Source: Betaproteobacteria bacterium
GTDB taxonomy: Bacteria > Pseudomonadota > Gammaproteobacteria > Burkholderiales > Casimicrobiaceae
DNA: 64,000 bases
Direction of reading: 5' to 3'
Assembly (NCBI GenBank): GCA_016861105.1
Contig: BOKS01000010.1
Coordinates: 1-64,000, forward strand
The notes under the pieces are model-generated. The model did no database searches and was not told the DNA's origin. It saw only the letters and a program-made list of their open reading frames with translations. The position numbers and the translations under genes are program-made. Below are positions 1-64,000 of this stretch, piece by piece. Every line of letters starts with the position of its first letter. The stretch's first letter is position 1.

Positions 1-351
1 CCGGCGAAGTTCGTGTTCGACGACGACGAGCGCCGCGGCGAGGCGCTCGATTCGATGGTGTCGGGCGGCTGCATCATCAGCGGCGCGAGGATCCGCCGCT
101 CGCTGCTGTTCTCGAAGGTCCACGTGCACAGCTACGCGGACGTCGAGGACTCGGTGGTGCTCGGCGACTGCGACATCGGCCGCCACTGCGTGATCCGCCG
201 CGCGGTGATCGACAAGAACTGCCGCCTGCCGCCGGGGACGACGGTGGGCGTGGACCCCGACGAGGACCGGCGCCGCTTCCACGTCACCGGCCGCGGCGTC
301 ACGCTCGTCACGCCCGACATGCTCGGCCAGCCCGTGCACGACGTGCCGTGA
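1..351 (+). CDS. glgC: glucose-1-phosphate adenylyltransferase, C-terminal fragment (window edge)
   Basis: This is the 3' end of a gene that begins before the window. The visible 116 residues contain the [12 protein letters not shown] stretch followed by hexapeptide-like turns, which is the C-terminal left-handed beta-helix of ADP-glucose pyrophosphorylase. The enzyme makes ADP-glucose from glucose-1-phosphate and ATP for glycogen synthesis. The reading frame is open from base 1 and ends in TGA at 349-351. The GH57 glycosidase 88 bases downstream fits a glycogen locus. The catalytic N-terminal domain cannot be seen here. Confidence 0.9.
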
Positions 352-439
352 CGCGGGACCGCAGCGAGGGCGCGGCCCGGTCGCGCGGGCCGCCGGGAGC
401 GCGCGCCCCCGGCCCCGCCGCCGGCGAGAGGGGCGCCCG

Positions 440-2152
440 GTGAGCGCGGCCGTGGACGTCGCGCTCGTCTGGCACATGCACCAGCCGGACTACCGCGATC
501 CGCGCAGCGGTCGCTTCCGCCTGCCGTGGGTGCTGCTGCACGCGATCAAGGACTACGCGGACATGGCCGCGCACCTCGAGGCCCGGCCCGCCATGCGGGC
601 GGTGGTGAACTTCGTCCCGGTGCTGCTCGACCAGCTCGACGACTACGCCGCGCAGTTCGCGACGCGCACCTTCCGCGACCCGTTGCTCGCGGTGCTCGCG
701 CGCCCCGAGGGAGGCGCGATCGACGGCGAGGAGCGCGCGTTCCTGCTCGCGCAGTGCTTCGCGGCGAACCACGAGCGCATGATCGCGCCATTCCCGGCGT
801 ACGCGCAGCTGCGCGAGCTCGGCCGGCTCGCCGGGCAGGGCGACCCGGCGGGCTACCTCGCCGACGCGTTCCTCGACGACCTGCTGGTCTGGTACCTGCT
901 CGGCTGGACCGGCGAGACCGTGCGCCGCGGCAGCGCGCTCGTGCGCGCGCTCATGGCCAAGGGCCGCGGGTTCACGGCCGGCGATCGCCACGCGCTGCTC
1001 GATGCGATCGGCGCGATCGTCGGCGGGCTGGCGGGACGCTACCGCGCGCTCGAGGAGCGGGGCACGATCGAGCTGTCCACCTCGCCCGCGCAGCACCCGA
1101 TCGGCCCGCTGCTGCTCGACTTCGCGTGTGCGCGCGACGCGCGACCCGACCTTCCGTTGCCGAGGCACGCGCGCTATCCGGGCGGCGAAGAGCGGCTCGA
1201 CTTCCACCTCGACGCCGCGGCCGCCAGCCACCGGCACCGCTTCGGGCGATCGCCCGACGGCGTGTGGCCGCCCGAGGGCGCCGTCAGCGACGCGTTCGTC
1301 CACGCGCTCGCCCGACGCGGCGTCGGCTGGTTCGCCTCGGGCAGCCAGGTGCTCGACAACAGCCTCGCGCGCGCGCGCATCGACGCCGCCGCCGTCGACC
1401 GGCTGCGCGGATGGCGGCTGCCGTTCGCGCCGGCGACGATCGCGTTCTTCCGCGACGACCGCCTGTCCGACCTGATCGGCTTCGAGTACCGCCACTGGCA
1501 CAGCGGCGACGCGGTCCGCCACTTCGTCGCCGAGCTGGAAGCGCGCGGCCGCGCGACCGCGAACGGCCGCCCGCCGCTGGTGACGATCGTCGTCGACGGC
1601 GAGAACGCGTGGGAGCACTACCCCTACAACGGCTACTGGTTCCTGTCCGAGCTCTACGAGGCGTTGGCGACGCACCCCGCCATCCGGCCGCGCACGCTGC
1701 GCGAGGTCGTCGCCGAGTACGAGTCGCAGCGGCTGCGCGGCGCCGATCCGGCCGGCGTGCTGCCGTCGCTGGTCGCAGGCAGCTGGGTCTACGGCGACCT
1801 CGCGACGTGGATCGGCCATGCCGACAAGAACCGCGCCTGGGACCTGCTGGTCGACGCCAAGCGCGCGTGCGACGACGCGCTCGCCGCGGGAAGACTCGAT
1901 GCCGCCACGCGCGCCGCGGTGCACGACCAGCTCGGCGTCTGCGAGAGCTCGGACTGGTTCTGGTGGTTCGGCGACGTGCATCCGGCCGCGTCGGTCGCCG
2001 CATTCGACCGGCTGTTCCGCGCGAGCCTGGCGCGCGTCTACGCGCTGCTCGGCGTCGCGCCGCCGGAAGCGCTCGGGCAGCCGGTGAGCGCCGGCAGCGC
2101 GAGCGCCACCGATCACGACGCGATCATGCGCTCGACGCGCGCGGCGGACTGA
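440..2152 (+). CDS. glycoside hydrolase family 57 protein (alpha-amylase/glucanotransferase type)
   Basis: The 570-residue protein opens with WHMHQP (about residues 11-16), the region-I signature of GH57. The GVWPPEG stretch near residue 279 carries the candidate nucleophile Glu279. A VVDGENAWEHY motif follows around residue 386. GH57 enzymes cleave or transfer alpha-1,4-glucan chains in the cytoplasm, and no signal peptide is visible. The GTG start at 440 follows a purine-rich GAGAGGGG stretch. Position after glgC supports a role in glycogen turnover. Whether it is an amylase, a branching enzyme or a 4-alpha-glucanotransferase cannot be decided from sequence alone. Confidence 0.88.
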   Translation: MSAAVDVALVWHMHQPDYRDPRSGRFRLPWVLLHAIKDYADMAAHLEARPAMRAVVNFVPVLLDQLDDYAAQFATRTFRDPLLAVLARPEGGAIDGEERAFLLAQCFAANHERMIAPFPAYAQLRELGRLAGQGDPAGYLADAFLDDLLVWYLLGWTGETVRRGSALVRALMAKGRGFTAGDRHALLDAIGAIVGGLAGRYRALEERGTIELSTSPAQHPIGPLLLDFACARDARPDLPLPRHARYPGGEERLDFHLDAAAASHRHRFGRSPDGVWPPEGAVSDAFVHALARRGVGWFASGSQVLDNSLARARIDAAAVDRLRGWRLPFAPATIAFFRDDRLSDLIGFEYRHWHSGDAVRHFVAELEARGRATANGRPPLVTIVVDGENAWEHYPYNGYWFLSELYEALATHPAIRPRTLREVVAEYESQRLRGADPAGVLPSLVAGSWVYGDLATWIGHADKNRAWDLLVDAKRACDDALAAGRLDAATRAAVHDQLGVCESSDWFWWFGDVHPAASVAAFDRLFRASLARVYALLGVAPPEALGQPVSAGSASATDHDAIMRSTRAAD

Positions 2153-2216
2153 CGCGACCGCGCGACGCGACGGGCCCGCGGAGACGCTCGGCGAGCCCGA
2201 GCCGCTCGGCGCAGCG

Positions 2217-2783
2217 TCAGCGGACCGCCGGCGACGACGCGGTGCCGTCGACGTCGCGCATCCCGCCCGACGCCAGCGGCGCGCGGACGTCGAGCGCGGA
2301 CATCGTCTGCGCATCGGGCTGGCCCGATGCCGCGAGTCCCAGCGACTGCTGGAAGTCGCGCAGCGCGTCCTCGGTCTGCGGTCCCCACACGCCGTCGACC
2401 GGACCTGGATCGAACCCGCGCTCGCGCAGCGCCGCCTGCAGCGAGCGCACCGTGCTCGCGTCGTGCGCGTGCGCCGCGTTCATCGCGGCGCCGTCGCGAG
2501 GGGCCCCGCTGTCGTCCGCGCGGGCCGCGGCACGCGCCGCCCGCACGTCGGCGTCCGGCGTCGTGCCGCCCGCCTGGTGGTGGCCCGCGTAGCCGCCCAC
2601 GCCCGCGCCGATCGCGGCGCCGACCGGCCCGCCGACGGCCGCGCCGACCAGTGCGCCGCCGGTCGCGCCGACGGCCGTGCCCTTTTCGCTGCGGTCCATG
2701 TTGCCCCAGGTCGCGCATCCCGAGAACAGTGCCGCCACGGCGAGCGCCGTGGCCGTCCTGACGATCCGAGTGCCTTGCATCAT
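2217..2783 (-). CDS. lipoprotein with glycine-zipper and peptidoglycan-binding domain
   Basis: The 188-residue product has a lipoprotein signal ending in FSGC (Cys23). A Gly/Ala-rich glycine-zipper segment follows at about residues 38-70, of the kind seen in outer-membrane Rick17kDa/OsmB-like proteins. A PG_binding_1-type repeat lies near residues 110-165 and contains LRERGFDPGPVDGVWG. It is therefore probably an outer-membrane lipoprotein that contacts peptidoglycan. The gene is monocistronic on the minus strand and convergent with the GH57 gene. ATG at 2780 is an equally possible start. No copy of the local promoter element was found upstream. Confidence 0.8.
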   Translation of the reverse strand: MMQGTRIVRTATALAVAALFSGCATWGNMDRSEKGTAVGATGGALVGAAVGGPVGAAIGAGVGGYAGHHQAGGTTPDADVRAARAAARADDSGAPRDGAAMNAAHAHDASTVRSLQAALRERGFDPGPVDGVWGPQTEDALRDFQQSLGLAASGQPDAQTMSALDVRAPLASGGMRDVDGTASSPAVR

Positions 2784-3050
2784 CCGTGCCTCCGTGTCCG
2801 ATGTGACGGCCTACGCGTCGCAGGCCGCGGGCGCGCCGGGTCTGCTCGACCGCGACGGCGTGGAGCGATGATCGACCCGATCGACCCCGCAGGCAGCAGG
2901 ACGCGGCAGGCGCGGCGCGTCGGACGGCGGCGCCACGCACGGTCGGCGGAGCCGCCGCGCGCGCGGACGGGCATCGACCACGCACCGGCGAGCGTCGACG
3001 CTACGTGGATGCACCACCCGCCCTGCCGGCGCGACCGACGGACGTTCGCC
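2784..3050. other. intergenic region between divergent genes
   Basis: This is the upstream stretch shared by the minus-strand lipoprotein gene and the plus-strand hydrolase gene. Apart from the composite promoter element that starts at 3051, no gene, hairpin terminator or repeat is visible. The short open frames here look like composition artefacts. Confidence 0.5.
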
Positions 3051-3106
3051 ATTCGGACCGAATAGCGACGTTTCACTGACGACGAGGGCAATGCGCGGCC
3101 GCTAAC
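3051..3106 (+). promoter_or_regulatory. composite promoter element A (dyad + CTGACGAC box + TAAC box)
   Basis: The perfect dyad ATTCGGACCGAAT (3051-3063) is followed by 12 bases ending in CGTTTCA. Then come CTGACG (3076-3081), a 19-base spacer and GCTAAC (3101-3106). The same layout recurs at five other places in the first 18 kb. Reading the two hexamers as -35 and -10 boxes, and the dyad as an activator site centred near -55, is inference. The element precedes the DUF900 hydrolase lipoprotein gene. Confidence 0.65.
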
Positions 3107-3251
3107 GTGGCGTCATCGAAGAAGCGCGGTCGCCGCGGCCCCGACGCCCGGCGCCGTCGGTGGGTTGCGCCGGCGCTTCTTCGCGGTTCGCGCCCACACC
3201 ACCATGACATCCCCCCGCATCGTTCCCCACCACGCCGAGGCCCGCTTGCAG

Positions 3252-4706
3252 ATGGACTCGCGGCCCCGCTGGCCGATGGAGCGCCCGCCCGCAGTGGCGG
3301 GGCCGCGCGCTCGCGAAGGGACGCCGCGCGTGCGTGGCACCCGCGGCGATCGCGGCAGCGGTGGCGCACCGGCGCCGCGGCCGGACCGCCACGCCACGGG
3401 TTGGCGGCGCTTCGCCGCGTCCGTCGCCATCGCGCTCGCCCTCGGCGGCTGCGCGACGACCCAAGAACTGATGCCGACGCCCGCGCTGTACACGGGTGCG
3501 GACGCCAGGATTCCCTTCCCGCGGACCTCCGTCCACGCGCCCCGGCCGACGCTCGACCTGCTGTTCATCACCGATCGCGCGCCGGCGCCATCGGGAAGCC
3601 GGGTCCCCTACACGGCCGCACGCTCGCGCTCCATGGCCTTCGGATCGTCGACGGTCGAGTTCGGCGACGGCATCGACTGGGATGCGCTGGTCAGCGAAAG
3701 CGTTGCGCCGCGGCGCGCCGGCGTCCTCCATGTCAAGCTCGGGTCGACGCGGGAACTCGGCCGTTTCCCGGCGATCCCCTACGAGCTCGACGTCGGTCCC
3801 GGCGGTGCTCATCGCGCGCCGCAGGTCGTCCAGGCGTTCGAGCGGACGAAGCGCGATCTGCAGGAGGAGATCGGCAAGCGCGTCGCCGCCGCGCCGCGCA
3901 AGGAGGTCGTGCTTTTCGTGCACGGCTTCCGCACGTCGTTCGAGGACGCCGCGCTGACGATGGGGCAGCTCTGCCACTTCCTCGGGCGCGAGTTCGTCTG
4001 CGCCATCTTCAGCTGGCCTGCCGGCGCACGGGGCGGGCTCCTGCTGGGCTACGACGCCGATCGCGAATCCGCGGAGTACGCGGTGGAGGACCTCGTCAAG
4101 GCGCTGCGGATGATCGGCGCGACGCCGGGCGTCCAGCAGGTTCACCTGGTCGCGCACAGCCGCGGCTCGGATACCGTCGCATCGGCGGTCTCCGCGCTCG
4201 GCGCGGAAGCGTACATGCGGCGTAGCTCGCCCGACCGGGAGTTCCGGCTCGGCAACATCGTGCTCGTCGCCCCCGATCTCGACGGCGACGTCGCAGTGAG
4301 CAAGATCTTCAAGGTGTTCTCCGATCCCGACCTGCCTTTCGGCGACCGCCCGGACGCCAACGCCCTGATCCCTCCCGCCCCCGGCCTGCGACTGACGCTG
4401 TACGCATCGCCGGACGACAAGGCGATCGCCACGGCAGGGTGGCTGTTCGGCAGCATCGCGCGGCTGGGCCGACTGGACGCGACGATGTTCACCGGCGACC
4501 AGATCGACGCGATCGGCAGCCTGCGTGCGATCGACATCATCGAGGTCCGGGGAACCACCGACCTCTTCGGGCACAGCTACCTCACTTCCAATCCGCGCGT
4601 GAGCGCCGACATCATCGCCTTGCTGCGGTACGGACTGCGACCGAACGATCCAGGCCGCCCCCTCGAGCGCATCGCCGGGTCGTTCTGGCGCCTGACCCGG
4701 CGCTGA
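3252..4706 (+). CDS. alpha/beta hydrolase (DUF900-type) lipoprotein
   Basis: The open frame extends up to 3165, but the likely lipoprotein signal (RRFAASVAIALALGGC) starts well inside it. The ATG at 3252 is chosen here; ATG 3276 or GTG 3330 are also possible. The mature part has an alpha/beta-hydrolase core: an oxyanion-loop VLFVHGFRTSFED and a nucleophile elbow VHLVAHSRGS. This matches the DUF900 family of unknown substrate. The protein is predicted to be anchored in the cell envelope. Composite promoter element A lies just upstream. The residues before the lipobox are Arg/Pro-rich and probably not translated. Confidence 0.75.
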   Translation: MDSRPRWPMERPPAVAGPRAREGTPRVRGTRGDRGSGGAPAPRPDRHATGWRRFAASVAIALALGGCATTQELMPTPALYTGADARIPFPRTSVHAPRPTLDLLFITDRAPAPSGSRVPYTAARSRSMAFGSSTVEFGDGIDWDALVSESVAPRRAGVLHVKLGSTRELGRFPAIPYELDVGPGGAHRAPQVVQAFERTKRDLQEEIGKRVAAAPRKEVVLFVHGFRTSFEDAALTMGQLCHFLGREFVCAIFSWPAGARGGLLLGYDADRESAEYAVEDLVKALRMIGATPGVQQVHLVAHSRGSDTVASAVSALGAEAYMRRSSPDREFRLGNIVLVAPDLDGDVAVSKIFKVFSDPDLPFGDRPDANALIPPAPGLRLTLYASPDDKAIATAGWLFGSIARLGRLDATMFTGDQIDAIGSLRAIDIIEVRGTTDLFGHSYLTSNPRVSADIIALLRYGLRPNDPGRPLERIAGSFWRLTRR

Positions 4707-5119
4707 TCCTGGCCGCCTTCGACGCGCTCGAGCGCCCGGGCCGCGCGCCCCGAAGGGAAATCGCCCGGAGGCCGGCAGGCCCTCTGGGCGCCCCCGACGG
4801 TGTCATCGAGGTGCCATCGAGAGGCTGTCATGAACGTCTCGCCGACGCTGCACGCGACCGCGGTCGTGCCACCCGCGCCACGGCAACGGGGCGCGGATGG
4901 CCCCTTTGTCGCATTTCTTCAGAAACTTGGATGACGGTCCGCCGCCCCGCCTCGCGCGTCGCGCGGCACGAGCGCTGGCGGCGGTCCACCCGCTGACGCC
5001 GATCTCTGGTGAAATAGCCTCCGGGGTCCACGCCGCGATGCCAGGTGCCCCGGCCGCGCGGTGCATCGGAGCAGGCGCGGGCCCGGCCTAATCGATCCGT
5101 CGTCGACCCCGAGGTCGCC
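4707..5119. other. intergenic region, nothing recognised
   Basis: These 413 bases separate the hydrolase gene from the winged-helix regulator. I see no conserved frame, no intrinsic terminator with a T-tract and no copy of the composite promoter element. A short imperfect tandem repeat (CATCGAG units near 4805-4823) is the only visible structure. Confidence 0.5.
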
Positions 5120-5488
5120 ATGGCAGACCCGCCTGCCGCCGGTCGCACCAGATTGGCACCCGATCCGGTGCGGGTCGACTTCGACCGCTTCGAGCTCGAC
5201 GAGGCCAATGCGCGCCTGCTCCGCGATGGCCGGCCCATCGCCCTGGCACCGACGCCCTTCGCCGTGCTCTGTGCGCTCGCGCGCCGGCCCGGTTCGCTGC
5301 TCACCAAGCAGGCGCTGCTCGACGAGGTCTGGGGCCACCAGTTCGTGAGCGAATCCGTCCTGAAGACGGTCATCAGCGAGCTGCGCACGACGCTCGACGA
5401 CGATGCCCGCAGCCCGCGCTTCATCGAGACCGTATCCCGGCGTGGCTATCGCTTCATTGCGGCGACGGCGGCTCCCGCCCTGCCGTAG
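5120..5488 (+). CDS. winged-helix (OmpR/CadC-type) DNA-binding domain, cut off by an in-frame TAG
   Basis: The 122-residue product is a Trans_reg_C winged helix. It contains the recognition region LLTKQALLDEVWGHQFVSESVLKTVISELR and the wing motif FIETVSRRGYRFIA. The ATG at 5120 is chosen because everything before it is Arg/Pro-rich. The frame ends with TAG at 5486-5488. Coding continues in the same frame without a gap into an ATPase domain, reading AEAPVSAAGAEQPGAFIGR and onward. Full-length relatives combine both parts in one protein of about 970 residues, so this looks like one regulator gene split by a nonsense codon. The domain alone could still bind DNA. Confidence 0.75.
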   Translation: MADPPAAGRTRLAPDPVRVDFDRFELDEANARLLRDGRPIALAPTPFAVLCALARRPGSLLTKQALLDEVWGHQFVSESVLKTVISELRTTLDDDARSPRFIETVSRRGYRFIAATAAPALP

Positions 5489-5614
5489 GCGGAGGCGCCG
5501 GTTTCCGCTGCGGGCGCGGAACAGCCGGGCGCGTTCATCGGACGCACGGATGCGCTCGCGCGGCTTCGCCGGGCCTGGGACGGGGCGCTCGCAGGGAAGC
5601 GTTGCGTCGTCTGG

Positions 5615-8035
5615 GTGGCCGGCGAGCCGGGGATCGGCAAGACCACGCTGATCGAGCACTTCGCCGCCAGGCTCGGCGACGTCCTGGTGGGCCGCGGCCA
5701 GTGCGTCGAGCACTTCGCCACCGGCGAGCCCTATCTTCCCGTCCTCGAAGCGCTGTCCGGGCTGTGCCGCAGCGATGCCACGCTGGTGCCGCTCCTGCGC
5801 GCGGTGGCGCCGACCTGGCTGCTGCAGCTGCCGTGGCTGTGCACGGCGCAGGAGCGGGACGCGCTGCGGCGCGAGCTCGCGGGCGTCAGCCCCGACCGCA
5901 TGCTGCGCGAGATGGGCGAGCTCCTCGACCGATCCGCGGAGCGCGCCCCGCTGCTGATGATCACCGAGGACCTGCACTGGAGCGATCGCGCGACGATCCA
6001 GCTCGTCGACTACGTGGCGCGCCGGCGCGGCGCGGGGCGCCTGATGTGGCTCGCCAGCTTCCGCCTCGCGGAAGTCGTCGCGCTCGATCATCCGCTCAAC
6101 GGCGTGCGGCACGAACTGCGCCTGCACCGTCTCGTCGAAGAGATCGTGCTCGACCCCTTCTCCGAGAAGGAGGTCGCCGACTACGTGACCGAGCGGCTGC
6201 CGGCGATGGCCGCGGACGAGGCATTCGTGCATGCGTTGCACGAGCGCACGGACGGATTGCCTCTGTTCGTGGCAACCCTTGTCGCCGAAGCCGCTTCGCG
6301 AGGCGCCCAGGGCGCGGACGCGGCGCTCAAGGGGCCGTCCGACGGCACGGCCGTGCCGGAGAGCCTCGCGCCCGTCATCGACCACTACATCGCGAAGCTC
6401 ACCGGAGAGCAGCGCTCGCTGCTGTCCGCGGCGGCCGTCTGCGGACAGGAGTTCCGCGTCACCACGCTCGCCGAGCAGCTCGGCTGGGACGTCGCGCGCG
6501 TCGGCGAGGCATGCGATCAGCTCGCGCGCGAGCAGTTCTGGCTGATCGCGCCGCGGGCGGAGCCACGCTTCGATGCGCCGGAACCGCCGTATGCGTTCAG
6601 GCACGCGCTGTTCCGCCGGATGATGTACGAGCGCACGCCCGCGCACGCCCGCGCCGACCTGCACCGCAAGGCCGCTGGAGCACTCGAGCGGGAGCGCTCC
6701 GCGGGGATGCCGGTGACGGCTGCTGAGCTCGCCGCGCACTTCGACCGCGGGCGCGAGCCGATGGCGGCGTTGCGCTACTACGCGGAGGCGACGGAGCAGG
6801 CGCTCGCGAACCTGGCGTACCACGAGTGCATCGCCGTCACCTCGCACGGACTGGACCTTCTCGCGCGGGTGGCGGACGGCGCCGAGCGCACCGCCGTGGA
6901 GATCTCCCTGCTCACGCTGCGGGGCATCGCGGCGATGCAGGTGCTCGGCATCGGGCCGGAGGCGAAGGCGGCGTTCCGTCGGGCGTACACGCTGCTCGCC
7001 GACGTCCCGCACCATCCGATGCGCCGGCGCCTGCTGTACGGCTACGGTTTCATCGCCAGCCTGAGCGGTGACTACGCGGAGGCGCTCGAGGTCGCCGACC
7101 GCGCCGAGGCGCTCGCGTCGGCCGCCGGGGATCCCACCCTGGTGCTCGCCGCCTGCATCGTCCATGGAGAAGTCGACCAGCTGCAGGTACGGCCGCGCGC
7201 CGCGATGACCTGGATCGAGCGGGGACTCGGCGTCGCCGAGCGGTTCGACACGATCGACGAGATCTTCATCGCCGACCCGCAGGTCACGCTTCTGGGACTG
7301 CTCGGCCTGCAGCACCTTCACGCCGGACGGGTCGACCTGGCCCACGAGGCGCTGCAGCGCGCGCGCACGAGGGCAGGCCACGTTCCGCAGCCGATGAACC
7401 GCCTCGTCGCGCTCTGGTTCGAGGCGCTTCTCGAGGTTCGACTCGGACGCCAGCACCGGGTCGCGGCGATCGCCGACGAAATGCGCACGCTCGTCGAGGC
7501 GTTCGGACTCGCGCACGGCCGCAACGGGTGGCGATGGTTCGCAGGTTGGGCCGACGCGCGCTCGGGTCGCCCGGCGGACGGCTACCGCCGGATCCGCGAG
7601 GCCTACGGCGAGAACACGCAGCTCGGGATGCTCGCGGGGGCCACCGAGGTGCTCGGATATGGCGCGGAGGCGGCGCTGCTCGCCGGCGATGCCGACGCGG
7701 CCGAGCGCGACCTTGCGGAAGCGCTGCATGCCGCAGACGCGCGCGGCGAACGCGTGTACCTGGTGCAGCTCCTCATGCTGGAAGGCGCGCTCGCCCGCGC
7801 GCGGGGGCACCCGACGGCGGCGGACGCGTCGCTGAGACGCGCAGCCGCGGAGGCCGTCGCGCAGGAGTCGCCGTGGCTCGAACTCGCGGCGTTGCTCGCG
7901 CTTTGCGAGCACGGGCGCGCCAAGGCGGACGAACGCAGCCGCCTGGCGACGCTCGTCGCGCAGCTTCCGCAGGCGCGTGACACCGACGCGCTCGCTCGCG
8001 CTCGCGCCGCACTCGACAGGAAGCACCGGACCTGA
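5615..8035 (+). CDS. AAA/NACHT-type ATPase and TPR-like part of the split winged-helix regulator
   Basis: This frame is in phase with the winged-helix gene and begins with an AAA_16-type module: Walker A GEPGIGKTT at the very start and Walker B-like LLMITEDLHWSD near residues 112-123. About 400 residues of helical, TPR-like C-terminal repeats follow, the architecture of large LuxR/SARP-like ATPase regulators. The only in-frame start after the TAG is GTG 5615, which would cut off the strand before Walker A. Separate translation would therefore give a damaged domain. It is best seen as the distal part of one gene, either a pseudogene or a readthrough product. It converges with the PerM-type gene 38 bases away. 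Confidence 0.7.
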   Translation: MAGEPGIGKTTLIEHFAARLGDVLVGRGQCVEHFATGEPYLPVLEALSGLCRSDATLVPLLRAVAPTWLLQLPWLCTAQERDALRRELAGVSPDRMLREMGELLDRSAERAPLLMITEDLHWSDRATIQLVDYVARRRGAGRLMWLASFRLAEVVALDHPLNGVRHELRLHRLVEEIVLDPFSEKEVADYVTERLPAMAADEAFVHALHERTDGLPLFVATLVAEAASRGAQGADAALKGPSDGTAVPESLAPVIDHYIAKLTGEQRSLLSAAAVCGQEFRVTTLAEQLGWDVARVGEACDQLAREQFWLIAPRAEPRFDAPEPPYAFRHALFRRMMYERTPAHARADLHRKAAGALERERSAGMPVTAAELAAHFDRGREPMAALRYYAEATEQALANLAYHECIAVTSHGLDLLARVADGAERTAVEISLLTLRGIAAMQVLGIGPEAKAAFRRAYTLLADVPHHPMRRRLLYGYGFIASLSGDYAEALEVADRAEALASAAGDPTLVLAACIVHGEVDQLQVRPRAAMTWIERGLGVAERFDTIDEIFIADPQVTLLGLLGLQHLHAGRVDLAHEALQRARTRAGHVPQPMNRLVALWFEALLEVRLGRQHRVAAIADEMRTLVEAFGLAHGRNGWRWFAGWADARSGRPADGYRRIREAYGENTQLGMLAGATEVLGYGAEAALLAGDADAAERDLAEALHAADARGERVYLVQLLMLEGALARARGHPTAADASLRRAAAEAVAQESPWLELAALLALCEHGRAKADERSRLATLVAQLPQARDTDALARARAALDRKHRT

Positions 8036-8073
8036 AGGGCGGCGCAGGGCCCGCAACAGGGCGGGGTGCCGCG

Positions 8074-9165
8074 TCAACGCCGTCCCGCGGGAGATCGGAC
8101 CAGCACCTGCGCTTCCACGCCTTCGGTGCGCGCGAGATCGCGGGCGCGCTGGTCCCAGAGCTCCCTCGCAAGCGTGAGCACGACCGGGCCCACGACGATC
8201 CCGACCAGGCCCAGAGCCTCGAAGCCGCCGAGACAGCCCATCAGCACCCACACGAACGGCAGGCGGGTGCCGTCGCGCGCGACCAGCGGACGCACGAGCT
8301 TGTCGCCGCAGAAGAGCACCGCGCAGCCGAGCGCGAACGCGAGAAACGCGGACGTGCCGGCCAGCGTCATCCACAATTGCAGCGCCAGCGCGGCGACCGC
8401 GACGTAGCCGACGAAGGGCACGAGCGAGAACGCGCCCGTGAGGGCGGCCCACACCCCGGCGTGCGGGACGCCGACGATCGCGTACGCCCCCCAGGCCGCG
8501 AAGCCGTTGAACAGCCCCACCACCAGCACGCTGTTCACCGATGCGCGCGCCGAGCGCGCCGCGACCGCGACGTAGGCTTCGGCACGCTCGCCCACCGAGC
8601 CGCGCAGGATCCGCCTGAAGTCCCGCGCCTGCGCGTCGCCCTCCTGGTACAGGAAGAACAGCATCAGGATCGCGAACACGATGATGAACAGGTGGCGCGC
8701 GACGAACTGCCCGACCGATTGGGCCCAGCCGAGCCAGGCGCTCGATTCCGCGCGCTCCGCCCACATGGACAGCGCTCCCGCGTGGGCGAGCTCGCGGTGC
8801 CACCGGCTCGACAGCCAGCGCCCCACGACCGGCAGCTCGTCCAGCCAGGCCGGCACGGGCACGCCCCTCGCGTCGGCGGACGCGAGCTCTGCCAGCATGG
8901 TGTGGGCTTCCGTCAGCAGGGCCGTGAAACCGAGCACCATCGGCGCCAGGACGAACACGGCCATCAGGCCGGTGAAGGCGAGCGCGGTCGCGTTGCGACC
9001 GAGCCATGGCGCCAGGAGGGACCGGAAGCGGACGAAGAGGGGCCAGCTGGCGACCGCGGCCACGCAGGCGGCGAGAATCGCCTGCACGAAGTCGTGCAGG
9101 ATCCACACCGCGAGCACGACGATCAGCGCGGCGTGGAACCATCGTCCGTTCAGCTTGATGTTCAT
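8074..9165 (-). CDS. AI-2E family (PerM/TqsA-type) transporter
   Basis: The 363-residue integral membrane protein has hydrophobic segments at the N-terminus (WFHAALIVVLAVWILHDFVQ), a paired block after residue 60 and a cluster in the C-terminal half. The latter includes GLFNGFAAWGAYAIVGVP and FSLVPFVGYVAVAALAL, typical of the AI-2E/PerM family. The family exports autoinducer-2 or acts as a cation/proton antiporter; the substrate is unknown here. The gene is transcribed on the minus strand. A reverse-oriented copy of the composite promoter element lies 100 bases upstream of its ATG, divergent from the copy serving the DUF3141 gene. Confidence 0.88.
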   Translation of the reverse strand: MNIKLNGRWFHAALIVVLAVWILHDFVQAILAACVAAVASWPLFVRFRSLLAPWLGRNATALAFTGLMAVFVLAPMVLGFTALLTEAHTMLAELASADARGVPVPAWLDELPVVGRWLSSRWHRELAHAGALSMWAERAESSAWLGWAQSVGQFVARHLFIIVFAILMLFFLYQEGDAQARDFRRILRGSVGERAEAYVAVAARSARASVNSVLVVGLFNGFAAWGAYAIVGVPHAGVWAALTGAFSLVPFVGYVAVAALALQLWMTLAGTSAFLAFALGCAVLFCGDKLVRPLVARDGTRLPFVWVLMGCLGGFEALGLVGIVVGPVVLTLARELWDQRARDLARTEGVEAQVLVRSPAGRR

Positions 9166-9264
9166 CGTGACCGCGCTTCCTGCGAGTGAGGGATGCCGGA
9201 TGCAAGCCGGCGCGCTCGCCGGCGCGGTAGTCGCCGCGCCAGCGACTCCGCCCAGTACCCCGAG

Positions 9265-9320
9265 CGTAGGGCGGCATCCGCCGTCCAGTCGTCAGCGATC
9301 CGTCGCGTTACGGTCCGATT
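9265..9320 (-). promoter_or_regulatory. composite promoter element F (minus strand)
   Basis: Read on the minus strand, AATCGGACCGTAA (9320-9308) is followed by 12 bases, CTGACG (9295-9290), a 19-base spacer and CCTACG (9270-9265). The CTGACGACT core is identical to that of the plus-strand copies. It faces the AI-2E family gene, whose ATG is at 9165, and lies back to back with element B. Confidence 0.6.
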
Positions 9321-9403
9321 GACCGGGCGGCGGCCGCACCGGTGCCCCTGCGCACGCGATCCGGCGGCACCGCCGTCCGCGCGCCGCGGTCCGGGGGTAC
9401 CGA

Positions 9404-9458
9404 AGGACCACCGAACGCGGACGTTTCCCTGACGACTCGCGGGGTTGCCCCCGATAAC
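9404..9458 (+). promoter_or_regulatory. composite promoter element B
   Basis: The degenerate dyad AGGACCACCGAAC (only the right half CCGAAC is kept) is followed by GCGGACGTTTCC, then CTGACG at 9429-9434, an 18-base spacer and GATAAC at 9453-9458. Spacing matches the other copies exactly. It serves the DUF3141-htrA-pagL unit. Confidence 0.65.
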
Positions 9459-9544
9459 GTGCGTTGCACCGGCCCGACACAGGTGCCGATCGCCTCGGCG
9501 CCATGCCGGCCGGAAGGCGCGACCAAGGGAGAAAGGAAGACGGG

Positions 9545-11977
9545 ATGGACAACGCAGGCACGCAGCTCGCGCTGAGCCACGAGCTGGCAGGAAAGGTCGC
9601 GCAGCTGCTGCAGACCCGCACGCAGGTCGCGCTGAAGCATTTCAACGAGCGGCTGCTGCACGCCGGCAAGGCACAGGTGGGCCAGTGGCTGGCGACGCCG
9701 CCGCTGCCCTACGAAGCGTGGGCGGGCAGCACGCGTTACGCCGTCGACGTCGCCGAGCGTTCCATCCTCTTCTGGGACACGCTGCGGCAGCGCGGCAACA
9801 ACTTCGTCGAGCACGAGCGCCGGGGGTTGCCGCCCGTGCTCCACTTCGAGCACGAAATGGTCGTGGACGGCCGCACGTTCGCGCGACCCGTCAACTACGC
9901 GCTGCTGCGCATCGTGCCGCCGAAGGGCGTGAGCGTCGATCCGCGGCGCCGTCCCTACGTGATCATCGACCCGCGCGGCGGGCACGGTCCGGGCATCGGC
10001 GGCTTCAAGGACGACTCGCAGGTCGGCGTCGCGCTGCGCGCGGGCCATCCGGTGTACTTCGTGATCTTCTTCCCGGAGCCGGAGCCCGGCCAGACGCTGC
10101 TCGACGTGTGCGACGCCGAGCGGCAGTTCGTGCACGAGGTGCGCGCGCTCCATCCGCAGGCGCCCAAGCCCGCGATCGTGGGCAATTGCCAGGCGGGCTG
10201 GGCCGCGATGATGCTCGCCGCCGCCAATCCCGAGGAGACCGGCCCGATCGTCGTCGTCGGTGCGCCGATGTCGTACTGGGGCGGCGCATGGCGCGAAGGC
10301 GAAGGCGACAACCCGATGCGCTACGCAGGCGGCCTCCTCGGTGGCAGCTGGCTTGCCTCGCTCGTCTCCGACCTCGGCGCGGGCCGATTCGACGGCGCGT
10401 GGCTGGTGCAGAACTTCGAGTACCTGAACCCGGCCAACACTTTCTGGGACAAGTACTACCGCGTCTTCGCGGACGTCGACACGGAGGCGTCGCGGTTCCT
10501 CGAGTTCGAGCGCTGGTGGGGCGGCTACTACCTGCTCAACCGCCAGGAGATCGAGTGGATCACGCAGAACCTCTTCGTCGGCAACAAGGCGTGGTCCGGC
10601 ACGGTCAGCGCGGGTGGCCACGGCGCGCTCGACCTGCGCCGGATCAAGGTTCCCATCGTGCTGTTCGCCTCGCTCGGCGACAACATCACGCCGCCGCAGC
10701 AGGCGTTCAACTGGGTGGCCGACGTCTACGGCAGCACCGAGGACATCAAGGCCAGCGGCCAGGTCATCGTCGGGCTCATGCACGAGGACGCCGGCCACCT
10801 CGGCATCTTCGTGTCCGGCAAGGTCGCGAAGAAGGAGCACGCGCAGATCGTGTCGGTGCTGAAGTCGATCGAGTCGCTCCCCCCCGGACTGTACGGCATG
10901 CGGATCGCCGAGCAGCGCGGGCGCGCCGGCGAGGCGGCCTACGACGTGACGCTGGCCGAGCTGCGCCTCGAGGACATCGTCGCGCGCCTCAACCGCTTCA
11001 GGCGCGCGGACGAGAAGGCCTTCGAGGCGGTGAACGCCGTTTCCGAGTTCAACCAGCGCGCGTACGAGCTCTTCGGGCGGCCGCTCGCCAAGGCGATGTC
11101 CAGCGAGTACGGCGCGCTGCTGTCCCGCGAGTTCCATCCGATGCGGTGGCAGCGCTGGGCGTTCTCCGACCTCAACCCGGCGGCGTGGTGGCTGGCGCCG
11201 GCGGCCGAGTGGGTGAAGGACCAGCGCCAGCCGCTCGACCCGGACGACCCCGCGCGGAAGGCGGAGTCGGCGATCTCGGAGGTCGTGAGCGCTTCGCTCG
11301 ACTGTCACCGGGCGCTGCGCGACGCGATCGCGGAGGCGACGTTCTTCCACATCTACGGCAACCTTCACGCGTTCTACCTGGGCGACGCCGCGCCTGCGCG
11401 CGTCGCCGTCCCGGCGGTGCAGAGCCCGCGCGAGCTCCCCGTGGTCAAGGAAGCGCTCGCGTCGATCGACAAGGGCGGCTATCCCGAAGCGCTCGCGCGC
11501 GTCGCCTTCCTCATGGCCCATCGCGACGAACCGCTGCCCCTGTCCCGGCTGCATCTCGCGCACGAGCTCATCGACGACTACCGGGAACTGCTTCCGGAGC
11601 TGCCGCTGGACGAGCTCCGCCGCATCGGCGGCGTCCAGGAGATCATCGCGCGCTACGAGCCGCAGAGGGCCGTGGCGACGCTCCCGACGCTCCTCGCGCG
11701 GCCGAGGGAGCGCGACCGGCTGCTCGTGCTGCTGGCGCGCGTGCTCGCCGACAAGCGGGTCCAGAAGGTCCGGCCGTCCGCGCGGCAGAAGGCGATGCTG
11801 GTGCGCATCCGCGCGACGCTGGCCGCGGCGCCGCTACGGTGGGCGGCACGCCGCGCGGAGGAAGACGAAGGCGGTCGGCCGGCACGACGGGCGCGTGCGC
11901 CTGCAACGAAGCCTGGCGCGGCGATGCGACGGGAAGCCGCTCGCGGATCGCGCGCCCGGGCGCGCGCCACGGGCTGA
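9545..11977 (+). CDS. DUF3141 domain protein (PHA-synthase-like alpha/beta fold)
   Basis: The 810-residue cytoplasmic protein matches the DUF3141 family. It includes YVIIDPRGGHGPGIGGFKDDSQVG and a nucleophile-elbow-like GNCQAGW, in which Cys215 stands where polyhydroxyalkanoate synthases have their catalytic Cys. A possible late catalytic region is VLFASLGDNITPP with LMHEDAGHLG. The family is known from low-oxygen or stress clusters of betaproteobacteria and has no defined reaction. The ATG at 9545 has an AGGAAG ribosome site. Its C-terminal 60 residues are Arg/Ala-rich. htrA and the pagL-like gene follow on the same strand. Confidence 0.85.
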   Translation: MDNAGTQLALSHELAGKVAQLLQTRTQVALKHFNERLLHAGKAQVGQWLATPPLPYEAWAGSTRYAVDVAERSILFWDTLRQRGNNFVEHERRGLPPVLHFEHEMVVDGRTFARPVNYALLRIVPPKGVSVDPRRRPYVIIDPRGGHGPGIGGFKDDSQVGVALRAGHPVYFVIFFPEPEPGQTLLDVCDAERQFVHEVRALHPQAPKPAIVGNCQAGWAAMMLAAANPEETGPIVVVGAPMSYWGGAWREGEGDNPMRYAGGLLGGSWLASLVSDLGAGRFDGAWLVQNFEYLNPANTFWDKYYRVFADVDTEASRFLEFERWWGGYYLLNRQEIEWITQNLFVGNKAWSGTVSAGGHGALDLRRIKVPIVLFASLGDNITPPQQAFNWVADVYGSTEDIKASGQVIVGLMHEDAGHLGIFVSGKVAKKEHAQIVSVLKSIESLPPGLYGMRIAEQRGRAGEAAYDVTLAELRLEDIVARLNRFRRADEKAFEAVNAVSEFNQRAYELFGRPLAKAMSSEYGALLSREFHPMRWQRWAFSDLNPAAWWLAPAAEWVKDQRQPLDPDDPARKAESAISEVVSASLDCHRALRDAIAEATFFHIYGNLHAFYLGDAAPARVAVPAVQSPRELPVVKEALASIDKGGYPEALARVAFLMAHRDEPLPLSRLHLAHELIDDYRELLPELPLDELRRIGGVQEIIARYEPQRAVATLPTLLARPRERDRLLVLLARVLADKRVQKVRPSARQKAMLVRIRATLAAAPLRWAARRAEEDEGGRPARRARAPATKPGAAMRREAARGSRARARATG

Positions 11978-12035
11978 GCATCGAGCGCCCCGCCGACGTT
12001 CTTCGCGGGTCCCACGACCGGAGGTGACGAACCCC

Positions 12036-13163
12036 ATGAACGGATCCTTGCGCCTTGCCGTCCAGTTGACGCTCGCCGCGGCGGCGGGCGGCCTGTTCGC
12101 GGTCGCGCTGCTCCATGGGCCGCCCGCACGCGACGCCGGCGCGCCGACGATCGCGGCGGCGGCCGCGACCGACTCGGCCACCGCCGCGCGCTCCGCGCCC
12201 GCCGTCGCCGCGGTGCCCGCTTCGCAGGCACCCTCGTCGAACGCGCCGCCCGCCAGCTACCGCGACGCCGTCGCGCACGCCGGCCCCTCCGTCGTGACGG
12301 TGCACTCGGCCCAGCTGCTGAAGCGACCCCTCCCGATCCCGTCGACCGTGCTCGTGAAGGGTCTCGGCTCGGGCGTGATCGTCGATCGCGACGGCTTCGT
12401 CGTCACCAATCACCACGTCGTCAAGGACGCCACCGAGCTCGCGGTCGCGCTGCCCGACGGCAGCCTGCATCTCGCCCGCATCGTCGGGGCCGACCCCGAG
12501 TCGGACATCTCCCTGCTCAGGATCGAGGCGCAGGGTCTGCGTCCGATCGAGTTCGCCGACGTCAACGACGTGGCCGTGGGAGACATCGCCCTCGCCGTGG
12601 GCAATCCGCTCGGCGTCGGCCAGACCGTCACCCAGGGCATCATCAGTGCGATCGTGCGCACGGGGTCGACACCGGTGGAGAACTTCATCCAGACCGACGC
12701 GGCGATCAATCCGGGCAACTCCGGCGGCGCCCTCGTCGACACCACGGGCCGGCTGGTCGGCATCAATACCGCGATCCTGTCGCACAGCGGCGGATCGGAG
12801 GGCATCGGCTTCGCCATCCCGGGCGATCTGGTCCGGGCCGTGGCCGCGACGCTGCGCGCCAAGGGCCGGGTGGCGCGGGCGTGGATCGGGTTGCACACGG
12901 CCGCTGCGCCGCAACCCCCGGGGGCGCTCGTGGTCGCGGTGGACCCCGAGGGCCCTGCCCACCGTGCCGGCATCGTCGCCGGCGACGTGATCCTCCGCAT
13001 CGGCGCCAGGAACGTCTTGCATCCGCAAGATGCGCGCGCGGTCCTGCTCGACACCGAGCCGGGCGCCGACGTGCGCGTCGTCATCGTGAGGAATGGTGAG
13101 CACACGACGGTGAACGTGCAAGCCGGCCCGGTCCCGGTCCAGCGGGCCTCCGGTGGTCGCTGA
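12036..13163 (+). CDS. HtrA/DegP-family periplasmic serine protease (S1C) with one PDZ domain
   Basis: The 375-residue protein starts at ATG 12036 after a strong GGAGGTGA site. It has an N-terminal hydrophobic anchor or signal (about residues 5-26), an Ala/Pro-rich linker and the trypsin-like domain with catalytic His127 (TNHHVV), Asp157 (PESDIS) and Ser229 (NPGNSGG). A single PDZ domain follows (about 280-365, SEGIGFAIP then the GAL-VV-DPEGPAHRAGI region). One PDZ plus an N-terminal anchor is DegS/HhoB-like. It probably degrades or senses misfolded envelope proteins. It lies in the unit that begins with DUF3141. Confidence 0.88.
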   Translation: MNGSLRLAVQLTLAAAAGGLFAVALLHGPPARDAGAPTIAAAAATDSATAARSAPAVAAVPASQAPSSNAPPASYRDAVAHAGPSVVTVHSAQLLKRPLPIPSTVLVKGLGSGVIVDRDGFVVTNHHVVKDATELAVALPDGSLHLARIVGADPESDISLLRIEAQGLRPIEFADVNDVAVGDIALAVGNPLGVGQTVTQGIISAIVRTGSTPVENFIQTDAAINPGNSGGALVDTTGRLVGINTAILSHSGGSEGIGFAIPGDLVRAVAATLRAKGRVARAWIGLHTAAAPQPPGALVVAVDPEGPAHRAGIVAGDVILRIGARNVLHPQDARAVLLDTEPGADVRVVIVRNGEHTTVNVQAGPVPVQRASGGR

Positions 13164-13206
13164 GCGACCGGTGGTGTCCCGGGATCCGCGCGGCCCGGTG
13201 CCGGGC

Positions 13207-14178
13207 ATGGACCCTGTCCCTCGCGCCCGGGATCGCCGCGTGACGGCGCGGCGCTGGGCAGCACCCCTTCAACGGACCGCGGTCGCGCTGATGCTCGCGC
13301 TCGCCGCGGCGACCGCCCAGGCAGAGCTCCGCGTCGCCGCCCAGTTCGGGCGCGAGGTGGGCGACGACATCGACAGCGCCGGGATCGGCCTGTCGTTCCC
13401 GACCGGCCTCGGCGGCGAGTTCCAGTCGGCCGCCTGGGATGCGACGCTGAACGTCGACGTCGTCCGCTGGAGCGCCGACGCTCGCGAGGGTTCGCGCCGG
13501 CACGTTCTCGACGTCGGGCTGACGCCGCAGCTGCGCCTGCGATGGCCCCGCGACGCCTTCGTCGAGCCCTTCGTGGACCTGGGCGTCGGCCTCCACCTCC
13601 TCAGCGCGCACGACCTCGGCGACCGCCACCCGGGAACGGTCGTCCAGTTCGGCGAGTACGTCGGGCTGGGTGTGCGGTTTGGCGAGCGCCGGGAGTGGGC
13701 GGTCGGCCTGCGGCTCCTTCACGAGTCCAACGCGAGCTTCGACGGGGAGAACGGCGGGCTCACCACCGTGGGACTGCGCCTCGAGTACGCCCGCGCTAGC
13801 GTCCCGAGCCGGAGGTCCATCGAAGAGGGCATCGATGTGAGCGGGCCGTGGGCCCCTTCGCGACGACCACGGGGCAATGCGCGGAGCGCGAAGCGGACGG
13901 CGCGAGCCATCGCGTCGCCTGCTCGCCCCGCCGAACTCCGACCGAATGCCGACGATTCCGGAACGACTGGTGCGCACGACTGGACTAGCCTCGTCCATGA
14001 GGACTCCTCGCTTGCGATGGGTGCGAGGCACGCCGCCATGACACCGCCACCCACCCGTCCCGCGCCGACCGACGGCGGCCTCGACGCGCAGTCGTCCCGG
14101 AGCGCGGGCCGCGTGACGGGCGAGGCAATGCGGACGTCGGAACGGGCCGGGCCGGGGCGGAGGGAGCGCCCAGGATGA
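13207..14178 (+). CDS. PagL-like lipid A 3-O-deacylase with an anomalous C-terminal extension
   Basis: A signal peptide (LQRTAVALMLALAAATAQA) is followed by an outer-membrane beta-barrel of about 150 residues. This carries the PagL catalytic signature LLHESNASFDGENGG, with His and Ser two residues apart and a downstream Glu. PagL removes the 3-O acyl chain of lipid A. Family members end soon after a final strand like LRLEYAR. Here the frame runs on for about 125 low-complexity, Arg/Ala-rich residues and overlaps the next gene by four bases. A small indel near 13793 would place TAG right after YAR. The start is uncertain: ATG 13207 or GTG 13240. Confidence 0.75.
   Translation: MDPVPRARDRRVTARRWAAPLQRTAVALMLALAAATAQAELRVAAQFGREVGDDIDSAGIGLSFPTGLGGEFQSAAWDATLNVDVVRWSADAREGSRRHVLDVGLTPQLRLRWPRDAFVEPFVDLGVGLHLLSAHDLGDRHPGTVVQFGEYVGLGVRFGERREWAVGLRLLHESNASFDGENGGLTTVGLRLEYARASVPSRRSIEEGIDVSGPWAPSRRPRGNARSAKRTARAIASPARPAELRPNADDSGTTGAHDWTSLVHEDSSLAMGARHAAMTPPPTRPAPTDGGLDAQSSRSAGRVTGEAMRTSERAGPGRRERPG
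13935..13989 (+). promoter_or_regulatory. composite promoter element E (degenerate copy)
   Basis: ACTCCGACCGAAT (13935-13947) is followed by GCCGACGATTCC, GGAACG in place of CTGACG (13960-13965), ACT, and then ACTAGC at 13984-13989 after an 18-base spacer. Every spacing matches the family, but the -35-like box has drifted. It lies inside the extended PagL-like frame, which argues that the extension is not real coding sequence. Confidence 0.45.
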
Positions 14179-14528
14179 GCGCACGGCCGGCCATCGCGAA
14201 GCGCCTCCTCCCGCACGGCGCGCGCCAACGTCCGCGTACGCGCCGCCGCGAGGCGCCAGCGACCACGTCGCCCGCGGCGACGGCGGGGTCCGCGCGCGCG
14301 CGCACCCCGCGCACGAGCGCGAGGCGGAGGACGTTCACGGCGGTCGGGGCTCGCGCGCCGGCGTGCGCCGTGCCGGACGCCAGTGTCTGGCTCGAGTGCA
14401 GCGGCGAGCTGATCGACCTCCGCTCCGTCCAGGTTCTCGGCATTCGCCTGGCGCGGCCCGGCATCGAGGTCGTGGTGTTCGGCTGTCCCCGCTGCGGGAA
14501 GCCGCACTCGTCGCTTCGCTTCGCATGA
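14175..14528 (+). CDS. small protein with a C-terminal CPxCG zinc-ribbon-like motif, function unknown
   Basis: The 117-residue frame has an Arg/Ala-rich first half that may not be translated. The more protein-like C-terminal half has ordinary composition (VWLECSGELIDLRSVQVLGIRLARPGIEVVVFG) and ends in CPRCGKPHSSLRFA, a single CxxC pair plus an upstream Cys. This could bind a metal or mediate redox contact. ATG 14175 overlaps the preceding stop; an internal start is equally possible. A degenerate composite promoter copy lies about 190 bases upstream and a better copy 24 bases downstream of the stop. I do not recognise the family. Confidence 0.5.
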   Translation: MSARPAIAKRLLPHGARQRPRTRRREAPATTSPAATAGSARARTPRTSARRRTFTAVGARAPACAVPDASVWLECSGELIDLRSVQVLGIRLARPGIEVVVFGCPRCGKPHSSLRFA

Positions 14529-14551
14529 CGCGGATCCGGCCGCAGCCGTCA

Positions 14552-14606
14552 AGTCGGACGGAATGCGAACGTTTCGCTGACGACGCGCCGGAACGCCACC
14601 TCTAAC
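14552..14606 (+). promoter_or_regulatory. composite promoter element C
   Basis: AGTCGGACGGAAT (14552-14564), GCGAACGTTTCG, CTGACG (14577-14582), an 18-base spacer, TCTAAC (14601-14606). This copy is closest to the consensus. The GTG start of the MaoC-phosphotransacetylase gene is 71 bases downstream. Confidence 0.65.
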
Positions 14607-14677
14607 CTCCGATCGACGGATCAGCCGACCCCGCGCTCGCACGCGGCGCCCCGTCGTCCATCGATCCAAGGACCACC

Positions 14678-16186
14678 GTGACCAGCACCTTCTCCTCCAA
14701 CGACCTCCAGGTCCTGCGCAACCGGACGTTCGACGAGATCGCGGTCGGCGACCGGGCGAGCATCGAGCGCACGCTGACGGCGGCCGACATCCAGCTCTTC
14801 GCCGCGATGTCCGGCGACATCAATCCGCAGCACATCGACGCCGAGTTCGCGGCGTCGACGCGGTTCCAGGGCGTGATCGCGCACGGAATGTGGGGTGCGG
14901 CCCTCATCTCCGCCGTGCTCGGCACGCGCCTCCCCGGGCCGGGAACGATCTACATCGGGCAGACGCTGGAGTTCCACGCGCCGGTGCGGGTCGGGGACAC
15001 ACTCACCGTCGACGTGACGGTGCTGTCGCGGGACGAGGCGAAGCATCGGCTCGTGCTGGAGTGTCGCTGCACCAACCAGGACGGCAAGGTCGTGATCCGC
15101 GGAGAGGCGAGCGTTCTGGCGCCGACCGAGCGGATCGAGCGTCCGCGCGGCACGCTGCCGCAGGTCCGCATCGCCCTCGCGCATGGCGACGACCTCGTCC
15201 GCCTGATCCAGTACGTGCAGCCGCTCGGGCGGATCCGCATGGCCGTCGCCCACCCCTGCGATGCCGTCAGCCTGTCGGCCGCGCTCGACGCGCGAGCGGC
15301 CGGCCTCATCGAGCCCGTCCTGGTCGGGCCGCGCGAGCGGCTGGATGCCGTCGCCCGGCAAGCGAATCTGAGCATCGCCGGGCTCGAGATCGAGGACGTG
15401 CCGCACAGCCATGCCGCGGCAGCGCGTGCGGTCGAGCTCGCCGTGAAGGGCGGTGTCGACGCCCTGATGAAGGGCAGCCTGCACACCGACGAGCTGATGG
15501 GCGCGGTGGTCGCGAGCCCCTTGCGCACCGGCCGCCGCATGAGCCACTGCTTCGTCATGCAGACGCCGGCCTACCCGCGTCCGTTCATCATCACCGATGC
15601 CGCGGTCAACATCGCCCCGACGCTTCCCGCCAAGGCGGACATCGTGCGCAATGCGATCGACCTCGCGCACGCCTTCGGCGTCGCCCGGCCGCGCGTCGCG
15701 ATCCTCGCGGCGGTCGAGACCGTCAACCCGGACATGCCCGCCACGCTGGATGCCGCGGCGCTGTGCAAGATGGCGGACCGCGGCCAGATCGAGGGCGCGG
15801 TCGTCGACGGGCCGCTCGCGTTCGACAACGCGGTGTCGGCCGCCGCGGCACGCACCAAGGGCATCGTGTCCAGCGTCGCCGGCGCGGCGGACATCCTGGT
15901 CGTGCCCGACCTCGAGAGCGGGAACATGCTCGCCAAGCAGCTCGAGTACCTCGGCGGCGCGGCCAGCGCCGGTATCGTCCTCGGGGCGCGCGTGCCCATC
16001 GTGCTCACCAGCCGTGCCGACTCGCGCGAGGCGCGGATCGCGTCGTGCGCCGTGGCGCTCGTCGCCGCGCGGCGGCTCGGACCGCGCGCCGGCGCGGGCG
16101 TCGAGGCGTCCTCCGGGCCGGGGGGCCTCGCCCCCGCCGCGATCGTGAACCCGCCGGCCCCGGCGACGCCGGAGCTGCAGCCGTGA
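14678..16186 (+). CDS. bifunctional MaoC-type enoyl-CoA hydratase / phosphate acetyl(butyryl)transferase
   Basis: The 502-residue protein joins two domains. Residues about 10-150 form a MaoC hot-dog fold (INPQHIDAEFA and FQGVIAHGMWGAALIS carry the hydratase Asp/His region). Residues about 170-480 form a PTA/PTB acyltransferase (VDALMKGSLHTDELMGAVV, FIITDAAVNIAP). The fusion hydrates enoyl-CoA and exchanges acyl-CoA with acyl-phosphate. A GTG start is used at 14678. Such genes normally precede an acetate kinase, and here the kinase frame starts inside this stop codon but is truncated. Element C upstream is the likely promoter. Confidence 0.88.
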   Translation: MTSTFSSNDLQVLRNRTFDEIAVGDRASIERTLTAADIQLFAAMSGDINPQHIDAEFAASTRFQGVIAHGMWGAALISAVLGTRLPGPGTIYIGQTLEFHAPVRVGDTLTVDVTVLSRDEAKHRLVLECRCTNQDGKVVIRGEASVLAPTERIERPRGTLPQVRIALAHGDDLVRLIQYVQPLGRIRMAVAHPCDAVSLSAALDARAAGLIEPVLVGPRERLDAVARQANLSIAGLEIEDVPHSHAAAARAVELAVKGGVDALMKGSLHTDELMGAVVASPLRTGRRMSHCFVMQTPAYPRPFIITDAAVNIAPTLPAKADIVRNAIDLAHAFGVARPRVAILAAVETVNPDMPATLDAAALCKMADRGQIEGAVVDGPLAFDNAVSAAAARTKGIVSSVAGAADILVVPDLESGNMLAKQLEYLGGAASAGIVLGARVPIVLTSRADSREARIASCAVALVAARRLGPRAGAGVEASSGPGGLAPAAIVNPPAPATPELQP

Positions 16187-16350
16187 GTGCGCCGCTCCTC
16201 GTCCTCGACGCCGGTTCGTCGAGCATCAAGTTCGCGCTGTGCGATGGGGACGGGGCGCCTCTGCCGCGCCCGCCGGTAGGGTCGGGCCGGGTCGAGGGCA
16301 TCGGCCGCAACGCGACGCTCGTGGACGACACGGCGAACGCCACGACCTGA
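16183..16350 (+). pseudogene. ackA: truncated acetate kinase (N-terminal 55 residues only)
   Basis: A GTG overlapping the stop of the phosphotransacetylase gene opens a 55-residue frame that begins PLLVLDAGSSSIKFAL, the phosphate-1 motif of acetate/butyrate kinases. About 400 residues are expected, but the frame ends at TGA 16348-16350 after DDTANATT. The downstream DNA shows no further kinase motifs in any frame. The ATP-binding and acetate-binding parts are therefore missing, probably through an internal deletion. Overlapping start and stop codons show that it was once translated together with the transferase. Confidence 0.8.
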
Positions 16351-16371
16351 AGCAGGCCCGAGGACGCCAGG

Positions 16372-16593
16372 ATGCCCTTCAACGCCGAATCCAAGTACCC
16401 CAACCGCCGCGCCTACGTGCTGAAGGTGCGCAGCGACGCCAGTCCCGACGCGCTGGTCGGCCGGCTCGAGAACCTGGTCACCGGCCGGCAGCGCGAGTTC
16501 GCATCGGGCCACGAGCTGCTCGATTCCCTCGTGAGGGACCTCGAACGCCAGGAAACGCCGCCGCCTCCGGACGGTGCGGGGGACGGGAAGTGA
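16372..16593 (+). CDS. small protein of unknown function
   Basis: This 73-residue frame starts at ATG 16372 with GAGGACGCCAGG just upstream. It has balanced composition in its first 55 residues (KYPNRRAYVLKVRSDASPDALVGRLENLVTG) and a Pro/Gly-rich tail. A helical segment, LLDSLVRDLERQ, lies near the C-terminus. It follows the truncated acetate kinase by 21 bases and is probably in the same transcript. No family is recognised. Confidence 0.55.
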   Translation: MPFNAESKYPNRRAYVLKVRSDASPDALVGRLENLVTGRQREFASGHELLDSLVRDLERQETPPPPDGAGDGK

Positions 16594-16740
16594 AGCGCCT
16601 TCGCCGGGGGCGCGGTCGCGTTCGTCCCTCGGGCCGGTCGCGCGCGGCCAGACACCCCGCAACGCGTCTTGCGACGCGTCGAATCGCGAAAGGAGCGACC
16701 CCGACCTCCCCCTGGGAGACCTCGCGGGCGCCATCCATCC

Positions 16741-17076
16741 ATGACCGATCGTCCCGATCAGCTGCAGATCGCCTGGTGGGCGAGCAACCTCGGGGAGCTC
16801 GACCGCGAGATCGCCCGACTGGCCTTGCTGTGCCGCATCCGGATCCTCGATCCCGGCGTGCTCGAGCGGGCACTGCAAAGGGACGAATCGGTGTGCGGCA
16901 CGCAGAACCCGATCGCCTTCGCCAAGCTGCACGACCTGCTCCTGATGCACTACGCGATCCAGAAGCGGGCGGCGAAGGCCGTCGGGGCCGTGCAAGCCGC
17001 GCAGATCGAGGACCACGTGATCGACGCGCTGCGGAAGCGCTTCGCCGCGCAGATCGAGGACCTGCCGCGGTCGTGA
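16741..17076 (+). CDS. small helical protein of unknown function
   Basis: The frame is open from 16669, but ATG 16741 is chosen because the upstream residues are only Arg/Pro. A GAAAGGAGCGACC stretch lies farther upstream. The 111-residue product is mostly helical and charged (LGELDREIARLALLCRIRILDPGVLERALQ), with two Cys and no signal peptide or membrane segment. It may belong to the transferase unit, 147 bases after the previous gene. I do not recognise it. Confidence 0.55.
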   Translation: MTDRPDQLQIAWWASNLGELDREIARLALLCRIRILDPGVLERALQRDESVCGTQNPIAFAKLHDLLLMHYAIQKRAAKAVGAVQAAQIEDHVIDALRKRFAAQIEDLPRS

Positions 17077-17290
17077 GGCGCGGCGGCGACGCCGCGGTCG
17101 CCGCCCCCTCCGCGCGATGCGCATCGGCGGTCACGGCGACGCGGCCGTGATTCCGCCCGCCCCCTTCGCATCCTGAACCGGAGCGCTGCGGGGATTGCGC
17201 CCGACCCTCCTTCGCGCGCGGACGCTCGTGGTCCTTCGCAGCGTCCGCCCTCGATCCGGCGTCCGCGCGGATGCCGAAAAGGCTCACCGA

Positions 17291-17345
17291 ATCCTGACGG
17301 AACACCAACGCTTCACTGACGACTCGACCCGGAGCTTCTTCTACG
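17291..17345 (+). promoter_or_regulatory. composite promoter element D
   Basis: ATCCTGACGGAAC (17291-17303), ACCAACGCTTCA, CTGACG (17316-17321), an 18-base spacer, TCTACG (17340-17345). It lies upstream of the three-gene RND efflux operon. The rest of 17077-17463 holds no recognisable gene or terminator. Confidence 0.6.
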
Positions 17346-17463
17346 CTCACGCCATACCGATCCCCCGCGCTGCCGACCGATGCCGCACGACTGCCCCTTC
17401 CCTTCGATCTTCGCGTTCCACCGTCAGGATCGAGGGGCCTGCGACGCGCGGTCTCGTCGACCG

Positions 17464-19005
17464 ATGCTTCCGCATCCCCCCGTCGGCGTTGACGAGCAGC
17501 TTCCTTCCGGGCGGCACGTCGCGGAAGTCGGCACCCGCCCGGGTCGCGCTACGCGATGGCCGCGTCGCGAGGCGGCGGCCGTCCTCGCTGCATCCTTCGC
17601 CTTCGCCCTGCTGGGATGCGCGACGCCGGTGATGGAACCGGCGCTCGACGTTCCCGATCGCTTCGTGGCCTCGGCGGAGTCGCAGGCCGAGCCCGACGCG
17701 GCGTGGTGGGACGGCTACGGCGATCCGGTCCTCTCCGACCTCATCCGGCGCGCAGCGCACGCGAACCGGGACGTGAAGGTCGCGGCCGAGCGCGTGCGCG
17801 CCGCGCGTGCCGGAGAGGTCGTCAGCAAGTCGTGGCTTTGGCCCAGCGTGGGGCTCAGCGTCAGCGGCACCGACCAGAGGTCGGGGTACGACGGCCGGGT
17901 CAAGCAGGTCGTGCCGAACGCCGCCGATGCACGCGGCGCGGTCGGCGGGATCGACGTCGCCTGGGAAATCGACCTCGCGGGACGGCTGAGAGCGGGCGTC
18001 CAGGCCTCCCAGGCCGAGACGCTCGCCGCCGAGCACGGCGCGAGGGGCGTCCGCCTGCTCGTCCTGACCGACGTCGCGGCCAACTACTTCACGCTGGTGG
18101 GCGCGCTGCGACAGCTCGACACCATGCGCGCGATCGCCGCCTCGCAGGACGAGACGTTGCGCCTGGTGACCGCGCGACACCGCGTCGGCCTCGCCACGCC
18201 GTTCGACGTCGAGCGCGCGCAAACCGACGCCTCCAGGACCCGCGCCGCGATCCCGCCGCTCGAAACGCTCGCCGCCGTGTCCAGGCATCGGGTCGCAGTG
18301 CTGATCGGCGACCAGGCGTACAAGGCCGCCGCCATCGCGCCGTCGGGCAGCGACCTCGTCGTTCCGGCGACGAAGCCCGGACAGCCCGCCGCGCTGCTCG
18401 AGCGTCGGCCGGACCTGCTCGCCGCCAAGGCGAGCATCGATGCCGCCAATGCGCGCCGCCAGCAGGCCGCGGCGGAATGGTTCCCCCGTCTCTTCCTGAG
18501 CGCCCTGTTCGGCGCCGAGGGGCTGCACGTCGACGGCGTGGGCCTCGGGTCCGCTCGCTACACCCACGTGGCCGCCCTTCTCGCCATGCCCATCTTCAAC
18601 GCGGGCCGGACGCAGGCGATCAACGACATCGCCGAAAGCGAGCAACGCGAGGCCGTGCTGCGCTACGAGGGCGCCGTGGCGCGCGCCCTGGAGGACGTCG
18701 AGAACGCGCTGATCGCCGTCGCCGACGAGCGGCGACGCTCGGACCTGATGCAGAGCGCTTCGGCGTCCGCCGAGGCGGCACTGGGGCGCGCGCAGTCGCT
18801 CTACGACCGCGGACAGGTCGACCTCCTCCCGCTGCTCGACGCGCAGCGCGTGCGCCTGGCGGTCCGGGTGAGCGCGAACGACAGCCACACCCAGCTGCTG
18901 CTCGACAGCGTGCAGCTGTACAAGGCGCTGGGCGGCGGTTGGCAGGTGTTCGAGGCGGCCGAGCGGCCGTCCACCGACGGCACGAGCCGTGCGCCCGGCG
19001 CCTGA
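17464..19005 (+). CDS. TolC/NodT-family outer-membrane efflux lipoprotein
   Basis: Within a frame open from 17380, ATG 17464 gives a 513-residue product with a lipoprotein signal (AAAVLAASFAFALLGC). Two outer-membrane-efflux (OEP) repeats follow. Typical segments are DAAWWDGYGDPVLSDLIRRA, SKSWLWPSVGLSVSG and LLERRPDLLAAKASIDAANA. It forms the trimeric exit channel of an RND pump. The adaptor and permease genes follow at once on the same strand, and composite element D is the likely promoter. The signal peptide is preceded by about 35 hydrophilic residues, so the true start could be further in. Confidence 0.88.
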   Translation: MLPHPPVGVDEQLPSGRHVAEVGTRPGRATRWPRREAAAVLAASFAFALLGCATPVMEPALDVPDRFVASAESQAEPDAAWWDGYGDPVLSDLIRRAAHANRDVKVAAERVRAARAGEVVSKSWLWPSVGLSVSGTDQRSGYDGRVKQVVPNAADARGAVGGIDVAWEIDLAGRLRAGVQASQAETLAAEHGARGVRLLVLTDVAANYFTLVGALRQLDTMRAIAASQDETLRLVTARHRVGLATPFDVERAQTDASRTRAAIPPLETLAAVSRHRVAVLIGDQAYKAAAIAPSGSDLVVPATKPGQPAALLERRPDLLAAKASIDAANARRQQAAAEWFPRLFLSALFGAEGLHVDGVGLGSARYTHVAALLAMPIFNAGRTQAINDIAESEQREAVLRYEGAVARALEDVENALIAVADERRRSDLMQSASASAEAALGRAQSLYDRGQVDLLPLLDAQRVRLAVRVSANDSHTQLLLDSVQLYKALGGGWQVFEAAERPSTDGTSRAPGA

Positions 19006-19038
19006 AACCGAGGCACCTCATCGACGCGAGGAACTTTC

Positions 19039-20175
19039 GTGAAAACCTCTCTTGCCGCGGCCCTCGTGGCCCTCCCGACCGCCGCATTGCTCTGCGCGTG
19101 TGCGGACCAGCCGCCACCGGAGCCGATCCGCGCGGTGCGGACGGTCGAGGTCCGCTACGGTGCGATGGAGCAGACCAACCGCTACACCGGGTCGGTGCAA
19201 GCGCGTCACGAGGTCGACCAGGCGTTTCGCGTGGGCGGCAAGGTCGTGGCGCGCCCCATCGACGTCGGCCGGAGGGTGCGCGAAGGCGACGTGCTCGCGG
19301 TGCTGGACGACACCGACTTCCGGCATGCAGAGGAAGCCGCGCGCCAGCAGCTGATCGCGGCCACCACGCAGGCGCGGCAGGCCGAATCGGACCGGCAGCG
19401 GCTCGACGCCCTGAAGGCCGACGGCTCGGTCAGCGTCGCCGAGGACGAGCGCGCGCGGAGCAATGCGGAGACCGCCAAGGCGGCCGCCGAGGCCGAGGCG
19501 AGGAAGCTCGAGCTCGCCCGCAACCGTCTCAGGTACACGACGCTGCGCGCCTCGCAGTCCGGCGTGGTGACGGCCGTGCGCTTCGAGGTCGGCCAGGTCG
19601 TTGCCGAGGGACAACCGGTCGTGTCGATCGCGAACCAGGGCGAGCCGGAGATCGTCGTCGACGTGCCGGAGGATCACCTCGCGGCCTTCCAGGCCGCCCG
19701 CTACACGGCCTCGCTCGCGAGCGCCCCCGAGCGAACCTTCGGGGTCGTCCTGCGCGAGCTGTCGCCGCAGGCCGCGTCGCAGACACGGACCTACCGGGCC
19801 CGGTTGCGGCCGGCCAGCCCGCGGCAGCTGCCGCTCGGCGCGACCGCCACGCTGGTCGTCGAGCGCAAGGCGGCGGAAGCGCATTTGGCCGCGATCCCGG
19901 CCACCGCCATCACGCAGAGCCACAGCCAGCCTGCCGTCTGGGTCGTGCGCCGGGACGGCGCCGAGGGCGTCGGAAAGGTCGACCTGCTCCGCGTCGCGGT
20001 GCACGGATACCGCAACGACGAGGTCCTGATCTCGGGCCTTGACGCCGGCGAGCTGGTGGTCACCGCCGGCGTGCAGAAGATGGCGCCGGACCTCACCGTC
20101 GCGCTGCCCCGTGACGCGACGCGGGAGACGGCCGCCATGACCAGGCCGGCGACGACCGATCGGGCCCAGCGATGA
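19039..20175 (+). CDS. RND efflux periplasmic adaptor (HlyD/MFP family) lipoprotein
   Basis: The 378-residue protein begins at GTG 19039 and has a lipoprotein signal ending CAC (LPTAALLCAC). It has the MFP order of domains. The barrel-sandwich lipoyl half is YTGSVQARHEVDQAFRVGGK, then a coiled-coil hairpin at about residues 95-165, then the second lipoyl half LRASQSGVVTAVRFEVGQ. Beta-barrel and membrane-proximal domains end with LISGLDAGELVVTAGVQKM. It links the inner-membrane pump to the outer-membrane channel. Its stop overlaps the permease ATG in an ATGA junction, which indicates translational coupling. Confidence 0.9.
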   Translation: MKTSLAAALVALPTAALLCACADQPPPEPIRAVRTVEVRYGAMEQTNRYTGSVQARHEVDQAFRVGGKVVARPIDVGRRVREGDVLAVLDDTDFRHAEEAARQQLIAATTQARQAESDRQRLDALKADGSVSVAEDERARSNAETAKAAAEAEARKLELARNRLRYTTLRASQSGVVTAVRFEVGQVVAEGQPVVSIANQGEPEIVVDVPEDHLAAFQAARYTASLASAPERTFGVVLRELSPQAASQTRTYRARLRPASPRQLPLGATATLVVERKAAEAHLAAIPATAITQSHSQPAVWVVRRDGAEGVGKVDLLRVAVHGYRNDEVLISGLDAGELVVTAGVQKMAPDLTVALPRDATRETAAMTRPATTDRAQR

Positions 20176-23100
20176 AATCCTTCAACCTGACCGAATGGGC
20201 GCTGGACCACCGCCCGGTCGTCCTGTTCCTCATCCTCGCCATCGCGATCGGCGGCGCGTACAGCTTCACGAAGCTGGGCCAGCTCGAGGATCCCAGCTTC
20301 TCGGTGCCCTCGATGACGGCGGTCGTGGTCTGGCCGGGCGCCACAGCGCAGCAGGTCCAGGACGAGCTGCTGAACCGGATGGAGAAGAAGTTCGAGCAGC
20401 TCGACAACTTCGACAAGGTCAGGACGTACGCGCGGCAGGGCTATGGCGGCATGACCATCACCGTCAAGGGCGGCACCTCGAAGGCGGACCAGCTCGAAGC
20501 CTGGTACCAGGCGCGCAAGAAGTTCAGCGACATCCGGCTCGAGCTGCCGGAAGGCGTGATCGGCCCGATCTTCAACGACGAGTACAGCGACGTCACCGGC
20601 CTGCTCTACGCGGTCAAGGGCGACGGCGTCGGGATGGGCGAGCTCGCCGACGCCGCCGAGGACATCAAGCGGCGGCTGCTGAAGGTGCCGATGGTGAAGA
20701 AGGTCGACATCTACGGCAGGCAGGCGAAGAAGGTGTACGTGGAGTTCTCGCACCAGCGTCTGGCGGCGCTCGGGATCACGCCCTTCCAGATCGCCGAGAG
20801 CCTGCGCAACCAGAACTCCGTGCTGGCGGCCGGCTCGATCGACACGCGCTCCGACCGCGTGATGGTGCGCGTGAGCGGCCAGTTCGACAGCCTGGACGAC
20901 ATCCGCAACGTGCCGATCGCCGCCGGCGGGCGCCTGGTCAAGCTCGGCGACTTCACCACGGTGACGCGCGGCTACGAGGACCCGCCGCTGTACACCGTGC
21001 GCCACAACGGGCAGCAGGTGCTGATGATCGGCATCACCATGACCGGCGACGGCAACATCATCGACCTCGGCAAGGCGCTGGAGAGGGCCGTCGCCGGCGT
21101 ACAGGCCGAGATGCCGTACGGCGTGGAACTCGAGCGGGTGGCCGACCAGCCGACGGTCGTCAGCGAGTCCATCTGGGAGTTCGAGCGCTCGCTACTCGAA
21201 GCGGTGGCGATCGTACTGGCGGTGAGCCTGATCAGCCTCGGCTTCCGCACGGGGATCGTGGTGGGGCTGGCGGTGCCGATCGTGCTCGGCGTCGTCGCCA
21301 TGGTGATGCTCGCGGCCGGCTGGAACCTCGAGCGCGTCTCGCTCGGATCGCTGATCATCGCGCTCGGCCTGCTGGTCGACGACGGCATCATCGCCGTCGA
21401 GATGATGGTGGTGAAGATGGAGGAAGGCTGGGATCGGCTGAAGGCCGCCGCCTATTCCTACTCGGCCACCGCCATGCCGCGCCTGACCGGTGCGCTGATC
21501 ACCACAGCCGCGTTCATGCCGATCGGATTCGCCAAGTCGACCACCGGCGAGTACGCGGGGGGCATCTTCTGGATCGTCGGCACCGCCGTGCTCTTCTCGT
21601 GGGTGGTCTCGGGGCTGATCACGCCCTACCTCGCGGTCAGGATGCTGCCGAAGGACTTCGGCAAGCATCGGCACGGCAGCGATCCGTATCAGACGCCGTT
21701 CTATCGCCGCCTGCGGCGCTGGATCGACGTCGCGGTCGAGCGGCGATGGCTGGTGATCGGTGCCACCGTGGCCGCGCTCGCGGGCTCGATCTTCGCCAGC
21801 CGGATCGTCCCGCAGCAGTTCTTCCCCAGCAGCTCGCGGCCGGAGCTGGTCGTCGAGCTGCGCCTCAAGGAAGGCGCCTCGTTCGCGGCGACGACCGAGC
21901 AGGTCAAGTCGATGGAGGCGCTCTTCGCGAGGGACGACGACGTCCGCTTCTTCACGGCGTACACCGGCGCGGGCCAGCCTCGCTTCTACCTGTCGCTCGA
22001 CCCCGAGCTGCCGAACCCCGGCTATGCCGTCTTCATCGTGATGACGAAGGACATCGAGGCGCGCGAACGCGTGCGCTCGCGCCTGCTGGCGAACGTCAAC
22101 GAGCAGTTCCCGCAGGCGTGGGTGCGGGTCACGCGACTGGAACTGGGCCCGCCCGTCGGCTTCCCGGTGCAGTTCCGCGTCGTCGGACCGGACACGCAGA
22201 AGGTGCGCGAGATCGCGCGCGAGGTCGAGGCGGCGGTGGCGTCGAGCCCGAAGGTGCGCGACGTGCAGCTCGACTGGAACGACCCGGTGCGCACGCTGAG
22301 GGTCGATCTGGACCAGGACAAGGCGCGCGCGCTCGGCCTCGCGCCGGCCGACGTCGCCCTGGTGACGCAGACCGTCATGAACGGCGCCACCATGTCGCAC
22401 CTGCGCGAGCACGAGGACCTGATCGACATCGTCGCGCGCGCGGTGCCGTCCGAGCGCCTCGACGTCGACACGCTGAAGGACGTCAACCTGTACACGCGCC
22501 AGGGCACCGTCGTGCCGCTGTCGCAGGTGGCCCGGGTGCGCTACGAGCTGGAGGAACCGGTGCTGTGGCGACGCAATCGCGACATGGCGATCACCGTCCG
22601 CGCCGACGTCAAGGACGGCGAGCAGGGCGTCACGGCGACGCAGGAGATCCTGCCGCACCTCGCGGACATCGAAGCGAAGCTTCCCTACGGCTACCGGATC
22701 GACGTCGGCGGCGCGGTCGAGGAGAGCGCGAAGGCCAACCGCGCGCTGGCGGCCGTGGCACCCGTGATGCTGCTCACCATCCTGACTCTGCTCATGCTGC
22801 AGCTCAAGAGCTTCTCGCTGATGACGATGGTGCTGCTGACCGCGCCGCTGGGGCTGATCGGCGTCGTCGCGGGGCTGCTGCTGTTCCAGGCGCCGCTCGG
22901 GTTCGTCGCGATCCTCGGCATCATCGCGCTCTCCGGGATGATCATGCGCAACTCCGTGATCCTCGTCGACCAGATCCGCATCGAGCGCGAGGGCGGGCTC
23001 GATCCGTGGAACGCCGTGCTGGAAGCTGCAGTCCGCCGGACGCGGCCGGTGGTGCTGACGGCAGCCGCGACCGGGCTGGCGATGATCCCGCTGACGCACA

Positions 23101-23273
23101 GCGTGTTCTGGGGGCCGATGGCCATCGCGATGATCGGCGGTCTCGCCTCGGCGACGGTGCTGACGATCTTCTTCGTGCCCGCGCTCTACGCCGCGTGGTT
23201 CCGGCTGCGGCGCGTCCCCGAGCCGGACGCGGCGCAGGAGCGGGAACCGGAAGGCCTCCCGGCAGGCGCGTGA
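20172..23273 (+). CDS. RND-family efflux permease (AcrB/MexB-like)
   Basis: The 1033-residue length is typical of AcrB-type pumps. The first membrane helix (VVLFLILAIAIGGAYSFTKLGQLEDPSF) is followed by a large periplasmic loop. A helix block around residues 340-490 includes LIIALGLLVDDGIIAVEMM, the proton-relay region with adjacent Asp residues in helix 4. A second loop and a C-terminal helix block with LGIIALSGMIMRNSVILVDQI follow. It exports drugs or other amphiphiles using the proton gradient. Substrate specificity cannot be read from sequence. It is the third gene of the tripartite operon. Confidence 0.93.
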   Translation: MKSFNLTEWALDHRPVVLFLILAIAIGGAYSFTKLGQLEDPSFSVPSMTAVVVWPGATAQQVQDELLNRMEKKFEQLDNFDKVRTYARQGYGGMTITVKGGTSKADQLEAWYQARKKFSDIRLELPEGVIGPIFNDEYSDVTGLLYAVKGDGVGMGELADAAEDIKRRLLKVPMVKKVDIYGRQAKKVYVEFSHQRLAALGITPFQIAESLRNQNSVLAAGSIDTRSDRVMVRVSGQFDSLDDIRNVPIAAGGRLVKLGDFTTVTRGYEDPPLYTVRHNGQQVLMIGITMTGDGNIIDLGKALERAVAGVQAEMPYGVELERVADQPTVVSESIWEFERSLLEAVAIVLAVSLISLGFRTGIVVGLAVPIVLGVVAMVMLAAGWNLERVSLGSLIIALGLLVDDGIIAVEMMVVKMEEGWDRLKAAAYSYSATAMPRLTGALITTAAFMPIGFAKSTTGEYAGGIFWIVGTAVLFSWVVSGLITPYLAVRMLPKDFGKHRHGSDPYQTPFYRRLRRWIDVAVERRWLVIGATVAALAGSIFASRIVPQQFFPSSSRPELVVELRLKEGASFAATTEQVKSMEALFARDDDVRFFTAYTGAGQPRFYLSLDPELPNPGYAVFIVMTKDIEARERVRSRLLANVNEQFPQAWVRVTRLELGPPVGFPVQFRVVGPDTQKVREIAREVEAAVASSPKVRDVQLDWNDPVRTLRVDLDQDKARALGLAPADVALVTQTVMNGATMSHLREHEDLIDIVARAVPSERLDVDTLKDVNLYTRQGTVVPLSQVARVRYELEEPVLWRRNRDMAITVRADVKDGEQGVTATQEILPHLADIEAKLPYGYRIDVGGAVEESAKANRALAAVAPVMLLTILTLLMLQLKSFSLMTMVLLTAPLGLIGVVAGLLLFQAPLGFVAILGIIALSGMIMRNSVILVDQIRIEREGGLDPWNAVLEAAVRRTRPVVLTAAATGLAMIPLTHSVFWGPMAIAMIGGLASATVLTIFFVPALYAAWFRLRRVPEPDAAQEREPEGLPAGA

Positions 23274-23283
23274 ACGGGGACCG

Positions 23284-23976
23284 ATGACCAACGACGGGGA
23301 CGTGCACCACGCGGCATCCGCGATGCGTCGGGGGCTCGTGGCGCTACGCCGTGCGGGCAGGCAGTGGCTGCATGGCGCGGCGTCGCGGATGCGTGGCGTG
23401 CTCGCGCTTCGCGCGGATGCCCGCGAAGCCTCCGGGCGCCTCGCGGTACCGGCCGGCAACGCCATCCTCCGCGACGGGACCGTGGTCCAGGTCCGCGCCG
23501 TTCGTCCCGACGACACGGAGAAGCTGCGCGTCGCCTTCGAGCGCCTTTCGGCACGCAGCGTGTACAGGCGTTTCCTTCACCCGGTGAAGGCGCTGTCGCC
23601 GGAGGTACTTCGCCGCATCACCGATCTCGACTTCCACGACCGCGTCGGCCTGGTGATGACCGTGGGCGTCGGCGCCGGCGAGCGCCTGGTCGCGGAGGCG
23701 CGGTTCGTGCGGGACGCCCCGGACAGCGAGCGCGCCGAGTTCGCGATCGTCGTGGCCGACGACTACCAGAATCGCGGAGCGGCGACGCTTCTGCTGCAGG
23801 AACTCGTCGCCATCGCGCGCTCGCGCGGCATCCGGGAACTTTGCGCCCATGTCCTCGAGGACAACACGGACATGCTCGACGTCATCCGGCGGAGCGGGCT
23901 GCCGTCCACGCAGTCACGGGAGGACGGTGTGGTCCGCATCGTGTCGCGGATCGGCCGGACGTCACCAGGCCGGTGA
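23284..23976 (+). CDS. GNAT-family N-acetyltransferase
   Basis: This 230-residue protein has an Arg/Ala-rich N-terminal 55 residues and then a GNAT fold. VQVRAVRPDDTEKLRVAFERLS and SVYRRFLHPVKALS resemble the acetyltransferase domain of Pat-type protein lysine acetyltransferases. The acetyl-CoA pyrophosphate loop is DYQNRGAATLLL near residues 160-171. It may acetylate proteins, but no nucleotide-binding acyl-CoA synthetase-like domain is present. It follows the RND permease by ten bases and is probably the last gene of that operon. Confidence 0.8.
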   Translation: MTNDGDVHHAASAMRRGLVALRRAGRQWLHGAASRMRGVLALRADAREASGRLAVPAGNAILRDGTVVQVRAVRPDDTEKLRVAFERLSARSVYRRFLHPVKALSPEVLRRITDLDFHDRVGLVMTVGVGAGERLVAEARFVRDAPDSERAEFAIVVADDYQNRGAATLLLQELVAIARSRGIRELCAHVLEDNTDMLDVIRRSGLPSTQSREDGVVRIVSRIGRTSPGR

Positions 23977-24133
23977 CGGAGCCGCCCGCGGCGCACGACG
24001 CCGCGTGCCGTGACCCGTTCCTCCGAGGACAAGCAGGCCGGCGAAGGCCCGCGATGGGGAGGCGCCAATCCGCACCGCACGCCCGCGCGGGGCGTCGATT
24101 CGATGGACGGCGAGCACTCCGTCCCGCGGAAGG

Positions 24134-24210
24134 TGGCGCGCCCGACAGGAGTCGAACCTGTGACCTTTGGCTTCGGAAACCAACACTCTATCCAACTGAG
24201 CTACGGGCGC
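24134..24210 (-). tRNA. tRNA-Arg (anticodon CCG)
   Basis: On the minus strand a 77-base cloverleaf with an encoded CCA is visible. The acceptor stem pairs GCGCCCG with CGGGCGC. The D arm contains AGCTCAGTTGGATAGAG. The seven-base anticodon loop TTCCGAA gives anticodon CCG, reading arginine codon CGG, and the T arm contains GGTTCGAATCC. A TACAAT -10 box for it lies at 24226-24221 on the minus strand. The IS element is inserted about 40 bases further upstream. Confidence 0.97.
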
Positions 24211-24257
24211 GAAGTCGGTCATTGTAGCCGCCGGGGCGCCGTCGAGTCCAGCCGACG

Positions 24258-24265
24258 CGCCCGGG
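24258..24265. repeat. left target-site duplication of the IS1-like element
   Basis: CGCCCGGG directly precedes the left inverted repeat and recurs directly after the right inverted repeat at 26666-26673. Eight bases is the duplication size usual for IS1-family transposition. Confidence 0.85.
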
Positions 24266-24283
24266 GGTAGTGTCTCAGTTTGA
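24266..24283 (+). repeat. left terminal inverted repeat of the IS1-like element
   Basis: GGTAGTGTCTCAGTTTGA is identical to the complement of 26648-26665. Similarity ends immediately inward of these 18 bases. Confidence 0.92.
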
Positions 24284-24320
24284 AGTTGACTCGGCGCCGT
24301 GAGCATGGCAGGTTCACGAA

Positions 24321-24560
24321 ATGCCGAAGCGACCACGAGACCCGAATGCCGCAGCGTTTTCCATCGTTCAAGAGGCCGTAGGAAATGCGCCGCCTGTGCC
24401 GAAACCCCTCGGAAAGAAACTGGACAGCCGCAAGGGCGGTTTAAAGGGGGGCAAGACACGAATGGATGCCCTGACCGCGGAGGAGCGCACTCGCCTAGCA
24501 AAAAAGGCGGCGGCGACGAGGTGGAAGAAGCCCGCGCCCTCCGATAAGGACGCGGGCTAA
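24321..24560 (+). CDS. small Lys/Arg-rich histone-like protein carried by the IS element
   Basis: The 79-residue basic protein runs from MPKRPRDPNAAAFSIVQEAVG to a GGLKGGKTRMDALTAEERTRLAKKAAATRWKK-like half. The GGLKGGKxR...A.KAA..RW pattern is known to me from short proteins often labelled histone-H1-like. It probably binds nucleic acid. No strong ribosome site is visible. It ends four bases before the stop of the convergent 43-residue frame. Its place inside the transposon suggests cargo rather than host function. Confidence 0.7.
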   Translation: MPKRPRDPNAAAFSIVQEAVGNAPPVPKPLGKKLDSRKGGLKGGKTRMDALTAEERTRLAKKAAATRWKKPAPSDKDAG

Positions 24561-24564
24561 TCGG

Positions 24565-24696
24565 TTAGCTCAACGCAAGGTTGAGTTGTCCCGGAGCCGA
24601 ACGCCAATGCTGGCACACATGTTCGATCTTGCCGAACCGCAACCGAATGTATGCCCGCACGAAGACGCTCTTGGATTTGAGGTAGCCGTAGGCCAT
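24565..24696 (-). CDS. 43-residue conserved-looking small protein in the IS element
   Basis: A very good ribosome site (AAGGAG, six bases before the start) precedes ATG at 24696 on the minus strand. The product begins MAYGYLKSKSVFVRAYIRLR and ends in LNLALS. It has an aromatic- and Arg-rich composition, a single Cys and no membrane segment. It does not look like random translation of this DNA. It is convergent with the histone-like gene. Function unknown. Confidence 0.6.
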   Translation of the reverse strand: MAYGYLKSKSVFVRAYIRLRFGKIEHVCQHWRSAPGQLNLALS

Positions 24697-24816
24697 CTCG
24701 ATTCTCCTTAGAGATCGAGAGCAATAGTTGCCCACAGCTACCCCTTGGGGTAAGATCCAATTTGCTTTGCAGGTGGCTGTAGGTGACAGAGGGGTGCTCT
24801 CACCACCATGTCACGT

Positions 24817-24847
24817 AAGCCCGAAGCGCCGCCAGCGCTTTGGGCTT
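24817..24847 (+). terminator. hairpin terminator inside the IS element
   Basis: AAGCCC and AAGCGC pair with GCGCTT and GGGCTT around a five-base loop (two 6-bp arms with a one-base mismatch). The plus-strand continuation GTTTGTTATT is T-rich. The hairpin lies just past the stop of the minus-strand 268-residue gene, so it may act in both directions. Confidence 0.6.
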
Positions 24848-24852
24848 GTTTG

Positions 24853-25659
24853 TTATTGGCTCTTGTCGGGTTCTTTCCCTCCGTCGACCTTCTTGATTTC
24901 CACGTCGCCGGTTTCCTGCGTCGGATAGATCATCTTGAAGATGCTATTCGCCATGACAAGCCAATTTTGGCGTTCGGAGATCGCCCAATCCGTTCTTGGC
25001 TCGGGCAAGGTCATCAGAAGCCCTTGGATTAGGGGGTGTAGTTTTCCGCCTCCGCCTCCGTCGCTGCCGCCATCACGCTTTCCGCCATCTTCCTGTTGCG
25101 GCGATCTGCCAGCGTCTCCTGGTCGAATAGGCGGCGAGGTCAACCGGTCCTGGCTTAGCTCGAAGTAACCGGCCTGCCGAGCGCTGCGCAGCATTACCTG
25201 TCGTGCCTTGTCCGTGACCTTTTGGCCGACGCCGAAAGCGACTAGCGCTCGTTCAAGGGCGGCTTGGGGTGGAAGTGGCCGGCCCCGATACTCGTTGAAA
25301 ACCCGCTCGTAGAGCGGGACGGCGAGGAATGCCCGCGCCCGCGCCGGTCGCTCTGATTGCGGGTCAGCAATCTCGCGACCAAGCTCTGTAAGCGTGATTC
25401 GCCCACCACGCTCATAGGTGAGCAGCCCGAAGGTTTTCGCGCCCCCTACGCGCATACGAAAACCGCCGCCACTCGCTTCCGCCTGAAGCTGCGCCGCGAG
25501 CTGATCGTAAGTACAGGCAGTGCCGCCAACCTCATGTACCCCCCGGACGATCTCGACGGCATTATCGAGATCGGTGTAGGGGAACTCGATCGTGGACCGC
25601 TCGTTCTTGGCCGCAGTCGCTTCCGATTCGTTTGCGGCTGGCTTTGGCTGACTTTCCAT
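24853..25659 (-). CDS. 268-residue cargo protein of the IS element, unknown function
   Basis: ATG 25659 is chosen over an upstream in-frame start because CAGGAGGTG lies just before it. Residues about 30-180 are a folded, winged-helix-like region: LDNAVEIVRGVHEVGGTACT, KTFGLLTYERGGRITLTELG and VPLYERVFNEYRGRPLPP. A Gly/Asp-rich linker and a short C-terminal helical part (LHPLIQGLLMTLPEP) follow. The pattern resembles DUF5343-type proteins, which have no known activity. It is not a transposase. No antibiotic or metal resistance motif is present. Confidence 0.7.
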   Translation of the reverse strand: MESQPKPAANESEATAAKNERSTIEFPYTDLDNAVEIVRGVHEVGGTACTYDQLAAQLQAEASGGGFRMRVGGAKTFGLLTYERGGRITLTELGREIADPQSERPARARAFLAVPLYERVFNEYRGRPLPPQAALERALVAFGVGQKVTDKARQVMLRSARQAGYFELSQDRLTSPPIRPGDAGRSPQQEDGGKRDGGSDGGGGGKLHPLIQGLLMTLPEPRTDWAISERQNWLVMANSIFKMIYPTQETGDVEIKKVDGGKEPDKSQ

Positions 25660-25753
25660 GGGCACCTCCTGACTACGCAAGGGCGATTCGGCGAAAGTCT
25701 ATCACCGGTCTGTCTGCGGACGCAAGTATTCCAAGGCGAATATCAGAAATATC

Positions 25754-25781
25754 TTGACGTTCTATCTTACTCTGGCATAAT
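25754..25781 (+). promoter_or_regulatory. promoter of the transposase gene
   Basis: TTGACG (25754-25759), a 16-base spacer and CATAAT (25776-25781) stand 20 bases before the transposase start. The stretch is markedly AT-rich compared with the host DNA. Confidence 0.6.
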
Positions 25782-25801
25782 GTTCATATTGGGAGGTGAA
25801 C

Positions 25802-26656
25802 ATGAATCGCCTGAGTTTGCAAGACCGCGCCAAGATTCTCGGGATGCTGGTCGAGGGCAATTCGATGCGCGCGGCGTCCCGGATGGCCGATGTGAGCATC
25901 AACACTGTGACGAAGCTCCTTGAGGACGTGGGCTTCGCCTGTGGCGTCCACCAGGACGAAGTGCTGCGCAACCTGTCCTGTAAGCGCATCCAGTGCGACG
26001 AAATTTGGTCGTTCTGCTACGCCAAGCAGAAGAACGTGGCGCCTGAGAAGGCGGGCGTGCTTGGATACGGCGACGTCTATACGTGGACCGCGATTGACGC
26101 AGAAACGAAGCTCGTGCCGTCCTTCCTCGTTGGTCGACGTGACGCGCATCACGCGGAAGCCTTCGTGGCCGATCTGGCGTCGCGTATGGCGAGTCGCATT
26201 CAGTTAACGACTGACGGCCTCAAGCTCTACATCAACGCAGTAGAGGACGCTTTCGGCGCGGACGTGGACTATGCGATGCTGGTGAAGCTCTACGGCGAGC
26301 CGGCGGGCCATTCGGCCGAGCGCAAGTACAGTCCCGGCGAATGCTGCGGGACAATCAAGGGCGCGGTCTGCGGCAACCCGAGCCAGAAGCACATTTCGAC
26401 GAGCTACGTCGAGCGCCAGAATCTCACGATGCGCATGGGCATGCGTCGATTCACGCGGCTGACCAACGGATTCAGCAAGAAGATCGAGAACCTAGAGCAC
26501 GCAGTCGCGCTGCACTTCATGTTTTACAACTTCGGCCGGGTCCACAAGACGCTTCGGGTGACGCCGGCAATGGAAGCCGGGAAGGCGGACCACATCTGGA
26601 CGCTGGCCGAGATCGCAGCGCTGGCCGACGCCTACCCGCGCCCCAAGTCAAACTGA
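25802..26656 (+). CDS. IS1-like DDE transposase
   Basis: The 284-residue protein starts at ATG 25802 after GGGAGGTG. An N-terminal helix-turn-helix (about residues 5-42, MRAASRMADVSINTVTKLL) precedes the catalytic core. Asp66 lies in QCDEIWSF, Asp138 in LTTDGLKLYI and Glu204 in SYVERQNLTMRMGMRRFTRL. The GFSKKIENLEHAVALHFMFYNF tail is typical of IS1-related enzymes. It cuts and joins the element ends. Its stop lies inside the right inverted repeat. The frame is intact, so it is probably active. Confidence 0.88.
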   Translation: MNRLSLQDRAKILGMLVEGNSMRAASRMADVSINTVTKLLEDVGFACGVHQDEVLRNLSCKRIQCDEIWSFCYAKQKNVAPEKAGVLGYGDVYTWTAIDAETKLVPSFLVGRRDAHHAEAFVADLASRMASRIQLTTDGLKLYINAVEDAFGADVDYAMLVKLYGEPAGHSAERKYSPGECCGTIKGAVCGNPSQKHISTSYVERQNLTMRMGMRRFTRLTNGFSKKIENLEHAVALHFMFYNFGRVHKTLRVTPAMEAGKADHIWTLAEIAALADAYPRPKSN

Positions 26657-26665
26657 GACACTACC
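26648..26665 (-). repeat. right terminal inverted repeat of the IS1-like element
   Basis: This is the perfect complement of the left repeat. It contains the transposase stop codon. The 8-base target duplication CGCCCGGG follows at 26666-26673. Confidence 0.92.
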
Positions 26666-26688
26666 CGCCCGGGCCTGCGGCGCGCCGC

Positions 26689-26694
26689 TATAAT
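26689..26694 (+). promoter_or_regulatory. -10 box of the triheme cytochrome gene
   Basis: The perfect TATAAT lies 65 bases before the cytochrome ATG and only 24 bases from the end of the IS element. The matching -35 position falls in the target-site duplication, so the insertion abuts this promoter. Confidence 0.6.
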
Positions 26695-26759
26695 GCGATG
26701 TTTGCCCGCACGCGGCGCGACAGCAGGCGGCGCCACCTCCGAACGACGCACCGACGACC

Positions 26760-27818
26760 ATGGCCGAAGAGCATTCCTCCCCGATCAAGACCTGGCAGCA
26801 GCTCGTTGTCGTGGTCGCCGCGGCATTCATCGTTCCCGTGGTGCTGATCATGATGATCGCCGCGCTGGTGACCGGCGGGAGGAAGGGCCTCGAGTCCGAC
26901 GACAGCGCCCTGCTCGCCCGCATCCAGCCGGTGGGCACGGTCCAGCTCGCGGCCGGCCCGCGCGCCGCGCTCACCGGCCCGCAGGTCTACGACCAGGTGT
27001 GCAAGACGTGCCACGACGCGGGCCTCGCGGGTGCGCCGAAGCTCGCGGACAAGGCGGCGTGGGCGAAGATCCTCGCGCAGGGCGAGAAGACGGTCTACGC
27101 GCACGCGGTCAACGGCATCCGCGCGATGCCCGCGAAAGGCGGCAATCCGGACCTGACCGAGGCGGAGGTGCAGGCCGCGGTCGTGCACATGGCCAACGCC
27201 GCCGGCGCCAACTGGAAGGCGCCTGCGGTGGCCGCAGCGCCCGCGCCCGCCGCCGGCGCCGCCGCCGAGCGCACCGGCGAGCAGGTCGTCGCCGCCGCCT
27301 GCGGATCCTGCCACCAGTCCGGCGAGCGCGGCGCGCCCAGGATCGGCGACCGCAACGCGTGGATCCAGCGGGTCAAGCGCGGGCTCGACGCCGTGCACGC
27401 CTCGGCGTTGAAGGGGCACGCCGGCATGCCGGCGCGCGGCGGCATGGCCGAGCTCTCCGACACGGAGGTCAAGCGTGCCGTGGAGTTCATGATGAACAGC
27501 GGTGCCGCGACCACCGTCGCGGCCGCGGCGATTCCGCCGCCCGCGCCAGCCGCGGCGGCCGCGAAGGCCGACGGCAAGGCCGTGTACGACAAGGCGTGCG
27601 CCGCCTGCCACACCGCCGGGATCGCCGGCGCGCCGAAGACCGGCGACAAGGCCGCGTGGGCACCGCGCATCGCGCAAGGCCAGGCCGTGCTCTACGAGCA
27701 CGCGATCAAGGGCTTCCAGGGCAAGGCGGGCGTGATGCCGGCGAAGGGCGGGAACACCGCACTGTCCGACGACGAGGTGAAGGCCTCGGTCGATCACATG
27801 GTCGGACAGGTGAAGTAG
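26760..27818 (+). CDS. membrane-anchored triheme cytochrome c (three cytochrome c5-type domains)
   Basis: The 352-residue protein has an N-terminal anchor (LVVVVAAAFIVPVVLIMMIAAL, residues 15-36). Three tandem class-I cytochrome modules follow, joined by Ala/Pro linkers: CKTCH 81-85, CGSCH 181-185 and CAACH 280-284. Each has a downstream Met ligand in an AMPAKGG-, GMPARGG- or VMPAKGG-like loop (Met123, 223, 326). It should carry electrons at the periplasmic face. One- and two-domain relatives are common next to tRNA or rep genes in betaproteobacteria. Three domains suggest an internal duplication. Confidence 0.88.
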   Translation: MAEEHSSPIKTWQQLVVVVAAAFIVPVVLIMMIAALVTGGRKGLESDDSALLARIQPVGTVQLAAGPRAALTGPQVYDQVCKTCHDAGLAGAPKLADKAAWAKILAQGEKTVYAHAVNGIRAMPAKGGNPDLTEAEVQAAVVHMANAAGANWKAPAVAAAPAPAAGAAAERTGEQVVAAACGSCHQSGERGAPRIGDRNAWIQRVKRGLDAVHASALKGHAGMPARGGMAELSDTEVKRAVEFMMNSGAATTVAAAAIPPPAPAAAAAKADGKAVYDKACAACHTAGIAGAPKTGDKAAWAPRIAQGQAVLYEHAIKGFQGKAGVMPAKGGNTALSDDEVKASVDHMVGQVK

Positions 27819-27862
27819 GACGGGGATGGGCGGCGGGAGACGAGCGCCCCCTGCCGTTCGCC

Positions 27863-29869
27863 TCAGCCCTTCGCCACCAGCGCCTTGAGCTGGCGCAGCC
27901 GATCGCTCCCCGCGGCGCGGGCCTTCGCGGCCTCGTCGGGAGGCAGCGTCTGCCCCGCGTAGCGCAGGTCCTCCTGCGCGAGTTCCTTCAGGAACCGCGA
28001 CGGCACGCAGTCGACGCGCTGCCCGGCGCGCTTGCGCGAGCGGCAGTACGAGAGGTGCAGCGAGCGCTGCGCGCGCGTGAGGCCGACGTACATGAGCCGC
28101 CGCTCCTCCTCGACCGTGCCGGCGTCGATCGCCTCCCGGTGCGGCAGGATGCCCTCCTCGAGCCCGACGAGGAACACGTGCGGGAACTCGAGCCCCTTCG
28201 CCGCGTGCAGCGTCGACAGCCGCACGGCGTCCGGGGCGTCGTCGTCGCGCCCGTCGAGCATCGTGATCAGCGCGATCATCTGCGTCAGCTCGACGAGCGA
28301 CTTGCCGTCCTCGTCGCCCCTGCGCGCGAGCCAGGCGGCGAACTCGGCCACGCTCCGCGCCCGCGCCTGCGCCTCGCGCTTGTCGAGCGTCGCCAGCAGC
28401 CAGTCCTCGTAGCCGATCCCGGCCAGCAGCTCCGCGAGCAGGCGGCCGGCCGGCTCGCGCGGCGCCCGGAAGCGCAGGTCGCCGACCAGCGCGCAGAAGC
28501 GCTCCAGCTCCTCGCGCGCCTTCGGCTGCGCCGCCGCGCGGAACTCGGGCGCGAACACGGCCGCGAACAGGCTCTCGTCGCGGCGCGCGGCGACCTCGGA
28601 GAGCTTCGCCAGCGTCGTCTGGCCGATGCCGCGCCGCGGCGTGCTGACCGCGCGCACGAACGCGGGATCGTCGTCGTCGTTGGCGACGAGCCGCAGGTAG
28701 GCGACGACGTCCTTGATCTCGGCGCGCTCGAAGTACGACTGGCCGCCGGAGACCACGCAGGCGATCCCCTGCGCGCGCAGCGCCGTCTCGAACGCGCGCG
28801 ACTGGTGGTTGCCGCGGTAGAGGATCGCGTAGTCGGCGAAGCGGCCGCGGTGCTCGAAGCGGTGCGCGACCAGCGCGTGGACGACGAGCTCGGCCTCGGC
28901 CTCCTCGTCCGCGGCCGGCGTCACGCGCAGCGCGTCGCCGTGGCCGAGCTCGCTCCACAGGCGCTTGTCGAACAGCTTCGGGTTGTTCGCGATCAGCGCG
29001 TTGGCGCAGCGCAGGATGCGCACGGTCGACCGGTAGTTCTGCTCGAGCTTCACCACCTTGAGCGACGGGTAGTCGCGAGCGAGCTGCGCGAGGTTGTCCA
29101 GCGTCGCGCCGCGCCAGCCGTAGATGGCCTGGTCGTCGTCACCGACCGCGGTGAAGCGCGCGCGCGCGCCGGCGAGCAGGCGCAGCAGGCGGTACTGCGC
29201 GGCGTTGGTGTCCTGCACCTCGTCGACGAGCACGTGCTCGAAGCGCTGCTGCCAGCGTTCGCGCGCCGCCGCGTCACGCTCGAGGAGCTCGACCGGCCGC
29301 ACGATCAGGTCGTCGAAGTCGACCGCCTGGTAGGCGGCGAGCGCCTCGGCGTAGCGGACATAGGCGCGGGCGGCGGCGAGCGCGTCGTCCCCCTCCGCGG
29401 TCGCGAGCGCCGCCTGCGGCGACACGAGCGCGTTCTTCCAGCCGCTGATCCGCCACAGCGCCGCGCGGGCCCGCGCCCGGTCGGCGGTCGCGACCAGCTC
29501 CGCGACGATCGGCTCGAGGTCGGCCGGGTCGAAGATCGAGAACGAGGGCTTGAGCCCGAGCGCCTTGCGCTCCGCGCGCAGGATCGCGAGCCCGAGCGCG
29601 TGGAACGTGGAGACGTGCACGGCGCGCGCGGCCTCCGCCTTGCCCTGCCCGCCGAGGAGCCGCGCGGCGCGCTCGCGCATCTCGCGCGCGGCCTTGTTCG
29701 TGAACGTGATCGCGGCGAGGCGCGCGGGGGCCGCGCCGCGCTCGATCAGGTGCGCGAGCTTGGCGGTGATGACGCGGGTCTTGCCGCTGCCCGCGCCGGC
29801 CAGCACGAGCAGCGGGCCGTCGGCGTAGCGCACGGCCTCGCGCTGCGGCGCGTTCAGCGGGAACGACAT
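27863..29869 (-). CDS. rep: ATP-dependent DNA helicase Rep (UvrD/PcrA superfamily 1)
   Basis: The 668-residue length fits Rep. Motifs in order are Q-motif PLNAPQREAV, Walker A AGAGSGKT (about 24-31), motif Ia TFTNKAAREM, motif II VDEVQDTN, motif III VGDDDQAIYGWRGA, motif IV YRSTVRIL, motif V/VI LSTLHAAKGLEFPHVFL and VGLTRAQRSLHLSYC. It unwinds DNA 3' to 5' and helps replication restart. The gene is on the minus strand, divergent from apaH across a perfect 22-base palindrome. Confidence 0.93.
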   Translation of the reverse strand: MSFPLNAPQREAVRYADGPLLVLAGAGSGKTRVITAKLAHLIERGAAPARLAAITFTNKAAREMRERAARLLGGQGKAEAARAVHVSTFHALGLAILRAERKALGLKPSFSIFDPADLEPIVAELVATADRARARAALWRISGWKNALVSPQAALATAEGDDALAAARAYVRYAEALAAYQAVDFDDLIVRPVELLERDAAARERWQQRFEHVLVDEVQDTNAAQYRLLRLLAGARARFTAVGDDDQAIYGWRGATLDNLAQLARDYPSLKVVKLEQNYRSTVRILRCANALIANNPKLFDKRLWSELGHGDALRVTPAADEEAEAELVVHALVAHRFEHRGRFADYAILYRGNHQSRAFETALRAQGIACVVSGGQSYFERAEIKDVVAYLRLVANDDDDPAFVRAVSTPRRGIGQTTLAKLSEVAARRDESLFAAVFAPEFRAAAQPKAREELERFCALVGDLRFRAPREPAGRLLAELLAGIGYEDWLLATLDKREAQARARSVAEFAAWLARRGDEDGKSLVELTQMIALITMLDGRDDDAPDAVRLSTLHAAKGLEFPHVFLVGLEEGILPHREAIDAGTVEEERRLMYVGLTRAQRSLHLSYCRSRKRAGQRVDCVPSRFLKELAQEDLRYAGQTLPPDEAAKARAAGSDRLRQLKALVAKG

Positions 29870-29896
29870 CGGGGAGGGCGAAGCGGAAGGCGTCCG

Positions 29897-29918
29897 GTAG
29901 AATCGCCGGCGATTCTAC
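29897..29918. promoter_or_regulatory. 22-bp perfect palindrome with overlapping divergent -10 boxes (rep/apaH)
   Basis: The half-site GTAGAATCGCC is followed directly by its exact complement. TAGAAT occurs on the plus strand at 29898-29903, facing apaH, and on the minus strand at 29917-29912, facing rep. One dyad therefore holds the -10 element of both genes, 28 bases from the rep start and 72 from apaH. That both boxes are used is inference. Confidence 0.6.
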
Positions 29919-29989
29919 GGCTGCGTCGCGCGCCGGTGCAGTCTTGACGCGCGCGCGATTCCCGTTCCGCCACCGCACACGGCCACCGC

Positions 29990-30817
29990 ATGGCGCACTA
30001 CGCGATCGGCGACCTGCAGGGCTGCCACGCCGAGTTCTGCCGCCTGCTCGACCTCGTCGGCTTCTCCGCGGCCTCCGACCGGCTGTGGCTGGTCGGCGAC
30101 CTCGTCAACCGCGGGCCCGAGTCGCTCGCCGTGCTGCGCGAGGTCGAGGCGCTCGGCAACGCCGCGGTGACGGTGCTGGGCAACCACGACTTCCACCTGC
30201 TCACCGTCGCCGCGGGCCACCGGCGGGCGCACCGCGGCGACACGCTCGACGCGATCCTCGCCGCGCCGGACCGCGACGAGCTGCTGCACTGGCTCGCGCG
30301 CCGGCCGCTTGTGGTGGTCGAGGGCGACGTGATGATGGTGCACGCCGGCGTCCTGCCCGGGTGGACCGCCGCGGACGCCCTGATGCACTCGCGCGAGGTC
30401 GAGGCGAAGCTCGCCAGCGACGACGCGCACCGCTTCCTCGGCGTCCTCTACGGCGACGAGCCGTCGGCGTGGCGCGACGACCTCGACGGCGACGACCGGC
30501 TGCGCGCGATCGTCAACGTCTGCACGCGCCTGCGCTTCTGCACGGCGGACGGGCGCATGGAATTCCGCGAGAAGCGCGGCCGCGATCACGCCCCCGCCGG
30601 ATTCCGCCCGTGGTTCGCGCACGACCGGCGGCGCACCGCGCGCATGCTGGTCGTCTGCGGCCACTGGTCGACGCTCGACCTCGAGCTCGCGCCCAACGTG
30701 CTGATGCTCGACTCGGGCTGCCTGTGGGGCGGCGCGCTCACGGGGATCCGCCTGCCGGATCGTCGCCTCTACCAGGTGCCGTCGCGCTCGCCGGTAACCC
30801 CAAAGCCGTTCGGATAG
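29990..30817 (+). CDS. apaH: symmetrical bis(5'-nucleosyl)-tetraphosphatase
   Basis: The 275-residue protein has the calcineurin-like metallophosphatase motifs of ApaH: GDLQGCHAEF, GDLVNRGPES and LGNHDFHLLTV, with later metal-binding HAG and CGHWS. It splits diadenosine tetraphosphate to two ADP. The ATG at 29990 starts the canonical MAHYAIGDLQG N-terminus. Its 3' end overlaps the convergent plsC gene by 80 bases. Confidence 0.93.
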   Translation: MAHYAIGDLQGCHAEFCRLLDLVGFSAASDRLWLVGDLVNRGPESLAVLREVEALGNAAVTVLGNHDFHLLTVAAGHRRAHRGDTLDAILAAPDRDELLHWLARRPLVVVEGDVMMVHAGVLPGWTAADALMHSREVEAKLASDDAHRFLGVLYGDEPSAWRDDLDGDDRLRAIVNVCTRLRFCTADGRMEFREKRGRDHAPAGFRPWFAHDRRRTARMLVVCGHWSTLDLELAPNVLMLDSGCLWGGALTGIRLPDRRLYQVPSRSPVTPKPFG

Positions 30818-31565
30818 CCGCTTCGGAGGCCCGCGCGAGCGCGCGCCGGTCGCCGTGCTGCGCGGGCAGCGGCGCCGCGGCGAGGACCTCGACGACGAGC
30901 GCGCGCGCGCCGCAGATGCGCCAGAACGAGGCGGCGAACGAGTCGTCGCCCACGTAGGCCGCCGCGCTCGTGTGCCGGCCGGCCGCGTCGCGGTAGCGGA
31001 TCGCCACCGGCTGCACGTGCCCCCTCGTCTCCACGACCGGCTGCAGCAGCGACGCGTGGAAGCGCAGCACCTCGTGCCCCGCGGTCGTCGTGCCCTCCGG
31101 GAACACGGCGACCACGTCGCCGGCCTCCAGCGCGCGCGCCGCATGATGGTTGACGCGCCGCGTGTCGTGTCGCCGCGCCCGCTCGACGAAGATCGTGCCC
31201 GCGCCGCGGATCAGCCGGCCGGCGAGCGGCCAGGCGCCGAGCTCGGACTTCGCGACGAAGCGTGCCGGATGCTGCGCGTTGAGCACGAAGACGTCGAGCC
31301 ACGACACGTGGTTCGCGACGATCAGCACGTTGCCGCGGTGCGCGTCGAGACGGCCCTCGACGCGGGCCTCCACGCGCAGCAGCCGCAGCAGCTTGCCGCT
31401 CCAGCGCCGCACCAGCGCGCGGCGCGTCGGCGGCTTGACCAGCGGGAAGACGAGCGACGTCGTCGCGAGGCCCGCCGCGACGTGGATCGTGACGCGGGTG
31501 GCGCGCCACAGGCGCAGCGGCAGGGGGAGCGGCGCGTCGTGCACGACGGCACGCGGCCTTCGCAT
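30738..31565 (-). CDS. plsC: 1-acyl-sn-glycerol-3-phosphate acyltransferase
   Basis: The 275-residue product has the acyltransferase block I NHVSWLD (HX4D), block II GTIFVERAR and block III FPEGTT. Hydrophobic segments lie near residues 20-45. It makes phosphatidic acid from lysophosphatidic acid at the inner membrane. The last 27 codons overlap the end of apaH on the other strand. The C-terminal tail LGLPASATAPGRGDDPAGGSP is low complexity, so the original stop may have moved downstream into apaH. Confidence 0.85.
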   Translation of the reverse strand: MRRPRAVVHDAPLPLPLRLWRATRVTIHVAAGLATTSLVFPLVKPPTRRALVRRWSGKLLRLLRVEARVEGRLDAHRGNVLIVANHVSWLDVFVLNAQHPARFVAKSELGAWPLAGRLIRGAGTIFVERARRHDTRRVNHHAARALEAGDVVAVFPEGTTTAGHEVLRFHASLLQPVVETRGHVQPVAIRYRDAAGRHTSAAAYVGDDSFAASFWRICGARALVVEVLAAAPLPAQHGDRRALARASEAAIRTALGLPASATAPGRGDDPAGGSP

Positions 31566-31586
31566 CGATCGCGCGGCGCCGCGGGG

Positions 31587-32531
31587 CTACCAGGGCGCTG
31601 CGCCGAACTGCCGCTCGTAGGCTGCGGCCACGGTCGCTCTATCGGCCGCGTGGTTCTGCCCGCCGCGCGCGCCGATCTTCAGCGACCCCAGGACGGACGC
31701 GAGGCGGCCCGTCTTCTGCCAGTCCCAGCCCTGCCCCATGCCGTAGAGCAGGCCGGCGCGGTAGGCGTCGCCGCAGCCGGTGGGATCGACGAGCGCCTCG
31801 GCGCGCACCGGCGGCACGTGGACCGTGGCCCCGCCGACGTGGATGCTCGATCCCTTCGCGCCGTGCGTGACCACCAGCGCCTCGACGCGCCGCGCGATCG
31901 CCTCGATCGGCATGCCCGTGCGCTCGGACAAGAGCTGCCCCTCGTAGTCGTTGACGGCGACCACGGCCGCGCCCTCGATCATCGCGCCGAGCTCGTCGCC
32001 CGAGAACAGCGTCAGCCCCTGGCCGGGATCGAACACGAAGGGGATGCCCGCCTCGCGAAAGCCGGCGGCGTGCGCGAGCATGCCCTCGCGTCCGTCGGGC
32101 GCCACGATGCCCAGCGCGACGCCCTCGACGTCGCCGATGCGGTTCTGGTGGGAGTGCTGCATCGCGCCCGGGTGGAACGCGGTGATCTGGTTGTCGTCGA
32201 GGTCCGTGATGATGTAGGCCTGCGCCGTGAACGTGCCGGGAACGTGGCGCACGCCGTCGGCGGCGATCGCCAGCGAGGCCAGCCGCTCGCGGTACGGGGC
32301 GCCGTCGTCGCCCACCGTCGCCATCACCACCGGATCGCCGCCGAGCGCCTTGAGGTTGTAGGCGATGTTGCCCGCGCAGCCACCCCACTCGCGCCGCATG
32401 TCGCCCACGGTGAACGACACCGAGAGCATCTGCGCCTTGTCGGGAAGGATGTGGCGGCTGAAGCGATCGCGGAACACCATGATGGTGTCGTAGGCGAGGG
32501 AGCCGCAGATCAGCGTGCGCGGGGCGGTCAT
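31587..32531 (-). CDS. PfkB-family carbohydrate/nucleoside kinase (adenosine-kinase-like)
   Basis: The 314-residue protein shows the PfkB signature 1 region WGGCAGNIAYNLKALGG and signature 2 DPTGCGDAYRAG with the catalytic Asp. The first residues, RTLICGSLAYDTIMVFRDRF, match proteins usually annotated as adenosine kinase or carbohydrate kinase in betaproteobacteria. The true substrate (adenosine, ribose or a sugar phosphate) is not decided by these motifs. It lies 21 bases after the start of plsC on the same strand and may share its transcript. Confidence 0.85.
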   Translation of the reverse strand: MTAPRTLICGSLAYDTIMVFRDRFSRHILPDKAQMLSVSFTVGDMRREWGGCAGNIAYNLKALGGDPVVMATVGDDGAPYRERLASLAIAADGVRHVPGTFTAQAYIITDLDDNQITAFHPGAMQHSHQNRIGDVEGVALGIVAPDGREGMLAHAAGFREAGIPFVFDPGQGLTLFSGDELGAMIEGAAVVAVNDYEGQLLSERTGMPIEAIARRVEALVVTHGAKGSSIHVGGATVHVPPVRAEALVDPTGCGDAYRAGLLYGMGQGWDWQKTGRLASVLGSLKIGARGGQNHAADRATVAAAYERQFGAAPW

Positions 32532-32808
32532 CGGGGAATCCGGAGCGTGGTGCGGGCGGGGCCGGACGGCCAGCTCGCCGGGCCGGAGCGAACTTTACTC
32601 GATTCCGCCGGCGCGACCCGCGGGGCCGCTCGCGCCACGGGGGCGCGCAGCGTCGTCGGCGACACCGCTCGCCGTCGAGGCGGTCGGAGCACGTGCGGAC
32701 GACGCCAAGGTGCGGCGTTCGCGGGAGCCACGGCGCGAACGGCAGGCGCGAGGGGCCGCGTCCGCCCGGCGCGCCGCGGGGATGCGCGTCGCGAGGTCGT
32801 GCGCGGGG
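32532..32808. other. intergenic region, nothing recognised
   Basis: These 277 bases lie between two minus-strand genes and hold the upstream region of the PfkB kinase. No clear gene, strong promoter or terminator is visible. Confidence 0.4.
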
Positions 32809-33579
32809 CTACGCCGCGACTTCCCTCCCCAGCTCGCGCACCACGAACTGCTGGCGGCGCGAGACCGGGAGCGTCTCCGGGAGGTTGTGCAGCAGCACCT
32901 CCCAGTGCGCATCGCCGTCGTCGTTGACCACGCGCTCGAAGCCGCGGATGAAGTCGCGTGCGACCAGGCAGTTGCGGTGCACGCGGACGAAGCGGGCGCC
33001 GAACTCGGTCTCGAGCCTGGTGAGCGACTCCTCGAGCAGGTGTTCGCGCTGCGCCGTGCGCACGGTGATGTACTTGAGCTCGGCCTTGAGGTAGATCACG
33101 TCTTCGATCGGGACCAGCACCACGCGCGAGCGCTCGGTGACCGACAGGAAGCGACGCGCGGAGGTGGGCAGCTCGGCGAGCCGGTCGGTGGTCAGCGGAC
33201 GCAGCTTCGGGACCTTCTGCAGCGCCGCGAGCAGGCGCTGGACGCGCACCGGCTTGACGAGGTAGTCGACGGCGTTGACCTCGAACGCCTGCAGCGCGTG
33301 CTCGTGGAACGCCGTCGTGAACACCACGCAGGGCGTGTGCGGCACCTTGAGCGCGTGGCGCGCGAGCTCGAGCCCGTCCATGTCGGGCATGTGGATGTCG
33401 GTCAGCACGAGGTCGACGGGCACGGACTGCAGCAGCTCGACGGCCTCGCGCCCGCTCTGGGCCTCGCCGACGACCGCGAGCGGCAGCGCCGTCGCGCAGT
33501 CGTCGAGCAGTTCGCGCAGGCGGCGGCGCGCCGGCGCCTCGTCATCGACAATCAGCACGCGCAACGGTACGTCAGCCAC
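32809..33579 (-). CDS. LytTR-family response regulator (AlgR-like)
   Basis: The 256-residue protein has a receiver domain with the acidic pair at 12-13 ([11 protein letters not shown]), phospho-acceptor Asp61 ([13 protein letters not shown]) and conserved Lys in DYLVKPV. A LytTR DNA-binding domain follows from about residue 140 ([23 protein letters not shown]). It is the partner of the overlapping sensor kinase gene, as in the AlgZR/FimSR pair. Likely targets are envelope or motility genes, but none can be identified here. Confidence 0.92.
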
Positions 33580-34711
33580 GGGCAGCCTCCAGCGGTTTTA
33601 CGGCGATGCGATTGCGCGGTTTCGCGCGTTCCTGGTCGAGGGCGACGACGTTGCCGCCGCCCGGATGCGGTCGCGCATCGCCGGCCGCGCGCGGCGGCGC
33701 CGCGGTGCGGTACGGCATGCGGATGTGCACTTCGTAGGCGTCGCGCAGGACGCGCGACTCGAGCGCCGCCTCGGCGTCGAAGTGCAGCGCGAGCCGCTCG
33801 CGGATGTTGGCGATCGCCATCTTGTTGCCGCGGTGGTGGCGCCCGCCGTCCTCGCGGTAGGGGTTGCGCAGGATCGCGTGGACCTCGCCGCGCGAGACGA
33901 AGATGTTGACCGAGATGGTGCCCGGCGTCGTGCACGGCTCGATGCCGTGGTAGACCGCGTTCTCGAGCAGCGGCTGCAGCACCAGCGGCGGCGCCAGCGC
34001 GTCCTCGGGCATGCTCTTCACGTTCCAGTCGACGACCAGGCGCTCGCCGAGGCGCAGCTTCTCGAGCTCCAGGTACTGGCGGCACAGCTCGACCTCGTCG
34101 GCGAGCGGCGCCAGGTCGCGGTTGTCGCGCATCAGCACGCGGAAGAGATCCGCCATGTCGTGCAGCGCGTCCTCGGCGCGGCGCGGGTCGCTGCGCACGA
34201 GCGAGAGCACGCCGTTGATGGCGTTGAACAGGAAGTGCGGGCGGATGCGCGCCTGCAGCGCCTGCAGGCGCGCCTCGGCGATGGCCGGCGAGAGCGCTCG
34301 CGCGCGCAGGCGGAAGTAGGCGGCGAGCGCGCCGACGGCGGCGAGCGCCAGCAGGATGTCGCGCGCCAGCGTGCCGGACGCCGTCGGCGCAAAGCCTTGC
34401 GCGACGAGGTCGAACGCGACGGTGGCGGCCACGGCGACGCCGGCGACGATCGTCACGCCCGTGCGGTACGGCTGGCGCGCGACCCACGGCGCCAGCCCCC
34501 ACAGCACGGCGAGCGAGGTGAGCAGCGGAGGCTGCAACGCCCCCGCCGTCTGCACGATCGCCGACGGCACTGCCTCCCAGCGCGGCTCCCGCACCAGCGC
34601 TGCGATCACCGCCGCGCCGTTGAGCGCGAGCAGGATCCGGAGCATGGTGCCCAGGTTGCGCAGGTCGGGCAGGGCCGGCGCGTCGCCGCTATGCCTTATA
34701 ATCGACCGCAT
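33572..34711 (-). CDS. LytS/AlgZ-type sensor histidine kinase
   Basis: The 379-residue protein has four hydrophobic segments in the first 135 residues. A His_kinase (PF06580-type) domain follows with the phospho-acceptor His159 in [20 protein letters not shown], and an ATPase region ([19 protein letters not shown]). ATG 34711 is chosen; in-frame ATGs at 34732 and 34735 would add only seven or eight residues. The stop overlaps the response-regulator start by eight bases. The gene is divergent from argH. Confidence 0.9.
34697..34702 (+). promoter_or_regulatory. candidate -10 box of argH
   Basis: TATAAT on the plus strand lies 178 bases before the argH ATG and overlaps the first codons of the divergent sensor kinase. 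No clear -35 box is seen, so this is only a candidate. Confidence 0.35.
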
Positions 34712-34879
34712 GCCCGTATCGGATGCAAGCATCATGCCCGCTGTCCGACCGCCGGTCCAGTAGCAGCGATTTCCCGCGCCGCACGCGCCCCGCGGAGCGC
34801 CCTGTGCCCGGCGAACGCTGCGCGACCAATCCCGCCCTTTTTCGACCAGCCGCCGCGGCAAAGCAAGACGCAGGCCGTC

Positions 34880-36316
34880 ATGTCCGAACGCACGCCCTCC
34901 GCCGCATCGCCGCCCGCGAGCGCGCCGCCGCAGGGCGCGTGGTCGGGACGCTTCACCGAGGCGGTCGCCGACCTCGTCAGGCGCTACACCGCATCGGTCG
35001 ACTTCGACCGCAGGCTCGCGCAGGCGGACATCGCGGGCTCGCGCGCACACGCCCGGATGCTCGGGCAGCAGGGCATCATCGGCGCGCGCGACCTCGCGGA
35101 CATCGAGCGCGGGCTCGACGCGATCGCCGCCGACGTCGAGGCCGGCCGCTTCGAATGGCGCCGCGACCTCGAGGATGTGCACTTCAACATCGAGCGCCGC
35201 CTGACCGAAGCCGTCGGCGACGCCGGCAAGCGGCTGCACACGGGCCGCTCGCGCAACGACCAGGTCGCCACCGACGTGCGCCTGTGGCTGCGCGCGTCGA
35301 TCGACGCGCTGCTGGCGCAACTCGCCGCCCTGCGTCACGCGTTCTGCGACCTCGCCGAGCGGCACGCCGGCACGATCATGCCCGGCTTCACGCACCTTCA
35401 GGTCGCGCAGCCGGTCACGTTCGGCCACCACCTGATGGCGTACGACGCGATGCTCGCCCGCGACATGGAGCGCCTCGCCGACGTCCGCAAGCGCGTCAAC
35501 CGCCTGCCGCTCGGCGCCGCGGCGCTGGCCGGCACCGGCTTTCCGATCGACCGCGAGCGCACGCGCGCCGAGTTGGGCTTCGACGCGCTGTGCCCCAACT
35601 CGCTCGACGCCGTCTCGGATCGCGACTTCGCGATCGAGTTCGCCGCGGCCGCCTCGCTGGTGATGGTCCACCTGTCGCGCTTCGCCGAGGAGCTCGTGCT
35701 CTGGTCGAGCCCGCGCTTCGGCTTCGTGACGCTCGCCGACCGCTTCTGCACCGGCAGCTCGATCATGCCGCAGAAGAAGAATCCCGACGTGCCGGAGCTC
35801 GTGCGCGGCAAGTCGGGCCGCGTCGTCGGCCACCTCGTCGCGCTGCTGGTCCTGATGAAGGCGCAGCCGCTCGCCTACAACAAGGACAACCAGGAAGACA
35901 AGGAGCCGCTGTTCGACACGGTCGACACGCTCGGCGACACGCTGGCGATCATGACCGACCTCGTCGCCACCGGCATCGTCGCGGACGAGGCGCGCATGCG
36001 CGAGGCGGCGCGCGAGGGGTTCGCGACGGCGACCGACCTCGCCGATCACCTCGTGCGCCGCGGCGTGCCGTTCCGCGATGCGCACGAGGCGGTGGCGCGC
36101 GCCGTCCGCCACGCCGAGAGCCGGCGCTGCGGCCTCGAGGACCTGTCCGTCGACGAGCTGCGGGCGTTCGCGCCGCAGGTCGGCGACGACGTCGCCGGCG
36201 TGCTCTCGCTCGAGGGCTCGGTGGCGAGCCGCAGCCATCCCGGCGGCACGGCGCCGCCGGCGGTCCGCGCGGCGATCGCCGCCGCTCGCGCCAGCCTGCC
36301 GCCGAGGGAGCCTTGA
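34880..36316 (+). CDS. argH: argininosuccinate lyase
   Basis: The 478-residue enzyme splits argininosuccinate to arginine and fumarate. It shows [27 protein letters not shown], the [13 protein letters not shown] region and the fumarase-superfamily signature [12 protein letters not shown]. The ATG at 34880 gives the usual N-terminus with a Ser/Pro/Ala-rich lead. argC is found separately at 39983, so the arginine genes are dispersed. Confidence 0.95.
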
Positions 36317-36353
36317 GCAGCGCGCCGCGAGCAGGCGCCGGGGCGCGCGCGCG

Positions 36354-36644
36354 GTGAGCACCGAGGTTCTCGGCATGTCCGCCGCCGCCCTCACGACGCT
36401 CGCCTACGTCCCGCAGGTCGTGCGCATCGTGAGGACGCGCTCGGCGCACGACATCTCGTGGTGGATGTTCGGCATCATGACGCTCGGCGCGACGCTGTGG
36501 CTCGTCTACGGGCTGCGGCTGCCGTCGCGGCCCGTCGTCGCGGCGAACGTCGTGACGCTGGCGCTGCTCGCGCTGATCCTCGTGCTCAAGTGGCGCTACG
36601 GGCGCGACGCGGCGCCCGCGCCGCTGCCGGCGCGGACGACCTGA
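36354..36644 (+). CDS. SemiSWEET-type sugar transporter (PQ-loop/MtN3 family)
   Basis: From GTG 36354 the product has 96 residues and three membrane segments: LGMSAAALTTLAYVPQVVRI, SWWMFGIMTLGATLWLVYG and VVAANVVTLALLALILVLKW. The PQ motif is in the first (YVPQV). This is the size and layout of bacterial SemiSWEETs, which dimerise to pass sugars by facilitated diffusion. It follows argH by 37 bases. Confidence 0.88.
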   Translation: MSTEVLGMSAAALTTLAYVPQVVRIVRTRSAHDISWWMFGIMTLGATLWLVYGLRLPSRPVVAANVVTLALLALILVLKWRYGRDAAPAPLPARTT

Positions 36645-36692
36645 ACCGGGGCGCGCGCCGCTGCGCGCCTCCCTGCGGAGGAGAACCACAGC

Positions 36693-37574
36693 ATGGCAAG
36701 CAGAGTCGCATTCCTCGGCCTCGGCGTGATGGGCTACCCGATGGCCGGACACCTCGCGCGCGCCGGACACGAGGTCACCGTGTACAACCGCAGTGCCGAC
36801 AAGGCCTCGAAGTGGGTGGCGCAGCACGGCGGGCGCGCCGCGCGCACGCCCGCGGAGGCCGCGAAGGGGCAGGAGTTCGTGATGATGTGCGTCGGCAACG
36901 ACGACGACGTGCGCGCGGTCGCCGCCGGGCCGGACGGCGCGCTCGCGGGCATGGCGGGCGGCGGCGTGCTGGTCGACCACACGACCGCCTCCGCCGAGGT
37001 CGCGCGCGAGACCCACGCCGCCGCGAAGGCGAAGGGCATCGCGTTCCTCGACGCGCCGGTGTCGGGCGGGCAGGCCGGGGCCGAGAACGGCAAGCTCACG
37101 ATCATGGTCGGCGGCGACGCGGAGGCCTACGCGCGGGTCGAGGGGGTCCTCGCGACGTACGCACGCGCGGTGACGCACATGGGCCCCGCCGGCAACGGCC
37201 AGCTGACGAAGATGGTCAACCAGATCTGCATCGCCGGCCTCGTCCAGGCGCTCGCCGAGGGCATCGACTTCGCGCGGCGCGCCGGGCTCGACGCCGAGCG
37301 CGTCGTCGACGTGATCAGCAAGGGCGCCGCGCAGTCCTGGCAGATGGAGAACCGCGCGAAGACGATGATCGCCGACAAGTACGACTTCGGCTTCGCCGTC
37401 GACTGGATGCGCAAGGACCTCGGCATCTGCCTCGCGGAGTCGCGCCGCAACGGCGCGACGCTGCCCGTGACCGCGCTCGTCGACCAGTTCTACGGCCAGG
37501 TGCAGGCGCTCGGCGGCGGCCGGTGGGACACGTCGAGCCTGCTGCGCGCGCTGCAGGCCGCGCACCGCACGTGA
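36693..37574 (+). CDS. NAD(P)-dependent beta-hydroxyacid dehydrogenase (HIBADH/tartronate-semialdehyde reductase family)
   Basis: The 293-residue protein has the Rossmann motif FLGLGVMGYPMAGHLARAGH, the substrate-binding signature DAPVSGGQAGAENGKLTIMVGG and the catalytic Lys in GNGQLTKMVNQ. Family members reduce or oxidise short beta-hydroxyacids such as 3-hydroxyisobutyrate, tartronate semialdehyde or succinic semialdehyde; the substrate is unknown here. A GGAGGAG-like ribosome site (GCGGAGGAG) precedes ATG 36693. It overlaps the next gene by four bases. Confidence 0.88.
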   Translation: MASRVAFLGLGVMGYPMAGHLARAGHEVTVYNRSADKASKWVAQHGGRAARTPAEAAKGQEFVMMCVGNDDDVRAVAAGPDGALAGMAGGGVLVDHTTASAEVARETHAAAKAKGIAFLDAPVSGGQAGAENGKLTIMVGGDAEAYARVEGVLATYARAVTHMGPAGNGQLTKMVNQICIAGLVQALAEGIDFARRAGLDAERVVDVISKGAAQSWQMENRAKTMIADKYDFGFAVDWMRKDLGICLAESRRNGATLPVTALVDQFYGQVQALGGGRWDTSSLLRALQAAHRT

Positions 37575-38047
37575 CCCGCGCCGGCGCGGTCGCGTGCCTC
37601 GCCCTCGCGGGCGTGGCGGTGCTGCCCGCGCCGGCGTCCGCGCAGGCTACGCTCGCCAACGCGTGGATGCGGCCCGCGTACGCCGGGCAGCGGCAGGCGC
37701 AGGTCTACGTCGACGTCCGTGCCGCGGCCCCGCTGCGGCTGGTCGGCGCCGCTTCGCCGGTGGCGAAGTCGGCGGAACTCGTGCGCGGCGACCCGTCCGC
37801 GGACGCCGCCCCGCGCGTCGTCGCCGAGCTCCCGATCGCCGGCGGCGGCGAGACGCGTCTCGCCTACCTCGGCAGCCACGTCCGCCTGCTGGAGGTGGTC
37901 CGCGACCTCGCGGGCGGCGACCGCGCGCCGCTGGCGCTCGTCTTCGTCGACGGGTCCGGCGAGCGGATCGTCGCGTCGACGGAGATCGTGGTGCGCGGGC
38001 TGATGCCGCGGCGGCCGGACGGCGGCGCCGCGCCCGCGACCCGGTAG
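37571..38047 (+). CDS. PCu(A)C-like periplasmic protein lacking the usual copper ligands
   Basis: GTG 37571 overlaps the dehydrogenase stop. The 158-residue product has a signal peptide (CLALAGVAVLPAPASAQA) and a PCuAC-like fold: LANAWMRPAYAGQRQAQVYVDV and a C-terminal PLALVFVDGSGERI strand. Canonical PCuAC copper chaperones carry a Met-His set (VEIHEM and HLMLM). Here the equivalent places read SAELVRG and HVRLLE, so most of the ligands are lost. It may no longer bind copper. Confidence 0.65.
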   Translation: MTRAGAVACLALAGVAVLPAPASAQATLANAWMRPAYAGQRQAQVYVDVRAAAPLRLVGAASPVAKSAELVRGDPSADAAPRVVAELPIAGGGETRLAYLGSHVRLLEVVRDLAGGDRAPLALVFVDGSGERIVASTEIVVRGLMPRRPDGGAAPATR

Positions 38048-38061
38048 CCGTCCGGCGTCGC

Positions 38062-38523
38062 CTACGCGCCGGGGGTCGCCGGAGGCGGCGCCGGCGCCTC
38101 GAGGCGGTCGGCGTCGACCACCTCCACCTCGGCGACGATGTCCGCAGTCTTGCCGAGCATCAGCGTCGCCGAGCAGTACTTCTCCTTGCTCAGCCTGACG
38201 GCGCGCTCGACCTGCCGGGGGTCGAGGCCGCGTCCGGCGACACGGTAGCGCAGCCGGATGCGCGTGAAGACCTTCGGCTCGGTCGGCGCACGGTCGGCCT
38301 CGGCCTCGACGATGCAGTCGGTCACGGGCTGCCGCGCCTTGCGCAGGATCCAGACCACGTCGAAGGCGCTGCACGCCGCGGTGCCGGCCAGCACGACCTC
38401 CATCGGGCGCGCGCCCGCATTGCGACCGCCGGCCTCGGGCGCGCCGTCGATGACCATCGAGTGCCCGCTGCCGGTCTCGGCGACGAAGCTCACCCCTTCG
38501 ATCCACTTGATCCGCGTCTTCAC
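38062..38523 (-). CDS. OsmC family peroxiredoxin-like protein
   Basis: GTG 38523 is taken as the start ([13 protein letters not shown]). The longer open frame upstream is Arg-rich. The 153-residue protein has the OsmC fold with Cys in [18 protein letters not shown] and a second in [11 protein letters not shown], the peroxidatic pair of the Ohr/OsmC family, YhfA-like subgroup. It probably reduces organic peroxides or acts on a related substrate. The last residues are Pro/Ala-rich. Confidence 0.88.
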
Positions 38524-38734
38524 GACCCGCCCTCTTGCCTGTCCGGCCCGAAATCCTGTCCCGCGGACGCCCCGCCTGGGCGCAGCGTCCGCGCTGTCCA
38601 ACCTCCCCGCCGTCCGGGGCCTTGCATGCTGCGCCGCAATATGCCACGCTTCCCACGTCGCCGCACGCATCGCGCCGGACCACCGGCCGCGTCCGGCGTC
38701 ATTCCTCCATCCTCCTCCTATGGTGGAATCCTCG
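38524..38734. other. intergenic region before the orphan terminator
   Basis: This stretch holds the upstream region of osmC on the minus strand. On the plus strand no gene is recognised before the strong terminator at 38735, so a short untranslated transcript here is possible but unproven. Confidence 0.4.
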
Positions 38735-38765
38735 GGGGCGGGCCTGCGACCCGCCCCGTTTTTTT
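38735..38765 (+). terminator. strong intrinsic terminator with no plus-strand gene directly upstream
   Basis: GGGGCGGG pairs perfectly with CCCGCCCC around a seven-base loop and is followed by seven T residues. It reads on the plus strand only and lies 47 bases before the rplM -35 box. Confidence 0.85.
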
Positions 38766-38811
38766 GCATTGCACATCCTCCGCGGGCAACGGGGTCCGGC
38801 GGGGGCGCGCG

Positions 38812-38841
38812 TTGACCGCGGCCGCGGAAAACGGATAGAAT
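38812..38841 (+). promoter_or_regulatory. rplM-rpsI promoter
   Basis: TTGACC (38812-38817), an 18-base spacer and TAGAAT (38836-38841) give a good housekeeping promoter. The leader of about 100 bases to the rplM ATG could host the autoregulation known for the L13 operon. Confidence 0.75.
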
Positions 38842-38951
38842 ATAAGACTTTGCCGGCCGGCCGCGCGCCGTTGCCGCAGGAGAAGAAAGCCGTCGCAGCG
38901 CGAAAGCGCGCCGGACGGCCCCCGCAGTCCTTCGTCCCGCCAGAGCCTTCC

Positions 38952-39380
38952 ATGAAGACGTTCTCCGCCAAGCCCAGCGACATCCGCCAGGACTGGTTCG
39001 TCGTCGACGCGACGGACAAGGTCCTCGGCCGGCTCGCCGCCGCGATCGCGCACCGCCTGCGCGGCAAGCACAAGGCGATCTACACGCCGCACATGGACAC
39101 CGGCGACTTCGTCGTGGTGACCAACGTCGACAAGATCCGCGTCACCGGCAACAAGGCCGACGACAAGCTCTACCACCGCCACTCGGGCTACCCCGGCGGC
39201 ATCACCACGACGACGTTCGCGCAGATGCAGGCGCGCTTCCCGGGGCGCGCCCTGGAGAAGGCGGTGAAGGGCATGCTCCCGAAGGGCCCGCTCGGCTACC
39301 GGATGATCAAGAAGCTCAAGTGCTACGCCGGCCCGTCGCACCCGCACACGGCGCAGCAGCCCACCTCCCTCGACATCTGA
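38952..39380 (+). CDS. rplM: 50S ribosomal protein L13
   Basis: The 142-residue protein has the full L13 sequence pattern: [38 protein letters not shown] and the [19 protein letters not shown] region. It is an early-assembly protein of the large subunit. ATG 38952 is the family start. rpsI follows two bases after the stop, the usual rplM-rpsI operon. Confidence 0.98.
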
Positions 39381-39382
39381 CC

Positions 39383-39775
39383 ATGATCGGCAACTACTAC
39401 TACGGCACCGGCCGTCGCAAGACGTCGGTGGCGCGCGTCTTCATGAAGCAGGGCAGCGGCCGGATCGTCGTCAACGACAGGCCGGTCGACGAGTTCTTCT
39501 CGCGCGACACGGGCCGGATGGTCGTGCGCCAGCCGCTCGTCCTGACCAACCACGAGGCGACGTTCGACATCATGGTCAACGTCACAGGCGGCGGCGAGTC
39601 CGGCCAGGCCGGCGCGGTGCGCCACGGGATCACCCGTGCGCTCATCGACTACAGCGCGGACCTCAAGCCCGCGCTGTCGAAGGCCGGCCTCGTGACCCGC
39701 GACGCGCGCGAGGTCGAGCGCAAGAAGGTCGGCCTGCACAAGGCGCGCCGGCGCAAGCAGTTCAGCAAGCGCTGA
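39383..39775 (+). CDS. rpsI: 30S ribosomal protein S9
   Basis: The 130-residue protein carries [16 protein letters not shown], the [19 protein letters not shown] signature and the invariant C-terminal RRRKQFSKR that reaches the decoding site. It is translated from the rplM transcript. A perfect hairpin follows 33 bases after its stop. Confidence 0.98.
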
Positions 39776-39808
39776 CGGCGCCGCCCGGCGTCCCGGCCGC
39801 CGTGGTCC

Positions 39809-39834
39809 AAGGGCCGCCCCCCGGGGCGGCCCTT
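39809..39834 (+). terminator. terminator of the rplM-rpsI operon
   Basis: AAGGGCCGCCCC pairs perfectly with GGGGCGGCCCTT over 12 base pairs with a two-base loop as drawn. Only a weak T-tract (TTCTCGTCT) follows. The position directly after rpsI supports the assignment. Confidence 0.75.
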
Positions 39835-39982
39835 CTCGTCTGTGCCGCCCGCCAGCGGGGAAAGCCGCGCCGGGAACGCCCCGCCGTGGCAACATCGCAG
39901 GTTCGCACCCGCGGATAGGGGCCTTTCCCGATGCACGGCGGCGGACGGCGTCCCTAGAATCGGTTTCATGACGGAGGCATAG

Positions 39983-41017
39983 ATGGTCAACGTCGGCATC
40001 GTCGGGGGGACGGGCTACACCGGCGTCGAGCTGCTCCGCCTGCTCGCGCAGCACCCGCAGGCCCGGGTCGCGGCCATCACCTCGCGCAAGGACGCCGGCA
40101 CGCGGGTCGCCGACATGTTCGCGAGCCTGCGCGGTCACTTCGACGGCCTCGCCTTCGTGGCCCCGGGACCGGAGGCGCTGCGCGGCTGCGACGTCGTGTT
40201 CTTCGCCACGCCGCACGGCGTCGCGATGGCGCAGGCGCGCGAGCTCCTCGCCGCCGGCACGCGGATCGTCGACCTCGCCGCCGACTTCCGCCTGCGCGAC
40301 CCGGCGGAGTTCGAGCGCTGGTACAAGGTGCCGCACGCCTGCGTCGACCTGCTGGAGGAAGCCGTCTACGGCCTGCCCGAGGTCAACCGCGAGGCGATCC
40401 GCAAGGCCCGCATCGTCGGCAACCCGGGCTGCTATCCGACCGCGGTGCAGCTCGGCTTCCTGCCGCTGCTCGAGGCGGGGCTGGTCGACACCGACCACCT
40501 GATCGCCGACTGCAAGTCCGGCGTCTCCGGCGCGGGCCGCAAGGCCGAGCTCAACCTCATCCTGCCCGAGGCGGCGGACAACTTCGCCGCCTACGGCCTC
40601 CGGGGCCACCGGCACCTGCCGGAGATCGTGCAGGGGCTGAACCGGGCGAGCGCGGGGCCGGTGCGGCTCGCGTTCACCCCGCACCTCACGCCGATGATCC
40701 GCGGGATCTTCGCGACGCTCTACGCCCCGCTGAAGGATCCCGGCGCGGACCTGCAGGCGCTCTACGAGAAGCGCTATGCGGGCGAGCCGTTCGTCGACGT
40801 GATGCCGCCCGGCTCCGCCCCCGACACGCGCTCGGTCCGCGCGGCGAACGTCTGCCGGATCGCGGTGCACCGCCCGCCGGGAACGGACCTCGCCATGGTG
40901 CTCGCGGTCGAGGACAACCTCGTGAAGGGCGCGGCCGGACAGGCCGTCCAGAACATGAACCTCATGTTCGGATTGCCGGAAACCACCGGGCTCGGCGCCC
41001 CGCCGGTGCTCCCGTAG
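39983..41017 (+). CDS. argC: N-acetyl-gamma-glutamyl-phosphate reductase
   Basis: The 344-residue enzyme of arginine biosynthesis has the NADP-binding [17 protein letters not shown], catalytic Cys150 in [11 protein letters not shown] and the [19 protein letters not shown] region. It reduces N-acetylglutamyl phosphate to the semialdehyde. GGAGGC precedes the ATG, and a TAGAAT -10 box lies at 39955-39960. The 255-residue coiled-coil gene follows ten bases later. Confidence 0.96.
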
Positions 41018-41027
41018 GCGACGGCGC

Positions 41028-41795
41028 GTGGCGGTCTCCCCGGTCTGGCGACGCGTCGCGCGCCACTTCTCGATCAGCGCACCGCGCATGGCGGTGCGCA
41101 CCCACCTGTCGTGGCCGTGGAGGGCGCTGATCGTGCTCGCCCTCGCGGCGGTGATCGGCGGCATGTGGTGGTGGGGCTTCGACTTCGGCCAGCTGCTCGG
41201 CGGCTTCAACAAGCGCGAGATCGAGCAGCGGCTGGCGACGCTGCAGGCCGACGCGACGACCGCCCAGCAGGAAGCGGCATCGCTGCGCTCGCGCAACACG
41301 CAGCTGGAGAGCGAGATCGCGATGATGCGCGGGCTCCAGGGCACGCTCGCGCGCCAGCTCAACGACCTGCAGCACGAGAACGCGGCGATGAAGGAGGAAG
41401 TCGCGTTCCTCCAGACGTTCTTCGAGGGCGGCAGCAAGCCGGGGCTCGCGGTCCAGCGCCTCGCGGTCGACGCGAGCAACGGCGAGGTCGCGCGCTACAG
41501 CGTCCTGGTCGTGCGCGGCGGCAATCCCAAGGGCGATTTCGAGGGCCGCGTGGTGCTCGACGCCGACGTGGTCCCGGCGGCCGGCGCAGGCGAGGCCGGG
41601 CAGGGGCACACGATCACCGTCCCGCCGCAGGAGACCCCGGGCCCCGGGCCGCTGTCGCTGCGCTTCAAGTACTATCAACGGCTCGAGGGGACGTTCCGCA
41701 TCCCCCCCGGCCACGCAGTCCGCGCGGTCACGGCGCGCGCCTACGAGGCAGGGTCCGACGTCCCGCGGGCCGTCCGGACCCTGACGATGCCTTAG
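41028..41795 (+). CDS. DUF6776-like membrane protein with coiled coil
   Basis: From GTG 41028 the 255-residue product has one membrane helix (ALIVLALAAVIGGMWWWG, about residues 33-52). A coiled coil of about 80 residues (IEQRLATLQADATTAQQEAASL and on) and a periplasmic beta-rich domain follow. It is a single-pass inner-membrane protein. Proteins of this layout sit before bactofilin and erpA genes in betaproteobacteria, which suggests an envelope or cell-shape role. Function is not established. Confidence 0.75.
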   Translation: MAVSPVWRRVARHFSISAPRMAVRTHLSWPWRALIVLALAAVIGGMWWWGFDFGQLLGGFNKREIEQRLATLQADATTAQQEAASLRSRNTQLESEIAMMRGLQGTLARQLNDLQHENAAMKEEVAFLQTFFEGGSKPGLAVQRLAVDASNGEVARYSVLVVRGGNPKGDFEGRVVLDADVVPAAGAGEAGQGHTITVPPQETPGPGPLSLRFKYYQRLEGTFRIPPGHAVRAVTARAYEAGSDVPRAVRTLTMP

Positions 41796-41886
41796 GGGTG
41801 GTGCAGGCCATGCGCAAGGGCGCGCCGCGGAGCGGACGCGGCCGCAGGCCCGCCGCCGGGCCTTGAACAGGTTCCAGGGAGGCCGC

Positions 41887-42297
41887 ATGTTCGGCAAGTC
41901 CAAGTCCAGCCGGCAGAAGCGCATCGACTCGCTGATCGGCGCCGGCACCGTCGTGCGCGGAGACATCGTCTTCGAGGGCGGCCTGCGGATCGACGGCCAC
42001 GTCGTCGGCAACGTGACCGCGGCCGAGGGCAAGGCCGCCACGCTGGTGATCAGCGAGCAGGCGCGCGTCGAGGGCGGCGTCGAGGTCTCGCACATCGTGA
42101 TCAACGGCCAGGTGCACGGCCCGGTGTCGGCGCTGGACTCGCTGGAACTGCAGCCCAAGGCCCGGATCGTCGGCGACGTCGCCTACAAGGTGCTCGAGAT
42201 GCACGTCGGCGCGGTGGTGCAGGGCCGTCTCGACCCGGGGAACGCCGAACCGGGCCCGTCCGCCGTGGTCGAATTCAAGCGAGGCATCAAGACCTGA
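41887..42297 (+). CDS. bactofilin (polymer-forming cytoskeletal protein)
   Basis: ATG 41887 follows GGGAGG. The 136-residue protein has the DUF583/bactofilin beta-helix: [31 protein letters not shown], then [26 protein letters not shown] and onward. A short basic N-terminus could attach it to the membrane. Bactofilins form nucleotide-free filaments that organise cell-wall enzymes. The upstream coiled-coil membrane protein is a plausible partner. Confidence 0.9.
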
Positions 42298-42335
42298 CGC
42301 CGCCTGACGCCGATCAACCCTTTTCCTGCCGCGGT

Positions 42336-42365
42336 TTGACGCCCCGGCGGGCAGCATCCGATAAT
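42336..42365 (+). promoter_or_regulatory. erpA promoter
   Basis: TTGACG (42336-42341), an 18-base spacer and GATAAT (42360-42365) stand 36 bases before the erpA ATG. Confidence 0.7.
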
Positions 42366-42401
42366 GCGCGGCGCGCCCGCTGGGCGCCCGAGGAGCCTGC
42401 G

Positions 42402-42752
42402 ATGAACGCAATGACCGACATGCCCGCCCCGCTCAACTTCACCGATGCCGCCGCGCTGAAGGTCCGCGCGCTGATCGACGAGGAGGGCAATCCGGAGCTC
42501 AAGCTCCGCGTGTTCGTCACCGGTGGCGGGTGCTCGGGGTTCCAGTACGGCTTCACCTTCGACGAGGTCACCAACGAGGACGACACGGCGATGGAGAAGA
42601 ACGGCGTGACGCTGCTCATCGATCCGATGAGCTACCAGTACCTGGTCGGCGCCGAGATCGACTACCAGGAAGGCCTCGAGGGCGCGCAGTTCGTGATCAA
42701 GAACCCGAACGCGACGACCACCTGCGGCTGCGGCTCCAGCTTCTCCGCCTAG
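42402..42752 (+). CDS. erpA: iron-sulfur cluster insertion protein ErpA
   Basis: The 116-residue A-type carrier has the three conserved Cys: one in [13 protein letters not shown] and two in the C-terminal [10 protein letters not shown]. It delivers 4Fe-4S clusters to target enzymes. AGGAGC precedes ATG 42402; later ATGs at 42411 and 42420 are possible. It has its own promoter and terminator. Confidence 0.95.
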
Positions 42753-42772
42753 CGGCGCCTCGCCACGGCGCG

Positions 42773-42802
42773 ACGGCGGCCCTCGCGGCCGCCGTTGTTT
42801 TT
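42773..42802 (+). terminator. erpA terminator
   Basis: ACGGCGGCC pairs perfectly with GGCCGCCGT around a five-base loop, followed by TGTTTTTC. It lies 20 bases after the erpA stop. Confidence 0.88.
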
Positions 42803-42910
42803 CTGCATCCCCGCCGGCGGGCGCCGGCCGCCGGAAGCTTGTCGTGGACGACGGCGTGTGCTAGACAGCACGCAACGGAAGTCTCGACGGTATCCGAGGG
42901 GAGGGATCCG

Positions 42911-43753
42911 ATGCGCCGTGCCGTCCTGTCCACGCTGATCGCGCTCGCGGTGTTGGCGGCTCCTGCCGCGAACGGGGCGATCGTCATCAACTTTCCCGAC
43001 TTCTCCAACTGCGCGACGCTGCAGCTCAACGCCAACGCCGCCTGCACCGCCAACGTCCTGCGCGTCACGCCGGCCCTCGGCGGACAGAGCGGATCGGCGT
43101 TCTCGCAGACCCTCATCCCGCTGGGCGCGGGCAACTCGTTCTCGACGTACTTCGCGTTCCGCATCACTGACAATTCCGGCAACGACGGCGACGGCCCCGG
43201 CGCGGACGGGATCACGTTCACCGTGCAGCCGAACGCGAGCACTGCCGGAGGCGCCGGCGGGGGCATCGGCTATCTCGGCATCCCCAACAGCGTCGCCGTG
43301 GAGTTCGACACCTGGGACAACGGCATCGGCGCGGGCGACCCCAACGGCAATCACGTCGGGGTCGACCTCAACGGCTCGGTCGCCTCGGTGGTCACGGTGC
43401 CGATCGCCACGCGGCTCAACGACGGCAACGTCTGGTACGCCTGGATCGACTACAACGGCAGCGTGCTGGAACTGCGCCTCTCGCAGGTCAACACGCGTCC
43501 CGTCGCGCCGACGCTGAGCCATGCGGTCAACCTCGCGACGGTCCTCGGAACGACGCAGGCGTTCGTGGGCTTCACCTCCGGCACGGGGGCCGCGTGGGCC
43601 AACCACGACGTGCTGACCTGGACGTTCGACAACTCGTTCGCCCCGATCGGCGCGGCGCCGGCGGCGGCGATCCCGACGCTGTCGCACGTCGCGTTGGCCG
43701 CGCTGGCGCTGCTGCTGGTCGCCTTCGGCGCGCGGGGCCTGCGGCGGCGCTGA
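42911..43753 (+). CDS. secreted lectin-like protein with IPTL-CTERM sorting signal
   Basis: The 280-residue product has a signal peptide (LSTLIALAVLAAPAANG) and a legume-lectin-like beta-sandwich: DGPGADGITFTVQ, YLGIPNSVAVEFDTWDN and GNHVGVDLNG. It ends with IPTLSHVALAALALLLVAFGARGLRRR-type architecture: the IPTL motif, a membrane helix and an Arg cluster. This tail is the IPTL-CTERM signal processed by an exosortase-like system and leads to surface display. No sorting enzyme is encoded in this window. ATG 42911 has GGGGAGGG upstream. Confidence 0.85.
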   Translation: MRRAVLSTLIALAVLAAPAANGAIVINFPDFSNCATLQLNANAACTANVLRVTPALGGQSGSAFSQTLIPLGAGNSFSTYFAFRITDNSGNDGDGPGADGITFTVQPNASTAGGAGGGIGYLGIPNSVAVEFDTWDNGIGAGDPNGNHVGVDLNGSVASVVTVPIATRLNDGNVWYAWIDYNGSVLELRLSQVNTRPVAPTLSHAVNLATVLGTTQAFVGFTSGTGAAWANHDVLTWTFDNSFAPIGAAPAAAIPTLSHVALAALALLLVAFGARGLRRR

Positions 43754-43771
43754 GCGGCTCGGCCGGGCGCC

Positions 43772-44548
43772 CTACTGGGCGGTCCAGCCGCCGTCGATCG
43801 GCAGGACCGCGCCGGTGATCGACTGCGCCGCGTCGCTCGCGAGATAGACGGCGAGCGCCGCGACCTCGTCGATGCCCACGAATCGCTTCGTGGGCTGGCC
43901 GGCGAGCATGATCTTCTGGACCACCTCCTCCTCGGAGATCCCGCGCGTGCGCGCCTGGTCGGGGATCTGCGCGTCCACCAGCGGCGTGCGCACGTAGCCC
44001 GGGCAGATCGCGTTGACCGTGATGCCGGCCTGCGCGACCTCGAGCGCGACGCACTTGGTGAAGCCGGCGAGGCCGTGCTTCGCGGCGACGTAGGCCGACT
44101 TGAACGGCGAGGCGACGAGCGCGTGCGCCGATGCGACGTTCACGATGCGCCCCCAGCCGTTGCGCCTCATCGCCGGTAGCGCCGCGCGCGTGGTGTGGAA
44201 CGCGCTCGACAGGTTGACCGCAAGGATGGCGTCCCACCGCTCGACCGGGAACTCGTCGACCGCGGCCACGTGCTGGATGCCGGCGTTGTTGACGAGGACG
44301 TCGACGGCGCCGAACGCGGCGACCGCGCGCTCCACCATCGCGGCGATCTCGGCGGGCCTCGTCATGTCGGCGCCGTCGTAGCGCACGTCGACGCCGTGTT
44401 CCTGCGCGAGCCTCGCGCGCAGCGCCTCGATCTCGCCCCCGGCGCCCAGCCCGTTCAGCACGACGTTGCAGCCCGCGCGCGCGAGCGCCTCGGCGATGCC
44501 GGCGCCGATGCCCGACGTGGATCCGGTGATCAATGCCGTCCTGGCCAT
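43772..44548 (-). CDS. 3-hydroxybutyrate dehydrogenase (SDR family)
   Basis: The 258-residue protein is a classical short-chain dehydrogenase. It has TGSTSGIGAGIAEALA, NNAGIQHVAAVDEFP and the catalytic Ser...Tyr-x-x-x-Lys in SAHALVASPFKSAYVAAKHG. The IQHVA, PFKSAYVAAKHG and GYVRTPLVDAQIPDQA stretches are typical of D-3-hydroxybutyrate dehydrogenase, which links polyhydroxybutyrate breakdown to acetoacetate. ATG 44548 is the family start, within a longer open frame. Confidence 0.88.
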   Translation of the reverse strand: MARTALITGSTSGIGAGIAEALARAGCNVVLNGLGAGGEIEALRARLAQEHGVDVRYDGADMTRPAEIAAMVERAVAAFGAVDVLVNNAGIQHVAAVDEFPVERWDAILAVNLSSAFHTTRAALPAMRRNGWGRIVNVASAHALVASPFKSAYVAAKHGLAGFTKCVALEVAQAGITVNAICPGYVRTPLVDAQIPDQARTRGISEEEVVQKIMLAGQPTKRFVGIDEVAALAVYLASDAAQSITGAVLPIDGGWTAQ

Positions 44549-44606
44549 GCCCTTCCTTCCCGTGGTGACGGCGGCCGTCCCGGGGCGCCGTGGGCCGATC
44601 CTCGGG

Positions 44607-45716
44607 TCATGCCGGATAGATCGCGCCCAGCACGCGCGCCCCCGACGCACCGGTGACCTCCGGCAGGCTGGCGGTCCGCCCGGCGAGCGCCTCGCGCGCG
44701 AGCCACGCGAAGGCGAGCGCCTCGACCTGGTCGACCGCGACCCCTTCGTCGGACGTCGGCACGACGCGGGCCGGTGCGAGGTCGTGCGCGAGCATGCGCA
44801 GCACCGTGGCATTGTGCGCGCCGCCGCCGCACACCAGCACCTCGTCCGTGCCGGGCGCCGCGCCCCGGATCGCGTCGGCGATCGTGCGCGCGGTCAGCGC
44901 GGCGAGCGTGGCCTGCACGTCGGCGGGGTGCTCGGGGGCCCCGCGATGGGCGAGCATGGCGTCGAGCCAGCCGGCGTCGAACAAGTCGCGGCCGGTGCTC
45001 TTCGGCGGCGGCGCCGCGAAGTACGGCTCGCCCAGCATCGCGTGCAGCAGGGCGTGGTCGACGCGGCCCGACGCGGCCCACGCGCCGCCCGCGTCGAACG
45101 GTCCGCCGCCGTGGCGCGCGTGCCAGGTGTCGAGCAGCACGTTGCCGGGCCCGGTGTCGAAGCCGCGCACCGGAGCGCCGGGCGCCAGCAGCGTGACGTT
45201 GGCGATCCCGCCGAGGTTCACCACCGCGCGCGCGCGCTCCGGTCGCGCGAACAGGGCGTGGTGGAAGGCCGGCACCAGCGGCGCGCCCTGCCCGCCGGCC
45301 GCGAGGTCGCGCCGCCGGAAGTCGGCGACGACCGTCATGCCCGTGCGCTCGGCGACGCGCGCCGGGTCGTTGAGCTGGATCGTCCAGTGTTCGTCGGGAC
45401 GGTGGCGCACCGTCTGGCCGTGCACGCCGACCGACGCGACCTCGGAGGGCGCGAGGCCGGCGGCGCGGCAGGCCGCGAGGGCGGCGTCGGCGTAGCAGTC
45501 GGCCAGCGCGAGGCTCGCGCGCGCGGCACGGGCGAGCTCGTCGTCGCCGCTCGTCTGCAGTGCGGCGAGGTCGTGGCGCAGCGCCGGGGGGAAGGCGACG
45601 TGCGCGAACCCCAGCGTGCGGCACACGCCGGACGCGGGGGCGAAGTCCGCGACCACCGCGTCCACGCCGTCGAGGCTCGTGCCCGACATCACGCCGCAGT
45701 GGCGGTCGGCGGGCAT
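44607..45716 (-). CDS. anmK: anhydro-N-acetylmuramic acid kinase
   Basis: The 369-residue enzyme recycles cell-wall sugar by phosphorylating and opening 1,6-anhydro-MurNAc. It has the N-terminal GVMSGTSLDGVDAV phosphate loop, GVHGQTVRHRP, LVPAFHHALF, GGIANVTLL and FDTGPGNVLLDTW. It lies 16 bases after the minus-strand M23 peptidase gene, and the two wall-metabolism genes are probably co-transcribed. Confidence 0.95.
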   Translation of the reverse strand: MPADRHCGVMSGTSLDGVDAVVADFAPASGVCRTLGFAHVAFPPALRHDLAALQTSGDDELARAARASLALADCYADAALAACRAAGLAPSEVASVGVHGQTVRHRPDEHWTIQLNDPARVAERTGMTVVADFRRRDLAAGGQGAPLVPAFHHALFARPERARAVVNLGGIANVTLLAPGAPVRGFDTGPGNVLLDTWHARHGGGPFDAGGAWAASGRVDHALLHAMLGEPYFAAPPPKSTGRDLFDAGWLDAMLAHRGAPEHPADVQATLAALTARTIADAIRGAAPGTDEVLVCGGGAHNATVLRMLAHDLAPARVVPTSDEGVAVDQVEALAFAWLAREALAGRTASLPEVTGASGARVLGAIYPA

Positions 45717-45732
45717 GCCTGCGGCCGGCGGG

Positions 45733-47067
45733 TCAGTCGCGCGAGGCGACGCGCGTGGTCGCGACCTCGCGCGCGAGCGCGAGCTGCTGCACGAGGGGCT
45801 GGACGTGCGCGAAGAACGCGCTCCGCGACTCCGGCGGGAGCGGGCCCGCCGTGGGCAGCGCGACCGTCAGCGGGTTGCGCGCCTCGTCGTTGATGCGGAA
45901 TTCGTAGTGCAGGTGCGGCCCGGTCGCCCAGCCGGTGGCGCCGACGTAGCCGATCGTGTCGCCCTGGCGCACGCGCGTACCCTTGCGCAGCTGCGGGGCG
46001 AAGCGCGACAGGTGCGCGTACAGCGTCGAGTACGCGCCGTGGTGGCGCAGCACGACCGTGTTGCCGTAGCCGCCCATGACGCCCGCCTCGGCGACGACGC
46101 CATCCGCGGTGGCGCGGACCGGCGTCCCCGTCGGCGCGGCGTAGTCGACGCCCTTGTGCGCGCGCAGCGTGCGGAAGATGGGGTGCAGCCGCGCGAGCGA
46201 GAACCCCGACGTCATCCGCGAGAATTCCATCGGCGAGCGCAGGAACGCCTTGCGCGTGCTGCGCCCGTCCTCGGTGTACCAGCTGTCCTGGCCGTCGGCG
46301 TCGCGCCAGTGGAACGCCGTGAAGCGCTGGCTGCGGTTCTCGAACTCCGCGGCGACGATGCGCCCCGTCCCGACGGGTTCGCCCTCGAGGTGACGCGTCT
46401 CGTAGAGCACCGAGAAGCGGTCGCCGCGGCGCAGGTCCTGCAGGAAGTCGATGTCGCCGCCGAACAGCTCGGCGAGCGCGACGGTCACGGCATCGGGCAG
46501 GCCGACGGCGTCGGCGGCCCCGAACAGCGAGCTCACGATCACGCCCGACTTGAGCGTCAGCCGCACCGTCTCTGCGGCCGCCGCCACGGTCGACGAGAAT
46601 GCCTCGCCGGCGCGCTCGATCGCAAGCAGGTCGCCGGCTCCGGTCACGAAGCGCAGCGCCGCGAGACGGCCGTCCTCGTCCGTCGCGATGCGCACCGGCT
46701 GGCCGGGGCGGAGCTGGTAGAGCGGACGCGCGCCCGCGTGCGTGCGCAGGAACGTCATGGCGCCCGGATCGTCGACGCCGGCGCGCGCGAGCAGGCTGCC
46801 GATCGTGTCGCCCCGCTGGACGCGCTCCTCGCGCCAGTACGGCGCGTCGTCGGCCGCCGCCGGCACGAGCTCGGGCAGCGGCAACGCCCGCTCGATCGTG
46901 CGCAGCGGCGGCATGTCGAGCGTCGACTCCGGCGCGATCCCGAACGCGGCGCCGGTCAGGCCGAGCACCGCGAGCGCGAGCCAATGCAACGGGCGCAGCG
47001 GCGACGTCGCGCCCGACGTCGCGCCGCGCGGCTGCGCTAGAATCCCGGGTCGGCTTTCGTCCTGCAT
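45733..47067 (-). CDS. M23-family peptidoglycan DD-metalloendopeptidase (MepM-like)
   Basis: The 444-residue protein has one N-terminal membrane segment (LHWLALAVLGLTGAAFG). A LysM/OapA-like region (VQRGDTIGSLLARAGV) precedes the LytM peptidase domain with metal ligands in HKGVDYAAPTGTPV and the catalytic HLHYEF. It cuts peptide crosslinks of peptidoglycan in the periplasm. Its promoter (TAGAAT at 47109-47104 on the minus strand) is divergent from tyrS. Confidence 0.9.
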   Translation of the reverse strand: MQDESRPGILAQPRGATSGATSPLRPLHWLALAVLGLTGAAFGIAPESTLDMPPLRTIERALPLPELVPAAADDAPYWREERVQRGDTIGSLLARAGVDDPGAMTFLRTHAGARPLYQLRPGQPVRIATDEDGRLAALRFVTGAGDLLAIERAGEAFSSTVAAAAETVRLTLKSGVIVSSLFGAADAVGLPDAVTVALAELFGGDIDFLQDLRRGDRFSVLYETRHLEGEPVGTGRIVAAEFENRSQRFTAFHWRDADGQDSWYTEDGRSTRKAFLRSPMEFSRMTSGFSLARLHPIFRTLRAHKGVDYAAPTGTPVRATADGVVAEAGVMGGYGNTVVLRHHGAYSTLYAHLSRFAPQLRKGTRVRQGDTIGYVGATGWATGPHLHYEFRINDEARNPLTVALPTAGPLPPESRSAFFAHVQPLVQQLALAREVATTRVASRD

Positions 47068-47110
47068 CCTCGGTGTCGGCGGAACTGACGGTCGAAACCC
47101 CGGATTCTAG
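47037..47110. promoter_or_regulatory. divergent TAGAAT boxes in inverted orientation (M23 peptidase / tyrS)
   Basis: CTAGAATCC on the plus strand (47037-47045) and the same nonamer on the minus strand (47110-47102) face away from each other. The minus box lies 37 bases before the M23 gene. The plus box is about 130 bases before tyrS and inside the first codons of the M23 gene. Confidence 0.45.
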
Positions 47111-47170
47111 CAAACGACGGCGCACTGTCGTCCCCAGGCGGCGTCCTGTAGCCTACCGCCCTCCCCGCCC

Positions 47171-48397
47171 ATGACTTCTGCGCGCCCCGCGCCCGCCCCG
47201 ACGGAGCCCGCCGCCCAGCTCGACGCGTTCCGGCGCGGCGCGGACGAGCTCCTCGTCGAGGCCGAACTCCTGCAGAAGCTCGCCCGGGGCCGTCCGCTGC
47301 GCATCAAGCTCGGCCTCGACCCGACGGCGCCGGACATCCACCTCGGCCACACGGTCGTGCTGAACAAGCTGCGGCAGGCGCAGGACCTCGGCCACCAGGT
47401 CATCTTCCTGATCGGCGACTTCACGTCGATGATCGGCGATCCGTCGGGACGCAACGCCACGCGCCCGCCGCTGACGCGCGAGCAGATCCGGGACAACGCC
47501 GCCACCTACCACGCGCAGGCCTCGAAGGTGCTCGACCCCGAGCGCACCGAGATCCGCTACAACTCGGAGTGGTGCGAGCCGCTGGGGGCCGCCGGCATGA
47601 TCCGGCTCGCGTCGCGCTACACGGTCGCGCGCATGCTCGAGCGCGACGACTTCGCCAGGCGCTTCCGGAGCGGCCAGCCGATCGCGGTCCACGAGTTCCT
47701 CTATCCGCTGATGCAGGGCTACGACTCCGTCGCGCTGCAGGCCGACCTCGAGCTCGGCGGGACCGACCAGAAGTTCAACCTGCTCGTCGGCCGCGAGCTG
47801 CAGAAGGACTTCGGCCAGGAGCCGCAGTGCATCCTGACGATGCCGCTGCTCGAGGGCCTCGACGGCGTCGAGAAGATGTCGAAGTCGAAGGGCAACTACG
47901 TCGGCATCAGCGAGCCGCCCGCGGAGATGTTCGGCAAGGTCATGTCGATCTCCGACGAGCTCATGTGGCGCTGGTATCCGCTGGTCTCGTTCCGGCCGCT
48001 AGCCGAGATCGACGCGCTGCGGCGCGAGACCGCCGCCGGCCGCAACCCGCGCGACGCGAAGGTGTCGCTGGCGCTGGAGATCGTCGCTCGCTTCCACTCG
48101 GCGGCCGACGCGCAGCGTGCGCTCGCCGAGTTCGAGGCCCGCTTCCGCGGCGGGGCGATGCCCGAGGCGATGCGCGAAGTCGCGATCGCCACGTCGGGCG
48201 AGGGCATCGCCATCGCCAACCTCGCCAAGGAGGCCGGCGTCGTCGACTCGACGTCCGAGGCGTTGCGCATGATCGCGCAGCGCGGCCTGCGCCTCGACGG
48301 CGAGGTCGTGTCCGACCGCGCGGCCCGCGTGGCGGCTGGCGCCACCGTGGTGGTGCAGGCGGGGAAGCGGCGCTTCGCGCGCGTGACCGTCAGCTGA
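47171..48397 (+). CDS. tyrS: tyrosyl-tRNA synthetase
   Basis: The 408-residue class-I synthetase has the HIGH-like [10 protein letters not shown], the [11 protein letters not shown] loop and a C-terminal S4 RNA-binding domain (about 345-405). It charges tRNA-Tyr. The layout matches the TyrZ-like form with HxGH and KMSKS found in many proteobacteria. ATG 47171 is adopted. Confidence 0.95.
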
Positions 48398-48523
48398 ACG
48401 CGAGAGCGCACGGCGCACGCGCGGCGCGCCACTGCCGCGGCGTCGCGGCCGGCGCCGCGCATCCATGCGCCGGCGCGGCGCGCTACCATTGCCGCTCCGC
48501 GCCCCACCCACGACGAGGCACCC

Positions 48524-49090
48524 TTGGACTCCACCCGCCGCCGCCTGGCCCTCGCCGGCCTGATGCTCCCCTTCGCCCCGCTGCGCGTCTCCGCGCAGCC
48601 GGCGGCGCCGTCGCGCACGCCCGACGTCGTCTATGTCCCCACGCCCGACGACGTCGTCGACGAGATGCTGAAGGTCGCGAAGGTGACGGGCAAGGACGTC
48701 CTCTACGACCTCGGATCGGGAGACGGTCGCATCCCGATCACCGCCGCGAAGCGGTTCGGCACGCGCGGGCTCGGCATCGACATCGACCCGCAGCGCATCG
48801 AGGAGGCGAACGCGAACGCGAAGGCCGCCGGGGTCACCGACAAGGTGAAGTTCGTGCTGGGCGACCTGTTCCAGCTCGACCTCGCGCCCGCCACGGTGAT
48901 CACGCTCTACCTCTTGCCGCAGCTCAACCTGAAGCTGCGCCCCAGGCTCCTCAAGCTCAAGCCGGGCACGCGCATCGTCTCGCACGAGTTCGACATGGGC
49001 GACTGGAAGCCCGACCAGTCGCTGAAGGTCGGCGTGCGCAACGTGCACTTCTGGACCGTGCCGAAGGGCGGACGCTACCGCAAGGCGTGA
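48524..49090 (+). CDS. class-I SAM methyltransferase-like protein with a signal peptide
   Basis: TTG 48524 starts a 188-residue product. The N-terminus RRRLALAGLMLPFAPLRVSAQP looks like a Tat/Sec signal with cleavage near residue 23. The rest is a Rossmann methyltransferase: motif I VLYDLGSGDGRIP, the acidic loop GIDIDPQRIEEANA and motif IV-like VITLYLLPQLN. An exported SAM enzyme is unexpected, since the cofactor is cytoplasmic. Either the signal is not used or the start is internal (ATG 48563). Substrate unknown. Confidence 0.75.
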   Translation: MDSTRRRLALAGLMLPFAPLRVSAQPAAPSRTPDVVYVPTPDDVVDEMLKVAKVTGKDVLYDLGSGDGRIPITAAKRFGTRGLGIDIDPQRIEEANANAKAAGVTDKVKFVLGDLFQLDLAPATVITLYLLPQLNLKLRPRLLKLKPGTRIVSHEFDMGDWKPDQSLKVGVRNVHFWTVPKGGRYRKA

Positions 49091-49121
49091 CGCGCCGCCG
49101 CGCCGGGCCGCTGCCGCCGCG

Positions 49122-49631
49122 CTACTCGAGCTCGAGGTCGTCGGCGACCGCGGCGATGCCCGCCTTCGCACAGGCGTCGTCGGCCTCGCCGGTCGGCGCG
49201 CCCGACACGCCGATCGCGCCCACGAGCGCGCCCTTCGCGCGGATCATCATCCCGCCGCCCACTGCGACCACGCCCGGCAAGTCGCGGATCCCGCTGCTCG
49301 GCCGGCCCGCCTGCGTCATCGCCGCGAGCTCGGTGGTGTCGGTCCGAAACGAGAGCGCGCTCCCCGCCTTGCCGATGGCGGTGTTCACCGTGTGCGGGCC
49401 CGCGAGGCCGTTGCGCAGCACGGCGAGCGCGTGGCCCCCCCGGTCGACGACGGCCACGGTCGCGGTGAACCCTTCCTTGTCGCAGCGCGCGAGCGCCGCC
49501 TGCGCGGCCTTCAGCGCCGCCGCGGTCGTGAGCGTCGGGTAGCTCGCCAGCAGCTTCGGCGCCTGCGCCGCGGCCGCCGGGGCAGCTGACAGCAGCGCGG
49601 CGCCGAGCAGCGCCATCCAGGGCATGGCCAT
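49122..49631 (-). CDS. GlcG/HbpS-like heme-binding-family periplasmic protein
   Basis: The 169-residue protein has a signal peptide (LLGAALLSAAPAAAAQA) and a GlcG/HbpS domain: VAVVDRGGHALAVLRN, FRTDTTELAAM and GVVAVGGGMMIRAKGALVGAIGVSGA. Family members bind heme or corrinoids or have unknown roles. It is the last gene of the sox cluster, 34 bases after soxB, and similar proteins accompany sox genes in other betaproteobacteria. Confidence 0.82.
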   Translation of the reverse strand: MAMPWMALLGAALLSAAPAAAAQAPKLLASYPTLTTAAALKAAQAALARCDKEGFTATVAVVDRGGHALAVLRNGLAGPHTVNTAIGKAGSALSFRTDTTELAAMTQAGRPSSGIRDLPGVVAVGGGMMIRAKGALVGAIGVSGAPTGEADDACAKAGIAAVADDLELE

Positions 49632-49665
49632 CGGATTCGCTCCTCGGTGCGGTCGGGCGCGCGCC

Positions 49666-51384
49666 TTACGCGAGCCCCGGGTTGCCGGCCACGCCCTCGA
49701 GCGCGGGCAGGTTGAGCTTGCGCGGCTTGACGATCGAGCGCGCGCGCAGGTAGCGCGCGACGACCTCCCACGCGGGCTCGCCGCCGGCCGCCCGCGCCTC
49801 CTCGGCGACCGGCGCCCACCCGGCCACCTTGTAGCGGCGGTCGGCGTCGACCGGGCGGCCCTGCAGCGCCATCTTCGAGATGCGGCTGCCCTGCGCGGCG
49901 CGCGGGTCGATCGCGTACTGCAGGCCGCCGACGCGCACCATGTCGCCGCCCTGCTGGTAGTACGGATCCGGGTTGAACAGGTTGTCGGCGACGTCCTCGA
50001 GGATCGTCTTCAGCATCGCGCCCGTGATCTCGCTCACCGTCGTGTACGGGTAGGTGATCGCCGTCTGGTCGAGCACGTGCTCCATCGTGATCGGCTGGCC
50101 CGGCAGGACCGTCGTGCCCCAGCGGAAGCCCGGCGAGAAGGCGATCTCGGCGCCCTTCTCCGCCATCAGCGCGTCGCAGATCAGCTGGTCGAACGTGCCG
50201 TTGAAGTTGCCGCGGCGATAGAGGAGGTCGTCGGCGGTCGCGAGCTTCTCCTCGAGCTTCGCCTTGTAGGGCGCGCGCGCCTTGGCGATCAGCGCGTCCA
50301 TCGCCGCATCCGCCGGCAGCAGCCGGCTGAACACCGGCAGCAGGCGGTAGCGGTAGTCGGCGACCCTGCCTCCCTTCACGTCGAAGTCCAGCACGCCGAG
50401 GAACTTGCCGTTGCTGCCGGCGTTGGTCACCAACGTGCGCCCGCCCGGATTGGCGACGATCGACGGCTGCGGCACGCCGTCGTGCGTGTGCCCGCCGAGG
50501 ATCGCGTCGAGGCCGCGCACGCGGCTCGCGAGCTTGAGGTCGACGTCCATGCCGTTGTGCGAGAGCAGCACGACCACCTGCGCACCCTTGCCGCGCGCCT
50601 CGTCGATGACCTTCTGCAGCTCCTCCTCCTGGATGCCGAAGGTCCACTCGGGCACGAAGTAGCGCGGATTCGCGATCGGCGTGTACGGGAACGCCTGTCC
50701 GATCACCGCGACCGGCACGCCGCCGAGCGTGCGCATGGCATAGGGCTGGAAGACGGGGTCGCCGAAGTCGGTCGTCTTCACGTTCTGCGCGAGGAACTCG
50801 ATCCTGCCCGCGAAGTCCTTCTCGACGATCTCCTTGACGCGGTCCGCGCCGAGCGTGAACTCCCAGTGCCCGGCCATCACGTCGACGCCGAGCAGCTTGC
50901 ACGCGTCGACCATGTCCTGGCCCTTCGTCCACAGCGCCGTGCCCGACCCCTGCCAGGTGTCGCCGCCGTCGAGCAGCAGCGCGTTCGGCCGCGACGCGCG
51001 CAGCCGCTTCACCAGCGTCGCGAGATGCGCGAAGCCGCCCACCATGCCGTAGGTGCGCGCCGCGGCCGTGAAGTCCAGGTAGGTGAACGCGTGGGCCTCC
51101 GGCGTGCCCGGCCGGATGCCGAAGTGCTTCAGCAGCGCCTCGCCGACGAGGTGCGGCGGCTTGCCTTCCGCGTCGCCGATGCCGAGGTTCACCGACGGCT
51201 CGCGGAAGTGGACCGGCCGGAGCTGCGCGTGGCAGTCGGTGAAGTGCAGGAGCGACACCGTCCCGAACGGCGCGACGTCGTAGAACTTCTCGCCGGAGGC
51301 CGCGTCGAGCGCGGCGCGGCCGGCGAGCGGCAGCCCCGCGGCGGACGCGGCGGCGAGCAGCTGGAGGAAATCGCGGCGGAGCAT
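49666..51384 (-). CDS. soxB: thiosulfohydrolase SoxB
   Basis: ATG 51384 gives 572 residues with a Tat-type signal (MLRRDFLQLLAAASAAG). The two-domain 5'-nucleotidase fold follows: LHFTDCHAQLRP, LLDGGDTWQGSG, GHWEFTLGADR, LLSHNGMDVD and GGHTHDG bind two Mn ions. SoxB removes sulfate from the thiosulfate adduct on the SoxY cysteine. It is the distal sox gene, after soxA and soxX. Confidence 0.96.
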   Translation of the reverse strand: MLRRDFLQLLAAASAAGLPLAGRAALDAASGEKFYDVAPFGTVSLLHFTDCHAQLRPVHFREPSVNLGIGDAEGKPPHLVGEALLKHFGIRPGTPEAHAFTYLDFTAAARTYGMVGGFAHLATLVKRLRASRPNALLLDGGDTWQGSGTALWTKGQDMVDACKLLGVDVMAGHWEFTLGADRVKEIVEKDFAGRIEFLAQNVKTTDFGDPVFQPYAMRTLGGVPVAVIGQAFPYTPIANPRYFVPEWTFGIQEEELQKVIDEARGKGAQVVVLLSHNGMDVDLKLASRVRGLDAILGGHTHDGVPQPSIVANPGGRTLVTNAGSNGKFLGVLDFDVKGGRVADYRYRLLPVFSRLLPADAAMDALIAKARAPYKAKLEEKLATADDLLYRRGNFNGTFDQLICDALMAEKGAEIAFSPGFRWGTTVLPGQPITMEHVLDQTAITYPYTTVSEITGAMLKTILEDVADNLFNPDPYYQQGGDMVRVGGLQYAIDPRAAQGSRISKMALQGRPVDADRRYKVAGWAPVAEEARAAGGEPAWEVVARYLRARSIVKPRKLNLPALEGVAGNPGLA

Positions 51385-51489
51385 GGGGCGCAGTCGGAGG
51401 GAGGGAAGGGAGCCGGCGCGGCGGGCGGGCGCGGCGAACGCTCGAAGCACGCCGGCCGCGCCCGCCGCGCGGCCGGCGCGTGCCCCGCC

Positions 51490-52119
51490 TTACTGGTTCA
51501 CCGGGGACTTCGGGTCCATCAGCAGCGCCACGACGTCCTTGAGCTGCTGCTCGGACAGGATGCCCTGAGCGCCGAAGCGCGGCATGTTCGAGCACGCCGC
51601 GTAGGCGTGGGCGTTGTACACCTTGCCCCACGCGTACTTCTGCATCTCGGGCGTGAAGCCGCGGAGCTTGCCGAAGTTGTACAGCGACGGGCCGATCGTG
51701 CCGTACGAGATCTCCTGCTTGGAGAGCTGGTGGCACGCGTAGCAGTTGCCGCCGACCGGCGTCTTCTCGGTGTCGCTGTACTGGAAGCCGGTGCCGCGCT
51801 GCGCCACCTGCTCGCCGCGCTTCCAGTCGCCGAGGTACTGGCCGTCGGCCGGCGGCTTGATCAGCGCCATGTTCGCCTTCTCGATGCGCGCCGCGACGTC
51901 CTTCGGCGGGGCCGTGGTGGCGTACTGCGAGCACAGCGCCTGCGTCTCGTCCTGGATCAGCCGGTCGAGCTTGGCGATGCCGCGCTCCTTGAACGAGGCC
52001 TTCATCACGTCCACGGCCTTCGCGCGCACGGCGGCGTCGCTTCCGCCGCCGGACGGCGAGGTGCCGGCGCAGCCGGCCAGGGCCGCCGCGCAGGCGGCGG
52101 CGAAAAGCGTCTTGTGCAT
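51490..52119 (-). CDS. soxX: sulfur oxidation c-type cytochrome SoxX
   Basis: ATG 52119 gives 209 residues. The signal ends in a lipobox-like ALAGC (Cys18), so the protein may be lipid-anchored. After a helical N-terminal extension of about 90 residues comes one heme site, NCYACHQLS, with Met ligand in SNMPRFG. It forms the SoxAX complex that couples thiosulfate to SoxYZ and takes the electrons. soxA is 16 bases upstream. Confidence 0.93.
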   Translation of the reverse strand: MHKTLFAAACAAALAGCAGTSPSGGGSDAAVRAKAVDVMKASFKERGIAKLDRLIQDETQALCSQYATTAPPKDVAARIEKANMALIKPPADGQYLGDWKRGEQVAQRGTGFQYSDTEKTPVGGNCYACHQLSKQEISYGTIGPSLYNFGKLRGFTPEMQKYAWGKVYNAHAYAACSNMPRFGAQGILSEQQLKDVVALLMDPKSPVNQ

Positions 52120-52135
52120 GGTGTCTCGCCTCCGT

Positions 52136-52948
52136 TCAGCGCTTGATCGTCGGCGCCTTGAACTCGGCGCCGTTGGCGTTGCGTGCAAGGAACGACGTCA
52201 GCGCGATCGACGCGTCGGACGTGAACGCGAGCTCGGGGAAGCGCTGCTGGCGGAAGCAGTCGTTCAGGCGCCACTGGAACGTCCGCAGCTCACCCTGCGA
52301 GACCCGGTACGCGGGCCACCCGGTGTACGCGAGCTGCGCGCCCGCGGGCTTGGTCAGATTGGGCAGGTCCTGCAGGCGGATGCGCGTGTTGTCGGCCGCG
52401 TGGCAGGTCGCGCAGGAGAAGTCGTACGGGCCGCCGCGGAAGTAGAACATCTTCTCGCCGAGCGCGTACATCTCCTTCTCCTTCGGATGCGCGAGCGGCA
52501 CGTTCATCTTCACGCCCTTCGACTCGGCGGTGACGTAGGCGACGAGCGCGTCGTTGTCGGACTTGCGGTCGGTGCCGGCCCCGAACGGCTGCTTCGTGGC
52601 CTCCTCGCGCGTCAGGCCCTGGAGCGTCATGCGGCAGTGCACGAGGCGCGTCTCCAGGTCCATCACCCGATCCGCGTCGGCGAAGTAGCGCGGCAGCTGC
52701 GCGTACGCGCCCTTCACCACGCCCGGGCCGAGCCCGAGGTCGCACTTCTCCAGCGACACCTTCCGCGGCCCCGCCGGCCGCTTCCACAGGTCCTCGCCGC
52801 GCGCCTCCCACAGCTCGGCGGGGTTGCCGTCCTGCAGCGCTTCCCGGTACTTCTCGATCTCCTTGACCGCGTCCTGCGCGGCGGCCTGCGGTGCGGCGAC
52901 GATGCCCGCGGCCGCGAGCAGCCCCGCGTAGAGTGCACGTGTTCTCAT
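52136..52948 (-). CDS. soxA: L-cysteine S-thiosulfotransferase subunit SoxA (monoheme form)
   Basis: ATG 52948 follows CGGAGGTG. The 270-residue protein has a signal peptide and one CxxCH heme site (SCATCHAAD). The catalytic Cys is in NDCFRQQRFPELAF. In the N-terminal half, where diheme SoxA has a second heme, there are only two Cys (EKCDLGLG and VHCRMT) that could form a disulfide. It attaches thiosulfate to the SoxY swinging arm. Confidence 0.95.
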   Translation of the reverse strand: MRTRALYAGLLAAAGIVAAPQAAAQDAVKEIEKYREALQDGNPAELWEARGEDLWKRPAGPRKVSLEKCDLGLGPGVVKGAYAQLPRYFADADRVMDLETRLVHCRMTLQGLTREEATKQPFGAGTDRKSDNDALVAYVTAESKGVKMNVPLAHPKEKEMYALGEKMFYFRGGPYDFSCATCHAADNTRIRLQDLPNLTKPAGAQLAYTGWPAYRVSQGELRTFQWRLNDCFRQQRFPELAFTSDASIALTSFLARNANGAEFKAPTIKR

Positions 52949-53012
52949 CACACCTCCGAAGTGATCGGGCGGCCAGGCACCGCCCGTGGACGACGGGTCC
53001 GCTCTCCTGCCC

Positions 53013-53447
53013 TCAGGGCCGCAGGTAGGCGAAGCCTTCCTTGAATTGCAGTCGCGACACCTCGGCGACGCCCGAGGGCACGAGCGTGGCCTCCGGAATC
53101 ACCTTCGCGGGGTCGATCTTGTTGCGCTGGAGCGTGAACTGGCAGACGCGGAAGTCCACGCCCTTGCCCTTCAGCTCCTGCACCGCGGCCTCGAACGGGG
53201 CGCCGTTGGCGTCCAGCGCGCCGTCCAGCAGGAACTGGATGCCGCCGGCGTGCGTGACGACGACGATCTTCGCCGACGGGTCGGCCGTCAGGTGGTTGCG
53301 GATGTTGCGCAGCGCGTTCAGCGCCTGCGCGTTGTTCTCGTTGACGTGGTAGACGACCTTGACCGGACCGTCGCCCGCCGCGAGTGCCGCCGCGGGAGCC
53401 CACCACGCCGCTGCCGCCAGCGCGGCGGCGACCAGGGTCATGCGCAT
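53013..53447 (-). CDS. DsrE-family protein in the sox operon
   Basis: The 144-residue product has a signal peptide (AAALAAAAWWAPAAALA) and a DsrE/F fold: VKVVYHVNENNAQALNALRNIRNHL, IVVVTHAGGIQFLLDGA and FRVCQFTLQRNKI, with one Cys. Related periplasmic DsrE-like proteins occur in many sox clusters and may move sulfane sulfur. It sits between soxZ and soxA on the same strand. Confidence 0.85.
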   Translation of the reverse strand: MRMTLVAAALAAAAWWAPAAALAAGDGPVKVVYHVNENNAQALNALRNIRNHLTADPSAKIVVVTHAGGIQFLLDGALDANGAPFEAAVQELKGKGVDFRVCQFTLQRNKIDPAKVIPEATLVPSGVAEVSRLQFKEGFAYLRP

Positions 53448-53567
53448 GCCTTCCTCCTCTGTCGAAGGCGGCGGCCCGCCGGGACGCCGCGCTCGTCGCT
53501 CCGCCGATCCCGCGACCGCCCGGGCGCTTGTCCCGCACCCTCGCCGGCCGTCGCGGATGCGCCGCCG

Positions 53568-53882
53568 TCAGGCGATGGTCGCCTCGTCGGTCCGCTTGTC
53601 GCCGCGGTTGTCGACCCAGGTGACCTGCACCTTGTCGCCCTTCTGCGCGCCCTTGAACTTGAACGACAGGAACGGGTTCTTCGACACCGCCGGCCCCCAC
53701 TGCGCCGACAGCACCGTCCTGCCCCCGTGCGTCGCGGTCACGTTCTGGATGAACCACGCGGGAATCGTCTTGCCGGACGCGTCCTTGCGCTGGCCCGTCT
53801 CCATCTCGTGGTTCATCAGCACCTTCACCTCCGTCACGCCGCTGGCGTCGACGTTGGCGCGGATTCGCATCGGATCTGCCAT
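53568..53882 (-). CDS. soxZ: thiosulfate oxidation carrier complex protein SoxZ
   Basis: The 104-residue immunoglobulin-like protein matches SoxZ: VLMNHEMETGQRKD, IPAWFIQNVTATHGGRTVL and NPFLSFKFKGAQKGDKVQVTWVDN. It has no signal peptide and is exported with SoxY as a complex. It supports the SoxY arm that carries sulfur intermediates. Confidence 0.95.
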   Translation of the reverse strand: MADPMRIRANVDASGVTEVKVLMNHEMETGQRKDASGKTIPAWFIQNVTATHGGRTVLSAQWGPAVSKNPFLSFKFKGAQKGDKVQVTWVDNRGDKRTDEATIA

Positions 53883-53984
53883 GGTCTTCGTTCCTCGCCT
53901 GTGTGCCTGGGATCCCCGCGCCGCCTCGCAGCCGGTCGCCGGGTCGCATCCTCCGCCGGGGCGCTGCGCCGCCGGCTCGTGCCG

Positions 53985-54458
53985 TCAGCCGCCGCAGCCG
54001 CCGAGCGTGACCTTGACCTCCTTGCTCGCGACGTAGTACTTGCCGTCGGCCTTGACCAGCGCGTAGACGTTGGAGCTCTGGCCCATCTTCACGCGCGTCG
54101 TCAGCGACGGCTCGGTGCCGGCCGGGATGTCGAACGTGGCGGCGAGCATGTTGGGGTTCTTCTCGACGAGGATCGCGATCTGCTCGGTCTTGGGCAGCGC
54201 GCTCGCCACGCCGATCGGCACCACCGCGCCGTTCTCGGCGATGTCCGGCGTCGAGAAGAACGTGATGTCCTTCGACGTCGCGGGGGTGCCGCCGCCGAAC
54301 GCCTTCACGGTCTCCTCCATCGACTTCGCCTCGAACGCCGCCTTGTTCCAGTCCGCCGCCTGCGCCTCGCCCGGCTTGAGCCAGCCGGCCGCCGCGAGCA
54401 GCGCGAGCAGCGATACGCCGCTGCCCGCCTTCAGCACATCCCGTCGTCCCGCATCCAT
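53985..54458 (-). CDS. soxY: thiosulfate oxidation carrier protein SoxY
   Basis: From ATG 54458 the 157-residue protein has a Tat signal (GRRDVLKAGSGVSLLALLAAAG). The SoxY domain follows and ends in the invariant GGCGG, whose Cys155 is the covalent carrier of sulfur intermediates. A long in-frame extension upstream overlaps soxD and is not coding. Confidence 0.96.
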   Translation of the reverse strand: MDAGRRDVLKAGSGVSLLALLAAAGWLKPGEAQAADWNKAAFEAKSMEETVKAFGGGTPATSKDITFFSTPDIAENGAVVPIGVASALPKTEQIAILVEKNPNMLAATFDIPAGTEPSLTTRVKMGQSSNVYALVKADGKYYVASKEVKVTLGGCGG

Positions 54459-54565
54459 CGCGTCATCCTCCGTACCCGAAAAGGGAATCGTGAATACTAC
54501 GCGGCCGTTCGCCGCGGACTGCCGCTCCGCTTTCCCGCGCGCCGGCGTGCTCCGCCCCGCACCGG

Positions 54566-55606
54566 CTACCGCGCCCCGCCCAGGATCCACTGGACGATCG
54601 CCGTCACGTCGGCCTCCTTCACCTGCGGCTGCGGCGGCATCGGGACCTGGCCCCACGCCCCCACGCCGCCGCTGCGCACCTTCGCCGCGAGCGTCGCCTC
54701 GGCGCCGGCCGCGCCGGCGTAGCGTCCGCCGATCTCGCGGAACGACGGGCCGACGATCTTGCTGGCCGTCCCGTGGCACGCCGTGCAGCCGTTCCCCTTG
54801 GCGAGTTCGCCGCCGTCCGGGCCCGCGGCCGGCAGCGATCCGCGCGCGGGAGCCGCCGCCGCGGTCTTCGCCCCGGCGAGCGGCCCGACGTCGCGCACCT
54901 GCTCGGCCAGGTTGCCGTGCGCGTCGCGCGCGTGCTCGGGCATCTCCGAGGACAGGCGCACCTCGGCCGCGCAGTTGGTCATGCACGCGACGTTGCGCGT
55001 GTCGGGCCTGCCGGAGCGCGTCATGAAGCCGTGGTCCTGCGTGAACCCGTCGCGATTGGGCAGCCGCAGCGCGAGCAGCGCGTCGCGGTCGAGCGTCGCG
55101 TCGGCCGGCAGGAGGTCGTTGAGGTGCAGGACGTACGCGGTGAGCGCGTACACCTCCTCCACGGTCAGCGTCTTCGGCGCGTTGAACGGCATCGCCCGGT
55201 TGATGTAGTCCCAGAGCGTGGTCGCGTGGTTGAGCTTGCTTCCGGTCGTGCGGATCGGCGCGTCGCCGGCGAGGGTCCCGACGCCGCCGGCGATCGCCAT
55301 GTAGTCGTTGCTCTCGCCGAAGGTGCCGTGGCACGAAGCGCACTTCTCGTCGTACACCCGCTGGCCCTGCGCGACGCTGCCGCGCCCCGGCGGCAGCCCG
55401 GTCCCGTCGGGCCGCACGTCGATGTCCCAGCCGGCGATCTCCTGCGGCGTGGCCGGCTTGCCGAATCCGAAGCGTGGCGTCGACGGCGTGGCCGGGGAAC
55501 CGGCGGACGTGGTCGCAGCGGGCGCGGCCGCCGGCAGCGGCGTCGCGGCGAGCGCGAGCACGGCCGCCACGGCGGCCGCCACGCTGCGCCTACAGCACCT
55601 GAACAT
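54566..55606 (-). CDS. soxD: sulfite dehydrogenase cytochrome subunit SoxD
   Basis: The 346-residue protein has a signal peptide and two heme sites, EKCASCHGTFG and GCTACHGTASK, as in SoxD of Paracoccus-type sox systems. It takes electrons from the molybdenum subunit SoxC during oxidation of the SoxY-bound sulfane sulfur. Its start overlaps the soxC stop by 17 bases, so translation is coupled. Confidence 0.94.
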   Translation of the reverse strand: MFRCCRRSVAAAVAAVLALAATPLPAAAPAATTSAGSPATPSTPRFGFGKPATPQEIAGWDIDVRPDGTGLPPGRGSVAQGQRVYDEKCASCHGTFGESNDYMAIAGGVGTLAGDAPIRTTGSKLNHATTLWDYINRAMPFNAPKTLTVEEVYALTAYVLHLNDLLPADATLDRDALLALRLPNRDGFTQDHGFMTRSGRPDTRNVACMTNCAAEVRLSSEMPEHARDAHGNLAEQVRDVGPLAGAKTAAAAPARGSLPAAGPDGGELAKGNGCTACHGTASKIVGPSFREIGGRYAGAAGAEATLAAKVRSGGVGAWGQVPMPPQPQVKEADVTAIVQWILGGAR

Positions 55607-56909
55607 TGCTCACCTCGCCCGACGGGTCCACGCGCCACGTCTGGATGGCGTTGTTGTGGTAGATCGAGCGCGTGCCGCGCACCGCGCGCAACTGCCGGTA
55701 CGTCGGCTGCACGTAGCCGGTGTCGTCCATGCAGCGCGACTGCAGCAGCGCGGGGCCGCCGTCCCAGGTCCAGTCCAGCCGGAAACGCGTCAGCGCCTTC
55801 GTGTGCACCGGCTCCTGCAGGCGCGCGGTCCGCCAGTTGCGCCCGCCGTCGGTGGACACGTCGACGCGCTTCACCTTGCCGCGCCCCGACCACGCGAGCC
55901 CGGTGATCTCGTGGTAGCCGCGGTCGAGGATGACCTGGCCGCCGGAGGGCGTGGTGATGACGCTCTTCGCCTCCTGGATCCACGTGTACTGCCTGTGCTT
56001 GCCGCCGGGCATCAGGTCCACGTAGTGGAGCGATTCCTCGCGCGTGTTCCACGGCTGGTCGCCGACCTCGAGGCGGCGCAGCCACTTGACGCTGGAGACC
56101 CCCTGCACGCCGGGCACCAGCAGCCGCAGCGGGTAGCCCTGCTCGGGGCGCAGCATCTCGCCGTTCTGCCCGTAGACGACGAGCACGTCGTCGAGCGCCA
56201 TCGCCATCGACACGGTGCGCGTGAGGCCCGCGCCGTCGGCGCCCTCGGCCAGGACGAACCGCGCCTTGCGGTCGTAGCCGGCCTCGTCGAGCAGCGTGGA
56301 CAGCGGCACCCCGGTCCACTCCGAGCACGCCAGCATGCCGTGCGTGTACTGCACGGTCGGCACGGCCACGTTGGCCCACTCCATCCCCGTGTTCGCGCCG
56401 CACTCGATGAAGTGCACGCGCGACACCGACGGGAAGCGCATCAGGTCCTCCATCGAGTAGATGCGCGGCGCGCGCACCATCCCGTGGATCATCAGGCGGT
56501 GCTGGTGAGGGTCGACCTCGGGCATGCCGGCGTGGTGGCGCTCGAAGTGGAGGCCGGAGGGCGTGACGATGCCGAACAGGCTCTGCAGCGGCGTGAACGA
56601 GACCGACGAGTGCGGGGTGCGCGTCAGGCCCGGGCTCTCGCGCCGCCGCACGTTCGCCTCGAAGCGCGACGGCACGCCGTAGGGCGACGCGAGGATCGGC
56701 GCGCCGAGCGTCCTGCTCCACTCGGGCACGTTCGGCGGCAGGTTGCGCGCCAGCTCGGCGCCGGCGGCGGCGACGCCCGCCCCGCCGGCGAGCGCGCCGC
56801 CGGACAGCGCCGCCGCACGCCGCAGGAAGCCGCGGCGACCGGACGACGGCGCCGCCAGCGGGTGCTCGGGCGCCGGGACGATCCTCCTCGGCCGGCGGTT
56901 CGACGACAT
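55590..56909 (-). CDS. soxC: sulfane dehydrogenase molybdenum subunit SoxC
   Basis: The 439-residue protein has a Tat signal (GRRGFLRRAAALSGGALAGG) and a sulfite-oxidase-type molybdopterin domain. The Mo-ligand Cys is in HFIECGANTGMEW. Further motifs are YGQNGEMLRPEQGYPLRLLV and a dimerisation domain. With SoxD it strips six electrons from cysteine-bound sulfur, allowing full oxidation to sulfate without sulfur globules. It lies 31 bases after soxR. Confidence 0.95.
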   Translation of the reverse strand: MSSNRRPRRIVPAPEHPLAAPSSGRRGFLRRAAALSGGALAGGAGVAAAGAELARNLPPNVPEWSRTLGAPILASPYGVPSRFEANVRRRESPGLTRTPHSSVSFTPLQSLFGIVTPSGLHFERHHAGMPEVDPHQHRLMIHGMVRAPRIYSMEDLMRFPSVSRVHFIECGANTGMEWANVAVPTVQYTHGMLACSEWTGVPLSTLLDEAGYDRKARFVLAEGADGAGLTRTVSMAMALDDVLVVYGQNGEMLRPEQGYPLRLLVPGVQGVSSVKWLRRLEVGDQPWNTREESLHYVDLMPGGKHRQYTWIQEAKSVITTPSGGQVILDRGYHEITGLAWSGRGKVKRVDVSTDGGRNWRTARLQEPVHTKALTRFRLDWTWDGGPALLQSRCMDDTGYVQPTYRQLRAVRGTRSIYHNNAIQTWRVDPSGEVSNVQVL

Positions 56910-56940
56910 CCTGACCCTCCCGGTGCGGCCGCCGGCAGCG

Positions 56941-57345
56941 CTAGCGCGCCGCCGGCTGCGCGGCGAAGTCGAGCAGCTCGCGCTTGAGCGCGTCGCCGGC
57001 TTCCATGCGGCTCGCGATGCGCACGCACACCGTGCGGCACATCTCCCCGAACTCGGGATCGAGCACCTTGTAGTAGACCGCGCTCCCTTCGCGCCGGCGC
57101 GAGACGACGCCCGCCTGGTGCATCAGCGACAGGTGGCGCGAGACGTTCGTCTGCGTGGCGCCCGTCGCCGCCACGATCGCCGACACCGACCGCTCCTCGT
57201 GGCAGATCGTGTGCAGGATCTTGAGGCGGGTCGGCTCGGACAGCAGGCCGAAGTAGCGCGCCACCGCCTCGAATACCTCGTTCAGTTCCTCGGCCTCGGC
57301 CGCGTCGCGGGCGACGACGCCGACCTTCGAAGGGGTCTCGGTCAT
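56941..57345 (-). CDS. soxR: ArsR-family repressor of the sox operon
   Basis: ATG 57345 gives 134 residues with the ArsR winged helix: YFGLLSEPTRLKILHTICHEE, VSAIVAATGATQTNVSRHLSLMHQAGVV and RREGSAVYYKVLD. Two Cys, in HTICHEE and MCRTVCVRI, could sense persulfide as in SoxR/SqrR-type regulators. It heads the sox cluster, and a dyad sits 12 bases upstream of its start. Confidence 0.85.
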   Translation of the reverse strand: MTETPSKVGVVARDAAEAEELNEVFEAVARYFGLLSEPTRLKILHTICHEERSVSAIVAATGATQTNVSRHLSLMHQAGVVSRRREGSAVYYKVLDPEFGEMCRTVCVRIASRMEAGDALKRELLDFAAQPAAR

Positions 57346-57357
57346 GGTGAAATGAGC

Positions 57358-57369
57358 ATATGTGCATAT
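57358..57369. promoter_or_regulatory. candidate SoxR operator
   Basis: ATATG and CATAT form an inverted repeat with two central bases (ATATGTGCATAT). It lies 12 bases before the soxR start and about 155 bases before the divergent dioxygenase gene, in an AT-rich pocket of otherwise GC-rich DNA. The assignment to SoxR is inference. Confidence 0.5.
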
Positions 57370-57523
57370 CGACCCCTGCGTCAATCCCCATGTCGGCAGC
57401 GTGACGCACACACCGCGGTCGCGCTGCCGGGAGGCTCGGCCGCGGCTGCAACGATCGGTTGCCGCGCGGGTCGAAACTGCCGCCGGCGAGGCCGGCGATC
57501 GGACAGCTTTCCGGGAGATCCCG

Positions 57524-58177
57524 ATGACCAGCCGTATCCACCGTTCCCGCCGCACCGTGCTCGCCGGTGTGGCATCGCTCGCTGCCACCGCGTTGCTCGC
57601 GCGCACCGGGCACGCCGCCGCGCCGGCGCTGGCGCCCACGCCGCGCGACGCGGAAGGCCCGTTCTACCCGGCGCGGCTGCCGGCGGAGGCCGACCACGAC
57701 CTGGCGCGCATGCAAGGCCGGGCGCAGGGCGCGAAGGGCACGCTGCTCTACCTCGAAGGACGCGTCCTCGGGACGGACGGGCGCCCGCTCGCCGGGACGA
57801 AGCTGGAGCTGTGGCAGTGCGATGCGACCGGGCACTACCACCACGTGGGGGTCGACGCGGCCGCGCTGGACGCAGGCTTCCAGGGCTACGGCGTCGCGAT
57901 CGCCGACGCGCAGGGGCGCTTCGCGTTCCGGACGATCCGGCCGGTGCGCTACGGCGGGCGGCCGCCGCACCTGCACTTCAAGCTCGCGCACCCCGACGCC
58001 GCGCCGCTGACCACGCAGCTGTATCCGCGCGGGGAGTCCGCCGAGCGCGGTCTGGGCTTCGGGCTGTCCGACCGCAGCACGCGCGAGCGTCTCGAGTTCG
58101 TGCTCGCGCCGGCGGCGGGACGCGAGCCCGGCGCGCTCGCGGCGTCGTACGACTTCGTCCTGCGCGGGCGCGCCTGA
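57524..58177 (+). CDS. exported intradiol ring-cleavage dioxygenase-like protein
   Basis: ATG 57524 follows GGGAGA. The 217-residue protein has a Tat-type signal (HRSRRTVLAGVASLAATALLA). A protocatechuate 3,4-dioxygenase-like domain follows: EGPFYPARLP, LELWQCDATGHYHHVG with the first Tyr ligand, and GGRPPHLHFKL with the paired His ligands. Such secreted forms cleave catechol-like rings outside the cytoplasm, with unknown natural substrates. It is divergent from soxR. Confidence 0.85.
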   Translation: MTSRIHRSRRTVLAGVASLAATALLARTGHAAAPALAPTPRDAEGPFYPARLPAEADHDLARMQGRAQGAKGTLLYLEGRVLGTDGRPLAGTKLELWQCDATGHYHHVGVDAAALDAGFQGYGVAIADAQGRFAFRTIRPVRYGGRPPHLHFKLAHPDAAPLTTQLYPRGESAERGLGFGLSDRSTRERLEFVLAPAAGREPGALAASYDFVLRGRA

Positions 58178-58229
58178 CCGCCGCGGGAGACACGCGCCTT
58201 CCGGCGCGGGCCGGGCGTGGCGCGTGGCG

Positions 58230-58493
58230 TCAGTGGAGCGTGACGTGCTCGAGGAGGCGCAGCGTCGTGCCGTCGCGCAGGCGCCACACACCTTCGCCCA
58301 CCGACTGCGCCGCGTCGACGTCGTCGCGGGTCAGCCAGAGCTCGTCTTCGCCGTTGCGCGCCTCGAGCACGATGTCGTCGGCACGCGTGTGCTCGTCGGG
58401 AACGCGCAGGTACTCGGTCTCGAAGACCAGGCCCTCGCACAGCACGTAGGCGGTCCCGTCGAGAGCGTCGGCAAGCGGCAGCGGGCTGTCCAT
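58230..58493 (-). CDS. small acidic protein of unknown function
   Basis: ATG 58493, preceded by GGGAGC, gives 87 residues with a low pI and only two Cys-free halves apart from one Cys (YVLCEGLVFETEYLRVPDEH). It is predicted to be mostly beta. ATG-like starts further upstream are Pro-rich. It stands alone between the dioxygenase and speE. The family is not recognised. Confidence 0.6.
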   Translation of the reverse strand: MDSPLPLADALDGTAYVLCEGLVFETEYLRVPDEHTRADDIVLEARNGEDELWLTRDDVDAAQSVGEGVWRLRDGTTLRLLEHVTLH

Positions 58494-58593
58494 GCTCCCA
58501 AGATACGGGCCTGCCGGCGGCATTCAAGCGGCCGGACGCCGCGCGGCCGCGTCGGAGGGCGCCGACGGGCGGGCGCGCCGCGGAAGGCCAGCG

Positions 58594-59502
58594 TCAGCCG
58601 CCGGCGACCAGCGCCCGGACGAAGTTCGGCAGCGCGAGGGCGGCACGGTGCATGGCGCCGTTGTAGAGCTGGAGATCGCCGATGCGACGCTCCGCGATGC
58701 GCCGGTCGACCTCCTCGGCGCCGAGGGTCCCCGGGTCGAGATCGCGGCTCGCGCAGGCCATCATCCACATGCCGCCGTACAGCGGGATCGAGGTGAGATA
58801 GGGCGTCACGATCGGGAATGCCGCACGCAGCGCGGCCATCCCGTCGCGGACGCGGTCGGGATGCGCCACGGGGCTCGCGACGTGCAGCGTCATGGCGCCG
58901 CCCGGCGCGAGGCGCGCGGCGCACGCGCGGTAGAACTCGGGCGTGTACAGCAGCGTCGACGGACCGCCGGGATCGGTGAGGTCGAGCACGATCAGGTCGT
59001 AGCGCTCGACGCTCTCGCGCACGTACGCGAAGCCGTCGCCGATGCGCAGTGCCAGCCGCGGGTCGTCGAGCGCGCCGCGGTGCACGCGCGCGAGGTGGCG
59101 GCGCGCGATGTCGACGACCGCCTGGTCGATCTCGCACAGCGTGACCGCCCGCATCGTCGGATACTTGAGCAGCTCCTCGGCGGACCCGCCGTCGCCGCCG
59201 CCCACGATCAGCGCGCGCTGCGGACCCGGGTGCGCGAGGCCGGGCATGTGCACCAGGTTCTCGTGATAGAAGAACTCGTCGCGCTCGGAGGTCATGAAGT
59301 GGCCGTCGAGGCGGAACAGGCGCCCGAAGGGGACGCTGTCGTGCACCTCGACGGCCTGGTACGCGGAACGGAAGCGCTCGAGCGCGCCAGCACTGCGCAC
59401 GAAGAACCCCCACTCGTCGGTGAGGTACTCCGTCATCGCGCCGGGCACGAGGTCGCCCCCGTGCCCCGGAGCGGCCAGCGGCTCGGACGCGCTGCCGCTC
59501 AC
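58594..59502 (-). CDS. speE: spermidine synthase (polyamine aminopropyltransferase)
   Basis: The 302-residue protein has YLTDEWGFFVRSAG near the N-terminus, the decarboxy-SAM site IVGGGDGGSAEELLKYP and the polyamine loop LIVLDLTDPGGPSTLLYTPEFY. It transfers an aminopropyl group to putrescine. The start overlaps the speD stop by four bases, so the two are translated together. Confidence 0.93.
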   Translation of the reverse strand: MSGSASEPLAAPGHGGDLVPGAMTEYLTDEWGFFVRSAGALERFRSAYQAVEVHDSVPFGRLFRLDGHFMTSERDEFFYHENLVHMPGLAHPGPQRALIVGGGDGGSAEELLKYPTMRAVTLCEIDQAVVDIARRHLARVHRGALDDPRLALRIGDGFAYVRESVERYDLIVLDLTDPGGPSTLLYTPEFYRACAARLAPGGAMTLHVASPVAHPDRVRDGMAALRAAFPIVTPYLTSIPLYGGMWMMACASRDLDPGTLGAEEVDRRIAERRIGDLQLYNGAMHRAALALPNFVRALVAGG

Positions 59503-59897
59503 GCCGCGCGCTCGATCGCTGCGGGCGCCGGCTCAGCGCGCACCGCCCCGCGGTGGATGGCCTGGAACGACGTGCGCGTCGGTCCGAGCCGCGCCTGCAG
59601 GGCACGGAACACGCGCTCCGCCTTGTCGGTGTTGTCGGTCGTGTAGTTGCAGACGTACACGTCGATCGTCACTGACCCCATCTCGGGCCACGTATGGATC
59701 GCGAGGTGCGACTCGGCGAGGATCACCGCACCGGTCACGCCCTGCGGCTCGAACTGGTGGAAGCGTTCGCCCACGATCGTCAGCCCGGCGCTCTCGACGG
59801 CCTCGATGCAGGCCTTGCGCAAGGGCTCCGCGTGCAGCATTTCCGGCTTGTCGGCAGGGCAGCCGTACCACTCGCCCAACAGATGGATTCCGTCCAT
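59499..59897 (-). CDS. speD: S-adenosylmethionine decarboxylase proenzyme
   Basis: The 132-residue class-1B proenzyme has the self-cleavage site at Ser63 in [12 protein letters not shown], which becomes the pyruvoyl group, with His68 and Cys83 (YVCN) at the expected places. It makes decarboxylated SAM for SpeE. A leader of about 250 bases without a gene lies upstream. The C-terminus is somewhat extended ([13 protein letters not shown]). Confidence 0.96.
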
Positions 59898-60210
59898 CGG
59901 CGTCTCCCCAAAAGGAAAAGCCCCACCCCGGCGGCGGACGCTTGCAGCGCCGGAAATAGGGCAACCCCACCAAGGAAACGGCCCACCTCAAGCGAAGGGG
60001 CCCCCCACCATCCGCCGTTTTGCGTACCGCTCCGCAGTACGCGCCCACGGCGAAAAGACGACAATTATTGCACGAAATCGGGGCTTTGACCATAATTTCA
60101 AGTTCCCCCGGAACGGGTCGCGCACGAGCGCGCCGTGCCCGGCCCGATTTTCCTACGAGTTGCGGCCCGTCCCCCGCGCGGCGGCGGCGCCGTCCCCGCC
60201 CCGCACCCCG
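59898..60210. other. intergenic region between speD and tkt
   Basis: These 313 bases contain no gene. An AT-richer pocket at 60058-60105 could hold divergent promoters. A hairpin GCGTAC...GTACGC lies at 60024-60044 in what would be the speD leader on the minus strand. No known riboswitch consensus was recognised. Confidence 0.5.
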
Positions 60211-62241
60211 ATGAACGCCGTTCGCCCCGTCCCCGATTCCGATCTCGCGAACGCCATCCGGGCGCTCGCCATGGACGCCGTCGAGGCGGCGAAGAGCGGC
60301 CACCCGGGCATGCCGATGGGCATGGCGGAGATCGCCGTCGCGCTGTGGACGCGGCACCTCGCGCACAACCCGGCGAACCCGCACTGGCCCGACCGCGACC
60401 GCTTCGTCCTGTCGAACGGGCACGGGTCGATGCTGCTGTACGCGCTCGCGCACCTGTCCGGCTACGACCTGCCGCTCGACGAACTGCGCCGCTTCCGCCA
60501 GCTGGGGTCGAAGACGCCCGGCCACCCGGAGGTGGGCGCCACGCCGGGCGTCGAGACCACCACCGGCCCGCTCGGCCAGGGGCTGGCGAACGGCGTGGGC
60601 ATGGCGCTGGCGGAGAAGCTGCTCGCCGCCACCTTCAACCGCGACGGCCACGCGATCGTCGACCACCGCACGTGGGTCTTCGCCGGCGACGGCTGCCTGA
60701 TGGAAGGCATCTCGCACGAGGCCTGCGCGCTCGCGGGCACGCTCGGCCTGTCCAAGCTCGTGGTGTTCTACGACGACAACGGCATCTCGATCGACGGCGA
60801 GGTCGCGGGGTGGTTCACCGACGACACGGCGAAGCGCTTCGACGCCTACGGCTGGAACGTGATCGCCGGCGTCGACGGCCACGACGTCGAGGCCGTCCAC
60901 CGCGCGATCGAGGCGGCGAAGCGCGAGACGGCCCGGCCGACGCTCATCGCCTGCAGGACCGTCATCGCCAAGGGCGCGCCGACCAAGCACGGGACCGCCG
61001 ACGCCCACGGCGCCGCGCTCGGCGAGAAGGAGGTCGCCGCGACGCGGGAGGCGATCGGCTGGCCGCACGCGCCGTTCGTGATCCCCGCCGCCATCGCGCG
61101 GGCGTGGAACCAGCGCGGCGCCGGCGAGCGACGCGAGGCGGCGTGGCAGGCGCGCTTCGCCGCGTACCGGGACGCCCACCCGGAACTCGCGGCCGAGTTC
61201 GAGCGCCGCGTCGCCGGACGGCTGCCGGCCGACTTCGCGCAGCGCGCCGCGGCCTTCGTGGCCGCGCAGGCCGCGAAGGGGGAGACGCTCGCCACGCGCA
61301 AGGCGTCGCAGCAGGCGATCGAGGCGCTGGCGGGCATGCTCCCCGAGATGATCGGCGGCTCGGCCGACCTCACCGGCTCGGTGTTCACGAGCTGGTCGGG
61401 CAGCCGCATTGTGTCGCGCGCGCAGGTCGGGAACTACGTGAACTACGGCGTGCGCGAGTTCGGCATGGTCGCGATCGGCAACGGCCTCGCGCTGCACGGC
61501 GGCTTCCTGCCGTACGAGGGGACGTTCCTCGTGTTCTCGGACTACGCGCGCAACGCGCTGCGCATGGCGGCGCTGATGCGCCTGCGCCACGTGTTCGTGC
61601 TCACGCACGACTCGATCGGCCTGGGCGAGGACGGCCCTACGCACCAGCCGGTCGAGCACGCGTCCAGCCTGCGTCTCGTCCCGGGCCTGGACGTCTGGCG
61701 GCCGTGCGACACCGTCGAGACCGCGGTGGCGTGGTGCGAGGCCGTGCAGCGCGACGACGGCCCGACCGCGCTGCTGCTGTCGCGGCAGAACGTGGCGTTC
61801 GCCCGTCGCGACGACGCCGCGCTCGCCGGCATCCGGCGGGGCGGCTACGTCCTCGCCGACTTCGCACCGGGCGCGGCGTGCCGCGCCGTCGTGATCGCGA
61901 CGGGCTCGGAGGTGCCGCTCGCGCTGGCCGCCCGCGACGCGCTCGCCGGCGAAGGCGTCGCGGTGCGCGTCGTCTCGATGCCGTGCACGCAGCGCTTCGA
62001 CCGGCAGGACGCCGCGTACCGCGCGGACGTGCTGCCGCGCAGCATTGCGCGCGTCGCCGTCGAGGCCGGCGTGACCGACTTCTGGCGCAAGTACGTGGGC
62101 GCCGACGACGACCCCGCCGCGGCCGTCGTCGGCCTCGACCGCTTCGGCGAGTCGGCGCCCGCCGCGGCGTTGTTCAGGCACTTCGGCATCACCGCCGAGC
62201 GCGTGGCGGAGGCGGTCCGGGCCGTCACGGCGGCCCGATGA
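60211..62241 (+). CDS. tkt: transketolase
   Basis: The 676-residue enzyme has [17 protein letters not shown], the thiamine-diphosphate motif [24 protein letters not shown], the pyrimidine domain with [15 protein letters not shown] and the [18 protein letters not shown] region. It moves two-carbon units in the pentose phosphate or Calvin cycle. ATG 60211 is the family start. gapA follows on the same strand. Confidence 0.96.
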
Positions 62242-63466
<1,225 letters not shown>

Positions 63467-63479
63467 CGCCGCGGCCGGC

Positions 63480-63995
63480 ATGACCGCGCGCGCGGACGCC
63501 GTCGTCGTCCGGCCCATCGAGTTCCGCGACATCCCCGGCTTCCGCGAGGCGGTCGGGGCCGTCGCGGCGGAACGGCGCTGGCTCGCCCGCACGTCCGCGT
63601 TCTCGCTCGAGCAGACCGCCGTGTTCGTCGCCGGCAACATCGCGCACGGCCATCCGCAGTTCGTCGCCGACGACGGCGGCCGCGTGGTGGGCTGGTGCGA
63701 CATCTTCCCGGTCCCGCGCGAGGTCTCGCCGCACGTCGGCGTGCTGGGGATGGGCGTCCTGGCCGCCTGGCGCCGCCGCGGGCTCGGGCGGCGGCTGCTC
63801 GCCGCGGCGCTCGACGCCGCGCGGGGCCGCTTCGAGCAGGTCGACCTCGACGTGTACGGCGGCAACGCGGCCGCGCAGGCGCTCTACCGCGGCGCCGGCT
63901 TCGTCGAGCAGGGGCGCCGGCGCGGCGGGCGCAAGGTCGACGGCGTCTACGACGACGTGATCATCATGACCCGTTTCCTCGAGGAACCCCGATGA
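63480..63995 (+). CDS. GNAT-family N-acetyltransferase
   Basis: The 171-residue protein has the GNAT core: VVVRPIEFRDIPGFREAVGAV, VGVLGMGVLAAWRRRGLGRRLL with the acetyl-CoA loop RRRGLG, and LDVYGGNAAAQALYRGAGFVEQG. Substrate unknown. It follows gap by 13 bases. Its stop overlaps an ATG at 63992 (ATGA) that begins another frame cut off by the window end after three codons. Confidence 0.88.
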   Translation: MTARADAVVVRPIEFRDIPGFREAVGAVAAERRWLARTSAFSLEQTAVFVAGNIAHGHPQFVADDGGRVVGWCDIFPVPREVSPHVGVLGMGVLAAWRRRGLGRRLLAAALDAARGRFEQVDLDVYGGNAAAQALYRGAGFVEQGRRRGGRKVDGVYDDVIIMTRFLEEPR

Positions 63996-64000
63996 GCAAC

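Follow-up and report, generated by a model that had tools for sequence, protein, structure and literature searches.

The window, a stretch of 64,000 nucleotides from a Betaproteobacteria bacterium (Burkholderiales, Casimicrobiaceae; contig BOKS01000010.1), carries a gene cluster comprising a DUF900 alpha/beta hydrolase (3165-4706, plus strand), a candidate regulator (5045-8035, plus), an AI-2E family transporter (8074-9165, minus), a DUF3141 reading frame (9464-11977, plus), an HtrA-like trypsin-PDZ protease (11895-13163, plus), a protein with a PagL lipid A 3-O-deacylase domain (13153-14178, plus), a 117-aa ORF (14175-14528, plus), a MaoC-PTA fusion protein (14678-16186, plus), and the genes of an outer membrane factor, a membrane fusion protein and an RND permease (17380-23273, plus). 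Searches of Pfam and NCBIfam with the 117-aa ORF, formerly described as a CPxCG protein, returned zero matches. Distributed over this cluster are six copies of one promoter-like element, all at the positions and on the strands where the first-pass annotation had placed them, each oriented towards a gene start and equipped with a fixed -10.

Element A (3055-3108, plus) consists of three 11-bp units at 3055-3087, 15 bp and a -10 TAACGT at 3103-3108, and faces the DUF900 gene, with the regulator gene further on. On the opposite strand, element F (9263-9316, minus; units 9316-9284, 15 bp, TACGCT at 9268-9263) faces the permease gene 9165-8074, while element B (9408-9460, plus; units 9408-9440, 14 bp, TAACGT at 9455-9460) precedes DUF3141-htrA-pagL. 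Element C (13939-13991, plus; units 13939-13971, 14 bp, TAGCCT at 13986-13991) is directed at the 117-aa ORF and has a degenerate third repeat, with GGAACGAC in place of CTGACGAC. Element D (14556-14608, plus; units 14556-14588, 14 bp, TAACCT at 14603-14608) precedes maoC-pta, and element E (17295-17347, plus; units 17295-17327, 14 bp, TACGCT at 17342-17347), which has an extra fourth unit upstream, TCACCGAATCC, precedes the OEP-MFP-RND genes. Five of the six copies lie between listed reading frames; the sole exception, as already recognized, is the degenerate copy C, located inside the 13153-14178 frame, in a 3' extension beyond the PagL domain (residues 106-212).

The element is built of three, sometimes four, 11-bp direct repeats, followed by 14 bp (rarely 15) and a -10 of the form TAnnnT. 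The repeats have the consensus cGACCGAAnnn, CGACntTTCgC and TGACGACTnnn, the third overlapping the -35, as judged from an inferred position relative to the true start. Over 33 sites the self-match at lag 11 is 0.48, compared with a mean of 0.26 and a maximum of 0.305 in 1000 shuffles; at the remaining lags from 5 to 16 it ranges from 0.17 to 0.29. On the evidence of these sites, the 13-base dyad seen earlier in the upstream part was dropped: its left half, ATTCG, is conserved at the A alone (25/33 sites), the four letters that follow being kept in 15, 11, 16 and 7 of 33. The TCTAAC-like hexamer did mark a -10 box, but in its conserved form this box is TAnnnT, with the first T two bases into the hexamer. 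The element is composite and promoter-like and has the look of an activator site that reaches over a weak -35, as read before; its anatomy, however, is a tandem 11-bp array and not a dyad near -55 with a -35 of its own.

The rigidity of the spacing is best judged from a matrix trained on the cores of the six window copies, with the -10 left out, which gave 29 matches above 12 bits at ten loci in six other genomes, these loci having been found earlier by models that include the -10. TAnnnT stands at exactly offset 14 in 24 of the 29 (background 0.0009 per position), such that the first T, the A and the final T of a sigma-70-type -10 are present in these 24 matches, found without -10 information. 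The five misses are L159:15306, L164:7884 and L163:9060 (none), L161:1261 (at 21) and L163:6187 (off register). Among the 33 chosen sites the spacing is 14 in 30, 15 in two, and one site is without the box; this count is not independent, because the sites were selected by a score that includes the -10, and 24/29, misses included, is the better one. Excluded from the 33 were L164:7884, L161:1261 and L163:9060 (no -10 at 14), the off-register readings L163:6187 and L159:15229, and the weak L052:9835 (spacing 17), which was also kept out of alignment A2.

Within the window, the full 33-bp matrix assigns the six copies 39.7-52.3 bits, and the next-best position, at 15.3 bits, is the 17291 copy shifted 11 bp out of register, followed by 8.1 bits. 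When each copy was left out in turn, it ranked sixth-best or better among all window positions on both strands; in 30 windows simulated by a Markov-1 model with matching composition, a six-copy matrix (shifted 4 bp) scored 16.5 at best. A pattern search of the organism's own genome with up to three mismatches recovered one site only and was judged too strict, so that models were used instead. In this genome (4.49 Mb, 85% complete), a 55-position sequence model finds the six copies at E 1.3e-11 to 5.8e-9, and among the 30 matches listed the seventh falls to E 0.03. The genome scan proposed in the first-pass annotation returned no strong copy outside the six and does not refute the local regulon put forward there; in this genome the element is strictly local.

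Beyond this genome, the element recurs in six others, mostly upstream of the same gene kinds, and in relatives the matches mostly precede orthologues of the same genes. The repeats of orthologous promoters have a mean pairwise identity of 0.76 (four DUF3141 promoters) and 0.71 (six RND promoters), compared with 0.45-0.46 in the 14-bp spacer and 0.25-0.30, near chance, in the flanks. The window copies differ among themselves, and key positions are kept across genera. Run on 40 relatives, the first model (R1) gave weak matches alone outside its own genome (E 0.006 or worse). DUF3141 and pta both occur in the lxa (low-oxygen-activated) locus of Burkholderia, and a relation to this locus was considered for that reason; a limited literature search found no operator for it. 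The lxa-type link was rejected, 45 other DUF3141 loci being without the motif (best 14.1 bits) and without the regulator.

The candidate regulator encoded at 5045-8035 combines a Trans_reg_C winged helix (in 5045-5488) with an AAA_16 ATPase and TPR part (in 5615-8035); this winged-helix protein of the same cluster had gone unnamed earlier. Its frame is interrupted in the linker by a single in-frame TAG (5486-5488), and an intact regulator may as a consequence not be made in the window organism; all six window sites are conserved despite this codon. The stretch 5144-8014 is 62% identical to an uninterrupted 965-aa Rivibacter protein. In the homologue L051:4462-7359, the Pfam family Trans_reg_C matches residues 31-106 with 65 bits and AAA_16 begins near residue 134 (83.7 bits), while TPR_MalT and TPR_12 match below their cut-offs. 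Pfam scans at E 0.1 found no BTA domain family in three homologues, and neither a phospho-receiver domain nor a C-terminal LuxR-type helix-turn-helix in the regulator homologues. All eight motif-linked regulators, that of the window among them, have VS[ED]SVLKT.IS.LR as their recognition-helix region; the seven aligned distant homologues deviate there.

Regulator and motif occur together. In all four genomes from which the motif model was built, a single full-length regulator is present and shares its contig with the sites; G042 holds the regulator query itself, and the other three proteins are 62% identical. In G041, G042 and G182 the strong sites cover no more than 12-21 kb of the contig that encodes the regulator. 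Among 399 genomes of the order, in which the best two protein or best 12-14 motif candidates per genome were scored, a close regulator (48-70% identity) was found in G000, G057, G182 and G366, and the motif at E <1e-5 in the same four. For the three of these not used in training, P is about 1e-7, with a threshold that was set after the list had been seen. In both G182 and G366, a site lies about 160 bp downstream of the gene for the 48% paralogue, ahead of another efflux-type operon.

None of the 21 congeners has a close regulator or a motif better than E 0.001, and five of them have a match at E 0.001-0.009. Weak matches (E 0.01 or better) are present in 14 of the 395 order genomes that have no close regulator; the best, a partial site in G065 (E 4.3e-5), was examined and rejected because the -10 is missing. 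In G556 a match at E 1.1e-4 covers model positions 3-43 alone and is remote from the distant homologue encoded there. No motif at E 0.05 was found in three genomes whose homologues are distant (36-38% identity) and either truncated at a contig end or only partly matched. The cluster might be inherited as a block, in which case regulator and motif could co-occur without contact.

Judged from the sequence, the six copies are probably the operator-promoters of a single cluster-specific activator, the predicted product of 5045-8035. Its protomers would line up head to tail on the 11-bp direct repeats, of which a site has three or four, spaced by one helical turn. With the first T of TAnnnT taken as -12, the units would lie at -59 to -49, -48 to -38 and -37 to -27, such that the last unit would replace the -35 element. 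The bound array may then recruit, at rigid spacing, RNA polymerase of the sigma-70 type to a promoter that is poor by itself. Signal sensing and control of assembly would presumably fall to the ATPase-TPR part, with ATP or a ligand as the possible switch.

One may object that direct repeats spaced by one helical turn are typical of OmpR-type domains at large, and that each motif genome encodes several other proteins matching the winged-helix part (28-40% identity). The sites could then be operators of another DNA-binding protein, e.g. a genuine OmpR/PhoB-family response regulator encoded elsewhere, with the winged-helix ATPase a mere neighbour. We regard this as unlikely: over the 399 genomes the presence of the motif tracks that of the close regulator, strong sites keep to the short interval on its contig, both paralogues adjoin a site of their own, and the recognition helix is conserved in the motif-linked proteins only.

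An alternative sigma factor, which had been offered earlier as a second reading, would take CTGACG as its -35 and the TCTAAC-like box as its -10, and the very rigid spacing between the boxes would fit. A -35/-10 pair does not, however, account for a conserved part of 33 bp with 11-bp periodicity, and the -10 keeps T, A and T alone, the most conserved -10 positions of sigma-70 promoters. From CTGACG to TAnnnT there are 20 bp, longer than the usual promoter spacer of 17 bp, and no sigma factor is found among the 20 window proteins (of the window, not of the whole genome) scanned against Pfam. Given the periodicity, the sigma-70-like TAnnnT and the co-occurring winged-helix regulator, this reading is disfavoured and appears very improbable. 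Hardly to be credited is a dispersed repeat or mobile-element remnant devoid of a regulatory role; several copies do sit in one cluster, and the congeners lack a strong copy, but the window copies differ mutually while their key positions are conserved across genera, orthologous copies have flanks close to chance identity, every copy in the window points at the start of a gene and carries a fixed -10, and the organism's own genome has no further strong copy.

For the putative activator encoded in the cluster, one of the closest parallels is AfsR, a large SARP from Streptomyces, which is described as an OmpR-type domain, BTA, NOD and TPR acting on two direct repeats at -40 to -19 (PMC10936776). 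The predicted protein resembles it in an N-terminal OmpR-type winged helix and a C-terminal P-loop NTPase with TPR, in 11-bp direct repeats that overlap a poor -35 ahead of a poor -10, and in the proposed way of activation. It differs in having no BTA domain match, in the number and place of the repeats (three to four, covering about -59 to -27), and in its distribution: close forms were found in Burkholderiales-type genomes, where their neighbours are genes of efflux, of polyester/acetate metabolism and of lipid A. The operators of large SARPs (PMC10936776) are direct repeats of 11- or 22-bp period with the 3' repeat 8 bp from the -10; the 11-bp period is shared, whereas the last unit here ends 14 bp away.

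PhoB-type proteins bind direct repeats over the -35 region in tandem symmetry, according to the structural model outlined in PMC3348028, and OmpR-family response regulators, PhoB included, show strict spacing to the core promoter (PMC10294691). The candidate shares with them a winged helix of the same Pfam family and a putative direct-repeat operator that overlaps the -35 (by its inferred position relative to the true start) at strict spacing, but it has no receiver domain; an ATPase and TPR repeats form the input part instead. The pho box also has a repeat sequence different from the present one. With MalT and the LAL regulators it has in common a P-loop ATPase followed up by TPR of MalT-like kind, the latter matched in Pfam below the cut-off. 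These regulators are defined by a C-terminal LuxR-type helix-turn-helix, in contrast to the N-terminal winged helix that is the DNA-binding domain here. CadC and HilA likewise carry an N-terminal OmpR-type winged helix outside two-component systems, and the candidate's NCBIfam matches to them are limited to this domain, with a score far below the curated cut-offs (47.4 bits vs 400 and 589). The protein is best read as working in a PhoB-like or large-SARP-AfsR-like mode while being a member of neither group.

Tentatively, and with rather less assurance, one may go further and envisage a proteobacterial class of STAND-like ATPase activators, AfsR analogues lacking BTA, which would form head-to-tail arrays of three to four protomers over the -35 and travel with their operators as a mobile cassette; a whole cluster for polyester/acetate metabolism, lipid A and efflux would thereby be wired up as one closed, local regulon. 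Being closed and local, such a regulon shows how regulator and sites can move as a unit. A kind of protein otherwise named only by its parts now has a candidate operator, together with a promoter geometry and a list of putative targets. One putative switch would bring the unassigned genes DUF3141, DUF900 and a 135-aa ORF together with those for RND efflux, acetate/polyester metabolism and lipid A deacylases, which hints at a common role. A search of plasmids for the regulator yielded three records at 30-36% identity, and relatives of the protein in plasmid records carry the annotation 'HilA' or 'AAA family ATPase'.

The six copies of a promoter-like element described in the first-pass annotation were all confirmed in the sequence, at 3051-3106, 9404-9458, 13935-13989, 14552-14606 and 17291-17345 on the plus strand and at 9320-9265 on the minus strand. 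With leave-one-out matrices each omitted copy ranked sixth or better among all window positions on both strands; with the full matrix the six scored 39.7-52.3 bits, and the next position, at 15.3 bits, is one of the same copies in a register shifted by 11 bp. The best score of a six-copy matrix in 30 Markov-1 windows of matched composition was at most 16.5 bits. A scan of the own genome (4.49 Mb, 28 contigs, 85% complete) with the first sequence model, R1, returned the six copies at E 1.3e-11 to 5.8e-9 and, among the best 30 matches listed, a seventh at just E 0.03. The regulon is therefore local, as had been proposed, with strong copies only at 3.0-17.4 kb of the window, at the start of contig C10. 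A later model, R2, for which the window and three named genomes supplied the sites, added two weak matches (E 0.035 and 0.049).

The true anatomy of the element could be seen because sites from relatives were added. Read in 11-base steps, it is [nnaCCgAAnnn] [cGACCGAAnnn] [CGACntTTCgC] [TGACGACTnnn], followed by 14 bp and TAnnnT, with the most upstream unit weak and sometimes absent. Over 33 sites the self-match at lag 11 amounts to 0.48 vs 0.26 in shuffles (maximum 0.305 of 1000), the remaining lags from 5 to 16 giving 0.17-0.29, and none of the 33 sites deviates from the A of GAC in any of the three strong units. The 13-base dyad originally placed at the head of the element was not borne out; it arises in single copies, in which GACCGAA is by chance mirrored at the end of the upstream unit.

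In sigma-70 -10 elements the most conserved positions are T, A and the final T. When a matrix made from the six window cores, their -10 left out, was run over ten loci from six other genomes, TAnnnT stood exactly 14 bp past the third unit in 24 of the 29 matches above 12 bits, a count whose circularity is limited, not removed, these loci having originally been found by models that included the -10; for this reason, and because homologous promoters are not independent, its formal probability is not to be taken literally. In the other five matches TAnnnT lies at 21 (one), at 25 (one, off register) or is absent (three); its background frequency in the ten loci is 0.0009 of positions. The repeats have a mean pairwise identity of 0.76 (DUF3141, four promoters), 0.71 (RND, six promoters) and 0.67 (AI-2E, one pair), whereas the flanks of orthologous promoters agree at 0.25-0.30 (AI-2E pair 0.35-0.36) and the spacers at 0.36-0.46. 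Repeats retained beside diverged flanks and spacers point to selection on the element rather than to recent common descent. At L159:15306 (genome G182) strong repeats are present, but CATCAT replaces TAnnnT, and all that was found of the AI-2E permease, 0.3 kb downstream and codirectional, is a match of 44 residues to its C-terminal part; promoter and gene may therefore both have decayed.

The candidate regulator is encoded between the DUF900 and AI-2E genes (frame 5045-8035) and comprises an OmpR-type winged helix, an AAA_16 ATPase and a TPR stretch. Its Rivibacter counterpart, covered by the Pfam scan, is a single protein of 965 residues (L051:4462-7359), and a full-length form also occurs in Ramlibacter. 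Exactly one full-length regulator is present in each of the four genomes behind the motif model, other proteins of these genomes matching in part (winged helix 28-40%, or ATPase-TPR 26-28%). The segment VWGH[QR][FH]VS[ED]SVLKT[AVT]IS[DEA]LR, which by analogy to PhoB we take to be the recognition helix expected to enter the DNA groove, is shared by all eight regulators linked to the motif, that of the window among them; the seven distant homologues in the alignment depart from it, for example VTEGAITACLRDLR and VEEGQVKQFVSELR. An in-frame TAG at 5486-5488, in the linker between winged helix and ATPase, could be genuine, a polymorphism or an artefact of assembly; the full-length orthologues of G041, G042, G043 and G182 (62% form) have no stop, and in G182 and G366 each 48% paralogue has a single TGA within the reported match. 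A literature search returned no description of this operator or this protein, which does not prove that none has been published.

Regulator and motif are present or absent together. Among 48 loci from named genomes fetched with the window DUF3141, the eight best matches of the window-trained matrix fell in L051 (Rivibacter subsaxonicus), L052 (a Ramlibacter MAG) and L050 (the Betaproteobacteria MAG BroJett031), the best score in the other 45 being 14.1 bits. The regulator was absent from all loci other than those of Rivibacter and Ramlibacter (46 of 48, many of them short contigs), L050 among them, but in the genome of L050 that contig also encodes an orthologue with 62% identity, located 3.5 kb past the closest site. 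Of 399 genomes of the order, seven hold the regulator at E 1e-60 or better: close forms in G000, G057 (70%, truncated at a contig end), G182 (62%, plus a 48% paralogue) and G366 (48%), and distant homologues (36-38%) in three. In the same kind of draw, R2 matched 18 of 399 genomes at E 0.01, and fell below 1e-5, a threshold set after seeing the list, in G000, G057, G182 and G366 only; the next best, G065 (E 4.3e-5), lacks the -10. The three genomes with distant homologues gave no motif at E 0.05, though contig ends truncate these homologues or the match covers only part of them; in that of G361 no winged helix was visible. Drawing 369 genomes of the class yielded distant homologues (29-39%) in five, the own genome not counted, and no motif better than E 1.1e-4 outside the own genome; in these large scans few candidates were scored per genome, and weak matches were lost. 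The 21 congeners lack a close regulator, one having an ATPase homologue at 27%, and their motif matches are no better than E 0.001, five falling at E 0.001-0.009. This joint presence and absence fits a putative horizontal transfer of the cluster. At L166:7602 (G182, contig C157) and L165:10626 (G366, contig C108) a 48% paralogue of the regulator adjoins one site of slightly different repeat sequence, possibly a second specificity class.

The repeats are probably operators of the regulator, activation presumably following the principle of AfsR and PhoB. AfsR is described as a side-by-side dimer engaging sigma region 4; its box of 22 bp (two 11-bp repeats, -40 to -19) overlaps a poor -35 (PMC10936776). 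For PhoB, a tandem arrangement on direct repeats across the -35 has been modelled (PMC3348028). In contrast to the two repeats of AfsR, the three units of the window element would span -59 to -27 if the first T of TAnnnT is set at -12. The last unit would then occupy the place where sigma region 4 would bind a -35, and three or four regulator protomers could act on the tandem repeats by the same principle. From the list of targets one might guess that the ATPase-TPR part senses envelope and overflow-carbon stress.

In the window, G041, G042, G043, G182 and G057 a site stands before the RND efflux operon (its outer membrane or fusion gene); DUF3141 is preceded by one in the window, G041, G042 and G043, and the AI-2E permease in the window, G042 and G057, the last with 26 bits but TAnnnT at 21 vs 14. 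In G182 and G366 a site lies before another efflux-type operon (27-29% identity), beside the 48% paralogue. PhaC is preceded by a site in G041 and G057, LpxR in G041 and G042, and a CoA-transferase pair in G042; further targets in G041 are acetate kinase, MgtC and an enoyl-reductase-maoC-pta unit. A few sites, such as L051:7484, L163:13438 and L159:19013, face frames without a Pfam match. Since PagL of the window and LpxR of the relatives are both lipid A deacylases, different proteins may serve the same role. The G041 acetate kinase lies within the cluster of that genome (L162:2195-3445); searched with this protein, the window gave no match beyond a 54-residue frame after maoC-pta (16186-16350), which has an acetate-kinase-like start (Pfam E 0.011, below cut-off) and ends early. 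The clusters of G041, G042, G043, G182 (in part) and G057 contain counterparts, 42-60% identical, of a 135-residue window ORF (16669-17076) that matches no Pfam or NCBIfam family. A few kb past the RND genes, 25796-26656 encodes a DDE-type transposase-like protein (DDE_Tnp_IS240, 29.3 bits, cut-off 27).
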